This document shows, in pieces, positions 1-64,000 of a DNA stretch of 64,000 nucleotides (positions are counted from its first letter, which is position 1; each line of letters opens with the position of its first letter). The stretch spans positions 248,001 through 312,000 of the forward strand of contig NZ_JAKFUM010000002.1 of assembly GCF_021732705.1 (NCBI RefSeq). The letters are read 5' to 3'. The notes under the pieces were generated by a model. The model did not search any database. It saw nothing but the letters and a program-made list of their open reading frames with translations, and was not told the DNA's origin. The translations under genes and the position numbers were made by a program. This DNA comes from Nevskia sp. (GTDB taxonomy: Bacteria > Pseudomonadota > Gammaproteobacteria > Nevskiales > Nevskiaceae).

Positions 1-1148
1 GGCAACTGCATGTCCGCCACCATCGCCGACAGGAAGCGCGTGGCTTCGCCGCCGGTGACGCAGCGGTGGTCGAAGCTGACGGAGAGCGGCACGATCTTCG
101 AGATGACGATCTGGCCGTTGACCGGCACCACGGCGTCGCGGATCGAGCCGGCGGCAACGATCGCGACGGTCGGCGGCACGATCACCGGCGTGGCGTATTT
201 GCCGCCGAAGCGGCCGAAGTTCGACAGGGTGATGGTGTAGCCGCGCAGTTCCTCGGCCGGCACATTCCGGCTGCCGACGGCTTCCTTCATCTTGATGAGA
301 CCGGCGCGCAGCGAGTCCGGGCTGCGGCTGGCCACGTCCTGCAGCACCGCCACGAACAGGCCTTCCGGGGTGTCGACGGCCACGCCGAGGTGGATCTTCT
401 CCAGCACGCGACGGCCGATCTCGGCCTGGTCGTACCAGGCGTTCAGCGACGGCTGCGCCTTGACGCCGGCGACCAGCGCGCGGATCAGGCGGATGGTCAG
501 GTCCTGCTTGCCTTCCCACGCATGCAGCACCGCGTCGTCGGTGACGGTGGTCGGCATCACTTCATCGCGGGCCTGCGCCATGCTCAGCGCCATCGCCTTG
601 CGCGGGCCACGCAGCTTTTCCATCGGGCCGACGTCGGTCAGGATCTTGTGCACGCGCTGCACGTCCGGCGCGGTGATCATGCCGTCCGGGCCGCTCGGCG
701 TGACGATGGTCAGATCGACGTTCAGGCGATGCGCCAGTGCGCGCACGGCCGGCGTCACCTTGATGCCGGCGGCGGTGCCGACGGTGGTGGCCTTCTCGGC
801 GACAACATCGTTGCTGCTCTTCATCGCGCCGACGACGGTGCCGGTATCGGTGATCGCGCCCGTGCGCGCACCGCCGTGGTCGACCACTGCCGCCGGTGCG
901 GCTTCGGCGGCGGCATCGCCTTCGAATTCGACCAGCGGCTTGCCGACATCCATCGTGTCGCCGACCGCGCCGAACAGCTTCTTGATGACGCCGGCCTGCG
1001 GGCTCGGCACTTCGACGACGGCCTTCGCGGTTTCGACCGCGAGCAGCGGCTGGTCGACGGCGACGGTGTCGCCGACCTTGACGTGCCACTCGCGGATATC
1101 GGCTTCCTGCAGGCCTTCGCCCAGATCGGGGAGTTTGAAAATGCTCAT
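1..1148 (-). CDS. 2-oxo acid dehydrogenase E2 (dihydrolipoamide acyltransferase), 3' end outside window
   Basis: E2 core of a pyruvate or branched-chain 2-oxo acid dehydrogenase complex. It moves the acyl group from E1 to CoA through a lipoyl arm. The protein begins MSIFKLPDLGEG. A single lipoyl domain has the lysine at about residue 42 in VETAKAVVEV. A peripheral-subunit-binding domain lies at about 130-165 (VTPAVRALAHRL). The catalytic domain runs to the window edge and contains SFDHRCVTGG, the DHR active-site motif with Thr where many homologues have Asp. The gene is open at base 1, so the last residues are missing. It lies 38 bases downstream of the E1 beta gene on the same strand, so one operon is likely. 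Substrate (pyruvate or branched-chain) is not settled by sequence. Confidence 0.93.
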   Translation of the reverse strand, partial: MSIFKLPDLGEGLQEADIREWHVKVGDTVAVDQPLLAVETAKAVVEVPSPQAGVIKKLFGAVGDTMDVGKPLVEFEGDAAAEAAPAAVVDHGGARTGAITDTGTVVGAMKSSNDVVAEKATTVGTAAGIKVTPAVRALAHRLNVDLTIVTPSGPDGMITAPDVQRVHKILTDVGPMEKLRGPRKAMALSMAQARDEVMPTTVTDDAVLHAWEGKQDLTIRLIRALVAGVKAQPSLNAWYDQAEIGRRVLEKIHLGVAVDTPEGLFVAVLQDVASRSPDSLRAGLIKMKEAVGSRNVPAEELRGYTITLSNFGRFGGKYATPVIVPPTVAIVAAGSIRDAVVPVNGQIVISKIVPLSVSFDHRCVTGGEATRFLSAMVADMQL

Positions 1149-1186
1149 GTGTTTCGGATTCCTGAATGCTTGAATGGGGCGGCGGC

Positions 1187-2173
1187 TTACTTCGGCGCGA
1201 TGTCGAACACCTTGCGCACTTCGCGCAGGATGCGGTCGACATCCGGGATGTAGACGCGCTCCTGCTTGGCGAGCGGCATCACGGTGTCGTAACCGGCCAC
1301 GCGCATCACCGGGGCGAACAGGGTCAGCAGGCCGTGTTCGGCAAGATTCGCCGCCACTTCGCTGGCCCAGCCGCCGGCGCGCGGCGACTCGGAGACGATC
1401 ACGCAGCGGCCGGTCTTGGCCACGCTTTCGAGGATCGTGTCCATGTCCAGCGGCTTGAGCGTGGCGATGTCGACCACTTCGGCGCTGATGCCTTCTTCGG
1501 CAAGACGGTCGGCCACGAGCCGCGTGTCGTGCATCATCGCGCCCCAGCTGACCAGCGTGATGTCGGTGCCTTCGCGGTCGATGAAGCAGGTATCGAGCGG
1601 CAGCGCTTCGCCGGTGTCTTCGACCGGCTGCTTGAACAGGCGATACAGGCGCGTCGGTTCGAGGAAGATCACCGGGTCCGGGTCGCGGATCGCGGCCAGC
1701 AGCAGGCCGTAGGCGCGCGTCGGACTGCTCGGCGACACCACGCGCAGGCCCGGCATGTGGGCGAAGGTCGTTTCCAGCGATTCCGAGTGGTGTTCCGGCG
1801 CGTGGATGCCGCCGCTGTTCGGCGCGCGGATCACCATCGGGCAGGTCAGGCGGCCGCGCGTGCGATTGCGGTAGCGCGTGGCGTGGTTCACGACCTGATC
1901 GACACAGGGATACAGGAAACCGGAGAACTGGATTTCGGCCACGGCCTTGATGCCCTGCGTCGACAGGCCGATCGCCATCGCGGCCACCAGGGTTTCGGCC
2001 AGCGGCGTGTCGATGACGCGATCCGGTCCGAACTCGTCGAGCAGACCGAGCGTGGCGCGGAACACGCCGCCGTTGCGGCCGATGTCTTCGCCGAGGACGA
2101 CAACCTCGGCATCGCGGCGCATCTCGCTGGCCATCGCCAGGTTCACCGCTTCGATCATGGTGAGATTCGGCAT
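1187..2173 (-). CDS. 2-oxo acid dehydrogenase E1 component, beta subunit
   Basis: Beta subunit of the heterotetrameric thiamine-diphosphate E1 enzyme that decarboxylates a 2-oxo acid and reductively acylates E2. The 328-residue protein starts MPNLTMIEAVNLAM and shows the family motifs VVVLGEDIGRNGGVFRAT and DTPLAE, with ILVSWGAM-like and ESPRAGGWASE segments in the C-terminal transketolase domain. The reading frame extends further upstream, but that part overlaps E1 alpha and is Arg-rich noise. The chosen ATG at 2173 is one base after the E1 alpha stop and follows a GGGAGGG ribosome site, which indicates translational coupling. Two-subunit E1 enzymes are either pyruvate (Gram-positive type) or branched-chain dehydrogenases. 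Confidence 0.93.
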   Translation of the reverse strand: MPNLTMIEAVNLAMASEMRRDAEVVVLGEDIGRNGGVFRATLGLLDEFGPDRVIDTPLAETLVAAMAIGLSTQGIKAVAEIQFSGFLYPCVDQVVNHATRYRNRTRGRLTCPMVIRAPNSGGIHAPEHHSESLETTFAHMPGLRVVSPSSPTRAYGLLLAAIRDPDPVIFLEPTRLYRLFKQPVEDTGEALPLDTCFIDREGTDITLVSWGAMMHDTRLVADRLAEEGISAEVVDIATLKPLDMDTILESVAKTGRCVIVSESPRAGGWASEVAANLAEHGLLTLFAPVMRVAGYDTVMPLAKQERVYIPDVDRILREVRKVFDIAPK

Positions 2174-2174
2174 G

Positions 2175-3308
2175 TCAGTGCCCTCCCACCGGGCCGCGCG
2201 CCGCCACTTCGTCGCGCTGCCATTCCAGCGACTTCGGCAGTCGTTCGTACAGGTGCTCGAAGATCGCCTCCGGCGCCTGCGGTGCGGTCTTGAGGAATTC
2301 CTGCGCCGTGCTTTCGGCAATGGCGGTGCCGTCGGCGATCAGGGCGTCTTCGTCGGCCGCGGTCCAGAAGCCCCGGGCTTCGAGATAGGCCTTGTAGCGC
2401 TTCACCGGGCAGCGATCCCAGGCATCGGTCACTTCCTGTTCCGGGCGATAGCGGCGGGCATCGTCGGCGGTGGTGTGATCGTGCAGGCGGTAGGTCAGCG
2501 CTTCGACCAGGCTCGGGCCTTCGCCGTTGCGCGCGCGTTCGATCGCGCGCTCGAGCACGAAGCGGGTGGCGATCACGTCATTGCCGTCGACCTGTTCGCC
2601 GCTGATGCCGCCGGCCAGGCCCTTCTGCGCGAAGGTCTGGGCGCCGGTCTGGCGGTGGCTCGGCATCGAGATCGCCCAGCCGTTGTTGTTGACGAGGAAC
2701 ACGATCGGCAGGTTCCAGACTTTCGCGGCGCTGACCGCTTCGTACCAGTCGCCCTTCGACGTGGCGCCGTCACCGCAGGACGCCAGCACCACGCGCTTCT
2801 CGCCGCGCAGCTTCATTGCGTAGGCCACGCCGATGGCATGCGGGATGTGTGTCGCGATCGGCACCGACAGCGGGAAATCGTGATGGCTCGGCGTGCCGGC
2901 CGGGTAATCCATGCCGCGCTCGTCGCCGCCCCAGTACTGCAGGATGCGCACCATCGGCACGCCGCGGGCGAACTGCGCGGCGTATTCGCGATAGGCCGGA
3001 ATGAACACGTCTTCCGCCTTCAGCGCATGGCCGATGGCGACACCGATCGCTTCCTGACCCAGCACGGCGGCATAGGTGCCGAGCTGGCCGGTGCGCTGCA
3101 GCGCCACGGCCTTCTTGTCGAACAGGCGCGTGCGCACCATCAGTTCGTACAGCGCGCGAGCCTGTTCGCGATCCGTCGCGAAGGCGGGCGGTTCGGCGGC
3201 GAGCGTGCCGTCCGGGTTCAGGAATCGGGTGAGATAGATGTCGTAGCTCGCGACTTTCGTCGTCGCCGAGCCGGGTGAGGTGTCGGGAATCGTCAAGGGC
3301 TCCACCAT
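2175..3308 (-). CDS. 2-oxo acid dehydrogenase E1 component, alpha subunit
   Basis: Alpha subunit of the ThDP-dependent E1 enzyme, 377 residues. The ThDP/Mg motif is clear: GDGATSKGDWYEAV followed by VFLVNNNGWAIS. Other family landmarks are YRLHDHTTADDA, with the phosphorylation-loop region of eukaryotic homologues, and LGQEAIGVAIGHAL. Start chosen at MVEPLTIPDT. The frame is open further upstream into low-quality sequence, and no strong Shine-Dalgarno is visible at either start. First gene of the E1 alpha, E1 beta, E2 operon. No lipoamide dehydrogenase (E3) gene is in view. It would lie beyond E2 or elsewhere. Confidence 0.92.
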   Translation of the reverse strand: MVEPLTIPDTSPGSATTKVASYDIYLTRFLNPDGTLAAEPPAFATDREQARALYELMVRTRLFDKKAVALQRTGQLGTYAAVLGQEAIGVAIGHALKAEDVFIPAYREYAAQFARGVPMVRILQYWGGDERGMDYPAGTPSHHDFPLSVPIATHIPHAIGVAYAMKLRGEKRVVLASCGDGATSKGDWYEAVSAAKVWNLPIVFLVNNNGWAISMPSHRQTGAQTFAQKGLAGGISGEQVDGNDVIATRFVLERAIERARNGEGPSLVEALTYRLHDHTTADDARRYRPEQEVTDAWDRCPVKRYKAYLEARGFWTAADEDALIADGTAIAESTAQEFLKTAPQAPEAIFEHLYERLPKSLEWQRDEVAARGPVGGH

Positions 3309-3507
3309 AGGTTGTTGAGACCGCGCGATTGCGCGCGGCCTGCGATGGGCGGACGGTAGCACGCGATTTGGACCGCTTGAATTCACGCAGTGCAGCATTT
3401 GGCCGCTCGCGAACCCGGTCTTGATCGATGTCAGGAAGTCTTGTCGGATCAGCGATTTATGCGATCCGGCGGCGCCGTGGGACGGGCCGCGAAGCCCGAT
3501 TGCCGAG

Positions 3508-4194
3508 TCAGGTCGAGGAATCGAGCCAGCCGCGGCGCCGGGCCAGCCGGAACAGCAGCACGTTGCACAGCGTGACGACGAGGGCGGCACCGAGCACGTC
3601 GCTGACGAAATGCCCGCCCTGGATGATGCGGCCGAGGCCGATCAGCCCGCCGAGCGCATAGCCGCCGATCAGCCAGCGCCGCCGCTGCGCCGGGAACAGC
3701 CACGCGCCGGTGATCCAGAAGAAACCGGCACCGGCATGGGAGCTGACGAACGAGCAGTTGCGCCGGCACTGGTCGCTGATCGCGCCGGGTGCAACGTAAT
3801 GACCGCTGCCGCCGTAATCGACGATCTGCGACGGCCGCGGCCGACCCCAGTGATCCTTCAGCACCGGGTTGATGACGATGCCGGGACCGATCGCCAGTGC
3901 TGCCACTGCGAGCGCGGCGCGGTTGCGGGTGAGTCGCCGGGCCGGGTCGCGGGCGGCGTGAATGATCACGCCGAGCAAGGCGAGCACGACCGCGATCGTC
4001 AGCCAGCGCGTGCCGAGATAGACGAAGCGCACCGGGCCGGCATCGCGCCAGAAAAAGCCTTCCGCCGCCGTGTAGAACGCGCCGCTGGCGATCGGATCGA
4101 TCAGCGGGCCTGCGACATGCAGCGCCGTGAATGCAAGCGCAGCAAGCGCCGCGATGACCGCCAGCGGCAGCGGCCTGGCGGCGGGCTGCGCCAT
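3508..4194 (-). CDS. PAP2-family membrane phosphatase
   Basis: Integral membrane phosphatase of the type-2 phosphatidic acid phosphatase superfamily, 228 residues with several hydrophobic segments. All three catalytic signatures are visible: KDHWGRPRP, SSHAG (the PSGH-like motif) and GRIIQGGHFVSD (the R-x5-H-x3-D motif). Two Cys residues sit in the periplasmic loop DQCRRNC. The ATG at 4194 shares one base with the stop of the upstream glycosyltransferase, so the pair is translationally coupled. PAP2 enzymes next to ArnT-like transferases often act on lipid A or on undecaprenyl-phosphate carriers. The substrate here is inference. Confidence 0.88.
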   Translation of the reverse strand: MAQPAARPLPLAVIAALAALAFTALHVAGPLIDPIASGAFYTAAEGFFWRDAGPVRFVYLGTRWLTIAVVLALLGVIIHAARDPARRLTRNRAALAVAALAIGPGIVINPVLKDHWGRPRPSQIVDYGGSGHYVAPGAISDQCRRNCSFVSSHAGAGFFWITGAWLFPAQRRRWLIGGYALGGLIGLGRIIQGGHFVSDVLGAALVVTLCNVLLFRLARRRGWLDSST

Positions 4195-5771
4195 CAGTAG
4201 CCCTTGAAGCCGGCCAGATGCCAGACGTGGAAATCGAGCGCGTAGTCGCGGTGGATCGCGATGTGGATCGGCTCGATTTCCGCGGCGCTGTCGAAGCGCT
4301 CGGCCATGCCGGGCGGCAGCGCACCGTCGCGGCTGACGAAGACGAAGCTGCGGCCTTCGAGGCCGGCGAGCGTCGTGCTCATCGCGTAGTAGTCGTTCGG
4401 AATGCGGCGCGGGTTCCACTTCAGCATCGCCCGCCCCGCAGCGCCGGCATAGAAGCGGGCTTCGGCGATCAGATCGCGCGCATCGCCGAGCAGGATCGCG
4501 TCCGGATGCGCCGCCTGCCGCGCAGCGAGGGCTGCGCCGTACTCGCGCCAGCCGCGCACGCGCTTGTTCAGCACATCGTTCTTGCGCGTCAGCTCGATGC
4601 CGGCGGTATCGGCGATGACATCGAAGTGATAGGCCAGCGCGCCGACGACGACGTTCAGCGCGATGGCGGCCTTGAGCAGCCGCATGCGCTGGGCCTCGAG
4701 CAGCCGGGCGACGACGAAGATCGTGCCGCCGACATAGGCCATCGCCGACCAGTTGGCGTTGGCGCGGCCGAGCAGCGACTGCGCGGTGATCGCGCCGAGG
4801 AACGGCAGCGCGAAGCAGGCCAGCAGGCGGTAGCGCTCGTCCCGCATCCAGCCACGCGCGGCGGCGAGCTGCACCAGCCAGGCGATGAACAGCACCGGCC
4901 CCATGATGCCCAGCTGACCGGCGACGAAATCGCCGAAGGACTTCCAGTTCAGGCCCTGATGGCCGCCGTTGACGCCGTTCTCCAGCCCGGAGATCTGCGC
5001 GGTGTGGGCCAGGGTCGGCCAGCCGTTCTGCGCATTCCAGACGAGGTTCGGCGCGAACACGAGGGCAGCGACCAGCATCGTCGCGTACAGCTTCGGATTC
5101 GCGAAATGCCGGCGCAGGCTCGGGCTGATCGCCAGGTGCAGCAGCACCGACACCGCGAAGATGCCCATCGTGTACTTGGTCAGCAGGCCGAGTCCGCTGG
5201 CGAGGCCGGCGGCCAGCCACCAGTGCCAGCGATCGTCGTCGAGCGCACGCAGGTAGGCGTACAGCGCGGCGGCCCAGCACAGGAACAGCGGCACGTCGGT
5301 CGAGATGATCGCGCTCGACAGCGCGACACCCGGCAGCGTGATGAAGGTGATCGCGGTCCAGAACGCGATGCGCGCACCGAACAGCCGCTGAGTGATCGCC
5401 CAGATCAGCAAGGTGGTCAGCGGATACAGCAGCAGCGCGCCGCTCTTCACGCACAGCGCGGTGTCGCCGCAGACCGCCGTGGTGCCGGCTATCACCGCCG
5501 CGATCATCGGCGGCTTCGAGAAATAGCCCCAGTCGAGTGCCTGCGACCAGGTCCAGTACTGCGCCTCGTCGACGTACAGGTCGAGCCCGCTGGCGGCGAT
5601 CGCCAGCGCCCGGTACACGGTCAGCGCCAGCAGGATCGCGAGCAGCCACGGCAGGCCGCGGCGGTCGGACGGGTGCGGCGGCGGAGGGATCGGGGAGGCG
5701 GCCAAGACAGGGGATCGGGGCGGTGAAAGCTGGGGCATTCTAGCGGCGCGCTGTGGTCTAATCCGCGTCAT
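4194..5771 (-). CDS. ArnT/PMT-like membrane glycosyltransferase (GT39/GT83-like)
   Basis: Polytopic glycosyltransferase of the GT-C fold, 525 residues. It uses polyprenyl-phosphate sugar donors to modify lipid A, other lipids or protein at the periplasmic face. The first periplasmic loop has the catalytic acidic pair in LYVDEAQYW and a KPP motif (FSKPPMIAAV), both typical of ArnT/PMT_2 proteins. About ten hydrophobic segments follow, then a soluble C-terminal domain (about 400-525). Start taken at ATG 5771; an internal ATG at 5738 is equally possible because neither has a strong ribosome site. It is coupled to the PAP2 gene by a one-base overlap and diverges from lolC. Confidence 0.82.
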   Translation of the reverse strand: MTRIRPQRAARMPQLSPPRSPVLAASPIPPPPHPSDRRGLPWLLAILLALTVYRALAIAASGLDLYVDEAQYWTWSQALDWGYFSKPPMIAAVIAGTTAVCGDTALCVKSGALLLYPLTTLLIWAITQRLFGARIAFWTAITFITLPGVALSSAIISTDVPLFLCWAAALYAYLRALDDDRWHWWLAAGLASGLGLLTKYTMGIFAVSVLLHLAISPSLRRHFANPKLYATMLVAALVFAPNLVWNAQNGWPTLAHTAQISGLENGVNGGHQGLNWKSFGDFVAGQLGIMGPVLFIAWLVQLAAARGWMRDERYRLLACFALPFLGAITAQSLLGRANANWSAMAYVGGTIFVVARLLEAQRMRLLKAAIALNVVVGALAYHFDVIADTAGIELTRKNDVLNKRVRGWREYGAALAARQAAHPDAILLGDARDLIAEARFYAGAAGRAMLKWNPRRIPNDYYAMSTTLAGLEGRSFVFVSRDGALPPGMAERFDSAAEIEPIHIAIHRDYALDFHVWHLAGFKGY

Positions 5772-5867
5772 GACCCTGATGATCCGACTTCGGCAGCCGT
5801 TGCCTGCCGTGCTTCACGTGTCCCCGTCCCCCGCCGCGCACGTGTTGTCGCGCGGGGTGCCGCCGGC

Positions 5868-7118
5868 ATGAAGGCCCGCTACTACGAGTTGCTGCTCGGC
5901 CTGCGCTATACCCGCGCCAAGCGTCGCAACCACTTCATTTCGTTCATTTCGCTGGCCTCGATGCTCGGCATCGGGCTGGGCGTGGCGACCTTGATCGTCG
6001 TGCTCAGCGTGATGAACGGCTTCGAGAAGGAACTGCGTTCGCGCATCCTCGGCATGGCCTCGCATGCGACCATCTCCGGCAACAGCGAAGGCCTGCCGGA
6101 CTGGCCGTCGGTCGCCGCGATGGCGATGCGCAACGGCAAGGTTGCCGGCACTGCGCCGTACATCGAAGGCGAGGCGCTGGTGAAGGTCGGCCCGGAAATC
6201 TCCGGCACCGTGATGCGCGGCATCCTGCCGGAAGAGGAAGCGAAGGTTTCCGAGATCGGCGTGCACATGCAGAGCGGGTCGCTCACCGACCTCAGGCCGG
6301 GCGAGTTCAACATCGTGCTCGGCTTCGAGCTGGCGCAGCAGCTCGGCGTGGTGCCGGGCGAAAAGGTCGACCTGATGATTCCGCAGCTCAGCGTCACGCC
6401 GGCCGGCGTGCTGCCGCGCTTCCGGCGCTTCAACGTCGTCGGCGTGTTCCGCATCGGCATGTACGAGTTCGACCGCGGGCTGGTGCTGATCCACATGGCC
6501 GATGCCGCTGCGCTGTATCGCCTTGGCGACAACGTCACCGGCGTGCGCCTGAAGCTGAACGACCTGTTCCAGGCGCCGAAAGTGGCGCGCGAAATCGCCG
6601 AAGCGACGCCCGGGGCCTTTTTCGTCAGCGACTGGACGCGCAGCCACGCGAACTTCTTCCGCGCCGTGGCGACCGAGAAGACGGTGATGTTCCTGATCCT
6701 GTCGATGCTGGTCGGCATTGCCGCGTTCAACATCGTCTCCACGCTGGTCATGGTGGTGCAGGACAAGCAGGCCGACATCGCCATCCTGCGGACGCTCGGC
6801 GCCACGCCGCGCTCGATCATGGCGGTGTTCATGGTGCAGGGCTCGGTGATCGGCGTGATCGGCACCGTGGTCGGCGTCAGTCTCGGCGTGCTGCTGGCGC
6901 TGAACGTGCAGACCCTGGTGCCACTGCTCGAAGCCGCGACCGGCCGCCAGTTCCTGTCGCCGGACATCTACTACATCAGCGACCTGCCATCGGACCTGAA
7001 GCTGGCCGATGTCGTGCAGATCAGCATCCTGTCGCTGGCGCTCGGCCTGCTGTCGACCCTGTATCCGGCGTGGCGGGCTTCGCGCGTGCAGCCGGCGGAG
7101 GCGTTGCGATATGAGTAG
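5868..7118 (+). CDS. lolC: Lipoprotein-releasing ABC transporter, permease LolC/LolE family
   Basis: Inner-membrane permease that releases outer-membrane lipoproteins to the chaperone LolA, 416 residues. The N-terminus [34 protein letters not shown] (split here only by family comparison) holds the cytoplasmic anchor and first membrane segment. A large periplasmic domain follows (about 50-260), then three C-terminal membrane segments including the conserved [13 protein letters not shown] coupling region. Only one LolC/E-type gene is present here, next to lolD, so it may form a homodimer or pair with a distant partner. The stop overlaps the lolD start by 8 bases. Confidence 0.95.
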
Positions 7119-7842
7119 CGCGATGAATCCAGACATCGTCATCGCCTGCCACGGCCTTGCCAAAACCTTCGACGACGGTCGCCTGAACCTGACCGTGTTC
7201 GAGGGCATCGATCTCGAACTGCGCCGCGGGGATCGCGTGGCGATCGTCGGCTCCAGCGGCGCCGGCAAGAGCACCCTGCTGCACATCCTCGGCGGCCTCG
7301 ATTCGCCGTCAGCCGGCACGGTGTCTGTGGCCGGGCGCGAAATGAGCGCGCTGAGCGATGCCGAACGCTCGCGCGTGCGCAATGCCAGCCTTGGCTTCGT
7401 CTATCAGTTCCACCATCTGCTGCCGGAGTTCACGGCGCAGGAAAACGTGGCGATGCCGCTGCTGATCCGGCGCACGCCGCAGGCGGAAGCGTACGCGACG
7501 GCAGCGCGGCTGCTGGAGCGCGTGGGCCTTGGCAAGCGGCTGGATCACAAGCCGGGCGAACTGTCCGGCGGCGAACGTCAGCGGGCGGCGGTGGCGCGGG
7601 CGCTGGTGACCAAGCCGGCCTGCGTGCTGGCTGACGAGCCGACCGGCAACCTCGACACGCGCACCGCCGAAACGGTGTTCGAGCTGATGCTGGAGCTGAA
7701 CCGGGAGCTGGGCACCAGCCTGATCGTGGTCACCCACGACCTGAAGCTGGCCGCACGCATGGATCGCATCTGGTCGTTGCAGTCGGGCGGCCTCGTGCCG
7801 ATAACCCCCGAACTGCTGGCAGCGGGTGCCCGGCCGGGCTGA
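7111..7842 (+). CDS. lolD: Lipoprotein-releasing ABC transporter, ATPase LolD
   Basis: Cytoplasmic ATPase that powers LolC/E, 243 residues. Walker A is GSSGAGKST (47-55), the signature is [15 protein letters not shown], and Walker B is [12 protein letters not shown] followed by a His-loop VVTHD. The family-typical [18 protein letters not shown] is present. The frame is open upstream inside lolC. The ATG at 7111 is chosen because GGAGG lies 11 bases before it and the protein then begins at the normal LolD position. Overlaps lolC by 8 bases and comEC by 17. Confidence 0.95.
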
Positions 7843-10228
7843 TTCCGCCCCGCTGCCCGGTGCCGCAGGACGCGGCACCCTCGCCGCCCCTTGGTCGCCG
7901 CTGCCGCTGGTCATCGCGTTCACGATTGGCGCGCTCGGCCTGCTGCAGTGGCCGTCAATCCCGTCCGTGCGGTGGCTGCTGCTGGCGCTGCCAGCGCTGC
8001 TGGTTCCAAAACCGTGGCGATGGCTGACGCTGGCCGTGATCGCCGGTGCGGCGCTGACCGCGATCCGGGCGCAATCCGTGATCGATGCGCGCTGGCCGGT
8101 CGAGCGCTTCGGCGAAACGCGCTGGGTCGAGGGGACGATCGCTGCGCTGCCGCAGGCCAGCGCGGGTGCTGCGATCGAGCCATCGGCAGCGACCGACAAC
8201 CCGGGCGACGCGCCCGACACCCGCACCTGGCGCTTCCGCTTCGATCCCGCTGCCAATGCGCGGGCGGATGGCCTGCCGCCGCATGTCCGCGTTGCCTGGT
8301 ATCGCAGCGACGAAACCCTGCGTGCCGGCGAGTGCTGGCGGCTGCGGCTGAACCTGCGCACGCCGCACGGCAGCGCCAATCCGGGCGCGTTCGACTACGA
8401 GGGCTGGCTGTTCCGGCAGGCGATCGGCGCAACGGCAACGGTGCGCGGCGCCGAGCGCTGTGCTGCGCATCACGGGTACTGGCTGCTGCGCGGGCGGCAG
8501 GCGTTCGCCGATCAATTGTCGACCTGGCTGCCGGGCCACCCCGCCCTGCCGATGGTCGCCGCGCTGACACTCGGCGACACCTCCGGGCTCGACGACGAGG
8601 ACTGGCAGGCGTTCCGGCTGACCGGCACCACGCACCTCGTCGCGATCTCCGGCTTCAATGTCGCGATCGTCGCCGGCGTGATCTTTTTCCTGCTGCGCGG
8701 CCTGTGGCGCCGCTCGACGCGGCTGTGCCTGTGGCTGCCGGCGCCGCGGGCGGCCATGATCGGATCGGTGCTGGTCGCGCTGCTGTATGCGCTGCTGGCC
8801 GGCTTCGATCCGCCAGTGCAGCGCGCGGCGCTGATGTTGTTGCTGCTGGCATTGGCCGGATGGTGGGGCGGACTCGGTCAGCCGGCGCGCGCGCTGGCCC
8901 TGGCCTGGCTGATCATCGTCGCCGGCGATCCGCTCGTGCTGCTGTCGCCCGGCCTGTGGCTCAGCTTCTCGGCGGTCGCCGCGATCTTCTATGTCGCCGG
9001 CGGCCGGCTCGGCGCGGTGTCCGGCTGGCGCGCGGCGATTCAGGTGCAGTTGAGCTTAAGCCTGATGCTGGCGCCGCTCGCCCTGTTCTGGTTCCAGGGC
9101 ACCAGCCTGACCGGGCCGCTGGTCAACCTGCTGGCGGTGCCGGCAGCGGCGGTGCTGACGCCGGCGCTGATCGGCGCGCTGCTGCTGGCCTGGGTCGTTC
9201 CGGTGATCGGCCTTCCGGTGCTGGGCGGCGTCGCCGACGTGCTGGCGTACTCGCAGGACGGCCTGATCGCGCTTGCGCAGGCCACGCCGCAGGCCTGGGC
9301 GGCGGCCAGTCCAGAAGCGGCGGCGCTGCTGCTGGCACTGATCGGCGCGCTGGCGCTGTTCGCGCCGGCTGCATTGCCGCTGCGCGTGTTCGGCGTGATC
9401 GCGTTCGCCGCCGTGCTGTTGCCGCCGCCACGCGCGGTCGATTCCGGCTTCCGGCTCACCGTGCTCGACGTCGGTCAGGGCCTGGCCGTGGTCGTCCAGA
9501 CGCGCAATCACGCGCTGCTGTTCGACGCCGGCCCGGCCTACGCCGGCAGCTTCGATGCCGGGCGCGCGGTGGTGGTGCCGGTCCTGCTGCGCAATGGCGT
9601 GCGACGGCTCGATCGCCTGATCGTGTCGCACGGCGATCTCGACCATCGCGGCGGTGTCGATGCCGTGCTCGCCGCCATTCCCGCGACCCAGCGCAGCGGC
9701 TTTGGCAGCGATCAGCCCTGCGTGGCGGGCGACCATTGGCAATGGGATGGCGTCGCCTTCACCGTGCTGGCGGGGCCGGAACCGGGGCTGTCGGACAATG
9801 ACGGCTCCTGCGTGCTGCGCATCGCGTTCGGGCAGCAGGCGGCGTTGCTGACCGGCGACATCGAGGCCGAAGCCGAAGCCCGGCTGCTGGCGCGCGAGTC
9901 GCCGGACGCGCTGCGGGCCGATCTGCTGGTGGCCCCGCATCACGGCAGCCGCACGTCGTCGAGTGCCGCGTTCATCTACGCGGTGCAGCCCAGGCTCGTG
10001 GTCTACAGCGCTGGCTGGCATCACCACTTCGGACACCCGGCCCGAGTCGTCGTCGATCGCTATGCCGAGCTTGATCTGCGTCAGGTTTCGACCGGCGACG
10101 ACGGCGCGGTGGCTGTCAATTTCGGCATGACGAAATTACGCTTCGATCTATACCGACAGACGTCGCCGCGACTCTGGTCGACCCCCGCCGATCACGCGTG
10201 GTGGCCGCGACCGGATGTTGCGGAATGA
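7826..10228 (+). CDS. comEC: DNA uptake channel ComEC/Rec2
   Basis: Inner-membrane channel for single-stranded DNA during natural transformation, 800 residues. A hydrophobic N-terminus is followed by an OB-like domain (about 90-190), then the Competence membrane domain with [19 protein letters not shown], the family hallmark. The C-terminus is a metallo-beta-lactamase domain with [11 protein letters not shown] and [10 protein letters not shown], which retains the metal-binding HxDxDH pattern and so may be catalytic. The GTG start at 7826 overlaps the end of lolD. The lolC-lolD-comEC order is common in gammaproteobacteria. Presence suggests, but does not prove, natural competence. Confidence 0.93.
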
Positions 10229-10267
10229 CGCAGCGCTGGCCGACACCGTGCACCATGAGGGCTTCCG

Positions 10268-10822
10268 ATGATCCGCTTTTCTCGCCGCGCTGCCGCGCTG
10301 CTGCTGTTAACCGCCGCCCCGATGCTGGCATCCGCGTTGGCCGATCTCAGCGGCACCCGCACCGTCACGCTGCACGGCAATGGCGGCGAAAAGGTGGTGA
10401 TCGGCAAGGTCACGTTCGCGCGCAATGGCGATGGCTACCGCTTCACCTACATGGCGGACAAGCAGGCGTTCGAGGAGCGCTTCCTGGCCATGCGGCCGTT
10501 CGGCTGTCTGGACGGCGAGACCGTCAGCCTGTGCCATTTTCCGTTCGCGTCGCCGCAGGTGATCACCGCCAGCGACCTGACCGATCTCGAATACCAGTTC
10601 ATGTTCCTGCAGAAACCGCGCGCCTCGGTCAGCCTGAACCCGGATGCCGGCGTGTACTACGAAATGAAGCTGGTCGACGGCCACATCGAGGGCGTGCTGA
10701 AGGAAGTCGACATGGGGCCGATCGTCGCCCCGGAAGGCAAGCAGGCGCGGCCGATCAAGCGCGAAGACCTGTTTGCCGTCGACACGAGCGGCAAGTGGCT
10801 GCCGCGCCTGACGATTGACTGA
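10268..10822 (+). CDS. Conserved hypothetical secreted protein
   Basis: 184-residue protein not assigned to a named family. MIRFSRRAAALLLLTAAPMLASA is a clear Sec signal peptide with probable cleavage near residue 24 to 25. The mature part is predicted soluble and beta-rich, with two Cys residues (PFGCLDG and SLCHFP) spaced for a disulfide, and a run of acidic and aromatic residues. Probably periplasmic. It lies 39 bases after comEC on the same strand. The stop codon falls inside an 11-bp tandem repeat. Confidence 0.72.
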   Translation: MIRFSRRAAALLLLTAAPMLASALADLSGTRTVTLHGNGGEKVVIGKVTFARNGDGYRFTYMADKQAFEERFLAMRPFGCLDGETVSLCHFPFASPQVITASDLTDLEYQFMFLQKPRASVSLNPDAGVYYEMKLVDGHIEGVLKEVDMGPIVAPEGKQARPIKREDLFAVDTSGKWLPRLTID

Positions 10823-10841
10823 CGATCGACTGACGATCGAC
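10809..10841 (+). repeat. 11-bp tandem repeat over a stop codon (3 copies)
   Basis: Three consecutive copies of TGACGATCGAC (the first has TTG in place of TCG), then TGACC. The unit begins with TGA and is 11 bases long, so successive copies place stop codons in different frames. The effect is a frame-independent translation stop after the preceding hypothetical gene. Likely replication slippage. Confidence 0.85.
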
Positions 10842-10955
10842 TGACCCCCGCTGTGGCAGTGGCGCCGCTGGCGCGGACAGGCCGCGATCAGGCGGCCTGC
10901 GCGGCCCATCCGCAAGATTCGGTGCCGCCCGCGGTCAGCGGGCCGGCAGCCGGAC

Positions 10956-11420
10956 TTACCAGAGCACCTTCGGCCAGTTGCGCTGGCCATCGGCGATGAA
11001 CTGCTCGCGCTCGGCAAGCCATTCCGTGCGGGTATCGAGGTCGTAGTTCAGGTACAGCTTGCCGTCGACCACCGACCAGGCTTCCGGATCGGTCTTGGCC
11101 GTGTAGTTGTGCGAGACCGCGTACGCGCAGTAGCCGCCGAACTGAGGCGCGTACTGCTCCGGCGCGGCACGGAACAGGTCGCGATGTTCAGCCGACGCGA
11201 ACAGCCAGCGCGCGCCATTCCATTCCTCCGCGAACTCGGGCGAGCCTTTGACCGGCTTCTGGTCGGTGAAGTACGCCACGGCGTCATAACCGCCGATGGC
11301 CGCGCCATTGGCCACATGCACCGACTGCGTCGCGAACATCCCGATCGATCGCAGCCCGAGCACGACCGCCACAGCCAGCACGGCCACGACACCAACGCCA
11401 ACCCACAGTTTCTTTTTCAT
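10956..11420 (-). CDS. Membrane-anchored YHS-domain protein
   Basis: 154 residues. An N-terminal hydrophobic helix (MKKKLWVGVGVVAVLAVAVVLG) acts as signal or anchor. The YHS domain follows at about 38-110, with GGYDAVAYFTDQKPVKGS, ARWLFASAEHRDLFRAAPE and GGYCAYAV, which match the family of YHS proteins linked to metal handling. The residue often selenocysteine or cysteine in this family is Cys here. Likely periplasmic, facing out from the inner membrane. Its promoter at 11532-11560 overlaps a palindrome like the one before the neighbouring MarR gene, so that regulator may control it. Metal bound is unknown. Confidence 0.85.
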   Translation of the reverse strand: MKKKLWVGVGVVAVLAVAVVLGLRSIGMFATQSVHVANGAAIGGYDAVAYFTDQKPVKGSPEFAEEWNGARWLFASAEHRDLFRAAPEQYAPQFGGYCAYAVSHNYTAKTDPEAWSVVDGKLYLNYDLDTRTEWLAEREQFIADGQRNWPKVLW

Positions 11421-11531
11421 GAATTTTCCCTGATCAGTGAATGTTCCCGGGCCTTGCCCGGCGTAGGGCTACGCCATCCGGCAGTGCCCCGCTGGCGCCA
11501 AGCCCACCGCAAGAACGTGGAACGATGATCC

Positions 11532-11560
11532 AGTATATGCATGCTGCATGCATTTTACCA
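11532..11560 (-). promoter_or_regulatory. Promoter with overlapping palindromic operator before the YHS gene
   Basis: On the minus strand, TGGTAA (11560-11555), a 17-base spacer and TATACT (11537-11532) form a plausible sigma70 promoter. Bases 11537-11553 are a perfect inverted repeat, ATGCATGC-T-GCATGCAT, filling the spacer, where a bound repressor would block polymerase. The 9-mer TATGYATGC recurs in front of the MarR gene. Operator function is inferred. Confidence 0.55.
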
Positions 11561-11658
11561 GCAGCGAGCACCGCGTGGCGTCGGTTTCGGTGCTGGATCG
11601 GCAATACGGGCACCCGCGTGCTGGCGCAGGAACCCCGGCGTCGACCCGGTGCCGCGCG

Positions 11659-12177
11659 TCAGTCGTCCAGCGGACAGTTTGCGCAAGCGCGCTCGTCGCA
11701 CAGGCGGCAGATCGTGAACGCCCGCCGGGTGTCGGTGCCGCGCAGCGACTTCAGCAGCACTTCGGCGATCGTGGCCAGCTGCTCGCGCTGCGTCGGCGAC
11801 AGCACGGTGACCGCCTTGTCCAGCGCGGTCTGCCGGCCCGCCAGCAGCTTGCGTCGGCGTCGCGCGCCGGCGTCGGTGAGATGCAGGGCCACGGCCCGGC
11901 CATCGCTGGCGGCGCGACGTTCGACCAGTCCGGCAACGACCAGCCGATCCACCAGCCGCACCGTGCCCGGATGCGAAAGCCGCAGCAGTCGCGCGAGAAA
12001 ATCGATGGAGCAACCGGGCGCATGACCGATGGAGACCAGCGCGGCCGGCGCTTCCCCGCCGATCTCGGTCCGGGCTTTCGCGTCGTCGTGGATTTCGTCC
12101 GCGAGCGCCACGGCCAGGGCACCCAGCAGGTTGCCGGTGCGCGCGCTCAGCGTCGCCTCGTCCAGATCCGGTTCCAT
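11659..12177 (-). CDS. MarR-family regulator with C-terminal Cys cluster
   Basis: 172-residue winged-helix transcription factor. The DNA-binding region is at about 60-110 (SIDFLARLLRLSHPGTVRLVDRLVVAGLVERR, then SDGRAVALHLTDAG as the wing). After the dimerisation helix it ends in ICRLCDERACANCPLDD, a C-x2-C-x4-C-x2-C cluster suited to zinc or redox sensing, which classical MarR proteins lack. Start placed at ATG 12177 behind GGGAG. The longer open frame would run through the operator. A palindrome at 12193-12209 lies 16 bases upstream, which suggests autoregulation. Confidence 0.85.
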   Translation of the reverse strand: MEPDLDEATLSARTGNLLGALAVALADEIHDDAKARTEIGGEAPAALVSIGHAPGCSIDFLARLLRLSHPGTVRLVDRLVVAGLVERRAASDGRAVALHLTDAGARRRRKLLAGRQTALDKAVTVLSPTQREQLATIAEVLLKSLRGTDTRRAFTICRLCDERACANCPLDD

Positions 12178-12189
12178 GGTCCGCTCCCA

Positions 12190-12209
12190 TATGTATGCGG
12201 CCTGCATAC
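12190..12209 (-). promoter_or_regulatory. Palindrome upstream of the MarR gene, likely operator
   Basis: GTATGC-GGCCT-GCATAC (12193-12209) is a perfect inverted repeat just upstream of the MarR start. The half-site TATGTATGC (12190-12198) matches TATGCATGC in the YHS promoter. The spacing between half-sites differs (5 versus 1 bases by this reading), so identical binding geometry is not assured. Confidence 0.5.
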
Positions 12210-12333
12210 TACAAGAAGCGTGGGAAGCGCCTGCGACTCGTCCATGGACGCGCCGGCGTGGCGGACGCCGGCTGGCGGGTCGGCGGCGGTGCGGCCGACG
12301 ACTGCCGCCGACGGCCGCGCGATCAGCGAACGA

Positions 12334-12867
12334 TCAGAGAATCGTCGGGTTCGGCGCGTCGCCATAGACGGCGACCGGGTCGAACATCTTTTCGCTTTCC
12401 TCGAACTTCAGCACCCGCTTGAAGTCGCCATCGGCTTCGCTGGCACCGGTCGGAATCGAGCGATAGAAGCACGAGCGATAGCCGACGTGGCAGCTGGCAT
12501 CGCCCGGGATTTCGACGCGCAGCCAGACCGCGTCCTGATCGTCGTCGATGCGCATCTCGACCACCTTCTGCACCAGGCCGGAAGTCGCGCCCTTGTGCCA
12601 CAGCACCTTGCGCGAGCGGCTGTAGTAGTGCGCTTCGCCGGTGACGATCGTGCGCTTCAACGCTTCGGCGTTCATGTAGCCGAGCATCAGCACTTCGCCG
12701 GTCCTGGCCGCCGTGGTGACGCAGGCGATCAGGCCGTGCTCGTCGAACTTCGGCGCCAGGTCATGGCCTTCCTCGACCTGCTCGATGGTCTTGCGCGCCT
12801 CGAACGCGACATCGCCGGTCGCGGTGCTGACGGAAGCGGGAGTGGCGGGGTTCGAAGCGGCAGTCAT
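12334..12867 (-). CDS. hisI: Phosphoribosyl-AMP cyclohydrolase
   Basis: Third step of histidine biosynthesis: hydrolytic ring opening of phosphoribosyl-AMP. The 177-residue protein carries the family motifs LMLGYMNAEAL, YYSRSRKVLWHKG (phosphate binding), the metal site DDDQDAVWL and CHVGYRSCFYR with the zinc cysteines. It is a stand-alone HisI with no HisE pyrophosphatase domain. About 30 residues precede the core and a C-terminal extension of about 40 follows, as in several proteobacterial HisI proteins. No other his genes are nearby. Confidence 0.95.
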   Translation of the reverse strand: MTAASNPATPASVSTATGDVAFEARKTIEQVEEGHDLAPKFDEHGLIACVTTAARTGEVLMLGYMNAEALKRTIVTGEAHYYSRSRKVLWHKGATSGLVQKVVEMRIDDDQDAVWLRVEIPGDASCHVGYRSCFYRSIPTGASEADGDFKRVLKFEESEKMFDPVAVYGDAPNPTIL

Positions 12868-12914
12868 GGCAATCTCAGCGGTGAACAGGCCCGAAACGGA
12901 GCCGGCGGGCGGCG

Positions 12915-12920
12915 ATTATA
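12915..12920 (-). promoter_or_regulatory. Consensus -10 hexamer upstream of hisI
   Basis: TATAAT on the minus strand, preceded by GTT in an otherwise GC-only stretch, 48 bases before the hisI ATG. No good -35 at 17 bases, so assignment rests on the -10 alone. Confidence 0.5.
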
Positions 12921-13019
12921 AACGCGCCGCCCGCACCATCCGCCGCCGACCGCCGCCGCTGCCGCGAAATCGCGGCGCCGATCCGGCGCCTGCCGAGCCG
13001 ACTACCGCGGTTGCCGCCC

Positions 13020-13871
13020 TCAGTTCTCGACCTGGCGGCCGGGCGAGTACCGGTCATCGCGACGATCCTGCTGGGTCGGCGGCGTCGGCGGTGTCTGCTT
13101 CGGCGGTCGCGTGCCGTTCGGCGGGAAGCCCGGCGGCAGACGCGGCGGCGCGTCCTGCTGCGGACCGCCCGATCCACCGGGACCCGGACCCGGCGGCGGG
13201 CCCGGACGAGGCTCGGGGCGCGGACCCTGCGGCGGATACTGGCGCGGCGGCGGCGGTGGCGGCGGCTCGGTCGAGCGGTCATAGATCGGCGGCGGCGGAC
13301 GGCTGCCGCCACGACCGCCACCACTGTTGCCACCGTCGCGGTCCGGGCCACGATCGTACGGATTGCCGTTCCCCGGCGGCGTCGGGCGCGGCGGGTAGCC
13401 GTACGGCAGCGGCGGCGTGCGGCCGGGCGACTGCGGACGATCATCCGGATCGCGCGGCGGACGCCGCGGCGGGTTCGGATCACCCGGAATCGGCGGCTCC
13501 GAGTACGGCGGACGCTGGCCATGATCGCGGTCACGATCGTGATAGCGGTCGTCGTTGCGGTCCGGACGGTACGGCCGGCCGCGGTAGTAGCCGCCGTTCG
13601 GTCCGTAATACGGCCGGCCATCGTAGTAGCCGCCGCTGTAATAGAAGCCGCCGTAATAGCCCGGCGAGTAGTAGCCGGGGCCGTAGTAGCCCGGACCGTA
13701 ATAGCTTTCCGGGTAGCCGTAGGACTCGTATCGGTACTCGCTGTAGCCGCCGCCCTGCACCTCGTCGTAGTCGCGGCCGTCGTCGTAGACCTCGTACGGC
13801 GCGCAGGCGCTGACCAACGCGGCAAAGCCAAGGAGAGCGGCGATACGGGCAGTCACGGCGGTTCTGTTCAT
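13020..13871 (-). CDS. Tyr/Gly/Pro-rich low-complexity lipoprotein
   Basis: 283 residues, function unknown. A lipoprotein signal ends in the lipobox LVSAC (Cys about 23). Residues about 40-100 are rich in Tyr-Tyr-Gly units (YYGPGYYGPGYYSPGYYGG), then an Arg/Asp-charged patch, then about 150 residues dominated by proline with poly-Pro runs. No folded domain is evident. Such proteins may be extended surface or wall-associated linkers; this is inference. The composition is GC-driven, but the signal peptide, lipobox and uninterrupted frame support a real gene. Confidence 0.7.
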   Translation of the reverse strand: MNRTAVTARIAALLGFAALVSACAPYEVYDDGRDYDEVQGGGYSEYRYESYGYPESYYGPGYYGPGYYSPGYYGGFYYSGGYYDGRPYYGPNGGYYRGRPYRPDRNDDRYHDRDRDHGQRPPYSEPPIPGDPNPPRRPPRDPDDRPQSPGRTPPLPYGYPPRPTPPGNGNPYDRGPDRDGGNSGGGRGGSRPPPPIYDRSTEPPPPPPPRQYPPQGPRPEPRPGPPPGPGPGGSGGPQQDAPPRLPPGFPPNGTRPPKQTPPTPPTQQDRRDDRYSPGRQVEN

Positions 13872-13955
13872 GACTCCGCAGCTTACGCCGGCGATCTGAA
13901 TTGCTGCTGAATCCGCGCGCCGCTCATCGGCTGGGACCCGCCCAGCCCGCCTTGA

Positions 13956-14822
13956 TCAACCCGGGTTCCGCGCCACCGCGCCTTTCATCACGCCTTCGTA
14001 GGCGCGCACCTGCACCGAGCGGCCGGGCCGGCGCGCCGCGAGCTGCATCGCGAGGTGGTCGGCGATGCATTCGACGGTGGTGTCGGCATCCAGCACGTCG
14101 CAACGCGCCGCCGGCAGTTCGATCGCGAACGCGCCTTCGGCCGCGGTGTACTCGTAGCGATGGCGGCCGTTGGCGGCCGACACCAGATCCTCGCGGGTGC
14201 CGAGGTAGATATCGGCCCAGCGCGCGGCCTGCTCGGCCTCCAGCGCGGCATCGCGCTGACCATCGACCCGCAGCTCGATCCGCGAACGATGGCCGTGGGC
14301 AATGCGCTGGCAATGCCCATCATGCTTTTTCAGGCCGTGCGTGTAGTGGTAGTAGGCGCCATCGATGCGTTCGGTGCGCAGGGTCAGCCCGATCTCGGCG
14401 ACGTTCGGCGGGACGACTTCCGCCAGCACCGGCTTCAGGAACGCGATGACGGCATCGGCCGTCACGGTCTCGGCATCGAGCAGGCTGATCGCGATCGCCG
14501 GCGAGGCGTGGATGATCGGTCCGGCGGCCGGCCCGCGGAATTCCAGCTCGACCCGACCACCGGCTTCGTGCAGCGACAGCCCGGCGTGGCGGCGCGGTAC
14601 CAGCAGCGTGTGATCGGCGCTGTTGTCGAGCGCTCGCTTCAGCCGTTTCTTGACCTCGCCGAAGTCCAGCACCATCGACTGCGCGTCGAGTTCGCCGGTC
14701 AGTTCGATGTCGACGATCCAGCTTTCGCCGACCACCCCGCGAACCGCGTCGAGATAGGCGCAGTCGATGACGGTCAGTTGCTCGACGAACAGGCTGGACA
14801 AACGGGAAGCCGCGCGAAACAT
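13956..14822 (-). CDS. Two-lobed 6-pyruvoyltetrahydropterin/6-carboxytetrahydropterin synthase-like protein
   Basis: 288 residues, about twice the length of a standard QueD. The C-terminal half (about 155-280) has CQRIAHGH at 171-178, matching the catalytic Cys and zinc His pattern of QueD (C-x-R-x-HGH) with one extra residue. The N-terminal half (about 12-135) keeps the fold-typical VLDFGEVKKRLKRALDNSADHTLL but replaces the metal site with CAYLDAVRGVVGES, so it looks catalytically dead. Start taken at MFRAASRL (14822). An 80-residue open extension lacks family similarity and would overlap the divergent SRPBCC gene. Likely role is queuosine precursor or pterin chemistry. Confidence 0.75.
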   Translation of the reverse strand: MFRAASRLSSLFVEQLTVIDCAYLDAVRGVVGESWIVDIELTGELDAQSMVLDFGEVKKRLKRALDNSADHTLLVPRRHAGLSLHEAGGRVELEFRGPAAGPIIHASPAIAISLLDAETVTADAVIAFLKPVLAEVVPPNVAEIGLTLRTERIDGAYYHYTHGLKKHDGHCQRIAHGHRSRIELRVDGQRDAALEAEQAARWADIYLGTREDLVSAANGRHRYEYTAAEGAFAIELPAARCDVLDADTTVECIADHLAMQLAARRPGRSVQVRAYEGVMKGAVARNPG

Positions 14823-14928
14823 GGCGTGTGGCGTGTGGGAAAAGCGATGCACAGTGTAGCGCCGCAGGACCGGCCGGCTCGAAGATGCGCTGTCGGCCGC
14901 ATCGGCCGCGCTGCCGGAGGCCTCGATC

Positions 14929-15492
14929 ATGTCGCGCATCATCGCTGCGTCGCTAGCCGTCCTGACCACCCTGCCGGGCCTCGCCGCCGCCGAGGTGCTG
15001 TCGGCGTCCGATACCGCCTTCGTCGCCCGCAATCGCGCGACGATCGACGCTCCGCCGGCCAAGGTCTGGGCGCAGCTCGTGCAACCCGCGCGCTGGTGGA
15101 GCCCGGCGCACAGCTGGTCCGGGGATGCCGCGAACTTCTCGCTCGATCTGCGCGGCGGTGGCTGCTTCTGCGAACGCCTGCCGAACGGCGGCGGGGTCGA
15201 ACATCAGCGCGTCGTGCAGGTGATGCCGGAGCGCCTGCTGCGCCTGTCCGGCGGCCTCGGCCCGCTGCAAGCGGAGGCGCTGGCCGCCGTGATGAGCTGG
15301 GACCTGAAGGCCGACGGCGAGCGCACCGTGCTGACCCAGACCTACAAGGTCGGCGGGACTGCCGATGGCGGCCTGAAGGGCTGGGCGGCGCCCGTCGACG
15401 GCGTGATCCGCGAGCAGTTCGAACGGCTGCAGCGGCTGATCGAGACCGGCTCGCCGGAGCTGCCCAAGCCGCCGCCATCGACGACACCGTAG
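14929..15492 (+). CDS. Secreted SRPBCC (START-like) protein
   Basis: 187 residues. A signal peptide (MSRIIAASLAVLTTLPGLAAA) is followed by a hydrophobic-ligand-binding SRPBCC fold: ATIDAPPAKVWAQLVQPARWWSPAHSWSG is the usual beginning of these helix-grip proteins, and WDLKADGERTVLTQTYKVGG a central strand pair. A C-terminal helix (EQFERLQRLIE) closes the fold. Probably periplasmic; ligand unknown. Divergent from the QueD-like gene with a 106-base shared upstream region. Confidence 0.78.
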   Translation: MSRIIAASLAVLTTLPGLAAAEVLSASDTAFVARNRATIDAPPAKVWAQLVQPARWWSPAHSWSGDAANFSLDLRGGGCFCERLPNGGGVEHQRVVQVMPERLLRLSGGLGPLQAEALAAVMSWDLKADGERTVLTQTYKVGGTADGGLKGWAAPVDGVIREQFERLQRLIETGSPELPKPPPSTTP

Positions 15493-15556
15493 CGATCCGT
15501 CCGGGCGGAATCCGTCCGGCGACCTTGCCGAACGGTGGCGTTGCGACGCGGCAGTT

Positions 15557-15562
15557 TAGAAT
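15557..15562 (+). promoter_or_regulatory. -10-like hexamer upstream of gltX
   Basis: TAGAAT, 31 bases before the gltX ATG, in a short T-rich patch. No convincing -35 at the right distance. Confidence 0.35.
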
Positions 15563-15593
15563 CGCGACCTTTCCAGCATCCGCCGCGCTCGCC

Positions 15594-17003
15594 ATGTCCG
15601 TCACTACCCGCTTCGCTCCCAGCCCGACCGGTTTCCTGCACATCGGCGGGGCCCGCACGGCGCTGTTCTCGTATCTGTACGCGCGGCGCTTCAACGGCAG
15701 GTTCCTGCTGCGGATCGAGGACACCGACCGCGAGCGCTCGACCCAGGAAGCGGTCGACGCGATCTTCGAAGGCATGGCCTGGCTCGGCCTGAATGGCGAC
15801 AACGCCGAACCGATCTACCAGACCCAGCGCTTCGATCGCTACCGGGAAGTGATCGCGCAGATGCTCGAAGCCGGCACCGCCTACCACTGCTACGCCAGCA
15901 AGGAAGAGCTCGACGCATTGCGCGCCGAGCAGATGGCGAACAAGCAGAAGCCGCGCTACGACGGTCGCTGGCGGCCCGAAGCCGGCAAGGTGCTGCCGGC
16001 GCCACCGGCGGGCGTCAACCCGGTCGTGCGCTTCAGGAACCCGGTCGAAGGCGAAGTGGTGCTGAACGATCTGATCAAGGGCACGATCACGTTCGCCAGC
16101 GATGAGCTCGACGATCTGATCATCGCCCGCGCCGACGGCACGCCGACCTACAACTTCTGCGTCGTCGTCGACGACATGGACATGGGCGTGACCCACGTCA
16201 TCCGCGGCGATGACCACGTCAACAACACGCCGCGCCAGATCAACATCCTGCGCGCGCTCGGTGCCACGCCGCCAGCCTACGCGCATGTCTCGATGATCCT
16301 CGGCGGCGACGGCGCCAAGCTGTCGAAACGCCACGGCGCGCTCGGCGTCATGGAATACCGCAGCATGGGTTTCCTGCCGGAAGCACTGCTGAACTACCTC
16401 GTGCGCCTCGGCTGGAGCCACGGCGATCAGGAACTGTTCACGCGCGAGGAGATGATCGCCAAGTTCGACTTCGATCATGTTTCGGCGAGCCCGGCGCGCT
16501 TCGACATGGAAAAGGCCTGGTGGGTCAACCACCAGTACCTGAAGTCGGTCGATCCGCACGTGGTGGTGCCGGAATTCCAGTGGCATCTGGAAAGGATCGG
16601 CGTCGACATCAGCCAGGGCCCGAGCCTGATCCCGATCATCGAGCAGCAGCGCGAGCGCTGCCGTTCGCTGGTGGAGATGGCCGAGAAGTCGAAGTTCTTC
16701 TTCGCCGAGCTCGACGGCTACAACGAGAAGGACGCGGCCAAGCACTTCAACCCGGCAGCCCTCGCGCTGCTCGACGAACTGCGCGCGCAGCTCGAAGCGC
16801 TGCCCGACTGGACCACCGAAGCGCTGCATGCGGCCGTCAACGGCTTCGCCGAAGCCAAGGGTCTGGGCCTCGGCAAGATCGCGCAGCCGATCCGTGTCGC
16901 GGTCTGCGGCATGGCGGTATCGCCACCGATCGACGCCACGCTGTTTCTCGTGGGACGTGAGCGAACGCTTGCGCGGCTGGCAGCCGCCGTCGCCCGCCTG
17001 TAA
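15594..17003 (+). CDS. gltX: Glutamyl-tRNA synthetase
   Basis: Charges tRNA-Glu with glutamate; 469 residues, normal length for a bacterial class I GluRS. The HIGH motif is in [19 protein letters not shown] and the KMSKS equivalent is KLSKRHG. The anticodon-binding region is helical at about 330-469, ending in [34 protein letters not shown], the usual GluRS tail. Start chosen at [11 protein letters not shown]; upstream sequence in frame has no similarity. It lies 47 bases before thrS on the same strand. Confidence 0.97.
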
Positions 17004-17050
17004 TCGCAAGCCCTACGAAGCTGCACCACGAACAACGGAACACCAACACC

Positions 17051-18958
17051 ATGTCGATTCAAATCACTTTTCCGGACGGCAACATCAAGTCGTTCGAGAC
17101 GCCGCCCACCGGCCTCGCCATCGCCACCGGCATCTCGCCCGGCCTCGCCAAGAAGGCGGTGGTGGTCAAGGTCAACGGCGAACTGTGGGACCTGACGCGG
17201 CCGATCGATCGCGATGCCGCGTTCGAGATCGTCACCCGCGACAAGCCCGAGGCGCTGGAAGTCATCCGCCACGACGCTGCGCACGTGCTGGCGCAGGCGG
17301 TGCAGGAACTGTTTCCGGGCACGCAGATCACGTTCGGGCCGTCGACCGAATACGGCTTCTATTACGACTTCGCGCGCGACGTGCCGTTCACCGATGCCGA
17401 TCTGGCAACGATCGAGCAGCGCATGCGCAACATCGTCAAGCGCGATCTGCCGATCGTGCGCGAAGTCTGGTCGCATGAAGACGCGGTCAAGCATTTCGAG
17501 AAGGCCGGCGAAAGCTTCAAGGCCGAATGGATTCGAGACGGCATCAAGGCCGACGAAGAACTGACCATCTACAAGCAGGGCGATGCCTGGCTCGACATGT
17601 GCCTGGGCCCGCATCTGCCGTCGACCGGCAAGGTCGGCACCGCGTTCAAGCTGACCAAGGTCAGTGGCGCCTACTGGCGTGGTGATGCCAACAACGCGCA
17701 GTTGCAGCGCATCTACGGTCTGGCCTTCGCCAACGATGCCGATCTGGACGCGCACCTGAAGATGGTCGAGGAGGCCGAGAAGCGCGATCACCGCAAGCTC
17801 GGCAAGCAGCTCGATTTCTTCCATCAGCAGGAAGAAGCGCCGGGCATGGTGTTCTGGCACCCGAAGGGCTGGGCGATCTGGCAGGCGGTCGAGCAGTACG
17901 TCCGCAAGGTCTACAAGAAGAGCGGCTACCAGGAAGTGAAGGGGCCGCAGATCATGGACGTGAGCCTCTGGAAGAAGAGCGGTCACTGGGACAACTACCA
18001 GGACAACATGTTCTTCACCGAGAGCGAGAAGCGCACCTACGCGGTCAAGCCGATGAATTGCCCGGGCCACGTGCAGATCTACAACGCCGGCCTGCACAGC
18101 TACCGTGACCTGCCGATCCGCTACGCCGAGTTCGGCGGCTGCCATCGCAACGAGCCGTCCGGTGCACTGCACGGGATCATGCGCGTGCGCGCGTTCACGC
18201 AGGACGATGGCCACATCTTCTGCATGGAAAGCCAGATCGAATCGGAAGTCACCGCGTTCCATTCGCAGGCGATGCAGGTTTATTCCGACTTCGGCTTCAC
18301 CAATGTCGACGTCAAGCTGGCGCTGCGCCCAGACAAGCGTCTCGGTGACGACGCCACCTGGGATCGCGCCGAGGACGCCCTGCGCGCGGCATTGCGCGCT
18401 GCCGGTGTCGCGACCTGGACCGAGCTGCCGGGCGAAGGCGCGTTCTACGGCCCGAAGATCGAATACCACCTGAAGGACTCGATCGGCCGCGCCTGGCAGG
18501 TCGGCACGATGCAGGTCGACTTCATGATGCCGGAGCGTCTGGACGCGAACTACATCGACGAGCACTCGCAGCGGCAGCGGCCGGTGATGCTGCATCGTGC
18601 GATCGTGGGGTCGATGGAGCGCTTCATCGGCATCCTGATCGAGCATCACGCCGGTGCCATGCCGTACTGGCTGGCCCCGGTGCAGGCGGTGGTCACGCCG
18701 ATCGTCTCCGATGCCGACGGCTACGCCAGCGAAGTGGCCGCGGCGCTGTCGGAACTGAACGTGCGCGTGCAGACCGACCTCCGCAACGAGAAGATCAACT
18801 ACAAGATCCGCGAGCACAGCCTGCAGAAGGTACCGGTGATCCTCGTCGTCGGCCGCAAGGAAGCCGAGGAGCGCACCGTCACGATTCGCCGCCTCGGCTC
18901 GGAGCGTCAGGAAACGCTGTCGCTGGCGGAAGCGCTGGACCAGCTGAAGCCGGCCTGA
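17051..18958 (+). CDS. thrS: Threonyl-tRNA synthetase
   Basis: 635-residue class II synthetase. Domain order: TGS (1-60, [16 protein letters not shown]), the N2 editing domain with [12 protein letters not shown] and the [10 protein letters not shown] loop, the catalytic core with motif 2 and zinc site ([30 protein letters not shown]), motif 3 ([20 protein letters not shown]), and the anticodon-binding domain (about 535-635). Full length. In most gammaproteobacteria infC-rpmI-rplT follow directly. Here two hairpins and an oligopeptidase gene follow instead. Confidence 0.97.
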
Positions 18959-18970
18959 AGCCTGCTGGAC

Positions 18971-19000
18971 CGTGGCCGAAGGCATTTCGGCCACGTTCTT
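18971..19000 (+). terminator. Rho-independent terminator after thrS
   Basis: Perfect 10-bp stem CGTGGCCGAA / TTCGGCCACG with a 5-base loop, followed by TTCTTGCT. It starts 12 bases after the thrS stop. Confidence 0.8.
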
Positions 19001-19026
19001 GCTAAAACGGATGCATGAGGCTGCCG

Positions 19027-19053
19027 ACCGCCGGGCTGATCCCCGGCGGTTTT
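19027..19053 (+). terminator. Second hairpin terminator between thrS and the oligopeptidase gene
   Basis: Perfect 9-bp stem ACCGCCGGG / CCCGGCGGT with loop CTGATC, running into TTTT. It ends 35 bases before the next gene, so it is either a back-up for thrS or a leader structure of the peptidase gene. Confidence 0.65.
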
Positions 19054-19088
19054 GCGTTCAGCCACCCGACTCTGGAGCGAATCTGGTC

Positions 19089-21296
19089 ATGCGAAACCTG
19101 TCTTGTCCCGCCCCGTCGACGGTGTCGATCTCACGCCGCATGGCGGTCGTTGCAACGGCGTTCGCAGCGGTCGTGCTTGCTGGCTGCGCCAGCCTGCCGA
19201 GCCTGCCGTTTGCGTCTGCCCCGAAGCCGCCGATCGCGAAGCAGGTGCCGTACACGGTGACCTCGCCGAACGGCGACCGGGTCGATCCGTACTACTGGCT
19301 GCGCGACGACACCCGGCAGTCGAACGACGTGCTGGACTATCTGAAGGCCGAAAACGCCTATCGCGATGCCGTGATGGCTCACACCGCGCCGCTGCAGCAG
19401 AAGCTGTACGACGAGATGGTGGCGCGGCAGAAGCCGGACGACGCCACGGTGCCGGTCTGGGACAACGGCTACTGGTATTGCAGCCGCTTCGAGCCCGGGA
19501 AGGAGCATGCGATTCAGGCCCGCCGCCAGGGACAGCGCGACGCGCCCGAGGAAGTCCTGATCGACGGCAACGCGCGCGCGATCGGCGCCTCGTTCTATTC
19601 GCTGGGTGGGCTCGATGTCAGCCCGGATGGCCAGAAGCTGGCGTTCACCGAAGATCTGGTGGGCCGGCGCCAGTACGTGATCAAGGTGAAGGATCTGGCG
19701 ACCGGCGAACTGCTGCCGGACGTCATCGAGAACGCCGAGCCCGATGTGCTGTGGGCGGCCGATGGCAAGACCTTGCTGTACATCGAGAAGGACCCGGTCA
19801 CGCTGCTGTCGACGCGGGTCAAGCGTCACCGCCTCGGCACCCTGTCGGTCAGCGATGTCGTCGTCCATGACGAGAAGGACACCAGCTACTACCTGAGCCT
19901 GAGCCGCGCCAGCTCCGGCAAGATGCTGTTCATCAACTTGACCAGCACGCTCCAGAGCGAGGTCCGCTACGCCTACAGCAGCGACGCCCGACTCGCCTTC
20001 AAGCCGGTGCTGCCGCGCGAGGCCGGGCACTTGTACAAGGCCGATCACGATGGCCGCGACTTCATCGTGCTGAGCAACTGGAAGGCGCAGAACTTCCGCG
20101 TGCTCCGCGCGCCGGTGAAGACCAGCAGCCGCAAGGGAACCTGGAAGGAAGTGCTGCCGGCACGCCGCGATGTGCTGATCGACGGCTTCGAGATCCATCA
20201 GGACGCGCTGGCGCTGAACGAGCGTGCCGATGGCCTGCTGAAGCTGCGCGTGCATCCGTGGAAGGCCGGCACCTCATTGAAGCAGGACGTCGTCATCGCG
20301 GCCGACGAACCGGCGTACACGATGGATCTCGTCGAGACGCCCGGCATCACCGGCCCCGGTGGGGCGCAGAAGCTGCGCTACCGCTACAGCTCCCTGATCA
20401 CCCCGGCGACGACCTACGACTACGACCTGAAGACCGGCCAGCGCGAACTGCTGAAGCGCACCGAGGTGCTTGGCGGCTTCGACAGCGCGAACTACCAGAC
20501 CGAGTTCCGCATGGCGACCGCTCGCGACGGCACGAAGGTGCCGGTCTCGCTGGCCTATCGCCGCGGCACGCCGCTCGACGGCACGGCGCCGCTGTACCAG
20601 TACGGCTACGGCTCGTACGGCTTCTCGAGCGATCCACGTTTCCACAGTGACTGGCTGAGCCTGCTCGACCGCGGCTTCGTCGTCGCCATCGCCCATGTCC
20701 GCGGCGGCCAGGAACTGGGCCGCGCGTGGTACGAGCACGGCAAGCTGCTGGAGAAGAAGAACAGCTTCACCGACTTCATCGACGTCACGGCGTTCCTGAC
20801 CCTGGAAAAGATCGCGGCAGCCGACAAGGTCTTCGCCGAAGGCCGCAGTGCCGGCGGGCTGCTGATGGGTGCTGTGCTGAATCTGGCTCCGGAGCGCTAT
20901 CGCGGCGTGGTTGCCGGCGTGCCATTCGTCGATGTCGTGACCACGATGCTCGACGAGTCCATTCCGCTGACGACGAACGAATTCGACGAATGGGGCAATC
21001 CGAAACAGAAGGCCTACTACGACTACATGCTGTCGTACTCGCCATACGACAACATCCGCCCGCAGGCCTACCCGGCGATCTACGTCCATACCGGCCTGTG
21101 GGACAGTCAGGTCCAGTACTACGAGCCGGCGAAGTGGGTGGCCAAGCTGCGCGCGATGAAAACGGATCAGCACCCGCTGATCTTCAGCATCGATCTCGCC
21201 GCCGGCCATGGCGGCAAGGCCGGGCGCTACGAGCGCCACCACGAAACCGCGCGCAGCTACGCGTTCATCCTCGACCAGATCGGAATCACGCAATGA
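19089..21296 (+). CDS. S9 family oligopeptidase (oligopeptidase B-like) lipoprotein
   Basis: 735 residues. The signal peptide ends in lipobox LAGC, so the protein is probably membrane-anchored in the periplasm, unlike cytosolic E. coli PtrB. A beta-propeller domain (about 60-470) begins with DPYYWLRDDTRQSNDVLDYL, typical of oligopeptidase B. The alpha/beta-hydrolase domain has the nucleophile in EGRSAGGLLMG, PFVDVVTTMLD and a catalytic His in AAGHGGKAGRYERHHE. It should cleave short basic peptides. Start at ATG 19089, 11 bases after GGAG. The stop overlaps the M23 peptidase start by 4 bases. It lacks the features of lasso isopeptidases and is 4 kb from the lasso genes. Confidence 0.92.
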   Translation: MRNLSCPAPSTVSISRRMAVVATAFAAVVLAGCASLPSLPFASAPKPPIAKQVPYTVTSPNGDRVDPYYWLRDDTRQSNDVLDYLKAENAYRDAVMAHTAPLQQKLYDEMVARQKPDDATVPVWDNGYWYCSRFEPGKEHAIQARRQGQRDAPEEVLIDGNARAIGASFYSLGGLDVSPDGQKLAFTEDLVGRRQYVIKVKDLATGELLPDVIENAEPDVLWAADGKTLLYIEKDPVTLLSTRVKRHRLGTLSVSDVVVHDEKDTSYYLSLSRASSGKMLFINLTSTLQSEVRYAYSSDARLAFKPVLPREAGHLYKADHDGRDFIVLSNWKAQNFRVLRAPVKTSSRKGTWKEVLPARRDVLIDGFEIHQDALALNERADGLLKLRVHPWKAGTSLKQDVVIAADEPAYTMDLVETPGITGPGGAQKLRYRYSSLITPATTYDYDLKTGQRELLKRTEVLGGFDSANYQTEFRMATARDGTKVPVSLAYRRGTPLDGTAPLYQYGYGSYGFSSDPRFHSDWLSLLDRGFVVAIAHVRGGQELGRAWYEHGKLLEKKNSFTDFIDVTAFLTLEKIAAADKVFAEGRSAGGLLMGAVLNLAPERYRGVVAGVPFVDVVTTMLDESIPLTTNEFDEWGNPKQKAYYDYMLSYSPYDNIRPQAYPAIYVHTGLWDSQVQYYEPAKWVAKLRAMKTDQHPLIFSIDLAAGHGGKAGRYERHHETARSYAFILDQIGITQ

Positions 21297-22138
21297 CCAG
21301 TTCGACCGTGCTCCGTGCCCTCGGCCTGCTGCTGGCCGCCGCAACGGCGACCGCGCAGGCCGCTCCGCCGGCCACCTATCAGGGCGACTGGGAGCAAGGC
21401 AGCCTGCTGATCGGCCACACCACGCCCGGCGCCAAGGTGCGGCTGGATGGCCGCGTGCTGCGGGTCTCGCCGGAAGGCCTGTTCCTGATCGGGCTTGATC
21501 GCGACGCCAAGCCCGTGGCGTCGGTCACGATCACTGTGCCCGGCGGCACCGACACGGTGGAGACGCACGATGTCGCCAAGCGCGAGTGGGACGTGCAGCC
21601 GCTGACCGGCATCGCGCCGAAATACGTCGATCCACCGGCCAAGGTGCTGGCGCGGATCAAGGCGGAGCAGGCGCAGATCAACGAGGTGCGCAAGCGCGAC
21701 ACCGCGATCACCGATTTCGCGACGCCGTTCGCGTGGCCGGCGCTCGGGCGCATCAGCGGCATCTTCGGCAGCCAGCGCATCCTGAACGGCACGCCGAAAT
21801 CGCCGCATTACGGTGTCGATGTCGCCGTACCCACCGGTACGCCGATCACTGCGCCATCCGGCGGCATCGTCGCGCTGGCGGAGCCGGATTTCTACTACAC
21901 CGGCGGCACCGTGATCATTGATCACGGCCACGGCCTGCAATCGATCCTCGTGCATCTGTCGAAGGTCAACGTGAAAGTCGGCCAGCGCGTGGAGCAAGGC
22001 GAGCCCGTGGCGCTGAGCGGCGCCACCGGCCGCGTCACCGGCCCGCACCTGCACTGGGGTCTGTACTGGTTCGGCGAGCGGGTGGACGCCCAGAAGTTCA
22101 CCGGGCCGATGCCGGCGAAGACGGCGGCTGCGCCTTGA
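21293..22138 (+). CDS. M23 (LytM) family metallopeptidase
   Basis: 281 residues: signal peptide (to about 24), a beta-rich N-terminal domain (about 25-130), and a LytM domain with the zinc ligands HYGVD, HLSK and HLHWGLYW. These enzymes cut peptidoglycan cross-links or activate amidases. All three metal-site motifs are intact, so it is probably active. ATG at 21293 overlaps the preceding stop (ATGA), indicating translational coupling with the oligopeptidase; the two may act together on periplasmic peptides. Confidence 0.93.
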   Translation: MTSSTVLRALGLLLAAATATAQAAPPATYQGDWEQGSLLIGHTTPGAKVRLDGRVLRVSPEGLFLIGLDRDAKPVASVTITVPGGTDTVETHDVAKREWDVQPLTGIAPKYVDPPAKVLARIKAEQAQINEVRKRDTAITDFATPFAWPALGRISGIFGSQRILNGTPKSPHYGVDVAVPTGTPITAPSGGIVALAEPDFYYTGGTVIIDHGHGLQSILVHLSKVNVKVGQRVEQGEPVALSGATGRVTGPHLHWGLYWFGERVDAQKFTGPMPAKTAAAP

Positions 22139-22156
22139 TCGGGCGCTGAACCCCGA

Positions 22157-22777
22157 TCAGCCGTTCGCGGCGCGCGCGGCGGCCAGATCGGCTTCCAGCG
22201 CCGCGATTCGGGCTTCCAGCGGCCCGACGACCTGCCGCAGTTGGGCATCGGTGTAGCGCGGCGTGATGTGCTGGTTGCAGTTCCAGTCGAAGGCTTCGAC
22301 CGTGATCAGCGCCACGCGCTCCATCGCCGCACGGTACGGGTACGGCCGCAGCAGGTCGACCAGCTTCGGATCGGCCTCGGCGATGTCCACCAGCTTGATC
22401 CGGCCGAGGATCTTGAGCCGCTGGCGGCTCGGATAATCGACGAGAAACAGCGCCACACGGTCATTGCCGGCGACATTGCCAGCGGAGATGTACTGGCGAT
22501 TGCCACGGAAATCGGCATAGGCCAGGGTCTTCGGATTCAGCGGCTTCAGAAAGCCCGGCGGCCCGCCGCGATGCTGCACGTAAGGCCAGCCGGTTTCGCC
22601 GACGCTGGCTTGATAGAAGTGATCGCGATGGGCGATGAACGCCGCTTCCACCTGCGTCAGCTGCGCATTCGGGCCGAAATCGGACTGGTAGCGCTCGTTG
22701 TCATGCAGGGCGCCGTAGTTGTCCTGCACGGCCTTCACGGCGGGCGTGAAGGCGAGTTCTGCGTAGCGGTGCGGCAT
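22157..22777 (-). CDS. Pyridoxamine 5'-phosphate oxidase-family flavoprotein
   Basis: 206 residues with an FMN-binding split-barrel: VGETGWPYVQHRGGPPGFLKPLNPKTLAYADFRGNRQYIS and RVALFLVDYPSRQRLKILGRIKLVD are the usual strands. The C-terminus is a helical, coiled-coil-like tail (LEARIAALEADLAAARA). Such proteins are not true PNPOx enzymes; they reduce or bind diverse substrates, and the ligand is unknown. Start at ATG 22777 with GGAA upstream. Convergent with the M23 gene and divergent from the PhoX-like gene. Confidence 0.85.
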   Translation of the reverse strand: MPHRYAELAFTPAVKAVQDNYGALHDNERYQSDFGPNAQLTQVEAAFIAHRDHFYQASVGETGWPYVQHRGGPPGFLKPLNPKTLAYADFRGNRQYISAGNVAGNDRVALFLVDYPSRQRLKILGRIKLVDIAEADPKLVDLLRPYPYRAAMERVALITVEAFDWNCNQHITPRYTDAQLRQVVGPLEARIAALEADLAAARAANG

Positions 22778-22893
22778 CGGGTCGTTCCGTCGGTGATGAC
22801 TGCGGCTTGTCACGGCGCAGTCACTGAAGCTCAATATCGTGACCGGCATTGTTCTTCATTTCCCGTTCCGATTTCGACACCGGCAGGTTTTCC

Positions 22894-24204
22894 ATGCAGT
22901 TCGATTCCCATTCCGGCCGCTGGCGCCGTTCCGCTCCGATGCTGCAGCAGACGCTCGATCGTCGCCGCTTCCTGCGCGACAGCTTTCTGGGCCTCGGCCT
23001 CGTCGCCATCGGCGGCTCGCTGAGCGGCTGCAGTGGCGGTGGCGGCCCGCTGGCCAGCACTGCACCCGCGCTCAGCGGCACGCTCGGCAATCTGTCTCCG
23101 ACGCCGGACGCCAACGGCCTGCTGCTGCCGCCGGGCTTCACGGCGCGGGTCATCGGGCAAGCCGGGCAAGTCGTGCCCGGAACCAACTTCCGCTGGCATA
23201 CCGATCCCGATGCCGGGGCCGTGTTCGCGCGCCCGGGTGGCGGCTGGGTCTACACCTCGAACCGCGAGTTCCTGCCGGGCGGGGTCGATGCCATCGAATT
23301 CGACGCCAGCGGCCAGATCAGCCGTGCCTACAACATTCTCCCCGGTGCCCAGAGCCGCCTGAACTGCGGCGGCGGCGTCACGCCGTGGAACACCTGGCTG
23401 AGCGGCGAGGAATACGATCTCGGCGTGATCTGGGAATGCGATCCGTTCGGGGTCGATGCGCCGCGCCGACTGCCGGCGCTCGGCACCTTCTCGCATGAAG
23501 CGGCCACCGTCGATGCCACCAGCAACATCGTCTACCTGACCGAGGACCAGCCGGACGGCCGCTTCTACCGCTTCGTGCCGACCACGCCGAACATCGGCGG
23601 CCGCGCCGATCTCACCGCCGGACGGCTGCAGGCGCTGCGCATCCTTGCCGACCCGGCCACGGTCAACGCCGAAGGCCGCGGCGGCCGCTGGGCGGTCGAA
23701 TGGCTCGACATCGCCAACCCGAACCCGGTGCTCGGCGGCGTGCTGTTCGGCACCCCGACGCGCCTGCAGGCACCTGACAGCTTCGCCTTCGATGGCGGCG
23801 AAGGCGTCTGGTACCAGCGCGGCATCGTCTACTTTGCGACCAAGGGCGACCGCCGCGTCTGGGCGCTGGATGTCGCTGCGCAGCGCATCGAAGTGATCTA
23901 CGACGACGCCGGCTTTTCCGCGCCGGTGCTGAGCAGCGTCGACAACATCGTGCTGACGCCGCGCGGCGACATCGTCGTCTCCGAAGACCAGGCCGCCGAT
24001 GCGCAGGTCGTCGCCATTCGCCCGGACGGCCGCATCCAGCCGCTGGTGCAGCTCGGGCCCGCACACGCCGGCTCCGAGGTCACCGGCCCGGCATTCTCGC
24101 CGGACGGCCGCTTCTTCTATTTCAGTTCCCAGCGCGGCACCAGCGGCCGTACCGGGGTCGACGGCATCACCTACGCCGTCGAGGGGCCGTGGTTGGCGAG
24201 CTAG
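22894..24204 (+). CDS. PhoX-like (DUF839) TAT-exported protein
   Basis: 436 residues. The N-terminus has a twin-arginine signal, RRRFLRDSFLGLGLVAIGGSLSGC, which also looks like a TAT lipoprotein signal with a lipobox Cys. The mature protein is a beta-propeller of the DUF839/PhoX family, with FRWHTDPDAGAVF, GGGVTPWNTWLSGEE and FSHEAATVDATSNIVYLTEDQPDGRFYRFVP, a typical metal-site stretch. PhoX members are calcium/iron alkaline phosphatases, but many DUF839 proteins are of unknown substrate. Start set at ATG 22894 rather than an upstream TTG. Confidence 0.85.
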   Translation: MQFDSHSGRWRRSAPMLQQTLDRRRFLRDSFLGLGLVAIGGSLSGCSGGGGPLASTAPALSGTLGNLSPTPDANGLLLPPGFTARVIGQAGQVVPGTNFRWHTDPDAGAVFARPGGGWVYTSNREFLPGGVDAIEFDASGQISRAYNILPGAQSRLNCGGGVTPWNTWLSGEEYDLGVIWECDPFGVDAPRRLPALGTFSHEAATVDATSNIVYLTEDQPDGRFYRFVPTTPNIGGRADLTAGRLQALRILADPATVNAEGRGGRWAVEWLDIANPNPVLGGVLFGTPTRLQAPDSFAFDGGEGVWYQRGIVYFATKGDRRVWALDVAAQRIEVIYDDAGFSAPVLSSVDNIVLTPRGDIVVSEDQAADAQVVAIRPDGRIQPLVQLGPAHAGSEVTGPAFSPDGRFFYFSSQRGTSGRTGVDGITYAVEGPWLAS

Positions 24205-24344
24205 TGCAGTCGCGGCCGCACCCGTTGGGGGGGCTTGTCTATGCAGCCGGATGACGATCCCGGTCAGCGCACCCGCCAGCAAGGGCCAGCACAACAGGAA
24301 CGGCAAGGCTCGGATCGGCGACGTGGCGGCAGCCGGCGCAGGCG

Positions 24345-25331
24345 TCACCGGATCGTCCTCGGGCGGAACGCTTGCAAGCATCTGCGAATCGGCTTCGCGG
24401 GAGCTGCGGGGGCGCGTGCCGATGGCGGCAAGACCACCAGCTCCGCCCGGAATGGTTGATCTTCGGGAAGGCGAAGATTCCACGCCAGCCCCACCCGCGC
24501 CAGCGCGCACAGGAACCACCAGCCGGGGTCCCATTCGCCGGCCCGCAATCCGAGCTTTGCGGAGCCCGGCCACGCGTGATGATTGTTGTGCCAGCACTCG
24601 CCCATCGTCAGCAGCGAGGTCAGGCGGATGTTGCGCCCCTGCACCGCAGCGCCGGAAACCATCACGGGCACGCCGCCGTGGTTGTGCGCGAGGTAGCCGA
24701 TCAGCCAGTGTCCGAACACGCCGGCCGTGACCCGTGCACAGACACCCCAGAACACGAAACCCCAGCCGCCCCAGGCGAACAGCAGCAACGCCCACGGCAA
24801 CTGCTGCGCCATCCAGGTGGCTTGCAGGAATCGGTAGAAGCGGTCGTCGGCGATGGCCTGCTCGATGCGGATATCCGGCGGGTTCGCGAGCTTCAGGTCG
24901 CCATGCAACTGCCACCAGGCATCCCGAAACAAGCCGCTGCGATGCGCGAGGAAGTCATGACACAGGGGCCGACGCTGCGCGTAATCGCGCAACTCGTGGC
25001 TGCGCAGCAAACCCAGAGGTCCCGCCAGCCCGACCAGCACGCCGCAATAGACCAGCAGGTATTCGAGCCACTGCGGCGAATCGAAACTGCGGTGGATCAG
25101 CTTGCGATGCATGCCCACCGAATGGCCCAGCAGCAACACCAGCATCGTCGAGCCGACGAACAGCGCGAACGCAGCCCACGAAAACCACAGCGCGCCACCC
25201 ACCACGGCCGAGACCGCCATGGCTGAAAACCACAGCGACCGGACCGGTTCCCAGACGACGTGTCCGATCAGAACACTGTCGTTGCCGGTCGATCGAACCC
25301 GGTGCTGCGCACAGCGCTCGGCAATCTCCAT
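24345..25331 (-). CDS. Membrane fatty acid desaturase-like protein with an altered second His box
   Basis: 328 residues with four or more hydrophobic segments. The first histidine box is GMHRKLIHRSF and the third GECWHNNHHAWPGSAKLGL, as in acyl-CoA/acyl-lipid delta-9 desaturases. The usual HRxHH box is missing; the matching position reads HELRDYAQRRPLCHDFLAHR. This pattern occurs in a proteobacterial desaturase subfamily, so activity is plausible but unproven. ATG 25331 is preferred (AAGGGG 8 bases upstream). It is transcribed away from the lasso genes, with 256 bases between that hold no other clear gene. A role in the lasso pathway is not implied. Confidence 0.82.
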   Translation of the reverse strand: MEIAERCAQHRVRSTGNDSVLIGHVVWEPVRSLWFSAMAVSAVVGGALWFSWAAFALFVGSTMLVLLLGHSVGMHRKLIHRSFDSPQWLEYLLVYCGVLVGLAGPLGLLRSHELRDYAQRRPLCHDFLAHRSGLFRDAWWQLHGDLKLANPPDIRIEQAIADDRFYRFLQATWMAQQLPWALLLFAWGGWGFVFWGVCARVTAGVFGHWLIGYLAHNHGGVPVMVSGAAVQGRNIRLTSLLTMGECWHNNHHAWPGSAKLGLRAGEWDPGWWFLCALARVGLAWNLRLPEDQPFRAELVVLPPSARAPAAPAKPIRRCLQAFRPRTIR

Positions 25332-25587
25332 CGCCACGCCCCTTGTTCCATGGTCTGGGAGCATCACTTCAGCGCATCTCCTTCGTCCTACGATACGGCC
25401 GCGCGGCGTCGAACGCCAAAGCGGCACCTGGCCCGAACGCCGGTCGAAGACACCCCCGAATCACGACGCGCAGCACCGCGAACGATGCCGCCGAGCGCCA
25501 CGCCGCCGCGTCATCGCCGTGGATTGATCGCGACACCGTGTTTCGTGAACACTGCCGACAGCCTTGGCAGCAGCGGAGCATCCGGCG

Positions 25588-26292
25588 ATGGCGGTCAGCG
25601 AACACATCCGGCACGTGCAGATCGACGATGTCATCGTGCTGCTCGATATCCGCGCCGGGCGCTATCTGCTGATCGAGGACGTCGCGGCCGAGATGTGGGA
25701 TGGCATGTGCCGGGACCGGACGCCGGAGCAGATCGTCGACGACATCAGCGCCCGCTATGACGCGGCGCGCGATCAGGTGGCGCAGGACTTCGCGCAGTTC
25801 CTCGCGTCATGCCGCGCCAACGGTTACTGGGACGATGCGCCGGCCGCGCCGGCCTTGCCGGTGGTGCCACGCAGCGCAAGCGCGGTTGCAGCCGGCCGCC
25901 ATTTCCTGACCTTGCGCGCCTGGCTGGCCTTGCTGGCGAGCTGGATGACCCTGAAAACCGGCGGCTTCCATGGCCTGCATGGCGCGGCGCAGCGGCTGGC
26001 AGCGATGCCGCGCGGCGCGGGCCAGCCGGATGCGCAACTGCTGCAGCGTGCGGAAGCGGCCTTCCTGCGCGCGGAGAACTTCTTCATCTTGAAGAGCGCG
26101 CCGCAGGATTGCCTGCCGCGCTCGATGGCGATGTACCGCTTCCTGCACGGTCTCGGCCTGCCGGTGCGGCATCGGATCGGGGTCGAGCGCTATCCGCTGA
26201 CGATGCACGCCTGGGTCGAATGCGACGGCGAGCCGGTGCTGAACGATCCGGACGCCGGCCGCATGACCGTGATCGCGACCACCGGCGCATGA
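25588..26292 (+). CDS. Lasso peptide maturase B (fused RRE and transglutaminase-like leader peptidase)
   Basis: 234 residues. The N-terminal 85 residues are a PqqD-like RiPP recognition element (VIVLLDIRAGRYLLIEDVAAEMWDGM) that binds the precursor leader. Residues about 100-234 are a transglutaminase-like cysteine protease of the McjB type, with Cys175 (DCLPRS), His207 (MHAWVE) and Asp220 (VLNDPD) as the likely triad. The two parts are fused, as usual in proteobacteria. The enzyme should cut the leader from the core before cyclisation. ATG 25588 follows GGAG by 9 bases. Its stop overlaps the cyclase start (ATGA), showing coupling. Confidence 0.92.
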   Translation: MAVSEHIRHVQIDDVIVLLDIRAGRYLLIEDVAAEMWDGMCRDRTPEQIVDDISARYDAARDQVAQDFAQFLASCRANGYWDDAPAAPALPVVPRSASAVAAGRHFLTLRAWLALLASWMTLKTGGFHGLHGAAQRLAAMPRGAGQPDAQLLQRAEAAFLRAENFFILKSAPQDCLPRSMAMYRFLHGLGLPVRHRIGVERYPLTMHAWVECDGEPVLNDPDAGRMTVIATTGA

Positions 26293-28061
26293 GCCGCTTC
26301 GCGGGCCGGGTGGCGCGCACGCCGCAGGCGGCGCTGACGGCGCAGCCGGCCCCGCTGCTGCGCGATGGACTGCAGGTGCTGCTGCGCGGCTTCATCGGCA
26401 ACCGGCAGACGCTGCTGCGCGAAGGCCGCGCCCTGGGGCTGATCGGCGAGCACGAGGACGACGCCGCGCTGTGTGCCGTCGCGTACCGGCGCTGGGGAGC
26501 CGACCTGAATGCCCACGTGCTGGGCGAGTACGCCGTGGCGCTGTTCGATCCAGCCGCGCAGACCTTGCTGCTGACCCGCGACGGCCTCGGCCTGCAGCCG
26601 CTGTTCTACAGCGGTGATGGCGAACGCCTCGCGTTCGCCTCGCATCTGGACGCGCTGCTGACGATCGTCGAGCCCGGCGCGCTGGACACGCGCTATCTCG
26701 GCGAACATCTGACTTTCGCCCCGCATGCCTTCGACCGCACGCCGTTCGTCAACATCGCGAAACTGATCCCCGGGCACAGCCTGCGCTGGACACCGGGCAG
26801 GCTCGAACAGATCCGCTCGTGGCGGCTCAGTCAGGCGCCGGACGTGCCGGATGCCACGGATCGCGAGCACGAAGCACGCTTTCGCGAACTGCTGGCCGAA
26901 GGGCTGCGCCAATGCATTCCGGCAACCGGGCGGACCTGGTCGGAGCTGTCCGGCGGGCAGGATTCGTCATCGATCGTCTGCGCGGCGGCCGATGCCGGCA
27001 TCACCGGGCTCGAAACGCTGTCGTTCGTGTTTCCGCACTGTCAGGAAGCCGACGAAACGCCGTACATCGAGGCCGTGACCGCGCGCACCGGCTATCCCGC
27101 GCATCGGCTCGACATCCAGCAGACGCCCCCGTTCGCGCGCGTGCCCACGACCTTCCACGGCGAGCCGAACCTGGTGCTGCCGTACACCGCGTTCATCGAG
27201 CGCTACGAAGACCTGATGCGCGAGCATGACGTGCAGGTGATGCTGTCCGGCAATGGCGGCGATCACGTGATGATCGGCGATGGCCTGTTTCCGCTCGATC
27301 TGGCCGACCACCTGCAGCGCGGGGATGGCCGCGCGCTGTGGCAGGGCCTCAAGGACTGGCAGGCTCATGCCGAGCACCGGCGCTCGCTGCGCTTCCTGTT
27401 CGGTCATTACGCCTGGACGCCGGCTTGGCGCCATTGGCGACGGCAACCGGTGTCGCCGCGCTTCACGATCCCGGTGCCGGAATGGATCGCGCCCGACTTC
27501 CTGCGCCGCTTCCGGGCCGCGGCCGCCGACGCGCGATGCGAGCCACCGGACCATGGATCGTCGCCAAGCCGGCAGTACTTCATCGAGCGCGTCCACGATT
27601 TCTCGGCGCTGATCAGCCAGAACGCGCATCAGGCCGTGCGCGGATTCGAGTTCCGCTATCCGCTGATGTACCGGCCGCTGGTCGAGTTCCTGTACGCGCT
27701 GCCGTGGCGGCAGAAGCTGCGGCCGGACGGCGATCGGCATCTGCAGCGCCGTGCCATGCACGCGCTGCTGCCGGCCGAGGTGCGCGATCGCGTCGACAAG
27801 GCCGTGATGACGCGCCCGGTGCTCGAAGGCTTTCGCCGTTCGCCGGCGTGGTTCGATCTGCTGACGCGCCAGCCGCAGCTCATCGAGCACGGGCTGGTCG
27901 ATGCCGCGCGCTGGCAGGACGCCGTCCGTCGCGCGCGCCTCGGGCAGATCGAAGGTGTTTCGCTGTTCCTGGCTGCGGCAGCACTGGAAGCCTGGCTGCA
28001 GGGGCTGTGCGCGCATCGCGCCGATCGGCCAGCGGCAAACCCGGAAGTGGTGGGCATATGA
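26289..28061 (+). CDS. Lasso peptide macrolactam synthetase C (asparagine synthetase-like)
   Basis: 590 residues. The N-terminal region (about 1-180) resembles a class II glutaminase domain but has no Cys at position 2 (MSRFAGRV), so it cannot make ammonia. The asparagine-synthetase ATP-pyrophosphatase domain follows, with the PP-loop SELSGGQDSSSI (221-226 is SGGQDS), VMLSGNGGDHVMIGD, and the C-terminal RYPLMYRPLVEFLYALP helix. The enzyme should adenylate an acidic side chain of the core and close an isopeptide bond to its N-terminus. Overlap with B by 4 bases. The short tail MDP/GI ends just before the precursor promoter region. Confidence 0.92.
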   Translation: MSRFAGRVARTPQAALTAQPAPLLRDGLQVLLRGFIGNRQTLLREGRALGLIGEHEDDAALCAVAYRRWGADLNAHVLGEYAVALFDPAAQTLLLTRDGLGLQPLFYSGDGERLAFASHLDALLTIVEPGALDTRYLGEHLTFAPHAFDRTPFVNIAKLIPGHSLRWTPGRLEQIRSWRLSQAPDVPDATDREHEARFRELLAEGLRQCIPATGRTWSELSGGQDSSSIVCAAADAGITGLETLSFVFPHCQEADETPYIEAVTARTGYPAHRLDIQQTPPFARVPTTFHGEPNLVLPYTAFIERYEDLMREHDVQVMLSGNGGDHVMIGDGLFPLDLADHLQRGDGRALWQGLKDWQAHAEHRRSLRFLFGHYAWTPAWRHWRRQPVSPRFTIPVPEWIAPDFLRRFRAAAADARCEPPDHGSSPSRQYFIERVHDFSALISQNAHQAVRGFEFRYPLMYRPLVEFLYALPWRQKLRPDGDRHLQRRAMHALLPAEVRDRVDKAVMTRPVLEGFRRSPAWFDLLTRQPQLIEHGLVDAARWQDAVRRARLGQIEGVSLFLAAAALEAWLQGLCAHRADRPAANPEVVGI

Positions 28062-28074
28062 ACAATCCCGGCCT

Positions 28075-28080
28075 TTGACA
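28075..28080 (+). promoter_or_regulatory. Perfect -35 hexamer upstream of the lasso precursor
   Basis: TTGACA, 14 bases after the cyclase stop and 128 bases before the precursor ATG. The -10 is not clear: spacers of 17-20 give TGCCAA to CAAATT. A dedicated promoter for the precursor would be sensible, since it lies last in the operon. Confidence 0.4.
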
Positions 28081-28207
28081 GCGTTTCCGGCCGGTGCTGC
28101 CAAATTCTGCCGGTAGCAGCGTCCGGTTCCGTTGGGTGGTCTCGCGCTGCATGTCGGCATCGTGCAGTTCTTTCGTTTCCAGTCTTCACCCCGCAGAAGG
28201 AGATGAC

Positions 28208-28372
28208 ATGAAGAAAACGTACAGCGCACCGCGAGTGCACGACCTTGGCTCGGCCGTCGTCCTGACCAAGGGCAGCTACCCGCACACGCCCGAAACCCAC
28301 GGCACCACCGATCACAAGATCACGCGGGTCCGTACCGCATCGACCGTCCGCAAGGACCACGGCAAGGGCTGA
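28208..28372 (+). CDS. Lasso peptide precursor A
   Basis: 54-residue precursor starting MKKTYSAPRVHDLG behind an excellent AAGGAG ribosome site. The leader carries Y5-x2-P8-x-V10-x3-G14-x5-T20, the known lasso leader pattern YxxPxLxxxGxxxxxT (Val in place of Leu), and ends T20-K21 with Thr at the conserved -2 position. The predicted core begins at G22, GSYPHTPETHGTTDHK, so Gly1 can bond to Glu8 to make an eight-residue ring. The core is 33 residues, long for the class, with a 25-residue basic tail and no Cys. The tail may be trimmed. The frame stays open upstream of 28208, but the motif and ribosome site fix the start. The next gene on this strand is far away. Confidence 0.85.
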   Translation: MKKTYSAPRVHDLGSAVVLTKGSYPHTPETHGTTDHKITRVRTASTVRKDHGKG

Positions 28373-28385
28373 GGCGACAGGCGTT

Positions 28386-28424
28386 CGGTCAGGCCCGCGC
28401 GAACACGGCGGGCCTGACCGTTTC
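28386..28424 (+). terminator. Strong terminator after the lasso precursor
   Basis: Perfect 13-bp stem CGGTCAGGCCCGC (28386-28398) and GCGGGCCTGACCG (28408-28420), 9-base loop, then TTTC. It starts 14 bases after the precursor stop and closes the lasso unit. Confidence 0.85.
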
Positions 28425-28729
28425 GGCCCGGCCCTCGTGGCCGCGACGTGCAGGAAACGATGTCGGAAGCACCTCACGCTTCATGGCGGCCGACGACTTC
28501 GTTCTACCGCCGGACACAGCCGTCGAACGAGCGGACATTCGCGCGCCATCCAAGGCGCGCGCCACATTCACCATGAAAGCCCGTCCGACCGTCGCGACCG
28601 ACGTCCTGATCAGGCGGCCTTCGGGATCGACGATCTGAAACTCGCCGCAGGCAGGCGGATCGTTGAGCCGACTCGCGAATTCGGCCCGCGATCAGTCGCG
28701 AGCGGTCGCCATCGAGATCGACCGGGCCG
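28425..28729. other. Intergenic region, no gene supported
   Basis: About 300 bases between the lasso terminator and the end of the M28 peptidase gene. Short open frames on both strands lack a ribosome site or any lasso-leader pattern, so no second precursor is called. Presumably it contains the 3' end signal of the peptidase mRNA, but no clear T-tailed hairpin was found. Confidence 0.6.
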
Positions 28730-30139
28730 TCAGTTCGTGCCCGCAGCCGCCGCCACCGGCGCATCGAAACTGCCGACGAAGCCGGGGAACACGACCGGGC
28801 TCTCGGCGCCGTCGGTGCTGATGCTGGAGACGCCGAAGAACCAGTTGTCGATGACGATGTTGGCGAGCTTCGTGGACGTGGCGTCGGCGCCGACGCGGCG
28901 CGAGTGCTGCCATTGCGGGGCGGTGGTGTCGCGCCACCAGACGCGATAGCCGGCGGCACCGGTGACGGGTTTCCACTTGACCACGGTGTCGGGCGTCACC
29001 GCCCCTTCGATCTCGACACCACTCGGCGGCGCCGGTGCGGCGGCCATCGAGGCCATCGTGATCGCGTTCAGACGGGTGACCTGCGCCAGATAGTCGAAAT
29101 CGACGCCGTCGATGGTGTCGCCGAACGTCACGCCGTTTTCGGTGCGCAGATCCTGATGCTGGCGGTGGTAGTGCTCGTGCGGTTCGGACACGCGCACCGC
29201 CGGGTAGCCGGCTTCGAGCAGCGGCACCTGATCGCCGCCGCGGGCGTAGCGATCGGTGCGGTAGATCATCTGCACCCTGAAGTTGCTGAGGTTTTCGTCG
29301 GCCAGACGCGCCATGTAGCGCGCGATGTTGCGCGATGGCGAATCGACTTCGCCGCCGTTGTAGCCGCGCTGCCTGGCCTGCTCCGGCGTTTCGGTGCGAC
29401 GCGTGCCTTCGCTAAGCACGCGGACTGTGGTGGTGTCGGTGACGCCATCCTGTCCGGTGGAATTGCCGACGATGTCGTTGTTCAGATCGGCCACCACCTG
29501 CCAGCCCTGCGCCTTGGCGTAGTCGGCGAGGATCTTGCCGCCGAGCAGTCCCTGCTCCTCGCCGGACAGCGCGGCGTAGACCAGGGTTGCGCCGAAGCGA
29601 TGCTTCGACAGCACGCGCGCCGCTTCGATGGCGGCGGCAACGCCGGAGGCATCGTCGTTGGCACCGGGCGCGTCGCTCTTGAAGTTCATCACCTCGCTGA
29701 CCCGGGAATCGAGATGGCCGGCAATGATCACGACCCGGTTCGGCTCGCGGCTGCCGCGCTGGATCGCCAGCACGTTGACCACTTCGGTCGGCGTCGGCAC
29801 GCGCTTGCCGGTGACGACATCGGACGGCGTGACGATGTCCAGACAGCCGCCGCAGGCCTGGCCGATGCGGCCGAACTCCGCCGCGACCCAGCGCCGTGCA
29901 GCGCCGATGCCGCGCTTGTCGGACCGGGTCTCGGACAAGGTGTGGCGAGTGCCGAAGCTGACCAGCTTCTCGATCGTCGCCCGCAGCGCGGCGGGGCTCA
30001 CGGCATCGGCAATGGCCGGCAATGCGGCGGGTATGGGCGACAGCGCGGCCTCGGCTGGCGGCGGCTCGGCAGCCCGGGCGACGACGGGCAGAATCAGGGC
30101 AACGGCAGCGGTTGCGACAGCGGTCGAAACGGGGTTCAT
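28730..30139 (-). CDS. Secreted M28 family zinc aminopeptidase
   Basis: 469 residues. A signal peptide (MNPVSTAVATAAVALILPVVARA) precedes an M28 catalytic domain at about 100-330, with the zinc ligands in IIAGHLDSR, APGANDDASGVAA, ALSGEEQGLLGG and DLNNDIVG, and a late HEHYHRQHQD. The C-terminal 110 residues (PPSGVEIEGAVTPDTVVKWKPVTGAAGYRVWWRD) look like a fibronectin type III-like domain used for substrate or surface contact. Expected to release N-terminal residues from extracellular peptides. It converges on the lasso operon. A strong hairpin terminator lies 110 bases upstream on the same strand. Whether it touches the lasso product is speculation. Confidence 0.93.
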   Translation of the reverse strand: MNPVSTAVATAAVALILPVVARAAEPPPAEAALSPIPAALPAIADAVSPAALRATIEKLVSFGTRHTLSETRSDKRGIGAARRWVAAEFGRIGQACGGCLDIVTPSDVVTGKRVPTPTEVVNVLAIQRGSREPNRVVIIAGHLDSRVSEVMNFKSDAPGANDDASGVAAAIEAARVLSKHRFGATLVYAALSGEEQGLLGGKILADYAKAQGWQVVADLNNDIVGNSTGQDGVTDTTTVRVLSEGTRRTETPEQARQRGYNGGEVDSPSRNIARYMARLADENLSNFRVQMIYRTDRYARGGDQVPLLEAGYPAVRVSEPHEHYHRQHQDLRTENGVTFGDTIDGVDFDYLAQVTRLNAITMASMAAAPAPPSGVEIEGAVTPDTVVKWKPVTGAAGYRVWWRDTTAPQWQHSRRVGADATSTKLANIVIDNWFFGVSSISTDGAESPVVFPGFVGSFDAPVAAAAGTN

Positions 30140-30252
30140 CGGCGAATGCCTGCGGGGAAAGGACGATGCGCGAGCTTATCGCCCGATTCGCGGCTCCGGC
30201 GATGAAACTGCGCGGCTTTTCGCGAAAAGACGGGCAGCGGCCAGCGCCGGGC

Positions 30253-30284
30253 AAAAAAAACCGGCTCGTCTTGCGACGAACCGG
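30253..30284 (-). terminator. Orphan terminator upstream of the M28 peptidase gene (possible attenuator or sRNA end)
   Basis: On the minus strand, CCGGTTCGTC-GCAA-GACGAGCCGG (one G-U pair) is followed by eight T. A classic strong terminator, but no minus-strand gene lies just upstream of it, and the M28 gene begins about 110 bases downstream. Confidence 0.75.
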
Positions 30285-30615
30285 CAACCTTCCAACCCCT
30301 GGGTGAACTGGTGACCGGCGATGACTGCATCGGCCGGCATCGTCGGCAAGCGCAATGGCGGCTCGCCGGTGACTGATTCGGTTACGGGCGACCGCTGGAA
30401 ACGGATGCCGAGGCTGCTCATGCAGCGCAGCGATGGTCGATCCGGGCCGGATTCTTCGATATGTCCGTCAATCCCCGATTTATGCCATTTCGTTCAGCCG
30501 GCCGAGGCCGGCCAGACAGGCTGCGCGACGCCGGGAACCGCTGCGCACGCCGCCGTCGGCGCGATGCACGGCCGCGCTGCCGCGACGAACGCCCGTGTCG
30601 CGCCGCCTTCGCCGC

Positions 30616-30644
30616 TTGGGAGGCGTTCGCGCGGGTGCTATCCT
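30616..30644 (+). promoter_or_regulatory. Sigma70-like promoter
   Basis: TTGGGA (30616-30621), 17-base spacer, TATCCT (30639-30644) with an extended TGC before it. The start of the downstream secreted protein is 31 bases further on. Confidence 0.55.
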
Positions 30645-30674
30645 TTTCACCGGGTTTCGACGGCAAGTCCTTCT

Positions 30675-31028
30675 ATGCAAAACAGAATTCTGGCCCTCGG
30701 GCTGCTGCTGGCAGGTGTCGCGGCTTGGCCGGCCCGCGCTGACGAACTGTCGATCCCGACGGCAACGGCGGACCGCGAGCAGGCCGCACCCGCGGTCGTG
30801 CTGCCGACGCGCGGCGCGACGCAGGCGGCCGTGGTCAAGACTTACGGACAGCCGACGAAGCGTTATCCGGCCGTCGGCGGCGCATCGCCGGTGCAGCCGC
30901 CGATCACGCGCTGGGACTATCCGGGCTTCTCGGTGTTCTTCGAGAACGCGCATGTCGTCGATGCCGTGGTGCCCGGTCGGCCAGCGCAGATTTTCCACGC
31001 CGACCAGCTGAAGACCACGGCGAACTGA
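30675..31028 (+). CDS. Conserved hypothetical secreted protein
   Basis: 117 residues, no named domain recognised. The signal peptide MQNRILALGLLLAGVAAWPARA is clear. The mature part has RGATQAAVVKTYGQPTKRYPAVGG and PPITRWDYPGFSVFFENAHVVDAVV, a pattern resembling small SmpA/OmlA-like envelope proteins where a short helix precedes a YGxP turn and beta strands. Likely periplasmic. A good promoter sits just upstream. It lies ahead of aguA on the same strand but with its own start region. Confidence 0.72.
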   Translation: MQNRILALGLLLAGVAAWPARADELSIPTATADREQAAPAVVLPTRGATQAAVVKTYGQPTKRYPAVGGASPVQPPITRWDYPGFSVFFENAHVVDAVVPGRPAQIFHADQLKTTAN

Positions 31029-31155
31029 CGCCGTCGCCCGAGCGCCGTCCGGTTGCGGTTGCGCAGCCGGCGCGCCGCCGTTCATGCTTTCATCATTCGC
31101 GGCCCGCAGGCTCTGCCCGCTGCCGCGCGACTCTTTCACCCCGATCCTTCCTTCG

Positions 31156-32184
31156 ATGACCTTTGCCCAGACCCTGCCGCCCGAGTGGGCGCCGCAAGCC
31201 GCGATCATGCTGACCTGGCCGCGTCGCGACGGTGACTTCGCGCGCCATTTCCCGGCCGTGGAGCGCAATTTCATCGCGATCGCACAGGCCATCACCCGCT
31301 TCCAGAACCTTCACGTGAACGTCGCGGAACAGGGCGATGCCTTGCAGGCGCAGCTGATCGCCGCCGGCGTCCCGCGCGAGCGCCTGATCGTCCATGAAGT
31401 GCCGAACGATGATGTCTGGGCGCGTGACCACGGGCCGATCACGGTCCGGCGCGGCAATGGCTTCGTCCATCTGGACTTCACGTTCAATGGCTGGGGCAAC
31501 AAGTTCTCGGCGGCGCGCGACAACGCGCTGACCCGGAAACTCGAGCAGTACGGCGCCTGGCAGTCGCCTGTCGAGACGATCGATTTCGTGCTCGAGGGCG
31601 GCGCGCTGGAAGTCGACGGCCACGGCACCCTGCTGACCACCGAGCGCTGCCTGCTGGCACCCACGCGCAACCCGCACTTGAACCGCGAGCAGATCGAGGA
31701 CGTGCTGAAAGCGCAGCTCGGGCTGAACCGCGTGCTGTGGCTGAAGCATGGCGATCTGATCGGCGACGACACCGACGGCCACATCGACACCATCGCCCGC
31801 TACTGCGATCCGACGACGATCGCCTATCAGGCCTGCGAAGACCCGTCCGACGCGCACTACGAAGACCTGGCGGCGATGGAGGCGGAACTGCGGGCGCTGC
31901 GCGACTGGCAGGGCCGTCCGTACAAGCTGGTCGGCCTGCCGCTGCCGGCGCCGATCGTCGACGCCGACGATGGCCGTCGCCTGCCCGCCGGCTATGCCAA
32001 TTTCCTGATCATGAATGGCGCCGTGCTGGTGCCGATCTACGGCCAGCCGCTCGACGAGGAAGCGCTGCGCCGCCTGCGTCCGCTGTTCCCGGATCGCGAA
32101 GTGATCGGCATCGACTGCAACGCGCTGATCCAGCAATACGGCGGCCTGCACTGCATCACGATGCAGCTGCCGGCCGGCGCCTGA
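31156..32184 (+). CDS. aguA: Agmatine deiminase
   Basis: Converts agmatine to N-carbamoylputrescine, 342 residues. Start at MTFAQTLPPEWAPQAAIMLTWPRR, the usual PPEWxxxxAxxLxWP beginning. The guanidine-group-modifying fold shows NDDVWARDHGPI, LEGGALEVDGHGTLLTTERCLL, the DDTDGHIDT acid/His motif, and the catalytic Cys near the end in GGLHCITMQ. All active-site elements are present. Followed after 11 bases by aguB, so the two make the route from arginine-derived agmatine to putrescine. Confidence 0.95.
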   Translation: MTFAQTLPPEWAPQAAIMLTWPRRDGDFARHFPAVERNFIAIAQAITRFQNLHVNVAEQGDALQAQLIAAGVPRERLIVHEVPNDDVWARDHGPITVRRGNGFVHLDFTFNGWGNKFSAARDNALTRKLEQYGAWQSPVETIDFVLEGGALEVDGHGTLLTTERCLLAPTRNPHLNREQIEDVLKAQLGLNRVLWLKHGDLIGDDTDGHIDTIARYCDPTTIAYQACEDPSDAHYEDLAAMEAELRALRDWQGRPYKLVGLPLPAPIVDADDGRRLPAGYANFLIMNGAVLVPIYGQPLDEEALRRLRPLFPDREVIGIDCNALIQQYGGLHCITMQLPAGA

Positions 32185-32195
32185 GGAGATCGACG

Positions 32196-33086
32196 ATGAC
32201 TGCGAAAACCCTGCGCGTGGGGCTGGTCCAGCAAGCCTGCTCGAACGACCGTGCGGTCAGCATCGCCGCCAGCGAGGCCGGCGTGCGCGACGCGGCGGCG
32301 CGCGGCGCGAAACTGGTGATGCTGCAGGAGCTGCATACCTCGCTGTACTTCTGCCAGCACGAGTCGACCGATCTGTTCGATCTGGCCGAGCCGATTCCCG
32401 GGCCGTCGACCGAGTGGCTGGGCCGGCTGGCCAAGGAACTGGACATCGTGCTCGTCGGCAGCCTGTTCGAACGCCGTGCGCCGGGGCTGTATCACAACAC
32501 CGCCGTGGTGATGGATCGCGACGGCACGATGGTCGGCAAGTACCGGAAGATGCATATCCCGGACGATCCCGGCTACTACGAGAAGTTCTACTTCACGCCG
32601 GGCGACCTCGGCTTCACGCCGATCGCGACCAGTGTCGGCAAGCTCGGCCTGCTGGTCTGCTGGGACCAGTGGTATCCGGAGGCCGCGCGGCTGATGGCGT
32701 TGGCCGGGGCCGATCTGCTGCTGTACCCGACGGCGATCGGCAACAATCCGGAAGACCCCGAGGACGAGCGCGAACGCCAGCGCGAGGCCTGGGTGACGAT
32801 CCAGCGCGCGCATGCCGTGGCCAACGGGCTGCCGGTGCTGGTTGCGAACCGCATCGGCCACGAGCCGGACCCGACCGGCCAGACGCCGGGCCAGCGCTTC
32901 TGGGGCACCAGCTTCGTCGCCGGGCCGCGGGGCGAGTTTCTCGCGCGCGCATCGACCGATCAGCCGGAAGTGCTCGTGGTCGACATCGACCTCGCCCGCT
33001 CCGAGAACGTGCGCCGCTGGTGGCCATTCCTCAGGGACCGCCGGATCGAGGCCTACGGCGATCTGGTCAAGCGCTTCCGCGATTGA
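32196..33086 (+). CDS. aguB: N-carbamoylputrescine amidase
   Basis: 296-residue nitrilase-superfamily enzyme that hydrolyses N-carbamoylputrescine to putrescine, CO2 and ammonia. The Glu-Lys-Cys triad is seen in LQELHT, YRKMHIPDDP and LVCWDQWYPEAARLM. Full length. ATG 32196 with GAGGAG upstream; 11 bases after aguA. The in-frame open stretch upstream of this ATG is the aguA coding region read in another frame. A terminator follows at 33103. Confidence 0.95.
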   Translation: MTAKTLRVGLVQQACSNDRAVSIAASEAGVRDAAARGAKLVMLQELHTSLYFCQHESTDLFDLAEPIPGPSTEWLGRLAKELDIVLVGSLFERRAPGLYHNTAVVMDRDGTMVGKYRKMHIPDDPGYYEKFYFTPGDLGFTPIATSVGKLGLLVCWDQWYPEAARLMALAGADLLLYPTAIGNNPEDPEDERERQREAWVTIQRAHAVANGLPVLVANRIGHEPDPTGQTPGQRFWGTSFVAGPRGEFLARASTDQPEVLVVDIDLARSENVRRWWPFLRDRRIEAYGDLVKRFRD

Positions 33087-33102
33087 CCGCGAACGCGGAG
33101 CC

Positions 33103-33131
33103 ACGCGGATGACGTTTGTCATCCGCGTTTG
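33103..33131 (+). terminator. Terminator after aguB
   Basis: Perfect 11-bp stem ACGCGGATGAC / GTCATCCGCGT with loop GTTT, followed by TTGC. Short T-tail but stable stem, 16 bases past the aguB stop. Confidence 0.7.
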
Positions 33132-33211
33132 CTGACGCCGGAAACTGCTGCCGGACCGCGCGCGGCGCGAGCATTTCCCCATCGCACCCGTACCCGATGG
33201 AGGACTTTCCG

Positions 33212-33610
33212 ATGCGCCCGTCGCCCGATGCCGTCGCCACGCTGAAGCTGGCCATCCAGACCGTCACCCAGAGCGCCTTCCAGACCGTTCTGCCGCTGCT
33301 GATCCGCGCCGGCATCCGCCGGTTCATCGTCGGCCTGTGGTTCGCCATCATGTTTTCGCTGTTCGGTCTGCCGTGGACGCAGCGTGGTGCCGATCACGGC
33401 GGAGCGAACGGGGCGCGCGTCACGCCGTGGTCGGTCATGGCACGGCAGCACGAGGCGCGTCCGGCGGCCGTCCCCAATGAGCAGACACGCCATGACGACA
33501 TGACGGCCGACATCGCCGCCGGCTCTGCGCGCGCCGACCGCGAGCCGGCCGACGCCGGCAGCGAGCGCCGACGGTTCAAGACGCGCGGCCCGGCCGTCTG
33601 GTGGCTGTGA
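33212..33610 (+). CDS. Small membrane protein coupled to a two-component system
   Basis: 132 residues, unrecognised. An amphipathic N-terminus (MRPSPDAVATLKLAIQTVTQSAFQ) and one hydrophobic stretch (LLIRAGIRRFIVGLWFAIMFSLFGLPW) suggest a single-span inner-membrane protein with a charged, disordered tail rich in Ala, Arg and Asp. ATG 33212 follows a perfect GGAGGA site. Its TGA shares one base with the ATG of the histidine kinase (TGATG), so it is translated with the kinase and may modulate or be an accessory to it. That role is inference. Confidence 0.7.
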   Translation: MRPSPDAVATLKLAIQTVTQSAFQTVLPLLIRAGIRRFIVGLWFAIMFSLFGLPWTQRGADHGGANGARVTPWSVMARQHEARPAAVPNEQTRHDDMTADIAAGSARADREPADAGSERRRFKTRGPAVWWL

Positions 33611-34902
33611 TGAGTCGACCAGCGCCCGCGCTTGCACCGGCCCACGGGGATCGTCAGCATCACGACGATCTGCTGGTGCCGCCATCGATGCTCGAACGCC
33701 TGCTCAAGCCACATCCGAACTGTCTGGCGATCGTCATCGGCCGCGGCGGCCGACTGTCCAGCAACAGCTGGTTTCCGGTGATCAACCTGGTCTGGCTGTT
33801 CTGGGTGTTCGCCGCGCCGTGGTTCGGCAATTCGTTCAAGTGGTCGCAGCTGCTGATCACCTACGCCTCGGTGCTGCCGTTCCTGTGGCTGTATCTAAGC
33901 GCCTGGTATCGCGACCGGCGGCATCTGCAGCGATTGACCGCGGCGCTCGCGGCGTTCGCGCTGATCTCGGTGCCGGTGATCCAGAGCTGGTCGTACATCA
34001 TCTACGCGAGCGTGCTGCTGATGTACGAGCGGCCGCCGCGGACGGCGCTGATGCTGCTCGGCGCGTACATGGCCGCGTTCGTGGCGCTGTCGCTGGTCAA
34101 TGGCTGGCCGCTGCTCGGCACCGGCGGCGCCGTGCTGACCTGTGCCGCCATCTCGCTGATCAATCTGTTCTTCATCATCGATGCCCGTCACGACCACGCG
34201 CTGCGCCTGACGCAGGCGGAAGTGCGGCGCCTCGCCGCGAGTGCGGAGCGCGAACGCATCGGCCGCGACCTGCACGACCTGCTCGGGCACACGCTGTCGC
34301 TCATCGCGATCAAGAGCGAACTGGCCGATCGCCTGTTCGAGCGGGACCCGGTTGCCGCACGCCGCGAACTGCGCGAGCTGCATACCGTGGCGCGCGATTC
34401 GCTGGCGCAGGTCCGCACCGCAGTCACCGGCATCCGCGCGACCGGCCTCGCGGCCGAGCAGGTTTCCGCGCGCCTGCTGCTGGAATCGTCGAACGTGGCC
34501 TTGTCCGGCATCGAGCCGATCGGCCCGCTGCCCGCCGAAATCGACGCCGCGCTGGCGATGTGCCTGCGCGAAGCGGTGACCAACATCCATCGACACGCCA
34601 ACGCCCGGCAGGTGCAGCTTGAACTGCGTCAGGAGCCGGGCCTGATCGAGCTGCGCGTGACCGACGACGGCTGCGGCGGCGTCGACCCGCGCCGCTACGG
34701 GAATGGCCTGCAAGGCATGCAGCAGCGGCTGGCGGCGCTCGGTGGCAGTCTTGTCGTCGAATCCCCGGCCGGCCGCGGCACGACGCTGCGCCTGCGCCTG
34801 CCGCAAGCGCAGCAGGCCGCTGCCAGTCCGCAAGCGCGCGCCTCCGATGCTGCACCGATGCAGGAACCCGCCGCCGCCGTGATCGCCCATGAACCCGGAT
34901 AG
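33610..34902 (+). CDS. Sensor histidine kinase, DesK/HPK7 type
   Basis: 430 residues with four or five transmembrane segments at about 50-190, then a HisKA_3 dimerisation domain with ERERIGRDLHDLLGHTLSLIAIKSELA (phospho-acceptor His in RDLHD), and an HATPase_c domain with REAVTNIHRHANA, VTDDGCGG and GNGLQGMQQRL. No sensory domain outside the membrane is evident, as in DesK, which senses membrane state. Overlaps the small membrane protein by one base and the response regulator by 14. The signal sensed is unknown. Confidence 0.92.
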   Translation: MSRPAPALAPAHGDRQHHDDLLVPPSMLERLLKPHPNCLAIVIGRGGRLSSNSWFPVINLVWLFWVFAAPWFGNSFKWSQLLITYASVLPFLWLYLSAWYRDRRHLQRLTAALAAFALISVPVIQSWSYIIYASVLLMYERPPRTALMLLGAYMAAFVALSLVNGWPLLGTGGAVLTCAAISLINLFFIIDARHDHALRLTQAEVRRLAASAERERIGRDLHDLLGHTLSLIAIKSELADRLFERDPVAARRELRELHTVARDSLAQVRTAVTGIRATGLAAEQVSARLLLESSNVALSGIEPIGPLPAEIDAALAMCLREAVTNIHRHANARQVQLELRQEPGLIELRVTDDGCGGVDPRRYGNGLQGMQQRLAALGGSLVVESPAGRGTTLRLRLPQAQQAAASPQARASDAAPMQEPAAAVIAHEPG

Positions 34903-35527
34903 CGCGAGCGGCAAGCAGCTCGGGGCGCTGCGCGTGCTGCTGGCCGAGGATCAGGCGATGGTGCGCGGCGCGCTGTCGGCACTGCTGAATCTGGAGCCGG
35001 ACATCGACGTGGTCGGGGCCTGCGCCGATGGCGAAGCGGCATGGCTGGCGCTGCAACAACTGAAGCCGGACCTGCTGGTGTCGGACATCGAGATGCCAAA
35101 GCTCAGCGGCCTGGAGCTGGCGGCACGCATCGCCGAGCGCGGGCTCAAGACCCGCGTCGTGATCGTCACGACCTTCGCCCGCGCCGGCTACCTGCGGCGC
35201 GCGCTCGATGCCGGCGTGGTCGGCTATCTGCTGAAGGACGCACCGGCCGAACAGCTGGCCGAAGCGCTGCGCAAGGTCAGCCGCGGCGCGAGGGTGATCG
35301 ATCCGCAGCTGGCGCTCGAAGCCTGGTCCGAGCCGGATCCGCTGAACGAGCGCGAGCGCCGCGTGCTGCGGCTGGCCGGCGAAGGCGTGGCCTCGGCCGA
35401 CATCGCCGCGCAGCTGCACCTGTCGCACGGCACGGTGCGCAATTACCTGTCGGAGGCAATCGGCAAGCTCGGCGCGGCCAACCGGATCGAGGCCTATCGC
35501 ATGGCGCGCCAGAAAGGCTGGCTGTAG
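34889..35527 (+). CDS. Response regulator, NarL/FixJ family
   Basis: 212 residues. The receiver domain (about 14-130) has the acidic pocket LLAEDQ, phospho-acceptor Asp in LLVSDIEMP, and the conserved Lys in YLLKDAP. A LuxR-type helix-turn-helix (about 150-210) reads LNERERRVLRLAGEGVASADIAAQLHLSHGTVRNYLSEAIGKLGA. It overlaps the kinase gene by 14 bases, forming the cognate pair. DesK/DesR-type pairs often control membrane lipid or envelope genes; target genes here are unknown. Confidence 0.93.
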   Translation: MNPDSASGKQLGALRVLLAEDQAMVRGALSALLNLEPDIDVVGACADGEAAWLALQQLKPDLLVSDIEMPKLSGLELAARIAERGLKTRVVIVTTFARAGYLRRALDAGVVGYLLKDAPAEQLAEALRKVSRGARVIDPQLALEAWSEPDPLNERERRVLRLAGEGVASADIAAQLHLSHGTVRNYLSEAIGKLGAANRIEAYRMARQKGWL

Positions 35528-35750
35528 GCGTTCAGCCGGCCGCCACTGCCGCACGATCGACAGGCCCGTCATTCGGCCGGCCTTTCCGGCCAACCCGGCA
35601 TCGAACGGGACACGGGCGGCCACGCGCAGCGGCAGAGAAGGCGCTCTGCGGCGATACTGGTGACCTGATTCGCCGATCACGCGGCCATCGCCTGCCACGG
35701 TACCGATGGCGACGCTCTTTCCGGCCCGACTTCCGCCTCTCTCGTTGACC

Positions 35751-36542
35751 ATGCCCAGCGTCTCGAATCCCGATTTCACCGTGCCTTACGAACGGGCCGG
35801 CAGCGGCCCGCCGCTGCTGCTGATCCACGGCACCGGCGGCGACGGCCGCAGCAGCTGGGCCAGCCTTGCCCCGAAGCTCGGTGACCAGCGCACGCTGCTG
35901 ATGCCGAGCTATTCCGGCAGCAATGGCGCCTGGGACGCCGGAATCGACGCCGGCGCGCCGCTGACCGTCGAGCTGCTGGCGCGGCAGGTCGGTGCCGTCG
36001 CCGACGATGCGGCGCCGGATGGCGTCGTCGATGTCATCGGCTTTTCGCTCGGCGCGGTCGTCGCGGCCGCCTACGCCGCGCGCGAGCCGCGGCGCATCCG
36101 CCGGCTGGTGCTGCTGGCCGGCTGGCCGAGCAGCGCCGACGCGCGTCTGCAGCTCGGCATCCGCCTGTGGCTGGACCTGCACCAGTCCGATCCCGCCGCA
36201 TTCGTGCGGCTGGCCACGACCTTGGCGTTCAGCCCGGGTTTCCTCAGCACCATCGGCGAGGTCGGTGTCGCGGAGCTGCTGCGCTGGCAGCCGTCCAGCG
36301 ACATCCGCCGTCAGCTGGAGCTCGATCTGGTCGTCGACCTGCGCGCGGAACTGCCGAAGATCGTCGCGCCGACCCTGGTCATCGGCTGCCGTCAGGACCA
36401 GCTGGTGCCGGTGGAAAATGCTCGGGCGCTGCGTCAGGCCATTGCCGGCAGCGACTATCTGGAACTCGATTGCGGCCACATGGCCGGCATCGAGCAGCCC
36501 GAGGCCCTGGTGGCTGCGCTGCGCGGTTTCCTGTTCGACTGA
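35751..36542 (+). CDS. Alpha/beta hydrolase
   Basis: 263 residues. The oxyanion-hole HG motif is LLIHGTGGDGRSSW, the nucleophile elbow is GFSLGA, and the catalytic His lies in DCGHMAGIEQPE. The Asp is probably in the segment VIGCRQDQLVP. Cytoplasmic, no signal peptide. Start set at ATG 35751; another ATG 45 bases upstream is possible and neither has a clear ribosome site. Substrate not predictable. Converges on the esterase gene across a bidirectional terminator. Confidence 0.85.
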   Translation: MPSVSNPDFTVPYERAGSGPPLLLIHGTGGDGRSSWASLAPKLGDQRTLLMPSYSGSNGAWDAGIDAGAPLTVELLARQVGAVADDAAPDGVVDVIGFSLGAVVAAAYAAREPRRIRRLVLLAGWPSSADARLQLGIRLWLDLHQSDPAAFVRLATTLAFSPGFLSTIGEVGVAELLRWQPSSDIRRQLELDLVVDLRAELPKIVAPTLVIGCRQDQLVPVENARALRQAIAGSDYLELDCGHMAGIEQPEALVAALRGFLFD

Positions 36543-36604
36543 GGCGCAGCACCTGCGCCGGCATTGGCGGCCCGGCCTTGGCGGCAACGATCGCTCCCGG
36601 ACAT

Positions 36605-36644
36605 GAAAAAGCCGCGCCCGGATCGCGCCGGACGCGGCTTTTTC
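36605..36644. terminator. Bidirectional terminator
   Basis: GAAAAAGCCGCG (36605-36616) pairs perfectly with CGCGGCTTTTTC (36633-36644), giving T5 tails on both strands. It separates the convergent hydrolase (+) and esterase (-) genes. Confidence 0.88.
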
Positions 36645-36654
36645 ACACCGTGGC

Positions 36655-37596
36655 TCAGCGCGAGAAGTTGCGCACAAAGTCGTAGATCACGCGGGTGCCG
36701 TCGATGTCCTGCGTCGTGCGGCCGATCAGGCCGATCTGGTAGTCGTTGCCCGGCCAGGTATGGCCGCCGCGATTGATCGTGTAGAAGCGCACCGGGTCGT
36801 TGCTGGCGCAGCTGTTGTAGCTGTCGAGTTCGACCGTGGTGCGGTCGTTCGCGACATCCGGCAGCAAGGTGTGCACCGGCGGCGTCAGGCAGCGGTTGAG
36901 GTTGGCGAAGAACAGCGCGCTGTCCGGTGCCGACGACAGGCCGATGCGCTGGTTGTAGTTGACGCGGGTATCGGCCGTGCCGTTCATCGCCAGAACCGGC
37001 GTCGGCAGCGACGGCGCGCAGTTGTCGCGCAGCGTGTTCAGCAGGGTCGACGACACGTAGGCGGCGGCGGCAATGCGGTTCGGACGCTCGCAGACGTAGC
37101 GCATGGTCATGAAGCCGCCGGCGGAGAAGCCGAACATCCAGACGCGGCGGGAATCGATCGGATACGCCGCGACGGTGCCATCGATGATCGTGGTGATCAG
37201 GCCGACATCGTCCGCCTTGCGGCGATCACGCACCGGATCGAAGCTCCAGGTGCGGCCCAGCGCATCCGGAATGACGGCCCAGATGCCGGTGTCGCGCACC
37301 AGCTGGCTGATCGCGATCAGATTCGCCATCTCTTCCGGATCGCCACCGGCGTAGTGCAGCACGACCATCGCCGGCACGCGGCCAACCGGGTTCGCGACCG
37401 GGCGGATGTACAGCACGCGGTTCTGGCGGCCATCGAACTGGACCTGCGTCTCGAAGCTGGTGACGCCATCGACCGGGATCAGGCGGGACAACTGGGCCTG
37501 AGCCGGCATGACGGTCGTGGCGCCGGCGGCGAGCACGACAGCGGCGATCTGGGCGAGCCGACGACGGGCTCCGGACACGAGTTTCTGGATCAGCAT
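36655..37596 (-). CDS. Secreted esterase, PHB depolymerase/LpqC family
   Basis: 313 residues with a signal peptide (about 1-35, VVLAAGATTVMPAQAQ). The alpha/beta hydrolase fold shows the nucleophile in GFSAGGFMTMRY and the family-typical AMNGTADTRVNYNQR and GGHTWPGND (catalytic His). Members are secreted polyhydroxybutyrate depolymerases or feruloyl/acetylxylan esterases. Cys pairs are present (NCAPS, RCLTP, NSCASN). Start chosen at MLIQKL (37596) with GGTGGAG upstream; the longer open frame lacks signal features. Substrate uncertain. Confidence 0.85.
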   Translation of the reverse strand: MLIQKLVSGARRRLAQIAAVVLAAGATTVMPAQAQLSRLIPVDGVTSFETQVQFDGRQNRVLYIRPVANPVGRVPAMVVLHYAGGDPEEMANLIAISQLVRDTGIWAVIPDALGRTWSFDPVRDRRKADDVGLITTIIDGTVAAYPIDSRRVWMFGFSAGGFMTMRYVCERPNRIAAAAYVSSTLLNTLRDNCAPSLPTPVLAMNGTADTRVNYNQRIGLSSAPDSALFFANLNRCLTPPVHTLLPDVANDRTTVELDSYNSCASNDPVRFYTINRGGHTWPGNDYQIGLIGRTTQDIDGTRVIYDFVRNFSR

Positions 37597-37824
37597 GTTG
37601 GGGACTCCACCTGAACGATTGATGCCGCGATCTGTCTGTGCGCACCGCGCGGCTGGCGATGCCTCGGTTTGAAGTCTAGAGGCCTCGCGCGCGCGCTTCC
37701 TTGCACAAATCAAGAACTTGAGCGCGTCGGTCGGTTTCCCGCTACCGGTCATCCTGTGAAATAGTTGTCAACAGACAGGCGGCGGAGCAGCGGCCGTGAA
37801 CGGTCAGCGGCCCGGTCGCGCGGG

Positions 37825-38595
37825 TCAGCGCAGCCGCGTGCGCTCCCACGAGCCATAGGTCGGATTCGGCAGCAGCACGTAATCGCGACCGAAGCGCCCC
37901 GGATCGCCCGAGTTCGCCTGCGTCAGGTCCGGAAAGTCCTTGATGTTGTCGCCGACGAACAGCACGACCGCCAGCGGCGGCAGCTTCGCGTCCGGAATGC
38001 CGCGCTTCTGCACCTGTTCGAAGCGGCGGGTCTTGTCGCGATCCTTCGCGCCGGTCGACAGCAGCACGGCATCGAACTGGATGCCGATCGCCGCGAGGTT
38101 CTCGCGGGTCGCCTGCAGATGCTTCGGCGCTTCGCGGTTGCTGACCACGATCAGCTTGCCGCCGAGCTTGCGCACCACTTCACTGAAACTGACCGCGCCG
38201 GGCAACGCCGTGGCCAGCCGGGCTTCGACCCACTGCGTCCAGCGGGCGTCGTCGAACGTCGTCCAGTGGCGGAACTGCGATTCGCACTCGAACACGCTGT
38301 TGTCGATCAGCGTTTCATCGGCATCGGCGATCACCGCCCAGGTGCCCGGCGTGCGGCCTTGCGCCGCCTGCTCGACCAACTGCGTGGCGCGCTGATAGGC
38401 CTGCCGGTACGCGACCTTCTGCTCGGCCGACACCCGATACCAGCGCAGCGCGCGGCTGGCGTCGCCGCGGGCATCGAGGCGGCTGCAACTGGTCTTGAAG
38501 TCCGGCGGATACGGCGACTCGGTCGCGCGTTCGACACCGAGAGTGGAACAGCCGGCGAGGAGCGCGGCGGCGGCAAGCAGGAACGGACGAAGCAT
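37825..38595 (-). CDS. HAD acid phosphatase, lipoprotein e(P4)-like
   Basis: 256 residues. The lipobox LLAGC near residue 15 makes it a lipoprotein. The HAD motif I is IADADETLIDN, close to the DxDxT signature of class B/P4 acid phosphatases, motif II is LIVVSNRE, and motif IV is VVLFVGDNIKDFPDL. In H. influenzae, e(P4) dephosphorylates NMN and other nucleotides at the outer membrane; the same role is plausible here. Start at MLRPFLLAAAALL (38595). Confidence 0.85.
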   Translation of the reverse strand: MLRPFLLAAAALLAGCSTLGVERATESPYPPDFKTSCSRLDARGDASRALRWYRVSAEQKVAYRQAYQRATQLVEQAAQGRTPGTWAVIADADETLIDNSVFECESQFRHWTTFDDARWTQWVEARLATALPGAVSFSEVVRKLGGKLIVVSNREAPKHLQATRENLAAIGIQFDAVLLSTGAKDRDKTRRFEQVQKRGIPDAKLPPLAVVLFVGDNIKDFPDLTQANSGDPGRFGRDYVLLPNPTYGSWERTRLR

Positions 38596-38675
38596 GGCGA
38601 ACGGGACGTGGCGGAGGGTCAGCCGCCAGCGTAGTGGCCGCGGCATGGAGCCGCCACCCCCGAACACGTCCGCCG

Positions 38676-40115
38676 CTAGCCGCGCGCGCGCTCGATGATC
38701 CGGGTCGTCGAATAGCCGTCGTGAAAATCGAGGATCACGACCTGCCCGCCGTTCGCCTTCACCACCTCGTGTCCCGCGACCTGCTCGGGCCGGTAGTCGC
38801 CGCCCTTGACCAGCAGATCAGGCAGCACGGCGGTGATCAGCCGCAGCGGCGTGTCTTCCGAAAACGGTACGACCCAGTCGACGCACTTCAGCGACGCCAG
38901 CATCCGCATGCGGTCGTCGGTGGTGTTCAGCGGCCGGGTCGGGCCCTTCAGGCGCTTGACCGAGTCATCGGTGTTGACCGCCACCACCAGCACGTCACCG
39001 AGCTTGCGCGCCGCCTCCAGATAGCGGACGTGGCCGACATGCAGCAGATCGAAGCAGCCGTTGGTCATGACCACGACCTGCCCCTGCCCCTGCGCGTGAC
39101 GGACCCGCTCCAGCAACTCCGGCTCGCTCAGCACTGCGCTGTCGTCCTCGTGCTGGCGGCGGATCGCGCGCAGCAGCTCGGCCTGCGTGACGGTGGCCGT
39201 GCCGAGCTTGCCGACGACGATGCCGGCCGCGAGATTGGCGATGCGCGCGGCGTGCGCGAAGTCGTGCCCGGCGGCGAGCGCGGCGCCGAAGGTCGCGATC
39301 ACGGTGTCGCCGGCGCCGGTGACGTCGAACACCTCGCGCGCTTCGGTCGGCAGGTGCAGCGGTGGCTGGTTCGGCGCGAGCAGGGTCATCCCGTTCTCGC
39401 TGCGGGTGACCAGCAGCGCGTCGATACCGAGGTCATCGCGCAGCTTCGTGCCCTTGGCGACGATCGTCGCCTCGTCCGGGCACGGGCCGACCACCGCTTC
39501 AAGCTCCGACAGGTTCGGCGTGATCAGGGTCGCGCCGCGGTACGGCCGCCAGTCGCTGCCCTTGGGATCGACCAGCACCGGCCGGTTCGCGGCGCGGGCG
39601 GCGGCAATCATCGCCACCGTGTCGACCAGCGTGCCCTTGCCGTAATCGGACAGGATCACGACCTGGGCGTCGTCCAGCGCCGCCTTGAAGCTGGCGAGGT
39701 AGTCGGCACGGTTGAAGGCGCCGTCGACCGCCAGCGATTCCTCGAAATCGAGCCGGATCAGCTGCTGGTTGCGGCTCAGCACGCGCAGCTTGGTAATCGT
39801 CGGACACGACGCGGTGTCGGTGAACACCGGGATGACCTGACGCGCCAGCAGTTCGGTGCGCAGCTTCGCCGCCGCCTCGTCGCGCCCGACCACGCCCAGC
39901 AGCCGGGTCTGGCCACCGAGCGACGCGATGTTCAGCGCCACGTTCGCGGCACCGCCCGGACGGGTCTCGTCCTTCTGGATGCGCACGACCGGCACCGGCG
40001 CTTCCGGCGAGATGCGGCCGGTCGGCCCGACCCAGTAGCGGTCGAGCATCACGTCGCCCGCGACGAGCACCCGGGCGTCGGAAAATCGGGGGATCGCAGT
40101 CTGCATGCTCGTCAC
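38676..40115 (-). CDS. hldE: Bifunctional heptose-7-phosphate kinase/heptose-1-phosphate adenylyltransferase
   Basis: 479 residues catalysing two steps in ADP-heptose formation for LPS core. The N-terminal ribokinase-like domain (1-320) has [23 protein letters not shown] and [18 protein letters not shown]; the C-terminal nucleotidyltransferase (about 345-479) has [24 protein letters not shown]. Both active sites look intact. The start is GTG at 40115 or the ATG four codons later (MQTAIPRFS). The GTG overlaps the TGA of an upstream truncated copy of the same 5' end, part of a 155-bp tandem duplication. Downstream of waaF and ilvE on the same strand. Confidence 0.95.
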
Positions 40116-40270
40116 CGGGCGCCGTGAGCCGCCTGACCGCTCGCGGTCAGGCGTTCGGAGAAGCTGACGATGCCATTCAAGGCATCGTCAAAACGCTTCC
40201 CCTCACCATCGCCCGCGACGAGCACCCGGGCGTCGGAAAATCTGGGGATCGCAGTCTGCATGCTCGTCAC
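40112..40270 (-). pseudogene. Truncated hldE 5' duplicate, copy 2
   Basis: 52-codon frame starting GTG with [21 protein letters not shown] identical to HldE, then diverging into [20 protein letters not shown]. Its TGA overlaps the GTG of true hldE by two bases (GTGA). The duplicate is therefore a coupled mini-frame immediately ahead of hldE, either neutral debris or an upstream regulator of its translation. Confidence 0.6.
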
Positions 40271-40425
40271 CGGGCGCCGTGAGCCGCCTGACCGCACGCG
40301 GCCAGGCGTTTGGCGAAGCTGACGATGCCATTCAAGGCATCGTCAAAACGCTTCGCCTCACCATCGCCCGCGACGAGCACCCGGGCGTCGGAAAATCGGG
40401 GGATCGCAGTCTGCATGCTCGTCAC
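40267..40425 (-). pseudogene. Truncated hldE 5' duplicate, copy 3
   Basis: 52-codon frame with the same HldE-like start, ending [31 protein letters not shown], and a TGA overlapping the start of copy 2. Together the two mini-frames and hldE form a chain of GTGA stop-start junctions, because the 155-bp unit length is two more than a multiple of three. It starts 57 bases after the end of ilvE. Confidence 0.55.
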
Positions 40426-40482
40426 CGGGCGCCGTGAGCCGCCGCGATCACTGCATCCCGGAAGCTCACGCGGCGCGACCGG

Positions 40483-41430
40483 TCAGGCGGCCTTGGCGGC
40501 GGCGGCGTTGGTGTAGGCCAGCCACTCCGGGTATTCGCTGCGCTGGCCCTTGACCGTGGCCGCGTACAGCGCCTGCAGCTTGGCGGTGATCGGGCCGCGC
40601 GTGCCGTTGCCGACGGCACGGTTGTCGACTTCGCGGATCGGCATCACTTCGGCGGCGGTGCCGGTGAAGAAGGCTTCGTCGCAGATGTACAGCTCGTCGC
40701 GCGTGATGCGGCGCTCCTTGACCTCGATGCCTTCGTCGGCAGCGAGCTGCATGATGGTCTTGCGGGTGATGCCGTCGAGGCAGGAGTTCAGGTCCGGCGT
40801 GTGCAGCGCGCCGTCCTTCACGAGGAAGATGTTCTCGGCGCTGCCTTCGGCGATGTGGCCGCTCATGTCGAGCAGGATCGCCTCGTCGTAGCCGTCCTTG
40901 ATCACCTCGTTCAGCGCCAGCATCGAGTTGATGTAGTTGCCGTTGGCCTTGGCCCGGCACAGCATCGAGTTGACGTGGTGGCGGGTGTAGCTCGACGTGC
41001 GCACGCGGATGCCGCGCTCGACGTTGTCCGCACCGAGGTAGGCGCCCCAGGTCCAGGCGGCGACCATGACGTGGGTCTTCAGGTTGTCGGCCCGCAGGCC
41101 CATGCCTTCGGCACCGTAGAACACCATCGGCCGCAGGTAGGCTTCCTTCAGCTTGTTGGTGCGCAGCACTTCCAGACAAGCCTCGTTGATCACCTCGTGC
41201 GAGAACGGCATCTTCATGCCGAGGATCTTCGCGGAGTTGAACAGGCGCTTGGTGTGGTCTTCCAGCCGGAAAATCGCCGTGCCGGTCGGCGTGTGGTACG
41301 CGCGAACGCCTTCGAAGCAGCCGACGCCGTAGTGCAGCGTGTAGGTCAGGACATGGGTGTTGGCTTCGCGCCACGGCACCATTTCACCGTCCAGCCAGAT
41401 GAAACCATCACGGTCGGCCATCGTCGTCAT
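40483..41430 (-). CDS. ilvE: Branched-chain amino acid aminotransferase
   Basis: PLP-dependent fold-type IV transaminase for Leu, Ile and Val synthesis and breakdown, 315 residues. Landmarks are FIWLDGEMVPWREANTHVLTYTLHYGVGCFEGVRAY, RPMVFYGAEGMGL, catalytic Lys in YINSMLALNEVIKDGYDEAILLD (the INSxLA element), and EGSAENIFLVKDG. Start at ATG 41430 after GAGG. A consensus TATAAT (41512-41517) lies on the stop of waaF, so ilvE may be transcribed independently of it. Confidence 0.94.
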   Translation of the reverse strand: MTTMADRDGFIWLDGEMVPWREANTHVLTYTLHYGVGCFEGVRAYHTPTGTAIFRLEDHTKRLFNSAKILGMKMPFSHEVINEACLEVLRTNKLKEAYLRPMVFYGAEGMGLRADNLKTHVMVAAWTWGAYLGADNVERGIRVRTSSYTRHHVNSMLCRAKANGNYINSMLALNEVIKDGYDEAILLDMSGHIAEGSAENIFLVKDGALHTPDLNSCLDGITRKTIMQLAADEGIEVKERRITRDELYICDEAFFTGTAAEVMPIREVDNRAVGNGTRGPITAKLQALYAATVKGQRSEYPEWLAYTNAAAAKAA

Positions 41431-41511
41431 TGCATCAATCCTCGAAGTTTCGCGGTCCGGACCGGTGGATGGAGTGCTGCGGGCGTCCGGGGTGTTGCTG
41501 ATGAGCCGCGC

Positions 41512-41517
41512 ATTATA
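41512..41517 (-). promoter_or_regulatory. Consensus -10 for ilvE overlapping the waaF stop codon
   Basis: TATAAT on the minus strand includes the waaF TAA. It lies 82 bases upstream of the ilvE ATG. The -35 region is weak. Confidence 0.5.
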
Positions 41518-42526
41518 AATTGGCAAGCGCCCGAACACTGCCGAAAACGGCATCCGGGCGGATTTCTTTCAGGCAGTGGGTGTGGCCCAGCGGGCAGACC
41601 CGCTCGAAGCACGGGCTGCACGACAGCCGCAGGTAGTGAATGACGGCGGTCGGCGTCATCGGCGGCGTGTGATCCGGCGTCGACGAACCGTAGATCGCGA
41701 CCACCCTCGCGCCGGCCGCGGCGGCGATGTGCATCGGCCCCGAATCGTTGCAGACCACTGCCTGCGCGACGCTGACCAGATCGATCACGTCGACCAGGCT
41801 GGTGCGTCCGCAGAGGTTGATCGCGGCACCGTCGGAGGCCTGCGCGATGGCCTCGCCCAGCGCCTGTTCCTTGGCCGAGCCGATGATCCAGCTGCGCACG
41901 CCACGCTGCCCCAGCTGGGTGGCGAGTGCGGCGAAGTGCTCGGCCGGCCACTGCTTGGCCGGGCCGTATTCGGCCCCTGGCATCAGCGCCACGGCCGGCT
42001 CAGAGCCCAGCTCCAGATCGCGCACCAGCCGCAGCGCGCTCGCCGGATCGGCCCGGAAGCGCGGCGCCGGCACCGTCGGCGCAGCCCCGGCATCCCCGTC
42101 GTCGGCCAGCGCGACGAAGCGCTGCGGCGTGGTTTTCAACAGCGACTTGTCGAGCCGGCGCAGGTCGTTCAGCAGGCCGTAGCGCAGTTCGCGGGCATAG
42201 CCGGTGCGCCGCGGAATGTTGGCGAAGAACGGCACGACGCCAGATTTCCACGAGTTCGGCAGCACGATGGCCTGGCCATAGCGCTGATCGCGCAGCGACA
42301 TTCCGAGCCGGCGCCGCCCGCCGAAGTTGAACTCGCCATGGGCGAACGGCAGTTCGATGCCGCGGCGAACCTCCGGCATGCGGCCGATGATCGGCAGCGA
42401 CCAGCCGGGGGCCAGCACGTCGATCGCGGCATCCGGATGCTGCTGCCGCAGCCGGATGAACAGCGACTGCGCCATCACCATGTCGCCGACCCAGGCCGGT
42501 CCGACGATCAACAGGTCATTTGCCAT
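41513..42526 (-). CDS. waaF: ADP-heptose:LPS heptosyltransferase II
   Basis: Adds the second heptose to LPS inner core; GT9 family, 337 residues. The N-terminal MANDLLIVGPAWVGDMVMAQSLF is the WaaF signature, and the C-terminal lobe has LMPGAEYGPAKQWPAEHFAALA, VCNDSGPMHIAAAAG (the acceptor/donor site) and GSSTPDHTPP. Start at 42526; the longer frame upstream is proline/arginine noise. Its product uses the ADP-heptose that HldE helps to make, which fits the gene order waaF, ilvE, hldE. Confidence 0.93.
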   Translation of the reverse strand: MANDLLIVGPAWVGDMVMAQSLFIRLRQQHPDAAIDVLAPGWSLPIIGRMPEVRRGIELPFAHGEFNFGGRRRLGMSLRDQRYGQAIVLPNSWKSGVVPFFANIPRRTGYARELRYGLLNDLRRLDKSLLKTTPQRFVALADDGDAGAAPTVPAPRFRADPASALRLVRDLELGSEPAVALMPGAEYGPAKQWPAEHFAALATQLGQRGVRSWIIGSAKEQALGEAIAQASDGAAINLCGRTSLVDVIDLVSVAQAVVCNDSGPMHIAAAAGARVVAIYGSSTPDHTPPMTPTAVIHYLRLSCSPCFERVCPLGHTHCLKEIRPDAVFGSVRALANL

Positions 42527-42695
42527 CGGGTCAGGATTCAGCGGCGGGCTGCGCGGACGGGGCCGGGGTTCGATCAGGGCCGACGACGGTGCCGCCGGTC
42601 GCGGCAGTTTATCGCGGCGCAGCAAGCCGCCTTATCCTTGCGCGCCCGCCGCGGCCTCCACTTCACCCGGTGCCGCCTACCCGACCTGCCCGACG

Positions 42696-43616
42696 ATGCG
42701 TTCCGTGACTTCCGCGGCATCCCCAGCACCCGCCTCCTCCGCTCGCCCGTGGCTGGCCGCCGTCATGGGCCTGAGCTTCGTCGTGATCTGGTGCACCGGC
42801 TACCCGGCCGGCAAGATCGTGGTCGGCCACAGCGGCCCGTTCACCGCACTGTGCCTGCGCTTCGCCGCTGCGGCCGTGATCTTCGGCGTGCTCGCGGTGG
42901 TTGGCCGCGTGGTCTGGCCGGGCTGGCGCGAAGGCCGGCACAGCGCCGTCGTCGGCCTGCTGCAACTGGCGATGCAGTTCGGCGGGGTCTACGGCGCGAT
43001 GCGGCTCGGCGCCAGTGCCAGCCTCGCGGCCCTCGTCATCGGCGCGATGCCGCTGAGCGTGTCGGCGTTCTCGCTCCTGCTGGGCGAACGGATCGGCCGG
43101 CTGCAAGGGCTCGGGCTCGCCGTCGGCTTCAGCGGCGTCTGGCTGGTGATCGGCGACAGCATCGCCGATGCCCGTGCGGACATCTGGTCGATCGTCGCCC
43201 TGCTGGTCGGCCTGCTCGGCATTTCCTGCGGCACGCTGTACCAGAAGCGCTTCGGCTCGCAGGTCGATCTCAGAGTCGGCCTGTTCATCCAGAACGTCGC
43301 CGGCGCGGCCGTGCTGCTGCCGCTGGCGCTCGGGCTGGAAGGGCTGTCCTTCGATGGCAGCACGAGGTTCTGGCTGGCCAGCAGCTGGATCGTGCTGGTG
43401 AACTCGGTCGGCGGCTTCGCGCTGCTGTTCCTGCTGATCCGCAATGGCGCGGCGACGCAGGTGGCCGCGCTGTTCTATCTGGTGCCGGCGGTCGGCGCGA
43501 TCATGGGCCACTTCACGCTGGGCGAAGTGCTGACCCGGATCGAGATCATCGGCTTCTTCGTCGCCGCGCTCGGGGTGTATCTCGGCACGCGGCCGGTCAA
43601 GCCGGCCGCAGCCTGA
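42696..43616 (+). CDS. DMT (EamA) family membrane transporter
   Basis: 306 residues with about ten hydrophobic segments in two EamA repeats (about 20-145 and 160-300). Typical beginning: AAVMGLSFVVIWCTGYPAGKIVV. Inner-membrane exporter or permease of small metabolites; substrate unknown. Start at MRSVTSAAS (42696); open frame upstream is antisense to waaF. Convergent with the cyclophilin gene; a hairpin (GCCACGCGC / GCGCGTGGC, about 43617-43646) without T-tail lies between. Confidence 0.88.
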   Translation: MRSVTSAASPAPASSARPWLAAVMGLSFVVIWCTGYPAGKIVVGHSGPFTALCLRFAAAAVIFGVLAVVGRVVWPGWREGRHSAVVGLLQLAMQFGGVYGAMRLGASASLAALVIGAMPLSVSAFSLLLGERIGRLQGLGLAVGFSGVWLVIGDSIADARADIWSIVALLVGLLGISCGTLYQKRFGSQVDLRVGLFIQNVAGAAVLLPLALGLEGLSFDGSTRFWLASSWIVLVNSVGGFALLFLLIRNGAATQVAALFYLVPAVGAIMGHFTLGEVLTRIEIIGFFVAALGVYLGTRPVKPAAA

Positions 43617-43655
43617 GCCACGCGCCGCCGGGCGGCTGCGCGTGGCCCGGTGCGA

Positions 43656-44282
43656 TCAGGCGTCCTTCTTCGCCGCCGCCTTCTTCTTCGACTTCTTCGC
43701 CGGAGCCGGCTTCTCGACATCGGCCGCGACCTGCATCTTCACGATCTTGCTCGGGTCGTTGACCGCGCCGTTGGCGGACGGATCGCCCTTCTTGATCGCG
43801 TCGACGAATTCCATGCCGCTGACGACCTTGCCCCAGACGGTGTACTGACCGTCGAGGCGCGGCGCGTCGCCGAACATGATGAAGAACTGACTGTCGGCCG
43901 AATTCGGGTCCGAGGCACGCGCCATCGAGACGACACCGCGACCGTGATGCTCGGATGAGAACTCGGCGGCCAGCGTCTTGCCGGAGCCGCCGCTGCCGTT
44001 GCCGTACGGGTCGCCGGTCTGGGCCATGAAGCCGTCGATGACGCGGTGGAAGGTCAGACCGTCGTAGAAGCCTTTGCGGGTCAGTTCCTTGATCCGGGCG
44101 ACGTGCTTCGGGGCCAGGTCCGGACGCAGCGCGATGACCACACGGCCGGCCGGCACGTCGAGATAGATCGTGTTTTCGAGGTCAAGCGGCTTCGCGGCAT
44201 CGGCCGGTGCGGCAGCGGCAAGGGTGGCGGCCGAAAACAGCGCGGTGGTGGCCAGCAGCAGGCGGGCAAGCAGTTTGTTCAT
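43656..44282 (-). CDS. Periplasmic peptidyl-prolyl isomerase (cyclophilin)
   Basis: 208 residues. A signal peptide (MNKLLARLLLATTALFSAATLAAAA) then a cyclophilin fold: FYDGLTFHRVIDGFMAQTGDPYGNGSGG, FSSEHHGRGVVSMARASDPNSADSQFFIMFGDAPRLDGQYTVWGKV. The active-site Arg (FHRV) and Gln/Phe residues are present. The C-terminus is Lys-rich (KKSKKKAAAKKDA). Assists folding of secreted proteins. Start at 44282; an alternative ATG six codons upstream exists. Confidence 0.93.
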   Translation of the reverse strand: MNKLLARLLLATTALFSAATLAAAAPADAAKPLDLENTIYLDVPAGRVVIALRPDLAPKHVARIKELTRKGFYDGLTFHRVIDGFMAQTGDPYGNGSGGSGKTLAAEFSSEHHGRGVVSMARASDPNSADSQFFIMFGDAPRLDGQYTVWGKVVSGMEFVDAIKKGDPSANGAVNDPSKIVKMQVAADVEKPAPAKKSKKKAAAKKDA

Positions 44283-44458
44283 GGGTGTGGGCACTTTCAC
44301 GGGCTCGGGTGGGCATCGACCGGGCGCGCAGGGCGCGGCGACCGACGAAATGGGCGGCGAAAGTGGACCACATTGCCGCTGGCGCCGCCAAGACCGGCGC
44401 CGACCCTTGAATGACGCAGCGCAACAACGGCGCGAAAACGCTGCGCTAAACTCGCGGC

Positions 44459-45283
44459 ATGAATTTCTTCATCGTGGTGGGCGGGCTGATCGGGCTCGCG
44501 GTGAATGGCTGGAAAGGCGCGCTGTGGGGCGCCCTGATCGTCTGGGCGGTGCTGCCGCTGCTCGGGCGCCTGCTGCTGCGCACGGCGGTCAAGAAGATCA
44601 CCAATGTGCAGTCGCAATTCCTCGACGCGACGTTCGCGGTGATGGGCGCGATGTGCAAGGCCGATGGCCAGGTCTCCGCCAACGAGATCAAGGTCGCCGA
44701 GGCGCTGTTCGATCAGCTCCGGCTCAGCGGCGAGGCGCGCGACGCGGCCAAGCGCGCGTTCAATCGCGGCAAGGCACCGGAATTCGATCTGGACGCCGAG
44801 GTCGACCGCTTTGCCCAGGTCACGCGCGGCCAGCGCGTGATGCAGCAGTTGTTCCTGCAGGTGCAGGTGTCGGCCATCGCGGCCGACGGCGCGCTCCACC
44901 CGGCCGAACACGAGATGCTGCTGCGCATCGCGCGCCGGCTCGGACTGTCCGAGCACGACGTGACCATGCTCGAGGCGATGCTGCGCGGCGGCGGACCGTT
45001 CGGTGGTGGCGACGGCGGCTCCGCCGGCAGCGGCGGCAGCCATCGCCGCAATGATCCGAACGCATTGGCCGACGCCTACGCCGTGATCGGCGTGCCGCCG
45101 ACGGCCAGCGATGCCGAGGTGAAGAAGGCCTATCGCCTGCTGATGAGCCAGAACCACCCGGACAAGCTGGCCGCGAAGGGCCTGCCGGAAAGCATGCGGG
45201 CGATGGCCGAGGAAAAGACCCGGCAGATCACCGCCGCGTACGACCGCATCGAGCAGCACCGCCGCGCCACGGCCAGCGCCTGA
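44459..45283 (+). CDS. djlA: Membrane-anchored DnaJ-like co-chaperone DjlA
   Basis: 274 residues. An N-terminal transmembrane region is followed by a TerB-like helical domain (about 60-170) and, after a Gly/Ser-rich linker, a C-terminal J domain with the HPD motif in LMSQNHPDKLAAKGLP. This is the DjlA order. Acts with DnaK at the inner membrane, often linked to envelope and capsule stress responses in E. coli. Upstream is 176 bases shared divergently with the cyclophilin gene. Confidence 0.9.
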   Translation: MNFFIVVGGLIGLAVNGWKGALWGALIVWAVLPLLGRLLLRTAVKKITNVQSQFLDATFAVMGAMCKADGQVSANEIKVAEALFDQLRLSGEARDAAKRAFNRGKAPEFDLDAEVDRFAQVTRGQRVMQQLFLQVQVSAIAADGALHPAEHEMLLRIARRLGLSEHDVTMLEAMLRGGGPFGGGDGGSAGSGGSHRRNDPNALADAYAVIGVPPTASDAEVKKAYRLLMSQNHPDKLAAKGLPESMRAMAEEKTRQITAAYDRIEQHRRATASA

Positions 45284-45346
45284 TCGATGTCGCCACGGCA
45301 AGGCCAGCGATCATCGATACTCGCGCGATGAAACCGGGATCGATCG

Positions 45347-46318
45347 ATGCGAACGCTGCTGACTGTCGTGGCAAGCCTGTGGCTGTTGACCGGATGCGCC
45401 GCTAACGTGAAACCCGTGCCCGAATTGCCCGCAGCGGTCTCCGGCGAGCGTCGCGAGATCGACAGCGCCGCCGGCCGCCTCAGCTATTACGCGGCGGCGC
45501 CGCAGCAGAAATCGGATCAGCGGCCGCTGCTGCTGATCCACAGCATGAACGCCTCCGGTTCCGCCTACGAGATGCGGCCGATCCACGAGCACTGCCGCGA
45601 GCAGCGCCCGGTCTATACGGTCGACCTGCCCGGCTTCGGCTTTTCCGAGCGCAGCGATCGCGTCTATTCGCCGCGCCTGATGACCGACGCCGTGCTGGCG
45701 ATGGTCGACGAGATCCGGAAAATCCATGGCCCGGGGGCAATCGATGCCGCGGCGCTGTCGCTGTCGGCGGAATTCCTTGCCCGCGCGGCGGTCGAGCGGC
45801 CGGATGCCTTCGCGCACCTCGCACTGATCAGCCCGACTGGTCTCAGCGGCAAGAAGAAGCGCCTCGGTCCGGCCGGCGCCAGCCGCGGTCAGGGCTGGCT
45901 GTACAAGACCTTCACCTGGTCCGGCTGGGACGATGGCGTCTACGGCCTGCTGACGCGGCCCGGCACCATCCGCTACTTCCTCGAACGGACCTGGGGCGGC
46001 AAGAACATCGACGAAGGCCTGTGGGCCTACGACGTGCTGAGCACGCAGCAGCCGGGGGCCAAGCACGCGCCGTTCTATTTCGTTTCCGCGTTCCTGTTCA
46101 GCGCCGACGTCAACGCGCTCTACGATCAGCTGCGGATGCCGGTCTGGGTGTCGCACGGCGTGAAGGGCGACTTCGTCGATTACCGCGGACAGGTCTGGTA
46201 CGAAGACCAGCCGAACTGGCAATTCACCGTGTTCCAGACCGGCGCGCTGCCGCAGTTCGAAGCCGAAGACGCATTTCTGACGGCTTTCGATCGCTTTCTG
46301 GCTGGTGAGCGGCCGTAG
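45347..46318 (+). CDS. Alpha/beta hydrolase lipoprotein
   Basis: 323 residues. Signal peptide with lipobox LLTGC near residue 17. The hydrolase domain has HSMNASGSAYEMRP (oxyanion region), DLPGFGFSERSDR and a nucleophile elbow LSLSAEFLA, in which the first Gly of GxSxG is Leu. A late segment with VWVSHGVKGDFVDY may carry the acid residue. The active-site elbow is atypical, so catalytic activity is plausible only. Located upstream of the WS/DGAT gene, 37 bases away, so a lipid-related role is possible. Confidence 0.8.
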   Translation: MRTLLTVVASLWLLTGCAANVKPVPELPAAVSGERREIDSAAGRLSYYAAAPQQKSDQRPLLLIHSMNASGSAYEMRPIHEHCREQRPVYTVDLPGFGFSERSDRVYSPRLMTDAVLAMVDEIRKIHGPGAIDAAALSLSAEFLARAAVERPDAFAHLALISPTGLSGKKKRLGPAGASRGQGWLYKTFTWSGWDDGVYGLLTRPGTIRYFLERTWGGKNIDEGLWAYDVLSTQQPGAKHAPFYFVSAFLFSADVNALYDQLRMPVWVSHGVKGDFVDYRGQVWYEDQPNWQFTVFQTGALPQFEAEDAFLTAFDRFLAGERP

Positions 46319-46355
46319 ACCGAGGCATTCTGCGAGCTCACGAGGAGATCGCACC

Positions 46356-47780
46356 ATGCGCGCAACCAAGCGCCAGACCGTCGCCAAGCGACTGAATCCG
46401 CTGGACTGGACCTTTCTCGCCGGCGAGTCCGGCGACACCATGATGCAGGTCGGCGCGCTGATGCCGTTCTCGCCGCCGCCGGATGCCGATCCGTCGCTGC
46501 TGCGCGATCTGATGGACGAGGTGCGCGAGACCGCGCGTGCCTACGCGCCGTGGAACCTGAAGCTCAAGCATCCGAACTGGCTGGCCTCCCCACTGCAGGG
46601 CTGGGTCGAGGACGACGACTTCGACGTCGAGTACCACATCCGCCGCTCGGCACTGCCGTCGCCGGGCGACGAGCGCGAACTCGGCATCCTGGTGTCGCGC
46701 CTGCACAGCCACCGCCTCGATTTCCATCGCCCGCCGTGGGAAGTGCACTTCATCGAAGGCCTGGAAGGCGGCCGCTTCGCGATCTACTTCAAGGTGCATC
46801 ACGCGCTGGTCGATGGCTACACCGGCATCCGCCTGCTGTCGAACAGCCTGTCGACGTCGCGCAAGGATCGTGAAACGCCGATGTTCTTCAGCATTCCGCC
46901 CCAGCCCCGCGAACCGCGCGCGCCGAAGCCGGTCGAGGACAAGGCCGCGAAGACGCCGACGCTGGAAGCCCTGCTGGCGCTGGCACGCGAGCAGATCGGC
47001 ACGTCGCGGACGATCACCAAGGTCGTGTCGCAGACCGTGATGGGTGCCTGGAAGCCGGAAAAGGCGCTCGATCCGGCGCTGAAGGCGCCGATGCAGGCAC
47101 CGAAATCGATCCTGAACCAGAAGATCGGCCGCAATCGCCGCTTCGCCACCCAGCAGTTCCCGCTCGAAACGCTGAAGGCCGTGGCCAAGCAGCACGGCGG
47201 CACCCTGAACGACCTGGTGCTGGCGCTGTGTGCCGGCGCGCTGCGCCGTCTGCTGCTGGAACTCGGATCGCTGCCGAAGGAACCATTGACGGCGATGCTG
47301 CCGGTCAACGTGCGGCCGAAGGACGACCCCGGCGGCGGCAATGCCGTGGGGGCGATCATCGCGTCGCTGGCCACCGACATCGCCGATCCGCAGGCGCGCT
47401 TCGCCGCGATCATCGCGTCGACCAACGCCGCCAAGGCGCAGCTGCAGGGCATGACCCGCAACGGGATCATGCAGTACGGCGCGGTGCTGATGGCGCCGCT
47501 GCTGCTGTCGCAGGTGCCGGGCGCGGCCGGTCGCCTGCGGCCGGCGTTCAATCTGGTCATCTCGAACGTGCCGGGACCGAGCAAGCCCCTGTATTTCCGA
47601 GGCTTTCTGCTCGATGCGTATTACCCGCTGTCGATCCCGCTGGCCGGCTACGGACTCAACATCACCGTGGTCAGCTACGTCGATCAGCTCAATTTCGGCT
47701 TCATCGGCTGCCGTGATGGCCTGCCGCACCTGCAGCGGCTGGCGGTGTACGCGAAAGCAGCCCTCGAAGACCTCGCCTGA
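46356..47780 (+). CDS. Wax ester synthase/acyl-CoA:diacylglycerol acyltransferase family protein
   Basis: 474 residues of the WS/DGAT family, which makes wax esters or triacylglycerol from acyl-CoA. The catalytic HHxxxDG is HHALVDG at 148-154. Conserved NDLVLALCAGALRRLL and the C-terminal PAFNLVISNVPGPSKPLYFRG (the NVPGP motif) are present. A typical N-terminus (LDWTFLAGE...MQVGAL) is seen. ATG 46356 follows GAGGAG. Suggests storage of neutral lipids; the paired hydrolase lipoprotein upstream may participate. Confidence 0.92.
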   Translation: MRATKRQTVAKRLNPLDWTFLAGESGDTMMQVGALMPFSPPPDADPSLLRDLMDEVRETARAYAPWNLKLKHPNWLASPLQGWVEDDDFDVEYHIRRSALPSPGDERELGILVSRLHSHRLDFHRPPWEVHFIEGLEGGRFAIYFKVHHALVDGYTGIRLLSNSLSTSRKDRETPMFFSIPPQPREPRAPKPVEDKAAKTPTLEALLALAREQIGTSRTITKVVSQTVMGAWKPEKALDPALKAPMQAPKSILNQKIGRNRRFATQQFPLETLKAVAKQHGGTLNDLVLALCAGALRRLLLELGSLPKEPLTAMLPVNVRPKDDPGGGNAVGAIIASLATDIADPQARFAAIIASTNAAKAQLQGMTRNGIMQYGAVLMAPLLLSQVPGAAGRLRPAFNLVISNVPGPSKPLYFRGFLLDAYYPLSIPLAGYGLNITVVSYVDQLNFGFIGCRDGLPHLQRLAVYAKAALEDLA

Positions 47781-47914
47781 TCGCGCTCAAAATTCGCCTG
47801 CCCGTGTGAAGAACTCGCGTGACGGCGTCCGGCCGGGCACACTGTCGCCCGTAACAAACCATCCGTTCAATTCTAGCGGCCGATCCGGTCAGGATCAGGC
47901 TGCGCTCAGGGGAG

Positions 47915-48328
47915 ATGTCGATGACCGGTTTCGAAGCGGTGCTGCTGTACATCGTCGTGATGATCGTGCTGGTGCTGAGCTACGCACTGCCACGCGTGCC
48001 GCAGGTGCTGATGGGCAAGAACAAGCCCGATGCCTGGGGCCGCGACAAGCCGTCGATCGACCCGGCCATCCTCGTTCGCGCGCAGCATGCGCATGCCAAC
48101 GCGGTCGAGAACTTTCCGCTGTTCCTCGGCGTGGTCGTGATCGGCGCGCTGATGAACAAGAGCGCGGCCGTGATCGATCCGCTCGCGTTCTGGGTCGTCC
48201 ACCTGCGCATCATGCAGGCCGTGATGCACCTGATCGGCACCTCGTTCTGGCTGGTGATGGCGCGTGCCACGTTCTTCCTGGCGCAGATCGCGCTGATCGC
48301 GACCATGGTCTGGGGCCTGCTGCACTGA
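47915..48328 (+). CDS. MAPEG family membrane protein
   Basis: 137 residues with four hydrophobic helices, the MAPEG pattern. The conserved loop RAQHAHANAVENFPLFLGVV is the family hallmark. Members include glutathione transferase-like microsomal enzymes; bacterial ones are mostly uncharacterised. An AGGGGAG ribosome site precedes the ATG. Confidence 0.88.
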   Translation: MSMTGFEAVLLYIVVMIVLVLSYALPRVPQVLMGKNKPDAWGRDKPSIDPAILVRAQHAHANAVENFPLFLGVVVIGALMNKSAAVIDPLAFWVVHLRIMQAVMHLIGTSFWLVMARATFFLAQIALIATMVWGLLH

Positions 48329-48386
48329 GGCAACGCGACCGTTCGAGGTCTTGCAGGAGATCGGCCGCGCCGCCGAAGATCGCGTC

Positions 48387-48602
48387 ATGGCCGATCTCCT
48401 GAATCTGAACAAGGCGCGCAAGCGCAAGGCTCGCGCCGAGGCCGAGGCCCTCGCCGCCGCCAACCGCGTGAAGTTCGGCCGGACCAAGGCCGAGAAGCAG
48501 CGTGACGCCGCGGCCGAAGCCGACGCCGCGCGCCGGCTCGACGGTGTCAAGCGCGAACGGCCGGCGATCGACGAGCCCTCGTCCGGCGGCGACACGCGCT
48601 GA
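48387..48602 (+). CDS. Small basic DUF4169-like protein
   Basis: 71 residues, highly charged and helical: MADLLNLNKARKRKARAEAEALAAANRVKFGRTKAEKQRDAAAE. The N-L-x-K-A-R-K-x-K-A-R and FGRTKAEKQRD patterns match the DUF4169 family as I recall it. No membrane segment. Function unknown; the basic charge fits a nucleic-acid-associated protein. Start at ATG 48387; 2 bases from the next gene. Confidence 0.75.
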   Translation: MADLLNLNKARKRKARAEAEALAAANRVKFGRTKAEKQRDAAAEADAARRLDGVKRERPAIDEPSSGGDTR

Positions 48603-48604
48603 TC

Positions 48605-49936
48605 GTGTTTCCGCCCGCCCCGCCGCTGAGCCCGCGTCAGCGGGCCATCGTCTGGACCTGCGCACTGGCCGGCGGCCTGCTGCGGCTGATCTACGTGCTG
48701 GTGCTGCATCTGCCGACGCAGCACGTCTACAGCGACATGGGCGGCTACGTGCAGCGCGCGCTCGACCGTGTGGCCGGCAAACCGGAAGGCATCGCCGATT
48801 CGCTGTACCCGCCCGGGGCCTCGTGGCTGTTCGCGCAACTGCATGCGCTGGACCCGAATTCCGGGCTGACCGTCATCGCCCAGTGGCTGCTGTCGCTCGG
48901 CACGATGGCGCTGATCTTCGTCATCGCGCGTCGGCTGTACGGCAATCGCGCGGCCGTGCTGGCGCTGGTCGCGGTGACGCTGTACCTGCCACTGTTCCAC
49001 TACGCCGGGCTGTTCCTCGCCGAAAACCCGTTCACCTTCTGCCTGCTGGCCGCCTACGCGCTGCTGATCGCCGCGCTGGAAGCGCCCACCCCGGCCGGTA
49101 CGTTGCTGCTGGCGGCGGCGACCGGCCTGATGGCCGGCCTTGCGGCGTCGCTGAAGGCGACGATCCTGCTGCCGGTCGCGCTGACCGGCATCGTCACCAT
49201 CGTCTGGCTGCTGAAGCAGAAGCGCCGCGGCGCGCTGACCCTGAGCTTCGGCGTCGCACTCGGGCTGGCGACCGTGCTGCTGCCGCTGTCCGAGCGCTGC
49301 ACGCGGCTCGCGGAAGGCCAGTTCTGCCTGGTCAGCACCAACACCGGCATGAACGCGCTGATGGGCCATTACGGCGAGCGCGGGCCGTTCCAGTGGGTTG
49401 ATGCCTCGCGCAACATCACGTTCTCGTTCCAGAGCCCGAGCGCCACCCTGCGCGGCTACACCGCCGGCGCCAACTTCAGCTTCGGCGCCTACGACGTGCC
49501 GGCGAACGTCGCCGTGCTCGAACGCGAGATTGCCGACCATCCGCTCGACGCCCTGCGCCTGAGCCTGCGCAACGTCGCCGATCTCGTCGTCGGCGGCACG
49601 CTCTGGCCCGCCGCGGTCTACGGCGGGCGCGACTGGGGCGCGGCCTACCAGATCGCGTTCTGGATCTTGCTGCTGCCGGCCGCCGGCGTGTGGCTGCTGC
49701 GGCGGCTGCCGCGGATGCTGCGGCTGCGCGAGGACACGCTGGCCGACTGGCTGCTGCTGACGCCGCTGCTGGGGCTGGCGCTGACCGCGTTCATTTCGCT
49801 CGGCGAAGTGCGTTTCCGCATTCCGTTCGATGGCTTCGTCATCGTGCTCGCCGCTCAGGGCTGGCTGATGCTGCTGCGCCTGCGCGAGCGGCACCGGCCG
49901 ACGGCGGCACCGCCGCCGACGGTGCAGCGGCGCTAG
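48605..49936 (+). CDS. PMT/ArnT-like membrane glycosyltransferase
   Basis: 443 residues with about ten hydrophobic segments. The first extracytoplasmic loop has YSDMGGYVQRALD and SLYPPGASW, the acidic and YPPG elements of GT39-like enzymes. Acidic catalytic Asp in YSDMG. It uses a lipid-linked sugar; acceptor unknown. Start at GTG 48605, two bases after the DUF4169 stop. The last four bases overlap the DUF3014 gene on the other strand. It is a second GT-C enzyme in this window, with the one at 4194. Confidence 0.82.
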   Translation: MFPPAPPLSPRQRAIVWTCALAGGLLRLIYVLVLHLPTQHVYSDMGGYVQRALDRVAGKPEGIADSLYPPGASWLFAQLHALDPNSGLTVIAQWLLSLGTMALIFVIARRLYGNRAAVLALVAVTLYLPLFHYAGLFLAENPFTFCLLAAYALLIAALEAPTPAGTLLLAAATGLMAGLAASLKATILLPVALTGIVTIVWLLKQKRRGALTLSFGVALGLATVLLPLSERCTRLAEGQFCLVSTNTGMNALMGHYGERGPFQWVDASRNITFSFQSPSATLRGYTAGANFSFGAYDVPANVAVLEREIADHPLDALRLSLRNVADLVVGGTLWPAAVYGGRDWGAAYQIAFWILLLPAAGVWLLRRLPRMLRLREDTLADWLLLTPLLGLALTAFISLGEVRFRIPFDGFVIVLAAQGWLMLLRLRERHRPTAAPPPTVQRR

Positions 49937-50712
49937 CCCGCCGGCGCGACGATCCGCGCGCGGATCGCCTTCAGCTTGTCGATCACGGCCAGCCGATGGT
50001 CGCGGCCGATGCGCCACAGCAGGCGGCGTCCGGCGGAGGCGTTCTCCAGCGCCGGGTCGGCGTACTCGTTGTAGACCTTCGGCTTCACCAGCGCGATCGG
50101 TTCCGGCACGTCCGGTGTCGCGATCAGGTGATCGAGCACCTCGACCACACGATTGTTGAAGCGTCCTTCGGGGTAGCCCAGTTCGCGATACGCCTGCTGG
50201 AAACGCGGATACCAGCGGAAGTACAGCGCGACCAGCGCGTCGGTATCGATCACCTGCAGCACCGTCACCGCCGAACCGTAGCGCGGCGCATTCAGCACGC
50301 CGATGGTCCAGCCGCTGGCGGCGGGGTCGACGTCGAACGGACCCTCGACCGGCTTCAGCGGCCGCAGCTTCAGCGCCACGCGATCACGCGGCAGGTTGTC
50401 GATGGTGACGACGATGCGCCGCACCAGCAGATCCGGAATCAGCCAGCCGTCGAGCGTGGCCGCGCCGGGCACGGCGAGCAACGCTTCGCGGAAGGCGCCG
50501 TCGCTGTCATCCAGCGCAGGCATCGGGGGCGCGTCCGGTGCCGGCGGCGGCACCGGGAAGTCCGGCGCGGGCGGTGCCGGCTCGGTCACTGGCGTGGCCG
50601 CCACCGGAACCGGTGCCGGCGGGGGCGGCGGCGGCGGTTGCAGCCACAGCCAGACGCCGATGGCGACGGCGACGAGTGCCGCCAGGACCAGACCCCAGCG
50701 CGTCGCAGTCAT
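49933..50712 (-). CDS. DUF3014 family membrane-anchored protein
   Basis: 259 residues. One N-terminal transmembrane helix (GLVLAALVAVAIGVWLW), a Pro/Ala-rich linker (about 26-65), and the DUF3014 domain with LDDSDGAFREALLAVPG, VVTIDNLPRDRVALKLRPLKPVEG and FNNRVVEVLDHLIATPDVPEPIALVKPKVYNEYADP. Periplasmic face expected. Function of the family is unknown. Divergent from the GGDEF gene across a palindrome-bearing region. Confidence 0.88.
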   Translation of the reverse strand: MTATRWGLVLAALVAVAIGVWLWLQPPPPPPPAPVPVAATPVTEPAPPAPDFPVPPPAPDAPPMPALDDSDGAFREALLAVPGAATLDGWLIPDLLVRRIVVTIDNLPRDRVALKLRPLKPVEGPFDVDPAASGWTIGVLNAPRYGSAVTVLQVIDTDALVALYFRWYPRFQQAYRELGYPEGRFNNRVVEVLDHLIATPDVPEPIALVKPKVYNEYADPALENASAGRRLLWRIGRDHRLAVIDKLKAIRARIVAPAG

Positions 50713-50782
50713 CGCAGTCTCCGGCTTGCGTTGATGTCCGTCGCCGACGGGACGGCGCGGGCTTCATGAAGATTCATGACCG

Positions 50783-50804
50783 GTTCATCATTGCCATGAT
50801 GAAC
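50783..50804. promoter_or_regulatory. Perfect inverted repeat between DUF3014 and the GGDEF gene
   Basis: GTTCATCAT-TGCC-ATGATGAAC, nine-base arms. A second 10-base palindrome, CTTCATGAAG, lies at 50762-50771, and TCATGA recurs nearby. The region is AT-richer than its surroundings, a likely divergent control region. The protein that binds is unknown. Confidence 0.55.
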
Positions 50805-50883
50805 TCTTGGCAAATCGTCGCGCTTTTTTGCGAATTGCGCCAATCGACCACCATTTTCGCGAAATCACCCGAGTCCGCTTGTC

Positions 50884-51864
50884 ATGACACCCGAAGTAGA
50901 ACGTGCCCGCTCCGAGCTGATCGAGCGGCTGATGCTCACCGACCCCAGCTATGACGAGAGTTTCGATCGCATTGTCCGCCTGCTCAAAGCGCTGACCGGC
51001 GCCTCCGCCGCCGCCTTCACGGTGCTCGATGGCGGCCGCCAGTTTTACAAGGCTCATGACGGACTTTCAGCGCGCGAGACCCCGCGAGATATCTCTTTCT
51101 GCACCCACACGATCGAGCAGACCGATCTGCTCGTCGTTCGCGATGCGCGTCACGATCCGCGCTTCGCCAGCAGCCCGCTGGTCTGCACAGAAGATGGTCA
51201 CTGCTTCTACGCCGGCATGCCGGTGCGGGCGCCGAGCGGCCTGCCGCTCGGCGCGCTGTGCATCCTCGATGCCCAGCCGCGCGAGATCGGACTGCGCGAA
51301 CGCGAAGCGATCGCCGATCTGACCGGCGCGCTCGAGGAAGCGATCATGCTGCGCAGCCTCGCCGTGATCGACCCGCTGACCGGCCTGTTCAACCGCCGCC
51401 ATTTCGAGGACACGGTCGGCCGCGAATGGCTGCGCGGCTTCGCGGCACAGAAGCCGCTGAGCCTGTTCATCGTCGACGTCGATCACTTCAAGAAATACAA
51501 CGACGCCTACGGCCACCCGGCCGGCGACGCCTGCCTGCGGGCCGTGGCCGGCGCGCTGCGGATCGGCGCGCGCCGCGTCGGCGACGTGCTCGCGCGGATC
51601 GGCGGCGAGGAGTTCGTGCTGCTGCTGCCGGGCACGACGATGGCCGATGCGCTGGAAGTCAGCGACCGCATCCGCGAAGCGATCGCGCTGCTGGAGTTGC
51701 CGCACAGCGCGTCGCCGCTCGGCACCGTCACGATCTCGATGGGCGTCTCGCTGGTGCCGGACCCGACGGCCGAAACGCTGGCGTCGGCGATGGCGCGGGC
51801 CGATGCCTCGCTGTATCGCGCCAAGCAGCACGGCCGCGACTGCGTCGTCATCGCCGACGACTGA
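50884..51864 (+). CDS. GAF-GGDEF diguanylate cyclase
   Basis: 326 residues. A GAF sensor domain (about 25-155, DESFDRIVRLLKALTGASAAAFTVLDG ... GMPVRAPSGLPLGALCILD) is followed by a GGDEF domain (about 160-325) with DPLTGLFNRRHFE, the active GGEEF at 240-244 and the inhibitory I-site RVGD at 231-234. So it should be an active, feedback-inhibited cyclic-di-GMP synthase. Cytoplasmic; no membrane segment. The divergent palindromes lie 80-120 bases upstream. Confidence 0.93.
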   Translation: MTPEVERARSELIERLMLTDPSYDESFDRIVRLLKALTGASAAAFTVLDGGRQFYKAHDGLSARETPRDISFCTHTIEQTDLLVVRDARHDPRFASSPLVCTEDGHCFYAGMPVRAPSGLPLGALCILDAQPREIGLREREAIADLTGALEEAIMLRSLAVIDPLTGLFNRRHFEDTVGREWLRGFAAQKPLSLFIVDVDHFKKYNDAYGHPAGDACLRAVAGALRIGARRVGDVLARIGGEEFVLLLPGTTMADALEVSDRIREAIALLELPHSASPLGTVTISMGVSLVPDPTAETLASAMARADASLYRAKQHGRDCVVIADD

Positions 51865-51898
51865 GCGCCGCGCGCGATCACGCGCGCGACGATGCGGA

Positions 51899-52906
51899 TC
51901 AGGCGGCGAGGCGCTGCTCGGCCAGGACCTGCGTCAGCAGTTCGTACGAGCGCAGCCGCGCCGCATGCTCGTGGACGTTGGTGACGAGCATCACTTCGTC
52001 GGCGCCGGTCTCGCGCACCATCGCCTCGATCCGCGCCTGCGCGGTCGCCGGCGAGCCGATGACGCTGAGCCGGCGCGTGGCCCGGGCCTGCTCGCGCTCG
52101 TACTCGGACCAGTCGTACGCCGCCGCTTCTTCCGGGCTCGGAATCGGCAGGAACTCGCCACGGTTGATCCGCAGCCAGGTCAGGTCCATCGACTGCGCGA
52201 GACGATCGGCCTCGGCATCGGTTTCGGCACAGATCGCCGACACGACGAGGATCGCGTGCGGCTTCGGGAACTGCGCGCTCGGCCGGAAGTTCTCCCGGTA
52301 CGCCGCGAACGCCGGCGCCGGCGGCTCGGGGCTGAAGTGGCTGGCGAAGGCGTAGCCGAAACCGGCGCTGCCGGCCGACGCGGCACTGGCGCCGCTGGAG
52401 CCGAGAATCCAGACCGGCGGCAGGTCGATGCCGGACGGCATCGGCTTGACCTTGCCGTACGGATGGCCCTGCTGGAAACCGCCGCGGCCGAAGCGGATCA
52501 GCTCGTTCATCAGGGTCGAGAAATGTTCGAGGCCGACCATCCGCAACGCGCGGCTGGCATCCGGATTCGAGCCCGGGGCCCGGCCCACGCCGAGATCGAT
52601 GCGGCCCGGATACAAGGCTTCCAGGGTCAGGAAGTTCTCGGCGACCTTCAGCGGCGCGTGGTTCGGCAACATGATGCCGCCCGAGCCGACCCGCAAGGTC
52701 GATGTCGCCGAGGCGACGTGCGCGATCAGGATTTCCGGCGCACTGCTGGCGACACTGGCCAGCGCGTGATGCTCGGTGAACCAGTAGCGGGCGTAGCCGG
52801 CACGCTCGGCCAGCCGGGCCAGCTGCACGGTGTTGCGCAGCGCTTCCGCCGGCGTGGTGCCGGTCGACACCGGCACGAGGTCGAGGATCGACAGAGGGGT
52901 GGACAT
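51899..52906 (-). CDS. LLM-class (luciferase-like) flavin-dependent oxidoreductase
   Basis: 335 residues with a TIM-barrel of the luciferase-like monooxygenase family: MSTPLSILDLVPVSTGTTPAEALRNTVQLA, RYWFTEHHALASVASSAPEILIAHVA and LRVGSGGIMLPNHAPLKVAE, then RIDLGVGRAPGSN. Resembles the YhbW-type group, usually FMN or F420 oxidoreductases of unknown substrate. Start at 52906 with GGAG upstream. Convergent with the GGDEF gene (34-base gap). Confidence 0.92.
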   Translation of the reverse strand: MSTPLSILDLVPVSTGTTPAEALRNTVQLARLAERAGYARYWFTEHHALASVASSAPEILIAHVASATSTLRVGSGGIMLPNHAPLKVAENFLTLEALYPGRIDLGVGRAPGSNPDASRALRMVGLEHFSTLMNELIRFGRGGFQQGHPYGKVKPMPSGIDLPPVWILGSSGASAASAGSAGFGYAFASHFSPEPPAPAFAAYRENFRPSAQFPKPHAILVVSAICAETDAEADRLAQSMDLTWLRINRGEFLPIPSPEEAAAYDWSEYEREQARATRRLSVIGSPATAQARIEAMVRETGADEVMLVTNVHEHAARLRSYELLTQVLAEQRLAA

Positions 52907-53326
52907 CGAGCAACTCCGGGCGTCAGGTCGGCGACAGGCAATCGTCAGCGCTGACCGGAGAATAGCGAACCCGGCCGCAGCCGGAAAAGCCGCTGCGGGG
53001 CGGGAACGGTGCGACCCGTTCGGAAGGACGCATTCGACCGGTCGCGGCTGACGGTCGTCGATCAGCCCGGTTGCCGCACGCCGGCCTCCGGCGCCTTGCG
53101 CCGCGCGAGGCGGGCATCGGCAATCCGCTGCGCCGTTCATCCAACGCCCTGCCGTCAAGCCAGCGGCCACCGTGCTCGCTTCGCAACTCCGAGCCGCCGA
53201 AACCGATGATCCGCTCGTTCGGGCGCACGGTGGACCGCCACTCCGGCAGCGGGCGCCGACAGTCATCGTCGGGTCCAAACGGGAAAGGCCGCTTTCGCGG
53301 CCTTTCGTTTCACATCCGCGCGGGGC
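52907..53326. other. Intergenic region, no gene supported
   Basis: About 420 bases. Open frames here are short, arginine-rich and without ribosome sites. A terminator hairpin is at 53283-53306. Confidence 0.55.
53283..53306 (-). terminator. Hairpin terminator after the outer-membrane barrel gene
   Basis: GAAAGGCCGC / GCGGCCTTTC, 10-bp stem with a TTTC loop, 20 bases past the stop of the downstream-reading minus-strand gene. T-tail short in either direction. Confidence 0.6.
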
Positions 53327-53884
53327 TCAGAACACGCGGCCGAAGCGGTAGCGGATGCCGGCTTCGAAGCGGTCATCGTCGCCGCCCTGCACCGCTGCGA
53401 CCAGTGCGAACTGCGGCGTCAGGTTGTACGAGCCGCTGAGACGCGCCGAGAACTGGCCGTCGCCCACTGCGTCGTAGTAGCGCAGTTCCGGCGTCAGCGT
53501 GACCAGCTTGGACGGGGTCCAGTGAATGCCGCCACGCAGGCCGAAGCCGAGGTCATCGGTATTGCCGACATCAACGTATTCCAGACCGCCGCCGGCAAAC
53601 CAGTCGACTTCGCGCGTGATCGGGTTGTGGAACACCGCGCCGACGCTGAACTGATTGACGTCGTTGTTGGTCGTGAACTCGCTGTACGCCGCCAGCGGGC
53701 CGGTCAGTTCCACCGAGCCGCCCACGCGGAAGCCGCCTTCGCTGCTGCCGTAGTTGTCGCGCAGCAGGAAGCCGCCCTCGATGTAGTTGTAGTCGGCGGC
53801 AGTCGCCAGACCCGGGGCCAGTGCGGGAATCAGGGCCAGTGCGGTGATCGCCGGAACGCGGCGCCATGACGACGGAAGTTTCAT
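53327..53884 (-). CDS. Outer-membrane beta-barrel protein, YfaZ-like
   Basis: 185 residues. The signal peptide (about 1-28) ends ALAPGLATAA. The mature part is alternating short strands (DYNYIEGGFLLRDNYGSSEGGFRVGGSVELTGPLAAYSEF) and ends in RYRFGRVF, with the aromatic C-terminal residue needed for Bam-mediated insertion. Resembles small YfaZ/opacity-type barrels of 8 strands. Function unknown. AAGGAG precedes the ATG at 53884. Confidence 0.78.
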   Translation of the reverse strand: MKLPSSWRRVPAITALALIPALAPGLATAADYNYIEGGFLLRDNYGSSEGGFRVGGSVELTGPLAAYSEFTTNNDVNQFSVGAVFHNPITREVDWFAGGGLEYVDVGNTDDLGFGLRGGIHWTPSKLVTLTPELRYYDAVGDGQFSARLSGSYNLTPQFALVAAVQGGDDDRFEAGIRYRFGRVF

Positions 53885-54212
53885 CGTGTGTCTTCTCCTT
53901 GAGTTTTCGTGGGGGTGCGGGCGGTGCGCGAACCGGAGTGCCGGTTCATGCACGCGCCGCGGCGCGCGGCTCTTCAGTTGGCGTCGCGCCGCCCGAGCAG
54001 CGGTTCCAGTCGTGCTGCCGTTCCCAGGGGTGGGGTTGCCGGGCACGTGCAGAGTGCCGGTCCCTGCCTGAATCGAACATGAACGCCGGATGACCTCGCG
54101 CTGACGGCCCGATGCGGCCGCTTCCGCGTGCGGGCGGCGGAAACGCGCGCCCACGAAAAAGGGGAGCGATCGCTCGCTCCCCCTGTGTTGCGTCAAGCCT
54201 TGCGGCGAGAAC
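53885..54212. other. Intergenic region, terminator only
   Basis: About 330 bases upstream of the barrel gene and downstream of the large secreted protein gene. Apart from the terminator at 54156-54182 no gene or clear promoter was seen. Confidence 0.5.
54156..54182 (-). terminator. Terminator of the large secreted protein gene
   Basis: On the minus strand GGGGAGCGA-GCGA-TCGCTCCCC then TTTTT. Nine-base perfect stem with a T5 tail. Confidence 0.85.
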
Positions 54213-56231
54213 TTACCGGCAGACGATGTCCGCGTGAGACGTGGCCAGCGCCAGCGCGGTGAGGTTCTTGTCGCGGTACTCCTCGAGCTGCGCCGGGATC
54301 ACCAGATGCAGCGCGGTGACCGTGATCGACGCGATGTTCGGCGCAGTCTGCGTGACCACCTGCTCGTCCAGCACCAGGCTTCCACCCAGCGGCAGCGGAA
54401 TCGTCAGACCGCGGGTGACCGTCACCGGCCGACCGTTGATCTGCAGATTCGCCAGCGACGACGCGCCGGTGACCGTGGCGTTGTTGTTGGCATCGCAGCT
54501 GGCATGCGCTTCCGAGCTGATCACCTGCGCGCTGATGTTCGCGCCCCAGGCGGTCAGATTCAGCGTCTGCAGCGAGGCTTCCGAATCGCTGCGCTCGCCC
54601 GCTCCGGTGGTCGTGGCCTTGCCCGTGGTGCCGGCCAGGATGATGCCGCCGGCCGCCTGCGAGATCGTCTGGACCGACGCGTCGAGCGAGCCGCCGGTGC
54701 TCGGCAGCGCGCCGGTGTCACCGGCCGCGAAGATGAAGAAGCGCTTGACGTTGGCCTTCGCGACGATCGCCTGACCGCTGAACAGGTTGCCGACCGGCTG
54801 GTTCGGCAGGCTCAGCGTGGCGGTGATCCAGGTGAAGTTCTCGAAGGTCGAGACCAGTTCGACGGTCACGGTCGTGGCACCGGCCGGGATCGGCACAAAC
54901 AGGCGCAGGTTGTCGAACTGCGGACCCGCGGACGAGTTCAGCAGGTCGCTCTGCGACAGCACGAGGTTGCCGTCGACCCGGATGTCGATCCGCGTCGTGT
55001 CGCCGGTCACCGGATCGATCGTGGCGCCGCTGACGAACAGGTCGAGCTGGGCGGTGCGGGCAGTCTGGCTGGCCGGGAACGTGAAGGTCTGCGGCTCGGT
55101 GCGGGCCAGCGACGGCGGGAAGCTCGAGCCCTCGAGCACGGCGAACGCGAAGTCATGGCCATCGCGCACTTCGATGTACGAGGAGCCGGTGCCGCCCGAG
55201 CAGCTGATCTCGGCCTCGGCCGAGCCGATGACGACGTCGATCGGCAGGACCAGACCCAGCAGCGGCGACGACACGTGCAGCGCGTTCACGAGAATGTTGC
55301 GGGTGGCGCCCGTGCCCGAGACCGTCTGCTCGTTGGCGACGATGCGGATGATGCCCGGGATGTTCAGCAGCACGCGGTTCGGTTCGAACGACTGGGCCTG
55401 ATCGACCGAGCCGATGCGCAGGCGCGAGAAGCGCGACGAACCCGACACGACCGGACCCGATGCGGTGCAGCTGGCGTTGGCCTGGGTTTCGATCAGATCG
55501 GCGCCGATGCCGATCGACGACACGACGAGGCCGGCGTTCGCCACCGACGTGGTCGACTGGGTGACACCGCCGGTGCCGATGGTCCGGCTGCCGATCACGC
55601 GGGCCGAGACGATGCCGAAACGGGTCGACTCGGTCGGCGCCGGGTTCAGGTCACCGCCCTGCGGCGGGAGGTCGCCGGTATCGACGACGCGGGTCTGGTT
55701 GCCGCCGACTCGCGACTGCACGGCGAACGCCCGGCCGCCGTAGGCCTGGCCGGTCGCTTCGCTGTAGATCACCAGAACGCCCGCGCCATCGATGCCGCTC
55801 GCGACACCGGCGATCGAACGGACGCTGAGATTGGTGACGCCAGGGCCGACCAGATTCAGGTTGGTGATGTCGACGCGGTAGCTGCGGGCGTTCGGAAACG
55901 GATTCCCGCCGATCACCTGCCCGAACACGAGCTGGTCATTGATGACGAGCTGGTCGTTGTTGTTGAACGGTGTCGCGTCCCAGTACAGCAGGACCTGACG
56001 AACCGCCGCATTGGCCGGCACCGAGATGGTGGCGGTGTCCGAGCCGGTATCGGCAAGGCCGAAGCCCGCGGTGGCGACACCGTTGCCGCTGGCAATGGCA
56101 ATGCTGGGCGTGCCGAGCGTTTCGCTGCCGTCGGCATGGACGGCGGGCGATGCCAGGCCGCCGACAACGGCTGCGAGTGCCACGCAGCCCAGACGAAGGA
56201 CCAAGGTGTTGATGGAGCGGTGGAGTGGCAT
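54213..56231 (-). CDS. Large secreted protein with two choice-of-anchor P-like domains
   Basis: 672 residues with a signal peptide (about 1-33, ending ASPAVHA). The N-terminal region (about 55-150) has AVRQVLLYWDATPFNNNDQLVIND, a jelly-roll-like start. Two copies of a domain follow, each with a Cys at each end and the sequence pattern of choice-of-anchor P proteins: one at about 250-350 (ANASC to AEISC) and one at the C-terminus (AHASC to ADIVC), with SSRFSRLRIG, NEQTVSG and VNALHV versus SSLANLQING, DEQVVTQ and VTALHL. The segment between them is another beta-rich domain. No sorting tail or membrane anchor is seen. Start at 56231 with AGGGA upstream. Confidence 0.75.
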   Translation of the reverse strand: MPLHRSINTLVLRLGCVALAAVVGGLASPAVHADGSETLGTPSIAIASGNGVATAGFGLADTGSDTATISVPANAAVRQVLLYWDATPFNNNDQLVINDQLVFGQVIGGNPFPNARSYRVDITNLNLVGPGVTNLSVRSIAGVASGIDGAGVLVIYSEATGQAYGGRAFAVQSRVGGNQTRVVDTGDLPPQGGDLNPAPTESTRFGIVSARVIGSRTIGTGGVTQSTTSVANAGLVVSSIGIGADLIETQANASCTASGPVVSGSSRFSRLRIGSVDQAQSFEPNRVLLNIPGIIRIVANEQTVSGTGATRNILVNALHVSSPLLGLVLPIDVVIGSAEAEISCSGGTGSSYIEVRDGHDFAFAVLEGSSFPPSLARTEPQTFTFPASQTARTAQLDLFVSGATIDPVTGDTTRIDIRVDGNLVLSQSDLLNSSAGPQFDNLRLFVPIPAGATTVTVELVSTFENFTWITATLSLPNQPVGNLFSGQAIVAKANVKRFFIFAAGDTGALPSTGGSLDASVQTISQAAGGIILAGTTGKATTTGAGERSDSEASLQTLNLTAWGANISAQVISSEAHASCDANNNATVTGASSLANLQINGRPVTVTRGLTIPLPLGGSLVLDEQVVTQTAPNIASITVTALHLVIPAQLEEYRDKNLTALALATSHADIVCR

Positions 56232-56795
56232 GACAAATTCCCTGTTCGTGGACGGCTGAAGTGGCAAATGCCCGTGATCGGCATCTGGTGCCGGTCGACA
56301 TCGCGTCCCTGAGGCATGTGCCGGACGATGCCAACTGGCGGGGGCCCGTCTGGAGCGCGCGGGCTAGTGGTGAGACTTTCACCAATTGTTCGTCGCATCG
56401 AATGTCCAATCAAGGGGGCTCGCCGCCACTTCTGTGACGCGAGTCGGGAAACTCACGAATTCCTCATGTCAAGAAGTGTTGCACCTTCCGTTCGGAGCCT
56501 TCCCGTCTCCACATGACAGGAAGAATACCTTATATTTTTCAATGTCTTGAATTCAAACAGCAGATTCTCGGCAGCGCCTCGACCAGCGCGGCCACTGACA
56601 GCGCGATCGGCATAATAATTATTGCCTACGGCACCATTGACCGACTCCGAGTTGACGCGTGTCAAGCCGATTTCGGCGACCGCGGAACGAATGCCGGTGA
56701 ATTGCAAGTGATCGTGCCGCGAAACGCCGTCCGGGCTGCAGAAAATGCTGCGAACAGTGCTAACGTCAGGCCCCATCGTTCCATTGGAAATTCCG
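56232..56795. other. AT-rich intergenic region, divergent promoters
   Basis: About 560 bases. The stretch 56500-56670 is notably AT-rich for this genome, including TTATATTTTTCAATG and ATAATAATTATT. An inverted repeat TTGAC-GCGT-GTCAA is at 56652-56665. Open frames on both strands overlap each other and the next gene, lack ribosome sites and were not called. The AT content suggests promoter or binding sites, or a remnant of foreign DNA. Confidence 0.45.
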
Positions 56796-58622
56796 ATGAT
56801 CTTCCGTTCATCAAAGCGCCTTCCGGCATCGCTTGCGGCACTGCTGGTCAGCCTGTCCGGGATCGGCTGCAGCACGCTGGAAACCGCACCCTCTCCGCCC
56901 GCCGCGCCGCAGACGGCGGCCGCGGCAACGGCGCTCGATCGCCTGTTCGCCGACTACTGGGAAGCGTCGCTGGCGATGAACCCGCTGCAGGCGACGTTCA
57001 TCGGCGACAAGCGCTACAACGACCGCCTGCCGAACACGCTCGGCCCGGAGTTCCGGGCGCAGGAAGCGGCGTTCAACACGGCCTGGCTGGCACGCATCAG
57101 GACGATCGACGTCGCCCCGCTGAGTGACAGCGAACGGCTCAGCGTCGAGATCCTGCGGCGCAACCTCGAACGGGCGATCGAAGGCGACCGCTTCCCGGAT
57201 CATCTGATTCCGATCAACCAGTTCTACAACCTCGCCAGCACCTTCGCGCAGCTTGGCTCCGGCACCGGCGCGCAGCCGTTCAAGACCGTGCAGGACTACG
57301 ACAACTGGGCGACGCGCGCGGCGCAGATTCCGGTGCTGTTCGATCAGGCCATCGTCAACATGCGTGAAGGCGTGGCGCAGGGCATCACCCAGCCGGATGT
57401 GCTGATGGTGAAGGCGATCGGCCAGCTCGATGCGCTGGCCACCGCCACGCCGCAGGACAGCCTGTTCTGGAAGCCGGTCGCGCAGTTCCCGGATGACGTC
57501 AGCGCGGCCGACAGGGCTCGGCTCACCGAGCGCTACCGGACGCTGATCGCCGACACCGTGCTGCCGGCCTACGTGAAGCTGCGCAACTACCTGCGCGACG
57601 AATATCTGCCGAAGGCGCGCAAGACCGTCGGCCTCGATGCCCTGCCCGATGGCGCGGCCTGGTACGCCTCCCGCGTGAAGGCGATCACCACGACCGATCT
57701 GACGCCGGCGCAGATCCACGAGATCGGCCTGTCGGAAGTCGCGCGCATTCAGGCCGCGATGCGCGGCGTGATGCAGCAGGTCGGCTTCAAGGGCGATCTA
57801 CCGGCGTTCTTCACCTTCGTCACCAGCGATCCGCGCTTCACCTATCCGGACGAGGCGGCGGCGCTGAAGGCGTACAACGACCTGTCGGCCAGCCTGAACC
57901 AGAAGACGCCGAAGCTCTTCGCGATCCAGCCGAAGGCCGGTTTCGAGATTCGCCCGGTCGAAGCGTTCCGCGCGCAGAGCGCCGCCGGCGGCAGCTACCA
58001 GCGGCCGAGCGAGGACGGCACGCGGCCCGGCATCTTCTACCTGAACACCTACGACCTGCCGTCGCGCAAGACCTGGGCGGCGGAGTCGCTGTTCCTGCAC
58101 GAAGCGATCCCCGGCCATCATTTCCAGATCGGCATCCAGCAGGAATTGCAGGGTGTGCCGGCGTTCCGCCGCTTCGGCACGGTCACCGCGTACGTCGAAG
58201 GCTGGGGGCTGTACGCCGAGTCGCTCGGCACCGAGCTGGGCGTCTACACCGACCCGTACCAGTACTTCGGCCGGCTGCAGGCGGAACTGTTCCGCGCGGT
58301 GCGGCTGGTGGTGGACACCGGCCTGCATTCGAAGGGCTGGAGCCGGCAGCAGGTGATCGACTACATGCAGGCGAACTCGGCGCAGGGGCTGACGCCGGCG
58401 ATCTCCGAAACCGAGCGCTACATGGCGATTCCGGGACAGGCGCTGGCCTACAAGATCGGCGAGCTGAAGATCCGCGAGCTGCGCACGCGCGCTGAAAAGG
58501 CGCTGGGGCCGGCGTTCGACGTGCGCGGCTTTCACACCGAAGTGCTGAAGGACGGCGCCGTGCCGCTCGACGTGCTCGATGCCAAGATCGAGCGCTGGAT
58601 CGCGGCCCGGAAGGCCGGCTGA
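56796..58622 (+). CDS. DUF885 family lipoprotein (predicted metal-dependent hydrolase)
   Basis: 608 residues. Signal peptide with lipobox SGIGC near residue 25. The DUF885 domain shows LFADYWEASLAMNPLQATFIGDKRYND at the start and a metal-site motif in LFLHEAIPGHHFQIGIQQELQG (HExxPGHH) at about 435-445. Members are predicted zinc peptidases/hydrolases of the envelope. Ends with a helical C-terminus (AYKIGELKIRELR). Full length. Start at ATG 56796 (GGAA upstream). Confidence 0.9.
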   Translation: MIFRSSKRLPASLAALLVSLSGIGCSTLETAPSPPAAPQTAAAATALDRLFADYWEASLAMNPLQATFIGDKRYNDRLPNTLGPEFRAQEAAFNTAWLARIRTIDVAPLSDSERLSVEILRRNLERAIEGDRFPDHLIPINQFYNLASTFAQLGSGTGAQPFKTVQDYDNWATRAAQIPVLFDQAIVNMREGVAQGITQPDVLMVKAIGQLDALATATPQDSLFWKPVAQFPDDVSAADRARLTERYRTLIADTVLPAYVKLRNYLRDEYLPKARKTVGLDALPDGAAWYASRVKAITTTDLTPAQIHEIGLSEVARIQAAMRGVMQQVGFKGDLPAFFTFVTSDPRFTYPDEAAALKAYNDLSASLNQKTPKLFAIQPKAGFEIRPVEAFRAQSAAGGSYQRPSEDGTRPGIFYLNTYDLPSRKTWAAESLFLHEAIPGHHFQIGIQQELQGVPAFRRFGTVTAYVEGWGLYAESLGTELGVYTDPYQYFGRLQAELFRAVRLVVDTGLHSKGWSRQQVIDYMQANSAQGLTPAISETERYMAIPGQALAYKIGELKIRELRTRAEKALGPAFDVRGFHTEVLKDGAVPLDVLDAKIERWIAARKAG

Positions 58623-58623
58623 G

Positions 58624-59310
58624 TCAGCGCGCCGCCAGTTCGGCGGCGATGGCGGTGGCCGCCTTGTCGAGCAGGCCGATCATGCGGCGCTCGGCGGCGG
58701 CCATCTGCTTGAAGCAGTTCTCGGTCAGCCGCAGATCGCGGCTGCTGTCCTTGTCGTCGGTCTGCAGTGTCGCTGCGGCGAACATGCGCAGGTTCTGCGT
58801 GTATTCCTCCTGCTGCGTGTACAGCACGGACAGGGCCGACAGGGTTCGTGAATCCAGATGCGGCAGCGTCTGGCTCAGCAGCGCCGCATCGTAGGCGGCG
58901 CGCTGGAACAGGATCTGGTTCAGGCCGTCGAACGCCGCCGGATATTCCCAGGTCTCGCCTTTCGCCAGCGCCTGGCGGGACTTGTGGAAGCTTTCGCGCA
59001 TCTGCTCGTGGTAGCCGAGCACGTCGTCGATCGCCTTGCGGTTCTGCTCGACTTCCACCTTCAGTTCCAGCAGCACGCGACCGGCCAGCCGGCCCCGCGC
59101 ACGGTCGTCGTTCCAGTCATCGACGGCCAGCGCCAGCATCGCGCTCGCGATCAGCAGCACGATCTCGATGACCAGCCGCTGCCAGCCGTGCCGCTCGCCA
59201 CCGTGGCGCGACGGCAGCGCGGTGGCGGCGGTCGGCGACAATGCCTCGGCGGCCGCCACAGCCGATGGCGACAAGGCGGGAGCATCGGCAGATTCGGAGC
59301 TTGAAGCCAT
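58624..59310 (-). CDS. Hypothetical membrane-anchored coiled-coil protein
   Basis: 228 residues, no family recognised. A Ser/Ala-rich N-terminus (about 1-40), one hydrophobic segment (LVIEIVLLIASAMLALAVDDWND) and a mostly helical domain (about 70-228) with coiled-coil-like EVEQNRKAIDDVLGYHEQ. The pattern resembles small single-span proteins of the DUF6090 kind; I do not assign it firmly. Convergent with the DUF885 gene (gap 1 base). Confidence 0.68.
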   Translation of the reverse strand: MASSSESADAPALSPSAVAAAEALSPTAATALPSRHGGERHGWQRLVIEIVLLIASAMLALAVDDWNDDRARGRLAGRVLLELKVEVEQNRKAIDDVLGYHEQMRESFHKSRQALAKGETWEYPAAFDGLNQILFQRAAYDAALLSQTLPHLDSRTLSALSVLYTQQEEYTQNLRMFAAATLQTDDKDSSRDLRLTENCFKQMAAAERRMIGLLDKAATAIAAELAAR

Positions 59311-59440
59311 GCGCGCCGTGGGTCAGGGAGTATCCGGAGTGTAGCGAGGCGTCAGGGGCGCTCACCACTCTCTCGGATGCCGGATGGCGGCGCCGGGTTT
59401 GCGCCGACAGGTCACCGGGCCGCCACCCGGCACCGGCGAC

Positions 59441-60475
59441 CTACTCCGGCTGGCCACCGATTGCCGCCGCAAACGCCGGCGACGCATAGAAGCCGCCGAG
59501 ACGACGGCGGACGATCGGCTCCAGCAGCTTCTTTTTCTTCAGCACCTTGATCACGTGCGGGGCGTAGCGCTGCGCTTCATCGATCATCCGCGCGCGGTCG
59601 ATGCCGAGGTCCTCGAGCAGCGCGGCCAGGGTCGCGTCCTCGTACTTGTCGAAGAAACCGTCGATGCCGGCGTCGATCATCACCCGGTACCAGTCCTGCT
59701 GGCGCAGGTGGCGCCAGGCCTCGAAACCGGTGACGAACAGTTCCTCGACCCAGCGCGACGGCACGTCCTCGCGCAGCACGCCGATCGGCTCGTCCTTGAG
59801 CTTGTCCCAGGCATCGGTCGCCAGCGACTTGAGCTGTTCGGAATCGGCGTGGTTCAGCAGGAACTCGGCACTGCGCGTGGTCGAGGCCTGCACCGCCTTG
59901 GCGATGTACTTGCGCAGGCCATCCTCGATAGACGATTCCAGCTTCGGCGTCGCCACGCTGAGCGCGGCGCGGCCGAGCTTGAGCATCGAGCTGGCGCCGG
60001 GGATGTTCTTGGTGACGGTGTTCTGGGCCAGATAGCCGGTGATGCCGCTGTACAGCAGGTCGCCGGCGAAATCGGCATACAGCGGGCTGGTGATGACGGC
60101 GCGGACGATCTTCTCGCGCAACGATTCCAGTTCGAGGATCTGGGTCGCGAACTCGTCGAAGTGGGCGTCGGTCAGCAGGTCGCCGGGCGAGGTCTTGTCG
60201 TGCACCTTGTGCGCGTACAGCGCGCGGGCGATGTCGCCGACCAACTCCGGCAGGCCGGGGCCGAATTCGACCTCGCTGGCGAACACGGCGGCGGTGTCCT
60301 TGATCTGCTTGCGGGTGACGACGGCGCCGAGCGTGAGCTTGCCGGCCACGACCAGGGCGGCGTCGACTTCCTCCTCGATCACCGCCTTCAGGCCGCTGCC
60401 GCTCAGCTCGTCGACGATGTAGTTCACATGCGCATCGAGCAGCGTCTGCGCCAGCGGGTGGGTCTTCTCGGCCAT
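59441..60475 (-). CDS. Conserved hypothetical cytoplasmic helical protein
   Basis: 344 residues, unrecognised. No signal peptide or membrane helix. It is mostly alpha-helical (MAEKTHPLAQTLLDAHVNYIVDELSG ... VIKVLKKKKLLEPIVRRRLGGFYASPAF) and has a charged C-terminal repeat of helices. Composition and codon use match neighbours, so it is a long-resident gene. Ordinary third-position GC and an open full-length frame support it. No function inferred. Confidence 0.78.
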   Translation of the reverse strand: MAEKTHPLAQTLLDAHVNYIVDELSGSGLKAVIEEEVDAALVVAGKLTLGAVVTRKQIKDTAAVFASEVEFGPGLPELVGDIARALYAHKVHDKTSPGDLLTDAHFDEFATQILELESLREKIVRAVITSPLYADFAGDLLYSGITGYLAQNTVTKNIPGASSMLKLGRAALSVATPKLESSIEDGLRKYIAKAVQASTTRSAEFLLNHADSEQLKSLATDAWDKLKDEPIGVLREDVPSRWVEELFVTGFEAWRHLRQQDWYRVMIDAGIDGFFDKYEDATLAALLEDLGIDRARMIDEAQRYAPHVIKVLKKKKLLEPIVRRRLGGFYASPAFAAAIGGQPE

Positions 60476-60627
60476 CGGCTCGTCCTCGTTCGGATTTCTG
60501 GAATTGTTATGGGAAACAACTGTGCACTAGCTTCGCATACCGGCTGCGCGGACCGTTATGCTGACCGAGATTTCCGGCGTCGTCCGGCCGCCGCTCCGCC
60601 CGCCACCGCGCTTGCCCCTCCGAACGC

Positions 60628-60795
60628 GTGACCGACTCATCGATACACCCCGACCTGCCGCCGAAACCGCAGCCGCCGGTCGACTACGACTGCTGCGGCG
60701 GCGGCTGCGCCGACTGCGAACTGCGCATCTACCTGCGCGAGCTGGCGCGCTGGCAGAAGCAGGCGCGGCAACTCGGGGTCGCGCTCGATGACTGA
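60628..60795 (+). CDS. Small Cys-rich oxidoreductase-like domain protein
   Basis: 55 residues beginning at GTG 60628: MTDSSIHPDLPPKPQPPVDY then DCCGGGCADCELRIYLREL. The CCxxGCxxC core followed by a short helix is the oxidoreductase-like N-terminal domain family found in bacteria and fungi. Its stop overlaps the sirtuin start by 8 bases (ATG 60788), so the two are translationally coupled. Probably a metal or Fe-S cluster binder; function unknown. Alternative start codons further upstream exist. Confidence 0.72.
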   Translation: MTDSSIHPDLPPKPQPPVDYDCCGGGCADCELRIYLRELARWQKQARQLGVALDD

Positions 60796-61627
60796 CGCCG
60801 CATCGGCCCTCGCCGCGTTGCTCGAGCGCACGCCGAAGCTGATGCTGCTGACCGGCGCCGGCGTCTCGACCGGCAGCGGCATTCCGGACTACCGCGATGC
60901 CGATGGCGCCTGGAAACGGCGGCCGCCGATCACCGGCCAGATTTTCCGCAGCGACCCCTTGCAGCGGGCGCGCTACTGGGCGCGCAGCCTGATCGGCTGG
61001 CCGCTGCTGGCCACGGCGCAGCCGAATGCGGCGCACCGCGCGCTGGCCGCGCTGCAGGCGCAGGGTCGCGTCACGCGGCTGGTGACGCAGAACGTCGACG
61101 GCCTGCATCAGGCCGCGGGCAGTCCGGACGTCATCGACCTGCATGGCCGGCTCGACGTGCTGACCTGCCTTGCCTGCGGCGACCGCTCGCCGCGCCACGC
61201 CTTCCAGCAGCGCCTGCTCGCGCACAACCCGGACTGGGCGCCGGGCAGTGCCGCGCCGCTGCCGGACGGCGACGCCGATCTCGAGAACGTCGATTTCAGC
61301 GCCTTCGTCGTGCCGCCGTGCACGCTCTGCGGCGGCCTGCTGAAGCCGGATGTCGTGTTCTTCGGCGAGAACGTGCCGCGCAACCGCGTCGACGCCGCGT
61401 TCGCCGCGCTGCACGCCGCCGACGGCCTGCTGGTGGTCGGCTCGTCGCTGATGGTCTATTCCGGCTACCGCTTCGCCGTCGCCGCCCGCGAGCGCGCCCT
61501 GCCGCTGGCGGTGCTGACCCGCGGCCGCACGCGGGCCGACGAGATCGCCACGCTCAAGCTCGATGCGCCGTGCGCGGAAACCCTGGTCGGTGCACTGGAT
61601 CGGCTGGGCGAGGCCGCCGCGGCCTGA
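60788..61627 (+). CDS. NAD-dependent protein deacylase (sirtuin, SIR2 family)
   Basis: 279 residues. NAD-binding motifs LLTGAGVSTGSGIPDYRD, LVTQNVDGLHQAAGSPDVIDLHG (His general base) and VVFFGENVPRNR, GSSLMVYSGYRF. The zinc site has CLAC (about 125) and CTLC (about 180). Length and motif layout fit SIR2 class enzymes that remove acyl groups from lysine or transfer ADP-ribose. Cytoplasmic. Coupled to the upstream small Cys-rich protein. Confidence 0.93.
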   Translation: MTDAASALAALLERTPKLMLLTGAGVSTGSGIPDYRDADGAWKRRPPITGQIFRSDPLQRARYWARSLIGWPLLATAQPNAAHRALAALQAQGRVTRLVTQNVDGLHQAAGSPDVIDLHGRLDVLTCLACGDRSPRHAFQQRLLAHNPDWAPGSAAPLPDGDADLENVDFSAFVVPPCTLCGGLLKPDVVFFGENVPRNRVDAAFAALHAADGLLVVGSSLMVYSGYRFAVAARERALPLAVLTRGRTRADEIATLKLDAPCAETLVGALDRLGEAAAA

Positions 61628-61756
61628 AGCGGCGGATGCGGGTCCGGGTCCATCCGGACCGCGCCGGCGTCACCGGCACGATCCCGGGCACCGTCGAGCG
61701 GAACCGCATCTGGGCAAGCAACACGTCCGCGAATCAATCGCCGATGACGGCTTCGC

Positions 61757-62797
61757 TCAGCGCGCCGGATCAATCCCCAGCAGCGCCCGCGCGCGAACCT
61801 GCTCGGTGCCGCTGAAGCGCCGCTCGACCATGGCCGACAGCTCGCGCAGCCGATCGCCGGCCGCAAGCCCTGCCGCGTTGATCGTGGCCTGCTCGCGGGC
61901 GGCCGCTTCGAGCCGCTGCTTCCACATCGCGTCTTCGGCATCGACTGCGGCCAGCCGCGCCGCCGCTTCCGGGCCGACGGCACGCTCGCGCAGCGCCTGC
62001 CGCTGGGCCGGGTCCGACAGATTCGCCGCCGCCGACAGGATTTCCAGCGCCGCCCGATCTTCCTCGACCTCGCGCAGCGCCGGTGGCGCGCGATGCGCCA
62101 GTTCCGCGAGGCGCGCGGCACGGGTTGCCGGATCGAGCGAGGCGTCCTGCGCCAGGGTCATCCGTTCGAGCAGCCAGGCATCGCGCGCCTCGTCGGCCGC
62201 GAAGAAGGCCTCGGCCGCGGCCACGCCGAGCTTTTCGCGGCGCAGCACGCGGCGCCGTTCGAGCACTGCCGCCAGTTCCGCCGGCGGCCGATCGCTGCCG
62301 GGGCGATCGCTGGCCAGCGGGCCGGTCGCCTCGATGTAGCCGACATAGCGATCGAACAGCGCGATCAGCGCCTGCTGTTCCGATTCCGGGAAACGCGCGC
62401 TGCGGGCGTCCTCGGCCAGGCGTGCGCGCAGCACGTCCGGGCCGAGTTTGGGCACGGCCGACAGCAGCCAGTCGAAGCGACGACGCAGGGCGAGATCGAT
62501 GACCAGATGGCGGCTGGCGTCGAGCGCCAGCACGCCGTCCGGCTGACCGTCCGACCACGGACCGACCAGCGGCGTCGAACCGCGGGCCGCCGCCGTCGCA
62601 GCGGTGCCGGCGGCGGCCGTGGTCGCGGGGACCGCCGCCGTCACCTTCGGCGAGATCGGCTCGACCGGCGTTTCAGACGGCCGCAGGCCAATCCAGCCGG
62701 CGATGCAGACCAGTACGGTGCCGGCGACGGCCCAGTCGAGGCGAATGACGAGTGGCCGCTCAGTAACCGGCGTTGCGGAGTCGGTTGGCCTGGGCAC
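61757..62797 (-). CDS. lifO: Lipase-specific foldase (lipase chaperone) LifO
   Basis: 346 residues. An N-terminal membrane anchor (about 20-40) and a Pro/Ala-rich linker precede a helical lipase-binding domain. RRFDWLLSAVPKLG is the family RxxxFD-type motif. The segment EKLGVAAAEAFFAADEARDAWLLERM is also typical. It folds LipA in the periplasm before type II secretion. GTG start at 62797 overlaps the end of lipA by 38 bases, which is normal for this pair. Confidence 0.93.
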   Translation of the reverse strand: MPRPTDSATPVTERPLVIRLDWAVAGTVLVCIAGWIGLRPSETPVEPISPKVTAAVPATTAAAGTAATAAARGSTPLVGPWSDGQPDGVLALDASRHLVIDLALRRRFDWLLSAVPKLGPDVLRARLAEDARSARFPESEQQALIALFDRYVGYIEATGPLASDRPGSDRPPAELAAVLERRRVLRREKLGVAAAEAFFAADEARDAWLLERMTLAQDASLDPATRAARLAELAHRAPPALREVEEDRAALEILSAAANLSDPAQRQALRERAVGPEAAARLAAVDAEDAMWKQRLEAAAREQATINAAGLAAGDRLRELSAMVERRFSGTEQVRARALLGIDPAR

Positions 62798-63689
62798 GGA
62801 ACAGCGTCACCGGGTTGCTGGTGAAGGGGCTGACCAGCCCGAACACCTGATCGACCTCGTCCAGATGGTTCTGGAAGTAATCGTCATAGATGATCGTGCC
62901 GAGATGGTTCGAGCAGCGTCCGACCAGACCATCGTTGTCCTCGTCGCCGAAGACGAGGCCGGTCGCGCCGAGAATGGCGTCGGAAACGTCGTAGAAGTTC
63001 GTGTAGTTCGCAATGCCGCCCCACGAGTAATACGCCACGTTGTTGACCCGGGCCGCGCCACTGCCGCAAGCCGTGGTCGGCAGGCCGGCCGGATAGCGGG
63101 TGTTGAACGTCCGGGTGCCCGGCGTGGTCAGCGCATCGAGTGCCGCCAGCGGGTTCTGCGGAAGATTGCCGCCGGAAATCTCGTCGATCAAGTCGGCCAC
63201 GCCCTGGATGACATCGCGCGCAACACTTTCGCTGACCGAACCCGGCGGCAGGACGTTGCGCACCAGATCGGCAACGCGCGAGCCCTTGTGCGGCGTGCCG
63301 ACGCTGGTGACCGAGGCCACGAGGTCCGGCCGCACGGCGGCGACATAGCGTGCCGTCAGGCCACCCTGGCTGTGGCCGATCAGGTTGACCCGGGTCGCGC
63401 CGGTGATCGCCAGCACCTGGCGGACCTGGCTCAGCAGCTGCTCGCCACGCACTTCATTGCTGTTGGTCGCCGAGACCTGGGCCAGGAACACGCGGGCGCC
63501 GCCGGACGCCAGACCATCCGGAATGTCATAGAAATAAGGAATGCCGGCGATCGAGTCGAAGCCGAACAGGCCATGCACCAGCACGATCGGGTAGCGGGTC
63601 TGGGTGTAGCCGGCGGCCTGCGCGTTGAACGACAGCGTGCACAGCAGCATCAGGCCGGCCGTGATGCCGGCCAGTAATTTGTTGAACAT
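62760..63689 (-). CDS. lipA: Secreted triacylglycerol lipase, group I
   Basis: 309 residues: signal peptide (about 1-25), YPIVLVHGLFGFDS (oxyanion motif), nucleophile in GHSQGGLTARYVAAVRP, Asp in DNDGLVGRCSNHLG region and catalytic His in FQNHLDEVDQ. Two Cys residues (TTACGSG and GRCSNH) form the conserved disulfide, and Asp residues nearby bind calcium. This is the LipA of the I.1/I.2 group that needs the foldase encoded directly downstream. RBS AAGGAGG precedes the ATG at 63689. Expected to be exported by type II secretion. Confidence 0.95.
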   Translation of the reverse strand: MFNKLLAGITAGLMLLCTLSFNAQAAGYTQTRYPIVLVHGLFGFDSIAGIPYFYDIPDGLASGGARVFLAQVSATNSNEVRGEQLLSQVRQVLAITGATRVNLIGHSQGGLTARYVAAVRPDLVASVTSVGTPHKGSRVADLVRNVLPPGSVSESVARDVIQGVADLIDEISGGNLPQNPLAALDALTTPGTRTFNTRYPAGLPTTACGSGAARVNNVAYYSWGGIANYTNFYDVSDAILGATGLVFGDEDNDGLVGRCSNHLGTIIYDDYFQNHLDEVDQVFGLVSPFTSNPVTLFRAQANRLRNAGY

Positions 63690-63832
63690 GGACTCTCCTC
63701 CTTGTGTGATTGCGGTGTGGCCATACTCAGCCGTATGCCGCCCGCTTTTTGCGCCCTGCCACCGGCGGCGTCAAGCGCGGTTGATCCACCCCAATTCCGA
63801 TCGTTCAGTTCATCCGCGCCCCGCCGGATGGC

Positions 63833-64000
63833 CTACCAGTGCGGCGGAATCTCGTCCCGCGCGGTGCCGCGGAACACCGGTTCGTCGGCAGCGGTCAGAC
63901 GATCACCGAGCGCCTTGAGCCGCTGTTCAAGCTGCTCGATCAGCCGCTGCTGGCGCTGGATTTCCGCGCCGAGCACGTTCAGCGCGTCTTCCTGCCAGGT
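63833..64000 (-). CDS. slyX: SlyX family protein, 5' end outside window
   Basis: The C-terminal 55 residues of a small coiled-coil protein, with ALNVLGAEIQRQQRLIEQLEQRLKALGDR and the family ending EIPPHW (compare the PPHY end of SlyX). Truncated at the window edge so the start is not seen. The stop is TAG at 63833-63835. The 143 bases between it and lipA hold the lipA promoter region, in which no clear hexamers were found. Confidence 0.82.
   Translation of the reverse strand, partial: TWQEDALNVLGAEIQRQQRLIEQLEQRLKALGDRLTAADEPVFRGTARDEIPPHW

Follow-up and report, generated by a model that had tools for sequence, protein, structure and literature searches.

Does the run of three genes on the + strand at 25588-28372 of the window, the 64,000-nucleotide stretch of Nevskia sp. 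DNA analysed here, specify a lasso peptide, and does the length of its predicted core set it apart from those already described? On sequence grounds we consider it highly likely that this B-C-A set is a lasso peptide cluster, its product being predicted, and these three neighbouring genes of a bacterial chromosome very probably form a minimal one. All three are intact open frames in the gene calls for the window. The original prediction of a lasso cluster with B, C and a precursor was thus borne out, every sequence feature that it named being present. The features are as follows.

25588..26292, + strand: lasB, PqqD-type RRE (residues 17-79) plus lasso leader peptidase B2 domain (PF05402, PF13471, NF033537)
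26289..28061, + strand: lasC, lasso cyclase of the asparagine-synthetase-like type, PP-loop SGGQDSS, position 2 not Cys (PF00733, PF13537; NF033535 below its cut-off)
28195..28202, + strand: ribosome-binding-site-like AGAAGGAG, 5 nt 5' of the lasA start (read from the letters)
28208..28372, + strand: lasA, 54-aa precursor, stop included in the coordinates; leader 1-21 at 28208-28270, predicted core 22-54 (motif control, register comparison)
28271..28369, + strand: predicted 33-aa core GSYPHTPETHGTTDHKITRVRTASTVRKDHGKG, candidate ring Gly1-Glu8 (motif control, register comparison)
28386..28420, + strand: strong hairpin 3' of lasA, a possible transcription end (-36.8 kcal/mol, z -3.78)

Leader peptidase and cyclase

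B had been described as a fusion of an RRE with a transglutaminase-like cysteine protease domain, and all three models concerned scored above their cut-offs (PF05402 PqqD, 47.8 bits, cut-off 23.4; PF13471 Transglut_core3, 68.8 bits, cut-off 26; NCBIfam NF033537 lasso_biosyn_B2, 66 bits, cut-off 33). The RRE matches TbiB1/TfuB1 by sequence and by fold; in a structure model of B with a mean pLDDT of 78.9 it superposes on TbiB1 with bound leader at a TM of 0.79-0.90 normalised by target. The protease half of the model matched no solved fold at E <= 0.001 (best cysteine-protease match E 0.015, TM 0.23), and confidence is low in the loop that precedes Cys175. Residues D174, C175, R178, S179 and H207 are invariant in an alignment of eight sequences, C175 and H207 being the catalytic Cys and His. 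The third triad position is Asn219, with Asp220 adjoining, and carries Asp in six of the eight sequences from the cyclase branch described below. Asn is used at this position by papain-type enzymes; in B it could mean lower activity.

C was likewise recognized as the asparagine-synthetase-like lactam cyclase that had been proposed, in coupled overlap with B (4 nt, ATGA). PF00733 scored 120.9 bits, above its cut-off, and PF13537 59.1 bits; the best NCBIfam match is the lasso cyclase model NF033535, at 213.7 bits under a model cut-off of 525. The PP-loop, SGG.DSS, is invariant across five sequences.

Precursor leader and core

The 54-aa A protein has no Pfam match, and its lasso matches in NCBIfam are all below threshold (best NF033521, 15.4 bits, cut-off 19). 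Residues Y5, P8, V10, G14 and T20 stand at positions -17, -14, -12, -8 and -2, giving YxxPx[LIV] with Thr at -2. The rule for lasso leaders, in the extract of PMC10368454 used here, is Tyr(-17), Pro(-14) and Leu(-12), and the fit of the A register to this rule, together with Thr(-2), counts in favour of a lasso precursor. The Y/P/V/G/T leader pattern claimed for a 54-residue precursor is thus present. A strict motif (Y..P.[LIV]...G.....T.G with D/E at 7-9) was found once across all six reading frames of the window and never in 200 simulated 64-kb sequences (order-3 Markov model); a looser form of the motif gave 12 matches over the same 200 sequences.

The core consists of GSYPHTPE and 25 further residues. 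Glu8 is the sole acidic residue among core positions 1-10 and would pair with Gly1, inside the range of 7-9 for a ring-closing Asp or Glu. The core lacks Cys, as expected of class II, and so has no pair of Cys for the tail-tail disulfide of class IV. If untrimmed, the lasso would have a calculated mass of 3608.83 Da. The description of the last 25 residues as a very basic tail needs qualification: they hold six K/R and also two D (and three His), and they comprise loop plus tail, not tail alone.

Proposed maturation

The gene set, domains, catalytic Cys and His of B, PP-loop of C, leader register, candidate ring residues and cyclase branch can be read from sequence, and they suggest a route by which a lasso would be made. 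The RRE part of B would bind the YxxPxV leader and its cysteine-protease part would cut after Lys21, with Thr(-2) as the probable recognition residue. C would then activate the Glu8 side chain with ATP and join it to the Gly1 amine, and the expected outcome is an eight-residue ring around a threaded chain, of class II and free of cysteines. His, Lys and Arg residues beyond the ring, such as His15, Lys16, Arg19 and Arg21, may keep the threaded chain in place; the basic end would protrude, where cell proteases may shorten it. Cleavage, ring closure, threading, mature length and function are thus predictions.

Distribution and cyclase branch

Relatives of B and C were sought in sampled genome groups, counts being among the matches listed, so that some relatives may have been missed. 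A scan of genome contigs with the single B sequence found no relative, and a two-sequence B profile returned 46 loci among the matches listed. B was present in one of 18 genomes searched in the genus and in 2/100 relatives, one of them its own source and the other a weak partial match; C was found in no genome other than its own among 369 of the class (E <= 1e-50). Profile A3 matched one of 347 genomes in the phylum of L030 and one of 297 in the order of L031, in each case the source of that locus, and four of 148 in the phylum of L032, one being its source. With profile A4 the counts were 4/117 in the class of L091, the same four, and 1/398 in the phylum of the window, its own genome. Phages and viral contigs gave no matches.

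The window cyclase lies in a nine-row branch (support 100/100) that is separate from the rest of the cyclases sampled in its order. Its relatives there come from Acidobacteriota, Eremiobacterota, Roseiarcus, Sagittula and a Pedobacter plasmid, and the branch is rare and scattered over distant bacteria. The rows of the tree derive from searches guided by B, in which a length filter kept 48 of 56 matches, so that lasso cyclases as a whole are incompletely sampled; the tree has no experimentally characterized cyclase among its rows. The label of the eight chosen rows requires two changes because L033 (Sagittula, on a long branch) falls inside.

A tblastn search found no precursor homologues in the loci searched. 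Eight branch precursors, from six of the nine loci (none was found in the other three), were picked by hand from matches to a leader pattern that required neither an acidic residue nor Thr exactly at -2; every one carries Thr(-2), and position 8 or 9 is acidic in each. The nearest relative by B, the Acidobacteriaceae locus L030, has a pair of precursors whose Gly1 and Glu8 fall in register with those of the window precursor, which agrees with the proposed GSYPHTPE core and candidate Gly1-Glu8 ring. The expectation that precursor homologues would keep Gly1 and Glu8 held for this pair and failed for four of the eight, where Asp9 replaces Glu8 and the first residue is Asn, Leu, Gln or Met; this test was passed in part. 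Asp9 still lies inside the lasso ring range of 7-9. For Asn1, predicted for L031, metanodin offers an experimental precedent (extract of PMC12670498). The Leu-start precursor could alternatively start at Gly.

Predicted branch cores span 20-50 aa. Long cores are not exclusive to the branch, as L046, outside it, has a predicted core of 34 aa when the same register is applied. Thr stands at -2 by the fixed register in four of nine comparison precursors (L022, L023, L037, L046), and the other five, lacking it, say little on core length; the cores of L022 and L023 lack acidic residues.

We tentatively suggest, with the balance of probability somewhat against us, that this is a rare, phylum-scattered branch, undescribed within the open-licence literature searched, which handles unusually long cores; that its L031/L032/L091 sub-branch closes nine-residue rings from Asn, Leu, Gln or Met1 to Asp9; that hydroxylases of some members decorate an acidic C-terminal end; and that the tail of the window member has stayed basic and without Cys. 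Lasso clusters abound, and the features tested here fit known rules, so the window locus alone carries moderate weight. The branch is a stronger lead than the window cluster, which resembles known lasso clusters in its working, and its members offer testable cases for cyclase substrate limits: first residues beyond Gly/Ala/Ser/Cys/Asn, cores as long as 50 aa and a coupling with hydroxylases.

Length of the mature peptide

The window cluster departs from known lasso rules in the length of its tail, the order of its genes and the Asn of B. The core, with its Cys-free tail, had been called unusually long; its 33 residues and lack of Cys stand, but the length is not new, because pandonodin, a class IV lasso from Pandoraea with an 18-aa tail, also has 33 residues according to part of PMC13352647. 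Both are proteobacterial, with a 33-residue core and a long post-ring segment (PMC13352647, PMC7549694 and PMC9266682, each in part). A tail disulfide and a panABCD gene set distinguish pandonodin, whereas the window cluster has no Cys in its core, no D gene and the order B-C-A, a comparison that covers core and gene set. Should it be made at full length, the window product would match pandonodin in length and lack Cys. It could then help to find out how long a tail a lasso cyclase can thread and what role such a basic tail has; branch cores of up to 50 aa would, if untrimmed, exceed the 33-aa record.

The mature peptide may be shorter than the core, because tails may be trimmed. The C-terminal part may be a follower or disposable tail whose removal leaves an ordinary class II lasso of 16-21 residues, and we give this close to, though short of, an even chance. 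Predicted branch cores vary from 20 to 50 aa while leader register and acidic position stay constant, the tail end of the two L091 paralogues (DHxHIESEATKPR) is more alike than their ring residues 1-4, and endogenous carboxypeptidases are mentioned, in connection with cellular expression, in an extract of PMC13352647. However, no shared processing protease was seen beside the branch loci in the parts of the flanks scanned (a Met-zincin frame occurs in L091 alone), and pandonodin keeps its long tail in the portions of PMC13352647 and PMC7549694 used.

Genomic context and integrity of the cluster

That the genes are a degenerate or silent relic, from which no lasso peptide is made any more, seems improbable. 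The single occurrence of B among the 18 genus genomes, the Asn at its third triad position and the failure to see a transporter gene nearby would suit such a relic, but the three open frames, the tight B/C overlap, the good ribosome-binding site before A, the retained catalytic Cys and His of B and PP-loop of C, and a host-like G+C of 65-73% argue against it. This G+C also rules out an insertion of foreign base composition.

None of the 12 flanking genes scanned (19092-36539, one without a family) encodes an ABC transporter, and a search of the window for two ABC motifs found both in a single frame, at 7000-7842. An isopeptidase gene was not found adjoining the cluster; an S9 peptidase (PF02897, PF00326; family match only) lies 4.3 kb upstream at 18972-21296, with other genes between. 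The consensus scan listed no promoter, and the hairpin at 28386-28420 has no clear T run and is absent from the consensus terminator list. The downstream M28 gene is present in eight of 17 other genomes of the genus (E <= 1e-40), with no other window neighbour beside it at E <= 1e-3 (flanks of about 1.5 kb each way, seven query proteins); an empty site in related genomes could not be shown. A hydroxylase gene was likewise looked for beside the cluster and not seen; the divergent neighbour at 24345-25427 is of FA_desaturase type (42.3 bits, cut-off 29.7). It occurs in 2/17 other genomes of the genus and has no link to the cluster.

Comparison with other lasso systems

Isopeptidase-type proteobacterial lasso clusters, of the caulonodin and astexin kind (PMC7549694, for the part it covers), have a fused B, no ABC transporter and a class II core. 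The window cluster shares these traits but has the order B-C-A and no isopeptidase gene seen within it. Transporter-type antibacterial lasso clusters carry an ABC transporter D gene, which the window cluster lacks within the flanks scanned. Metanodin, from a soil metagenome and assigned to Steroidobacterales, is like the predicted window product a gammaproteobacterial lasso and shares its Asn1 with the prediction for L031; it has a 10-residue linear part, whereas the window peptide has Gly1-Glu8 and 25 post-ring residues, the comparison again covering the peptides (PMC12670498, in part). For metanodin, threading was shown via NMR or interlocked fragment ions, according to the same extract.

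It is very unlikely, even more so than a relic, that B and C make some other macrolactam or branched-cyclic, unthreaded peptide: the Gln, Leu and Met1 branch members are unlike reported lasso cores (first residues as given in part of PMC12670498), but the window precursor has Gly1-Glu8 with Thr(-2) and a ring of eight in the known range, and L030 also has G1 and E8.

Genes of 2-oxoglutarate-type hydroxylases lie near three of the five related loci with precursors (L030, L031, L032), matching PF13759, PF13621 and PF05118/PF05373. In the canucin A cluster, by the extract of PMC9266682, the Fe/2-oxoglutarate hydroxylase CanE acts on a C-terminal Asp. The window cluster differs in that no hydroxylase gene was seen at it, and the branch enzymes are of the families just named; the likeness to canucin A lies in the hydroxylase-type genes of these three loci, whose precursors have acidic ends.

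A probable lasso gene set in the window

The window locus is assigned to the lasso peptide clusters on the basis of three genes:

25588-26292, + strand: lasB (B), RRE-protease fusion, 234 aa
26289-28061, + strand: lasC (C), cyclase, 590 aa, ATGA overlap with B
28208-28372, + strand: lasA (A), precursor, 54 aa

The gene architecture of the original prediction was borne out in each of its parts. The claimed RRE/transglutaminase fusion is a PqqD-type RRE joined to a lasso B2 cysteine-protease (leader-peptidase) domain (PF05402, PF13471), scoring 66 bits with NF033537 (cut-off 33), and B is the single PF13471 and NF033537 match across its own genome. The claimed translationally coupled cyclase is an asparagine-synthetase-like protein (PF00733, PF13537) that shares the ATGA with B; its top NCBIfam match, NF033535 for lasso cyclases, reached 213.7 bits, below the model cut-off of 525. 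The proposed 54-residue precursor (leader MKKTYSAPRVHDLGSAVVLTK, core GSYPHTPETHGTTDHKITRVRTASTVRKDHGKG, residues 22-54) starts 146 nt past the end of C, is preceded by AGAAGGAG and has a strong hairpin on its 3' side. All lasso-model scores of A were sub-threshold. Its leader carries Tyr at -17, Pro at -14, Val at -12 and Thr at -2, and a Tyr/Pro/Leu register with Thr at -2 is described for lasso precursors in the available text of PMC10368454. Across its six frames the window contains the strict motif, which includes an acidic residue at 7-9, a single time, and 200 order-3 Markov sequences of window length never produced it; a loosened motif gave 12 matches over the 200 sequences.

Predicted ring, tail and maturation

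The core begins with Gly, and because Glu8 is the sole acidic residue at positions 1-10, the predicted Gly1-Glu8 ring, as originally claimed, is unambiguous under lasso rules. The predicted product belongs to class II and has 25 residues beyond the ring. The claimed core size (33 residues) stood, but it has a precedent: pandonodin, the longest-tailed lasso named in the available text of two reviews (PMC13352647, PMC7549694), also has 33 residues and, as the original prediction stated, Cys residues, which form a disulfide in its tail. The predicted window core therefore equals rather than exceeds that record, and does so only if the tail is kept. Product masses were calculated for full-length and trimmed forms.

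By family knowledge, the RRE of B would hold the leader, the protease part would cleave ahead of Gly22, and C would activate Glu8 with ATP before ring closure onto Gly1. In a structure model of B (mean pLDDT 78.9) the RRE aligns in fold with leader-bound TbiB1 at TM 0.79-0.90 (normalised to the target), and it also matches TbiB1 and TfuB1 at sequence level. The protease half of the model matched no solved fold at E <= 0.001, so that its assignment rests on family profiles. C175 and H207 are invariant across eight sequences. The third triad position, which from McjB we take to be H+12, is Asp in 6/8, Asn219 in the window and Gly in the Eremiobacterota locus L032; in the window and L032 alike the very next residue is Asp. 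Asn219 may be harmless, yet it counts against the reading.

Relatives of the window cluster

The cluster is rare: a B2 protein was present in 8/85 genomes of the order, own genome counted, and none of ten above-cut-off B2 loci fetched from the seven others was close by B or C. The top relatives are taxonomically remote, with identities (B, C) of 38% and 35% for L030 (Acidobacteriaceae), 34% and 34% for L031 (Roseiarcus), 34% and 37% for L032, 28% and 30% for L017 (Pedobacter plasmid), and 31% and 27% for L033 (Sagittula); L091, L092 and L093 are further relatives from the phylum of L032. In a 48-cyclase tree these loci and the window form a single nine-row branch (support 100/100), separate from seven other cyclases of the order and from actinobacterial cyclases, within which L031, L032 and L091 are a sub-branch (100/99). 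Further searches of partial genome samples found the branch sparse, with 1/347, 1/297, 4/148, 4/117 and 1/398 genomes among the matches listed; each single hit was the query's own genome, and the same four genomes account for both counts of four.

Precursors were hand-picked by place and strand from matches to leader patterns that demanded neither Thr exactly at -2 nor an acidic residue. Eight were recovered from 6/9 loci; none was found at L092, L093 or L033.

Branch precursors in fixed register (core start 14 residues past the leader Pro)
Window: Gly1, 33 aa
L030, two: Gly1 in both, 25 and 25 aa
L017: Gly1, 20 aa
L031: Asn1, 33 aa
L032: Leu1, 36 aa (cut one residue later: Gly1, 35 aa, Thr still at -2)
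L091, two: Gln1, 48 aa; Met1, 50 aa

In this register Thr(-2) was present in 8/8. Among these precursors the Gly1/Glu8 pattern held in part: an acidic residue lies at 8 or 9 in 8/8, whereas four, from L031, L032 and L091, read non-Gly at position 1, all with Asp9. Experimentally seen first residues were Gly, Cys, Ser and Ala until metanodin added Asn, and the predicted Gln1, Leu1 and Met1 would be new judged by that account (PMC12670498, available text). Long cores as a branch-only trait were ruled out by L046 (9044-9304), a betaproteobacterial lasso-like precursor outside the branch whose core, in fixed register, spans 34 aa and reads Gln1 and Glu8. The L091 paralogues lie between B and C (6829-7385, - strand); both contain CDGTPCDGTGW, and their ends are conserved as DHxHIESEATKPR.

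Accessory and neighbouring genes

L031 and L032 each have an additional lone PqqD and a 2OG-FeII_Oxy_5 protein, and at L030 a Cupin_8 protein is encoded upstream, on the opposite strand, and an Asp/Arg-hydroxylase-like protein downstream. Precursors of these three loci have acidic C-terminal stretches (VEE, VDE, ELDD, LADR); the window core ends in KDHGKG. We infer a link reminiscent of CanE, a lasso hydroxylase whose target is a C-terminal Asp (PMC9266682, available text). No hydroxylase-type gene was seen in a scan of twelve genes flanking the window cluster or in the scanned part of the L017 and L091 flanks. A bolder pattern for the whole branch, combining a scatter across phyla, cores of as many as 50 aa, first residues other than Gly, and hydroxylases, is conceivable but somewhat doubtful. 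After C, L091 has a Met-zincin-type metalloprotease frame (DUF4953). Immediately 5' of the L017 lasso genes, at 3279-4577 of the locus from Pedobacter plasmid pA27BH1, a 103-aa ORF and a gene of the RimK-like ATP-grasp type look like a graspetide pair adjoining the lasso cluster.

Neither a D gene (the ABC transporter gene of transporter-type clusters) nor an isopeptidase gene was seen in the window cluster. Two neighbouring features are recorded:

18972-21296: S9 prolyl-oligopeptidase-family protein with lipoprotein-like N-terminus, 4.3 kb upstream, outside the operon, presumably sharing a broad family with lasso isopeptidases
31084-33086: adjacent PAD_porph and CN_hydrolase genes, which we take to be probably agmatine deiminase and N-carbamoylputrescine amidase

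Other lasso-like loci

In G007, of the same genus as the window, L022 (4653-7290) and L023 (8531-11198) encode PqqD and B2 proteins next to short peptides whose leaders look lasso-like, whose ends are VPIGGSGG and PPIGGSGF, and whose cores have no acidic residue. No cyclase match came from the stretches fetched (the contig of L023 stops nearby), and these loci may represent a further leader-peptidase RiPP that lacks ring closure. The genome of L030 has a second lasso-type locus (L094, 2811-7322). It contains two cyclase frames and encodes a peptide that in fixed register reads Ile at -2, resembling an Acidobacteriaceae kind mentioned in the available text of PMC10368454.
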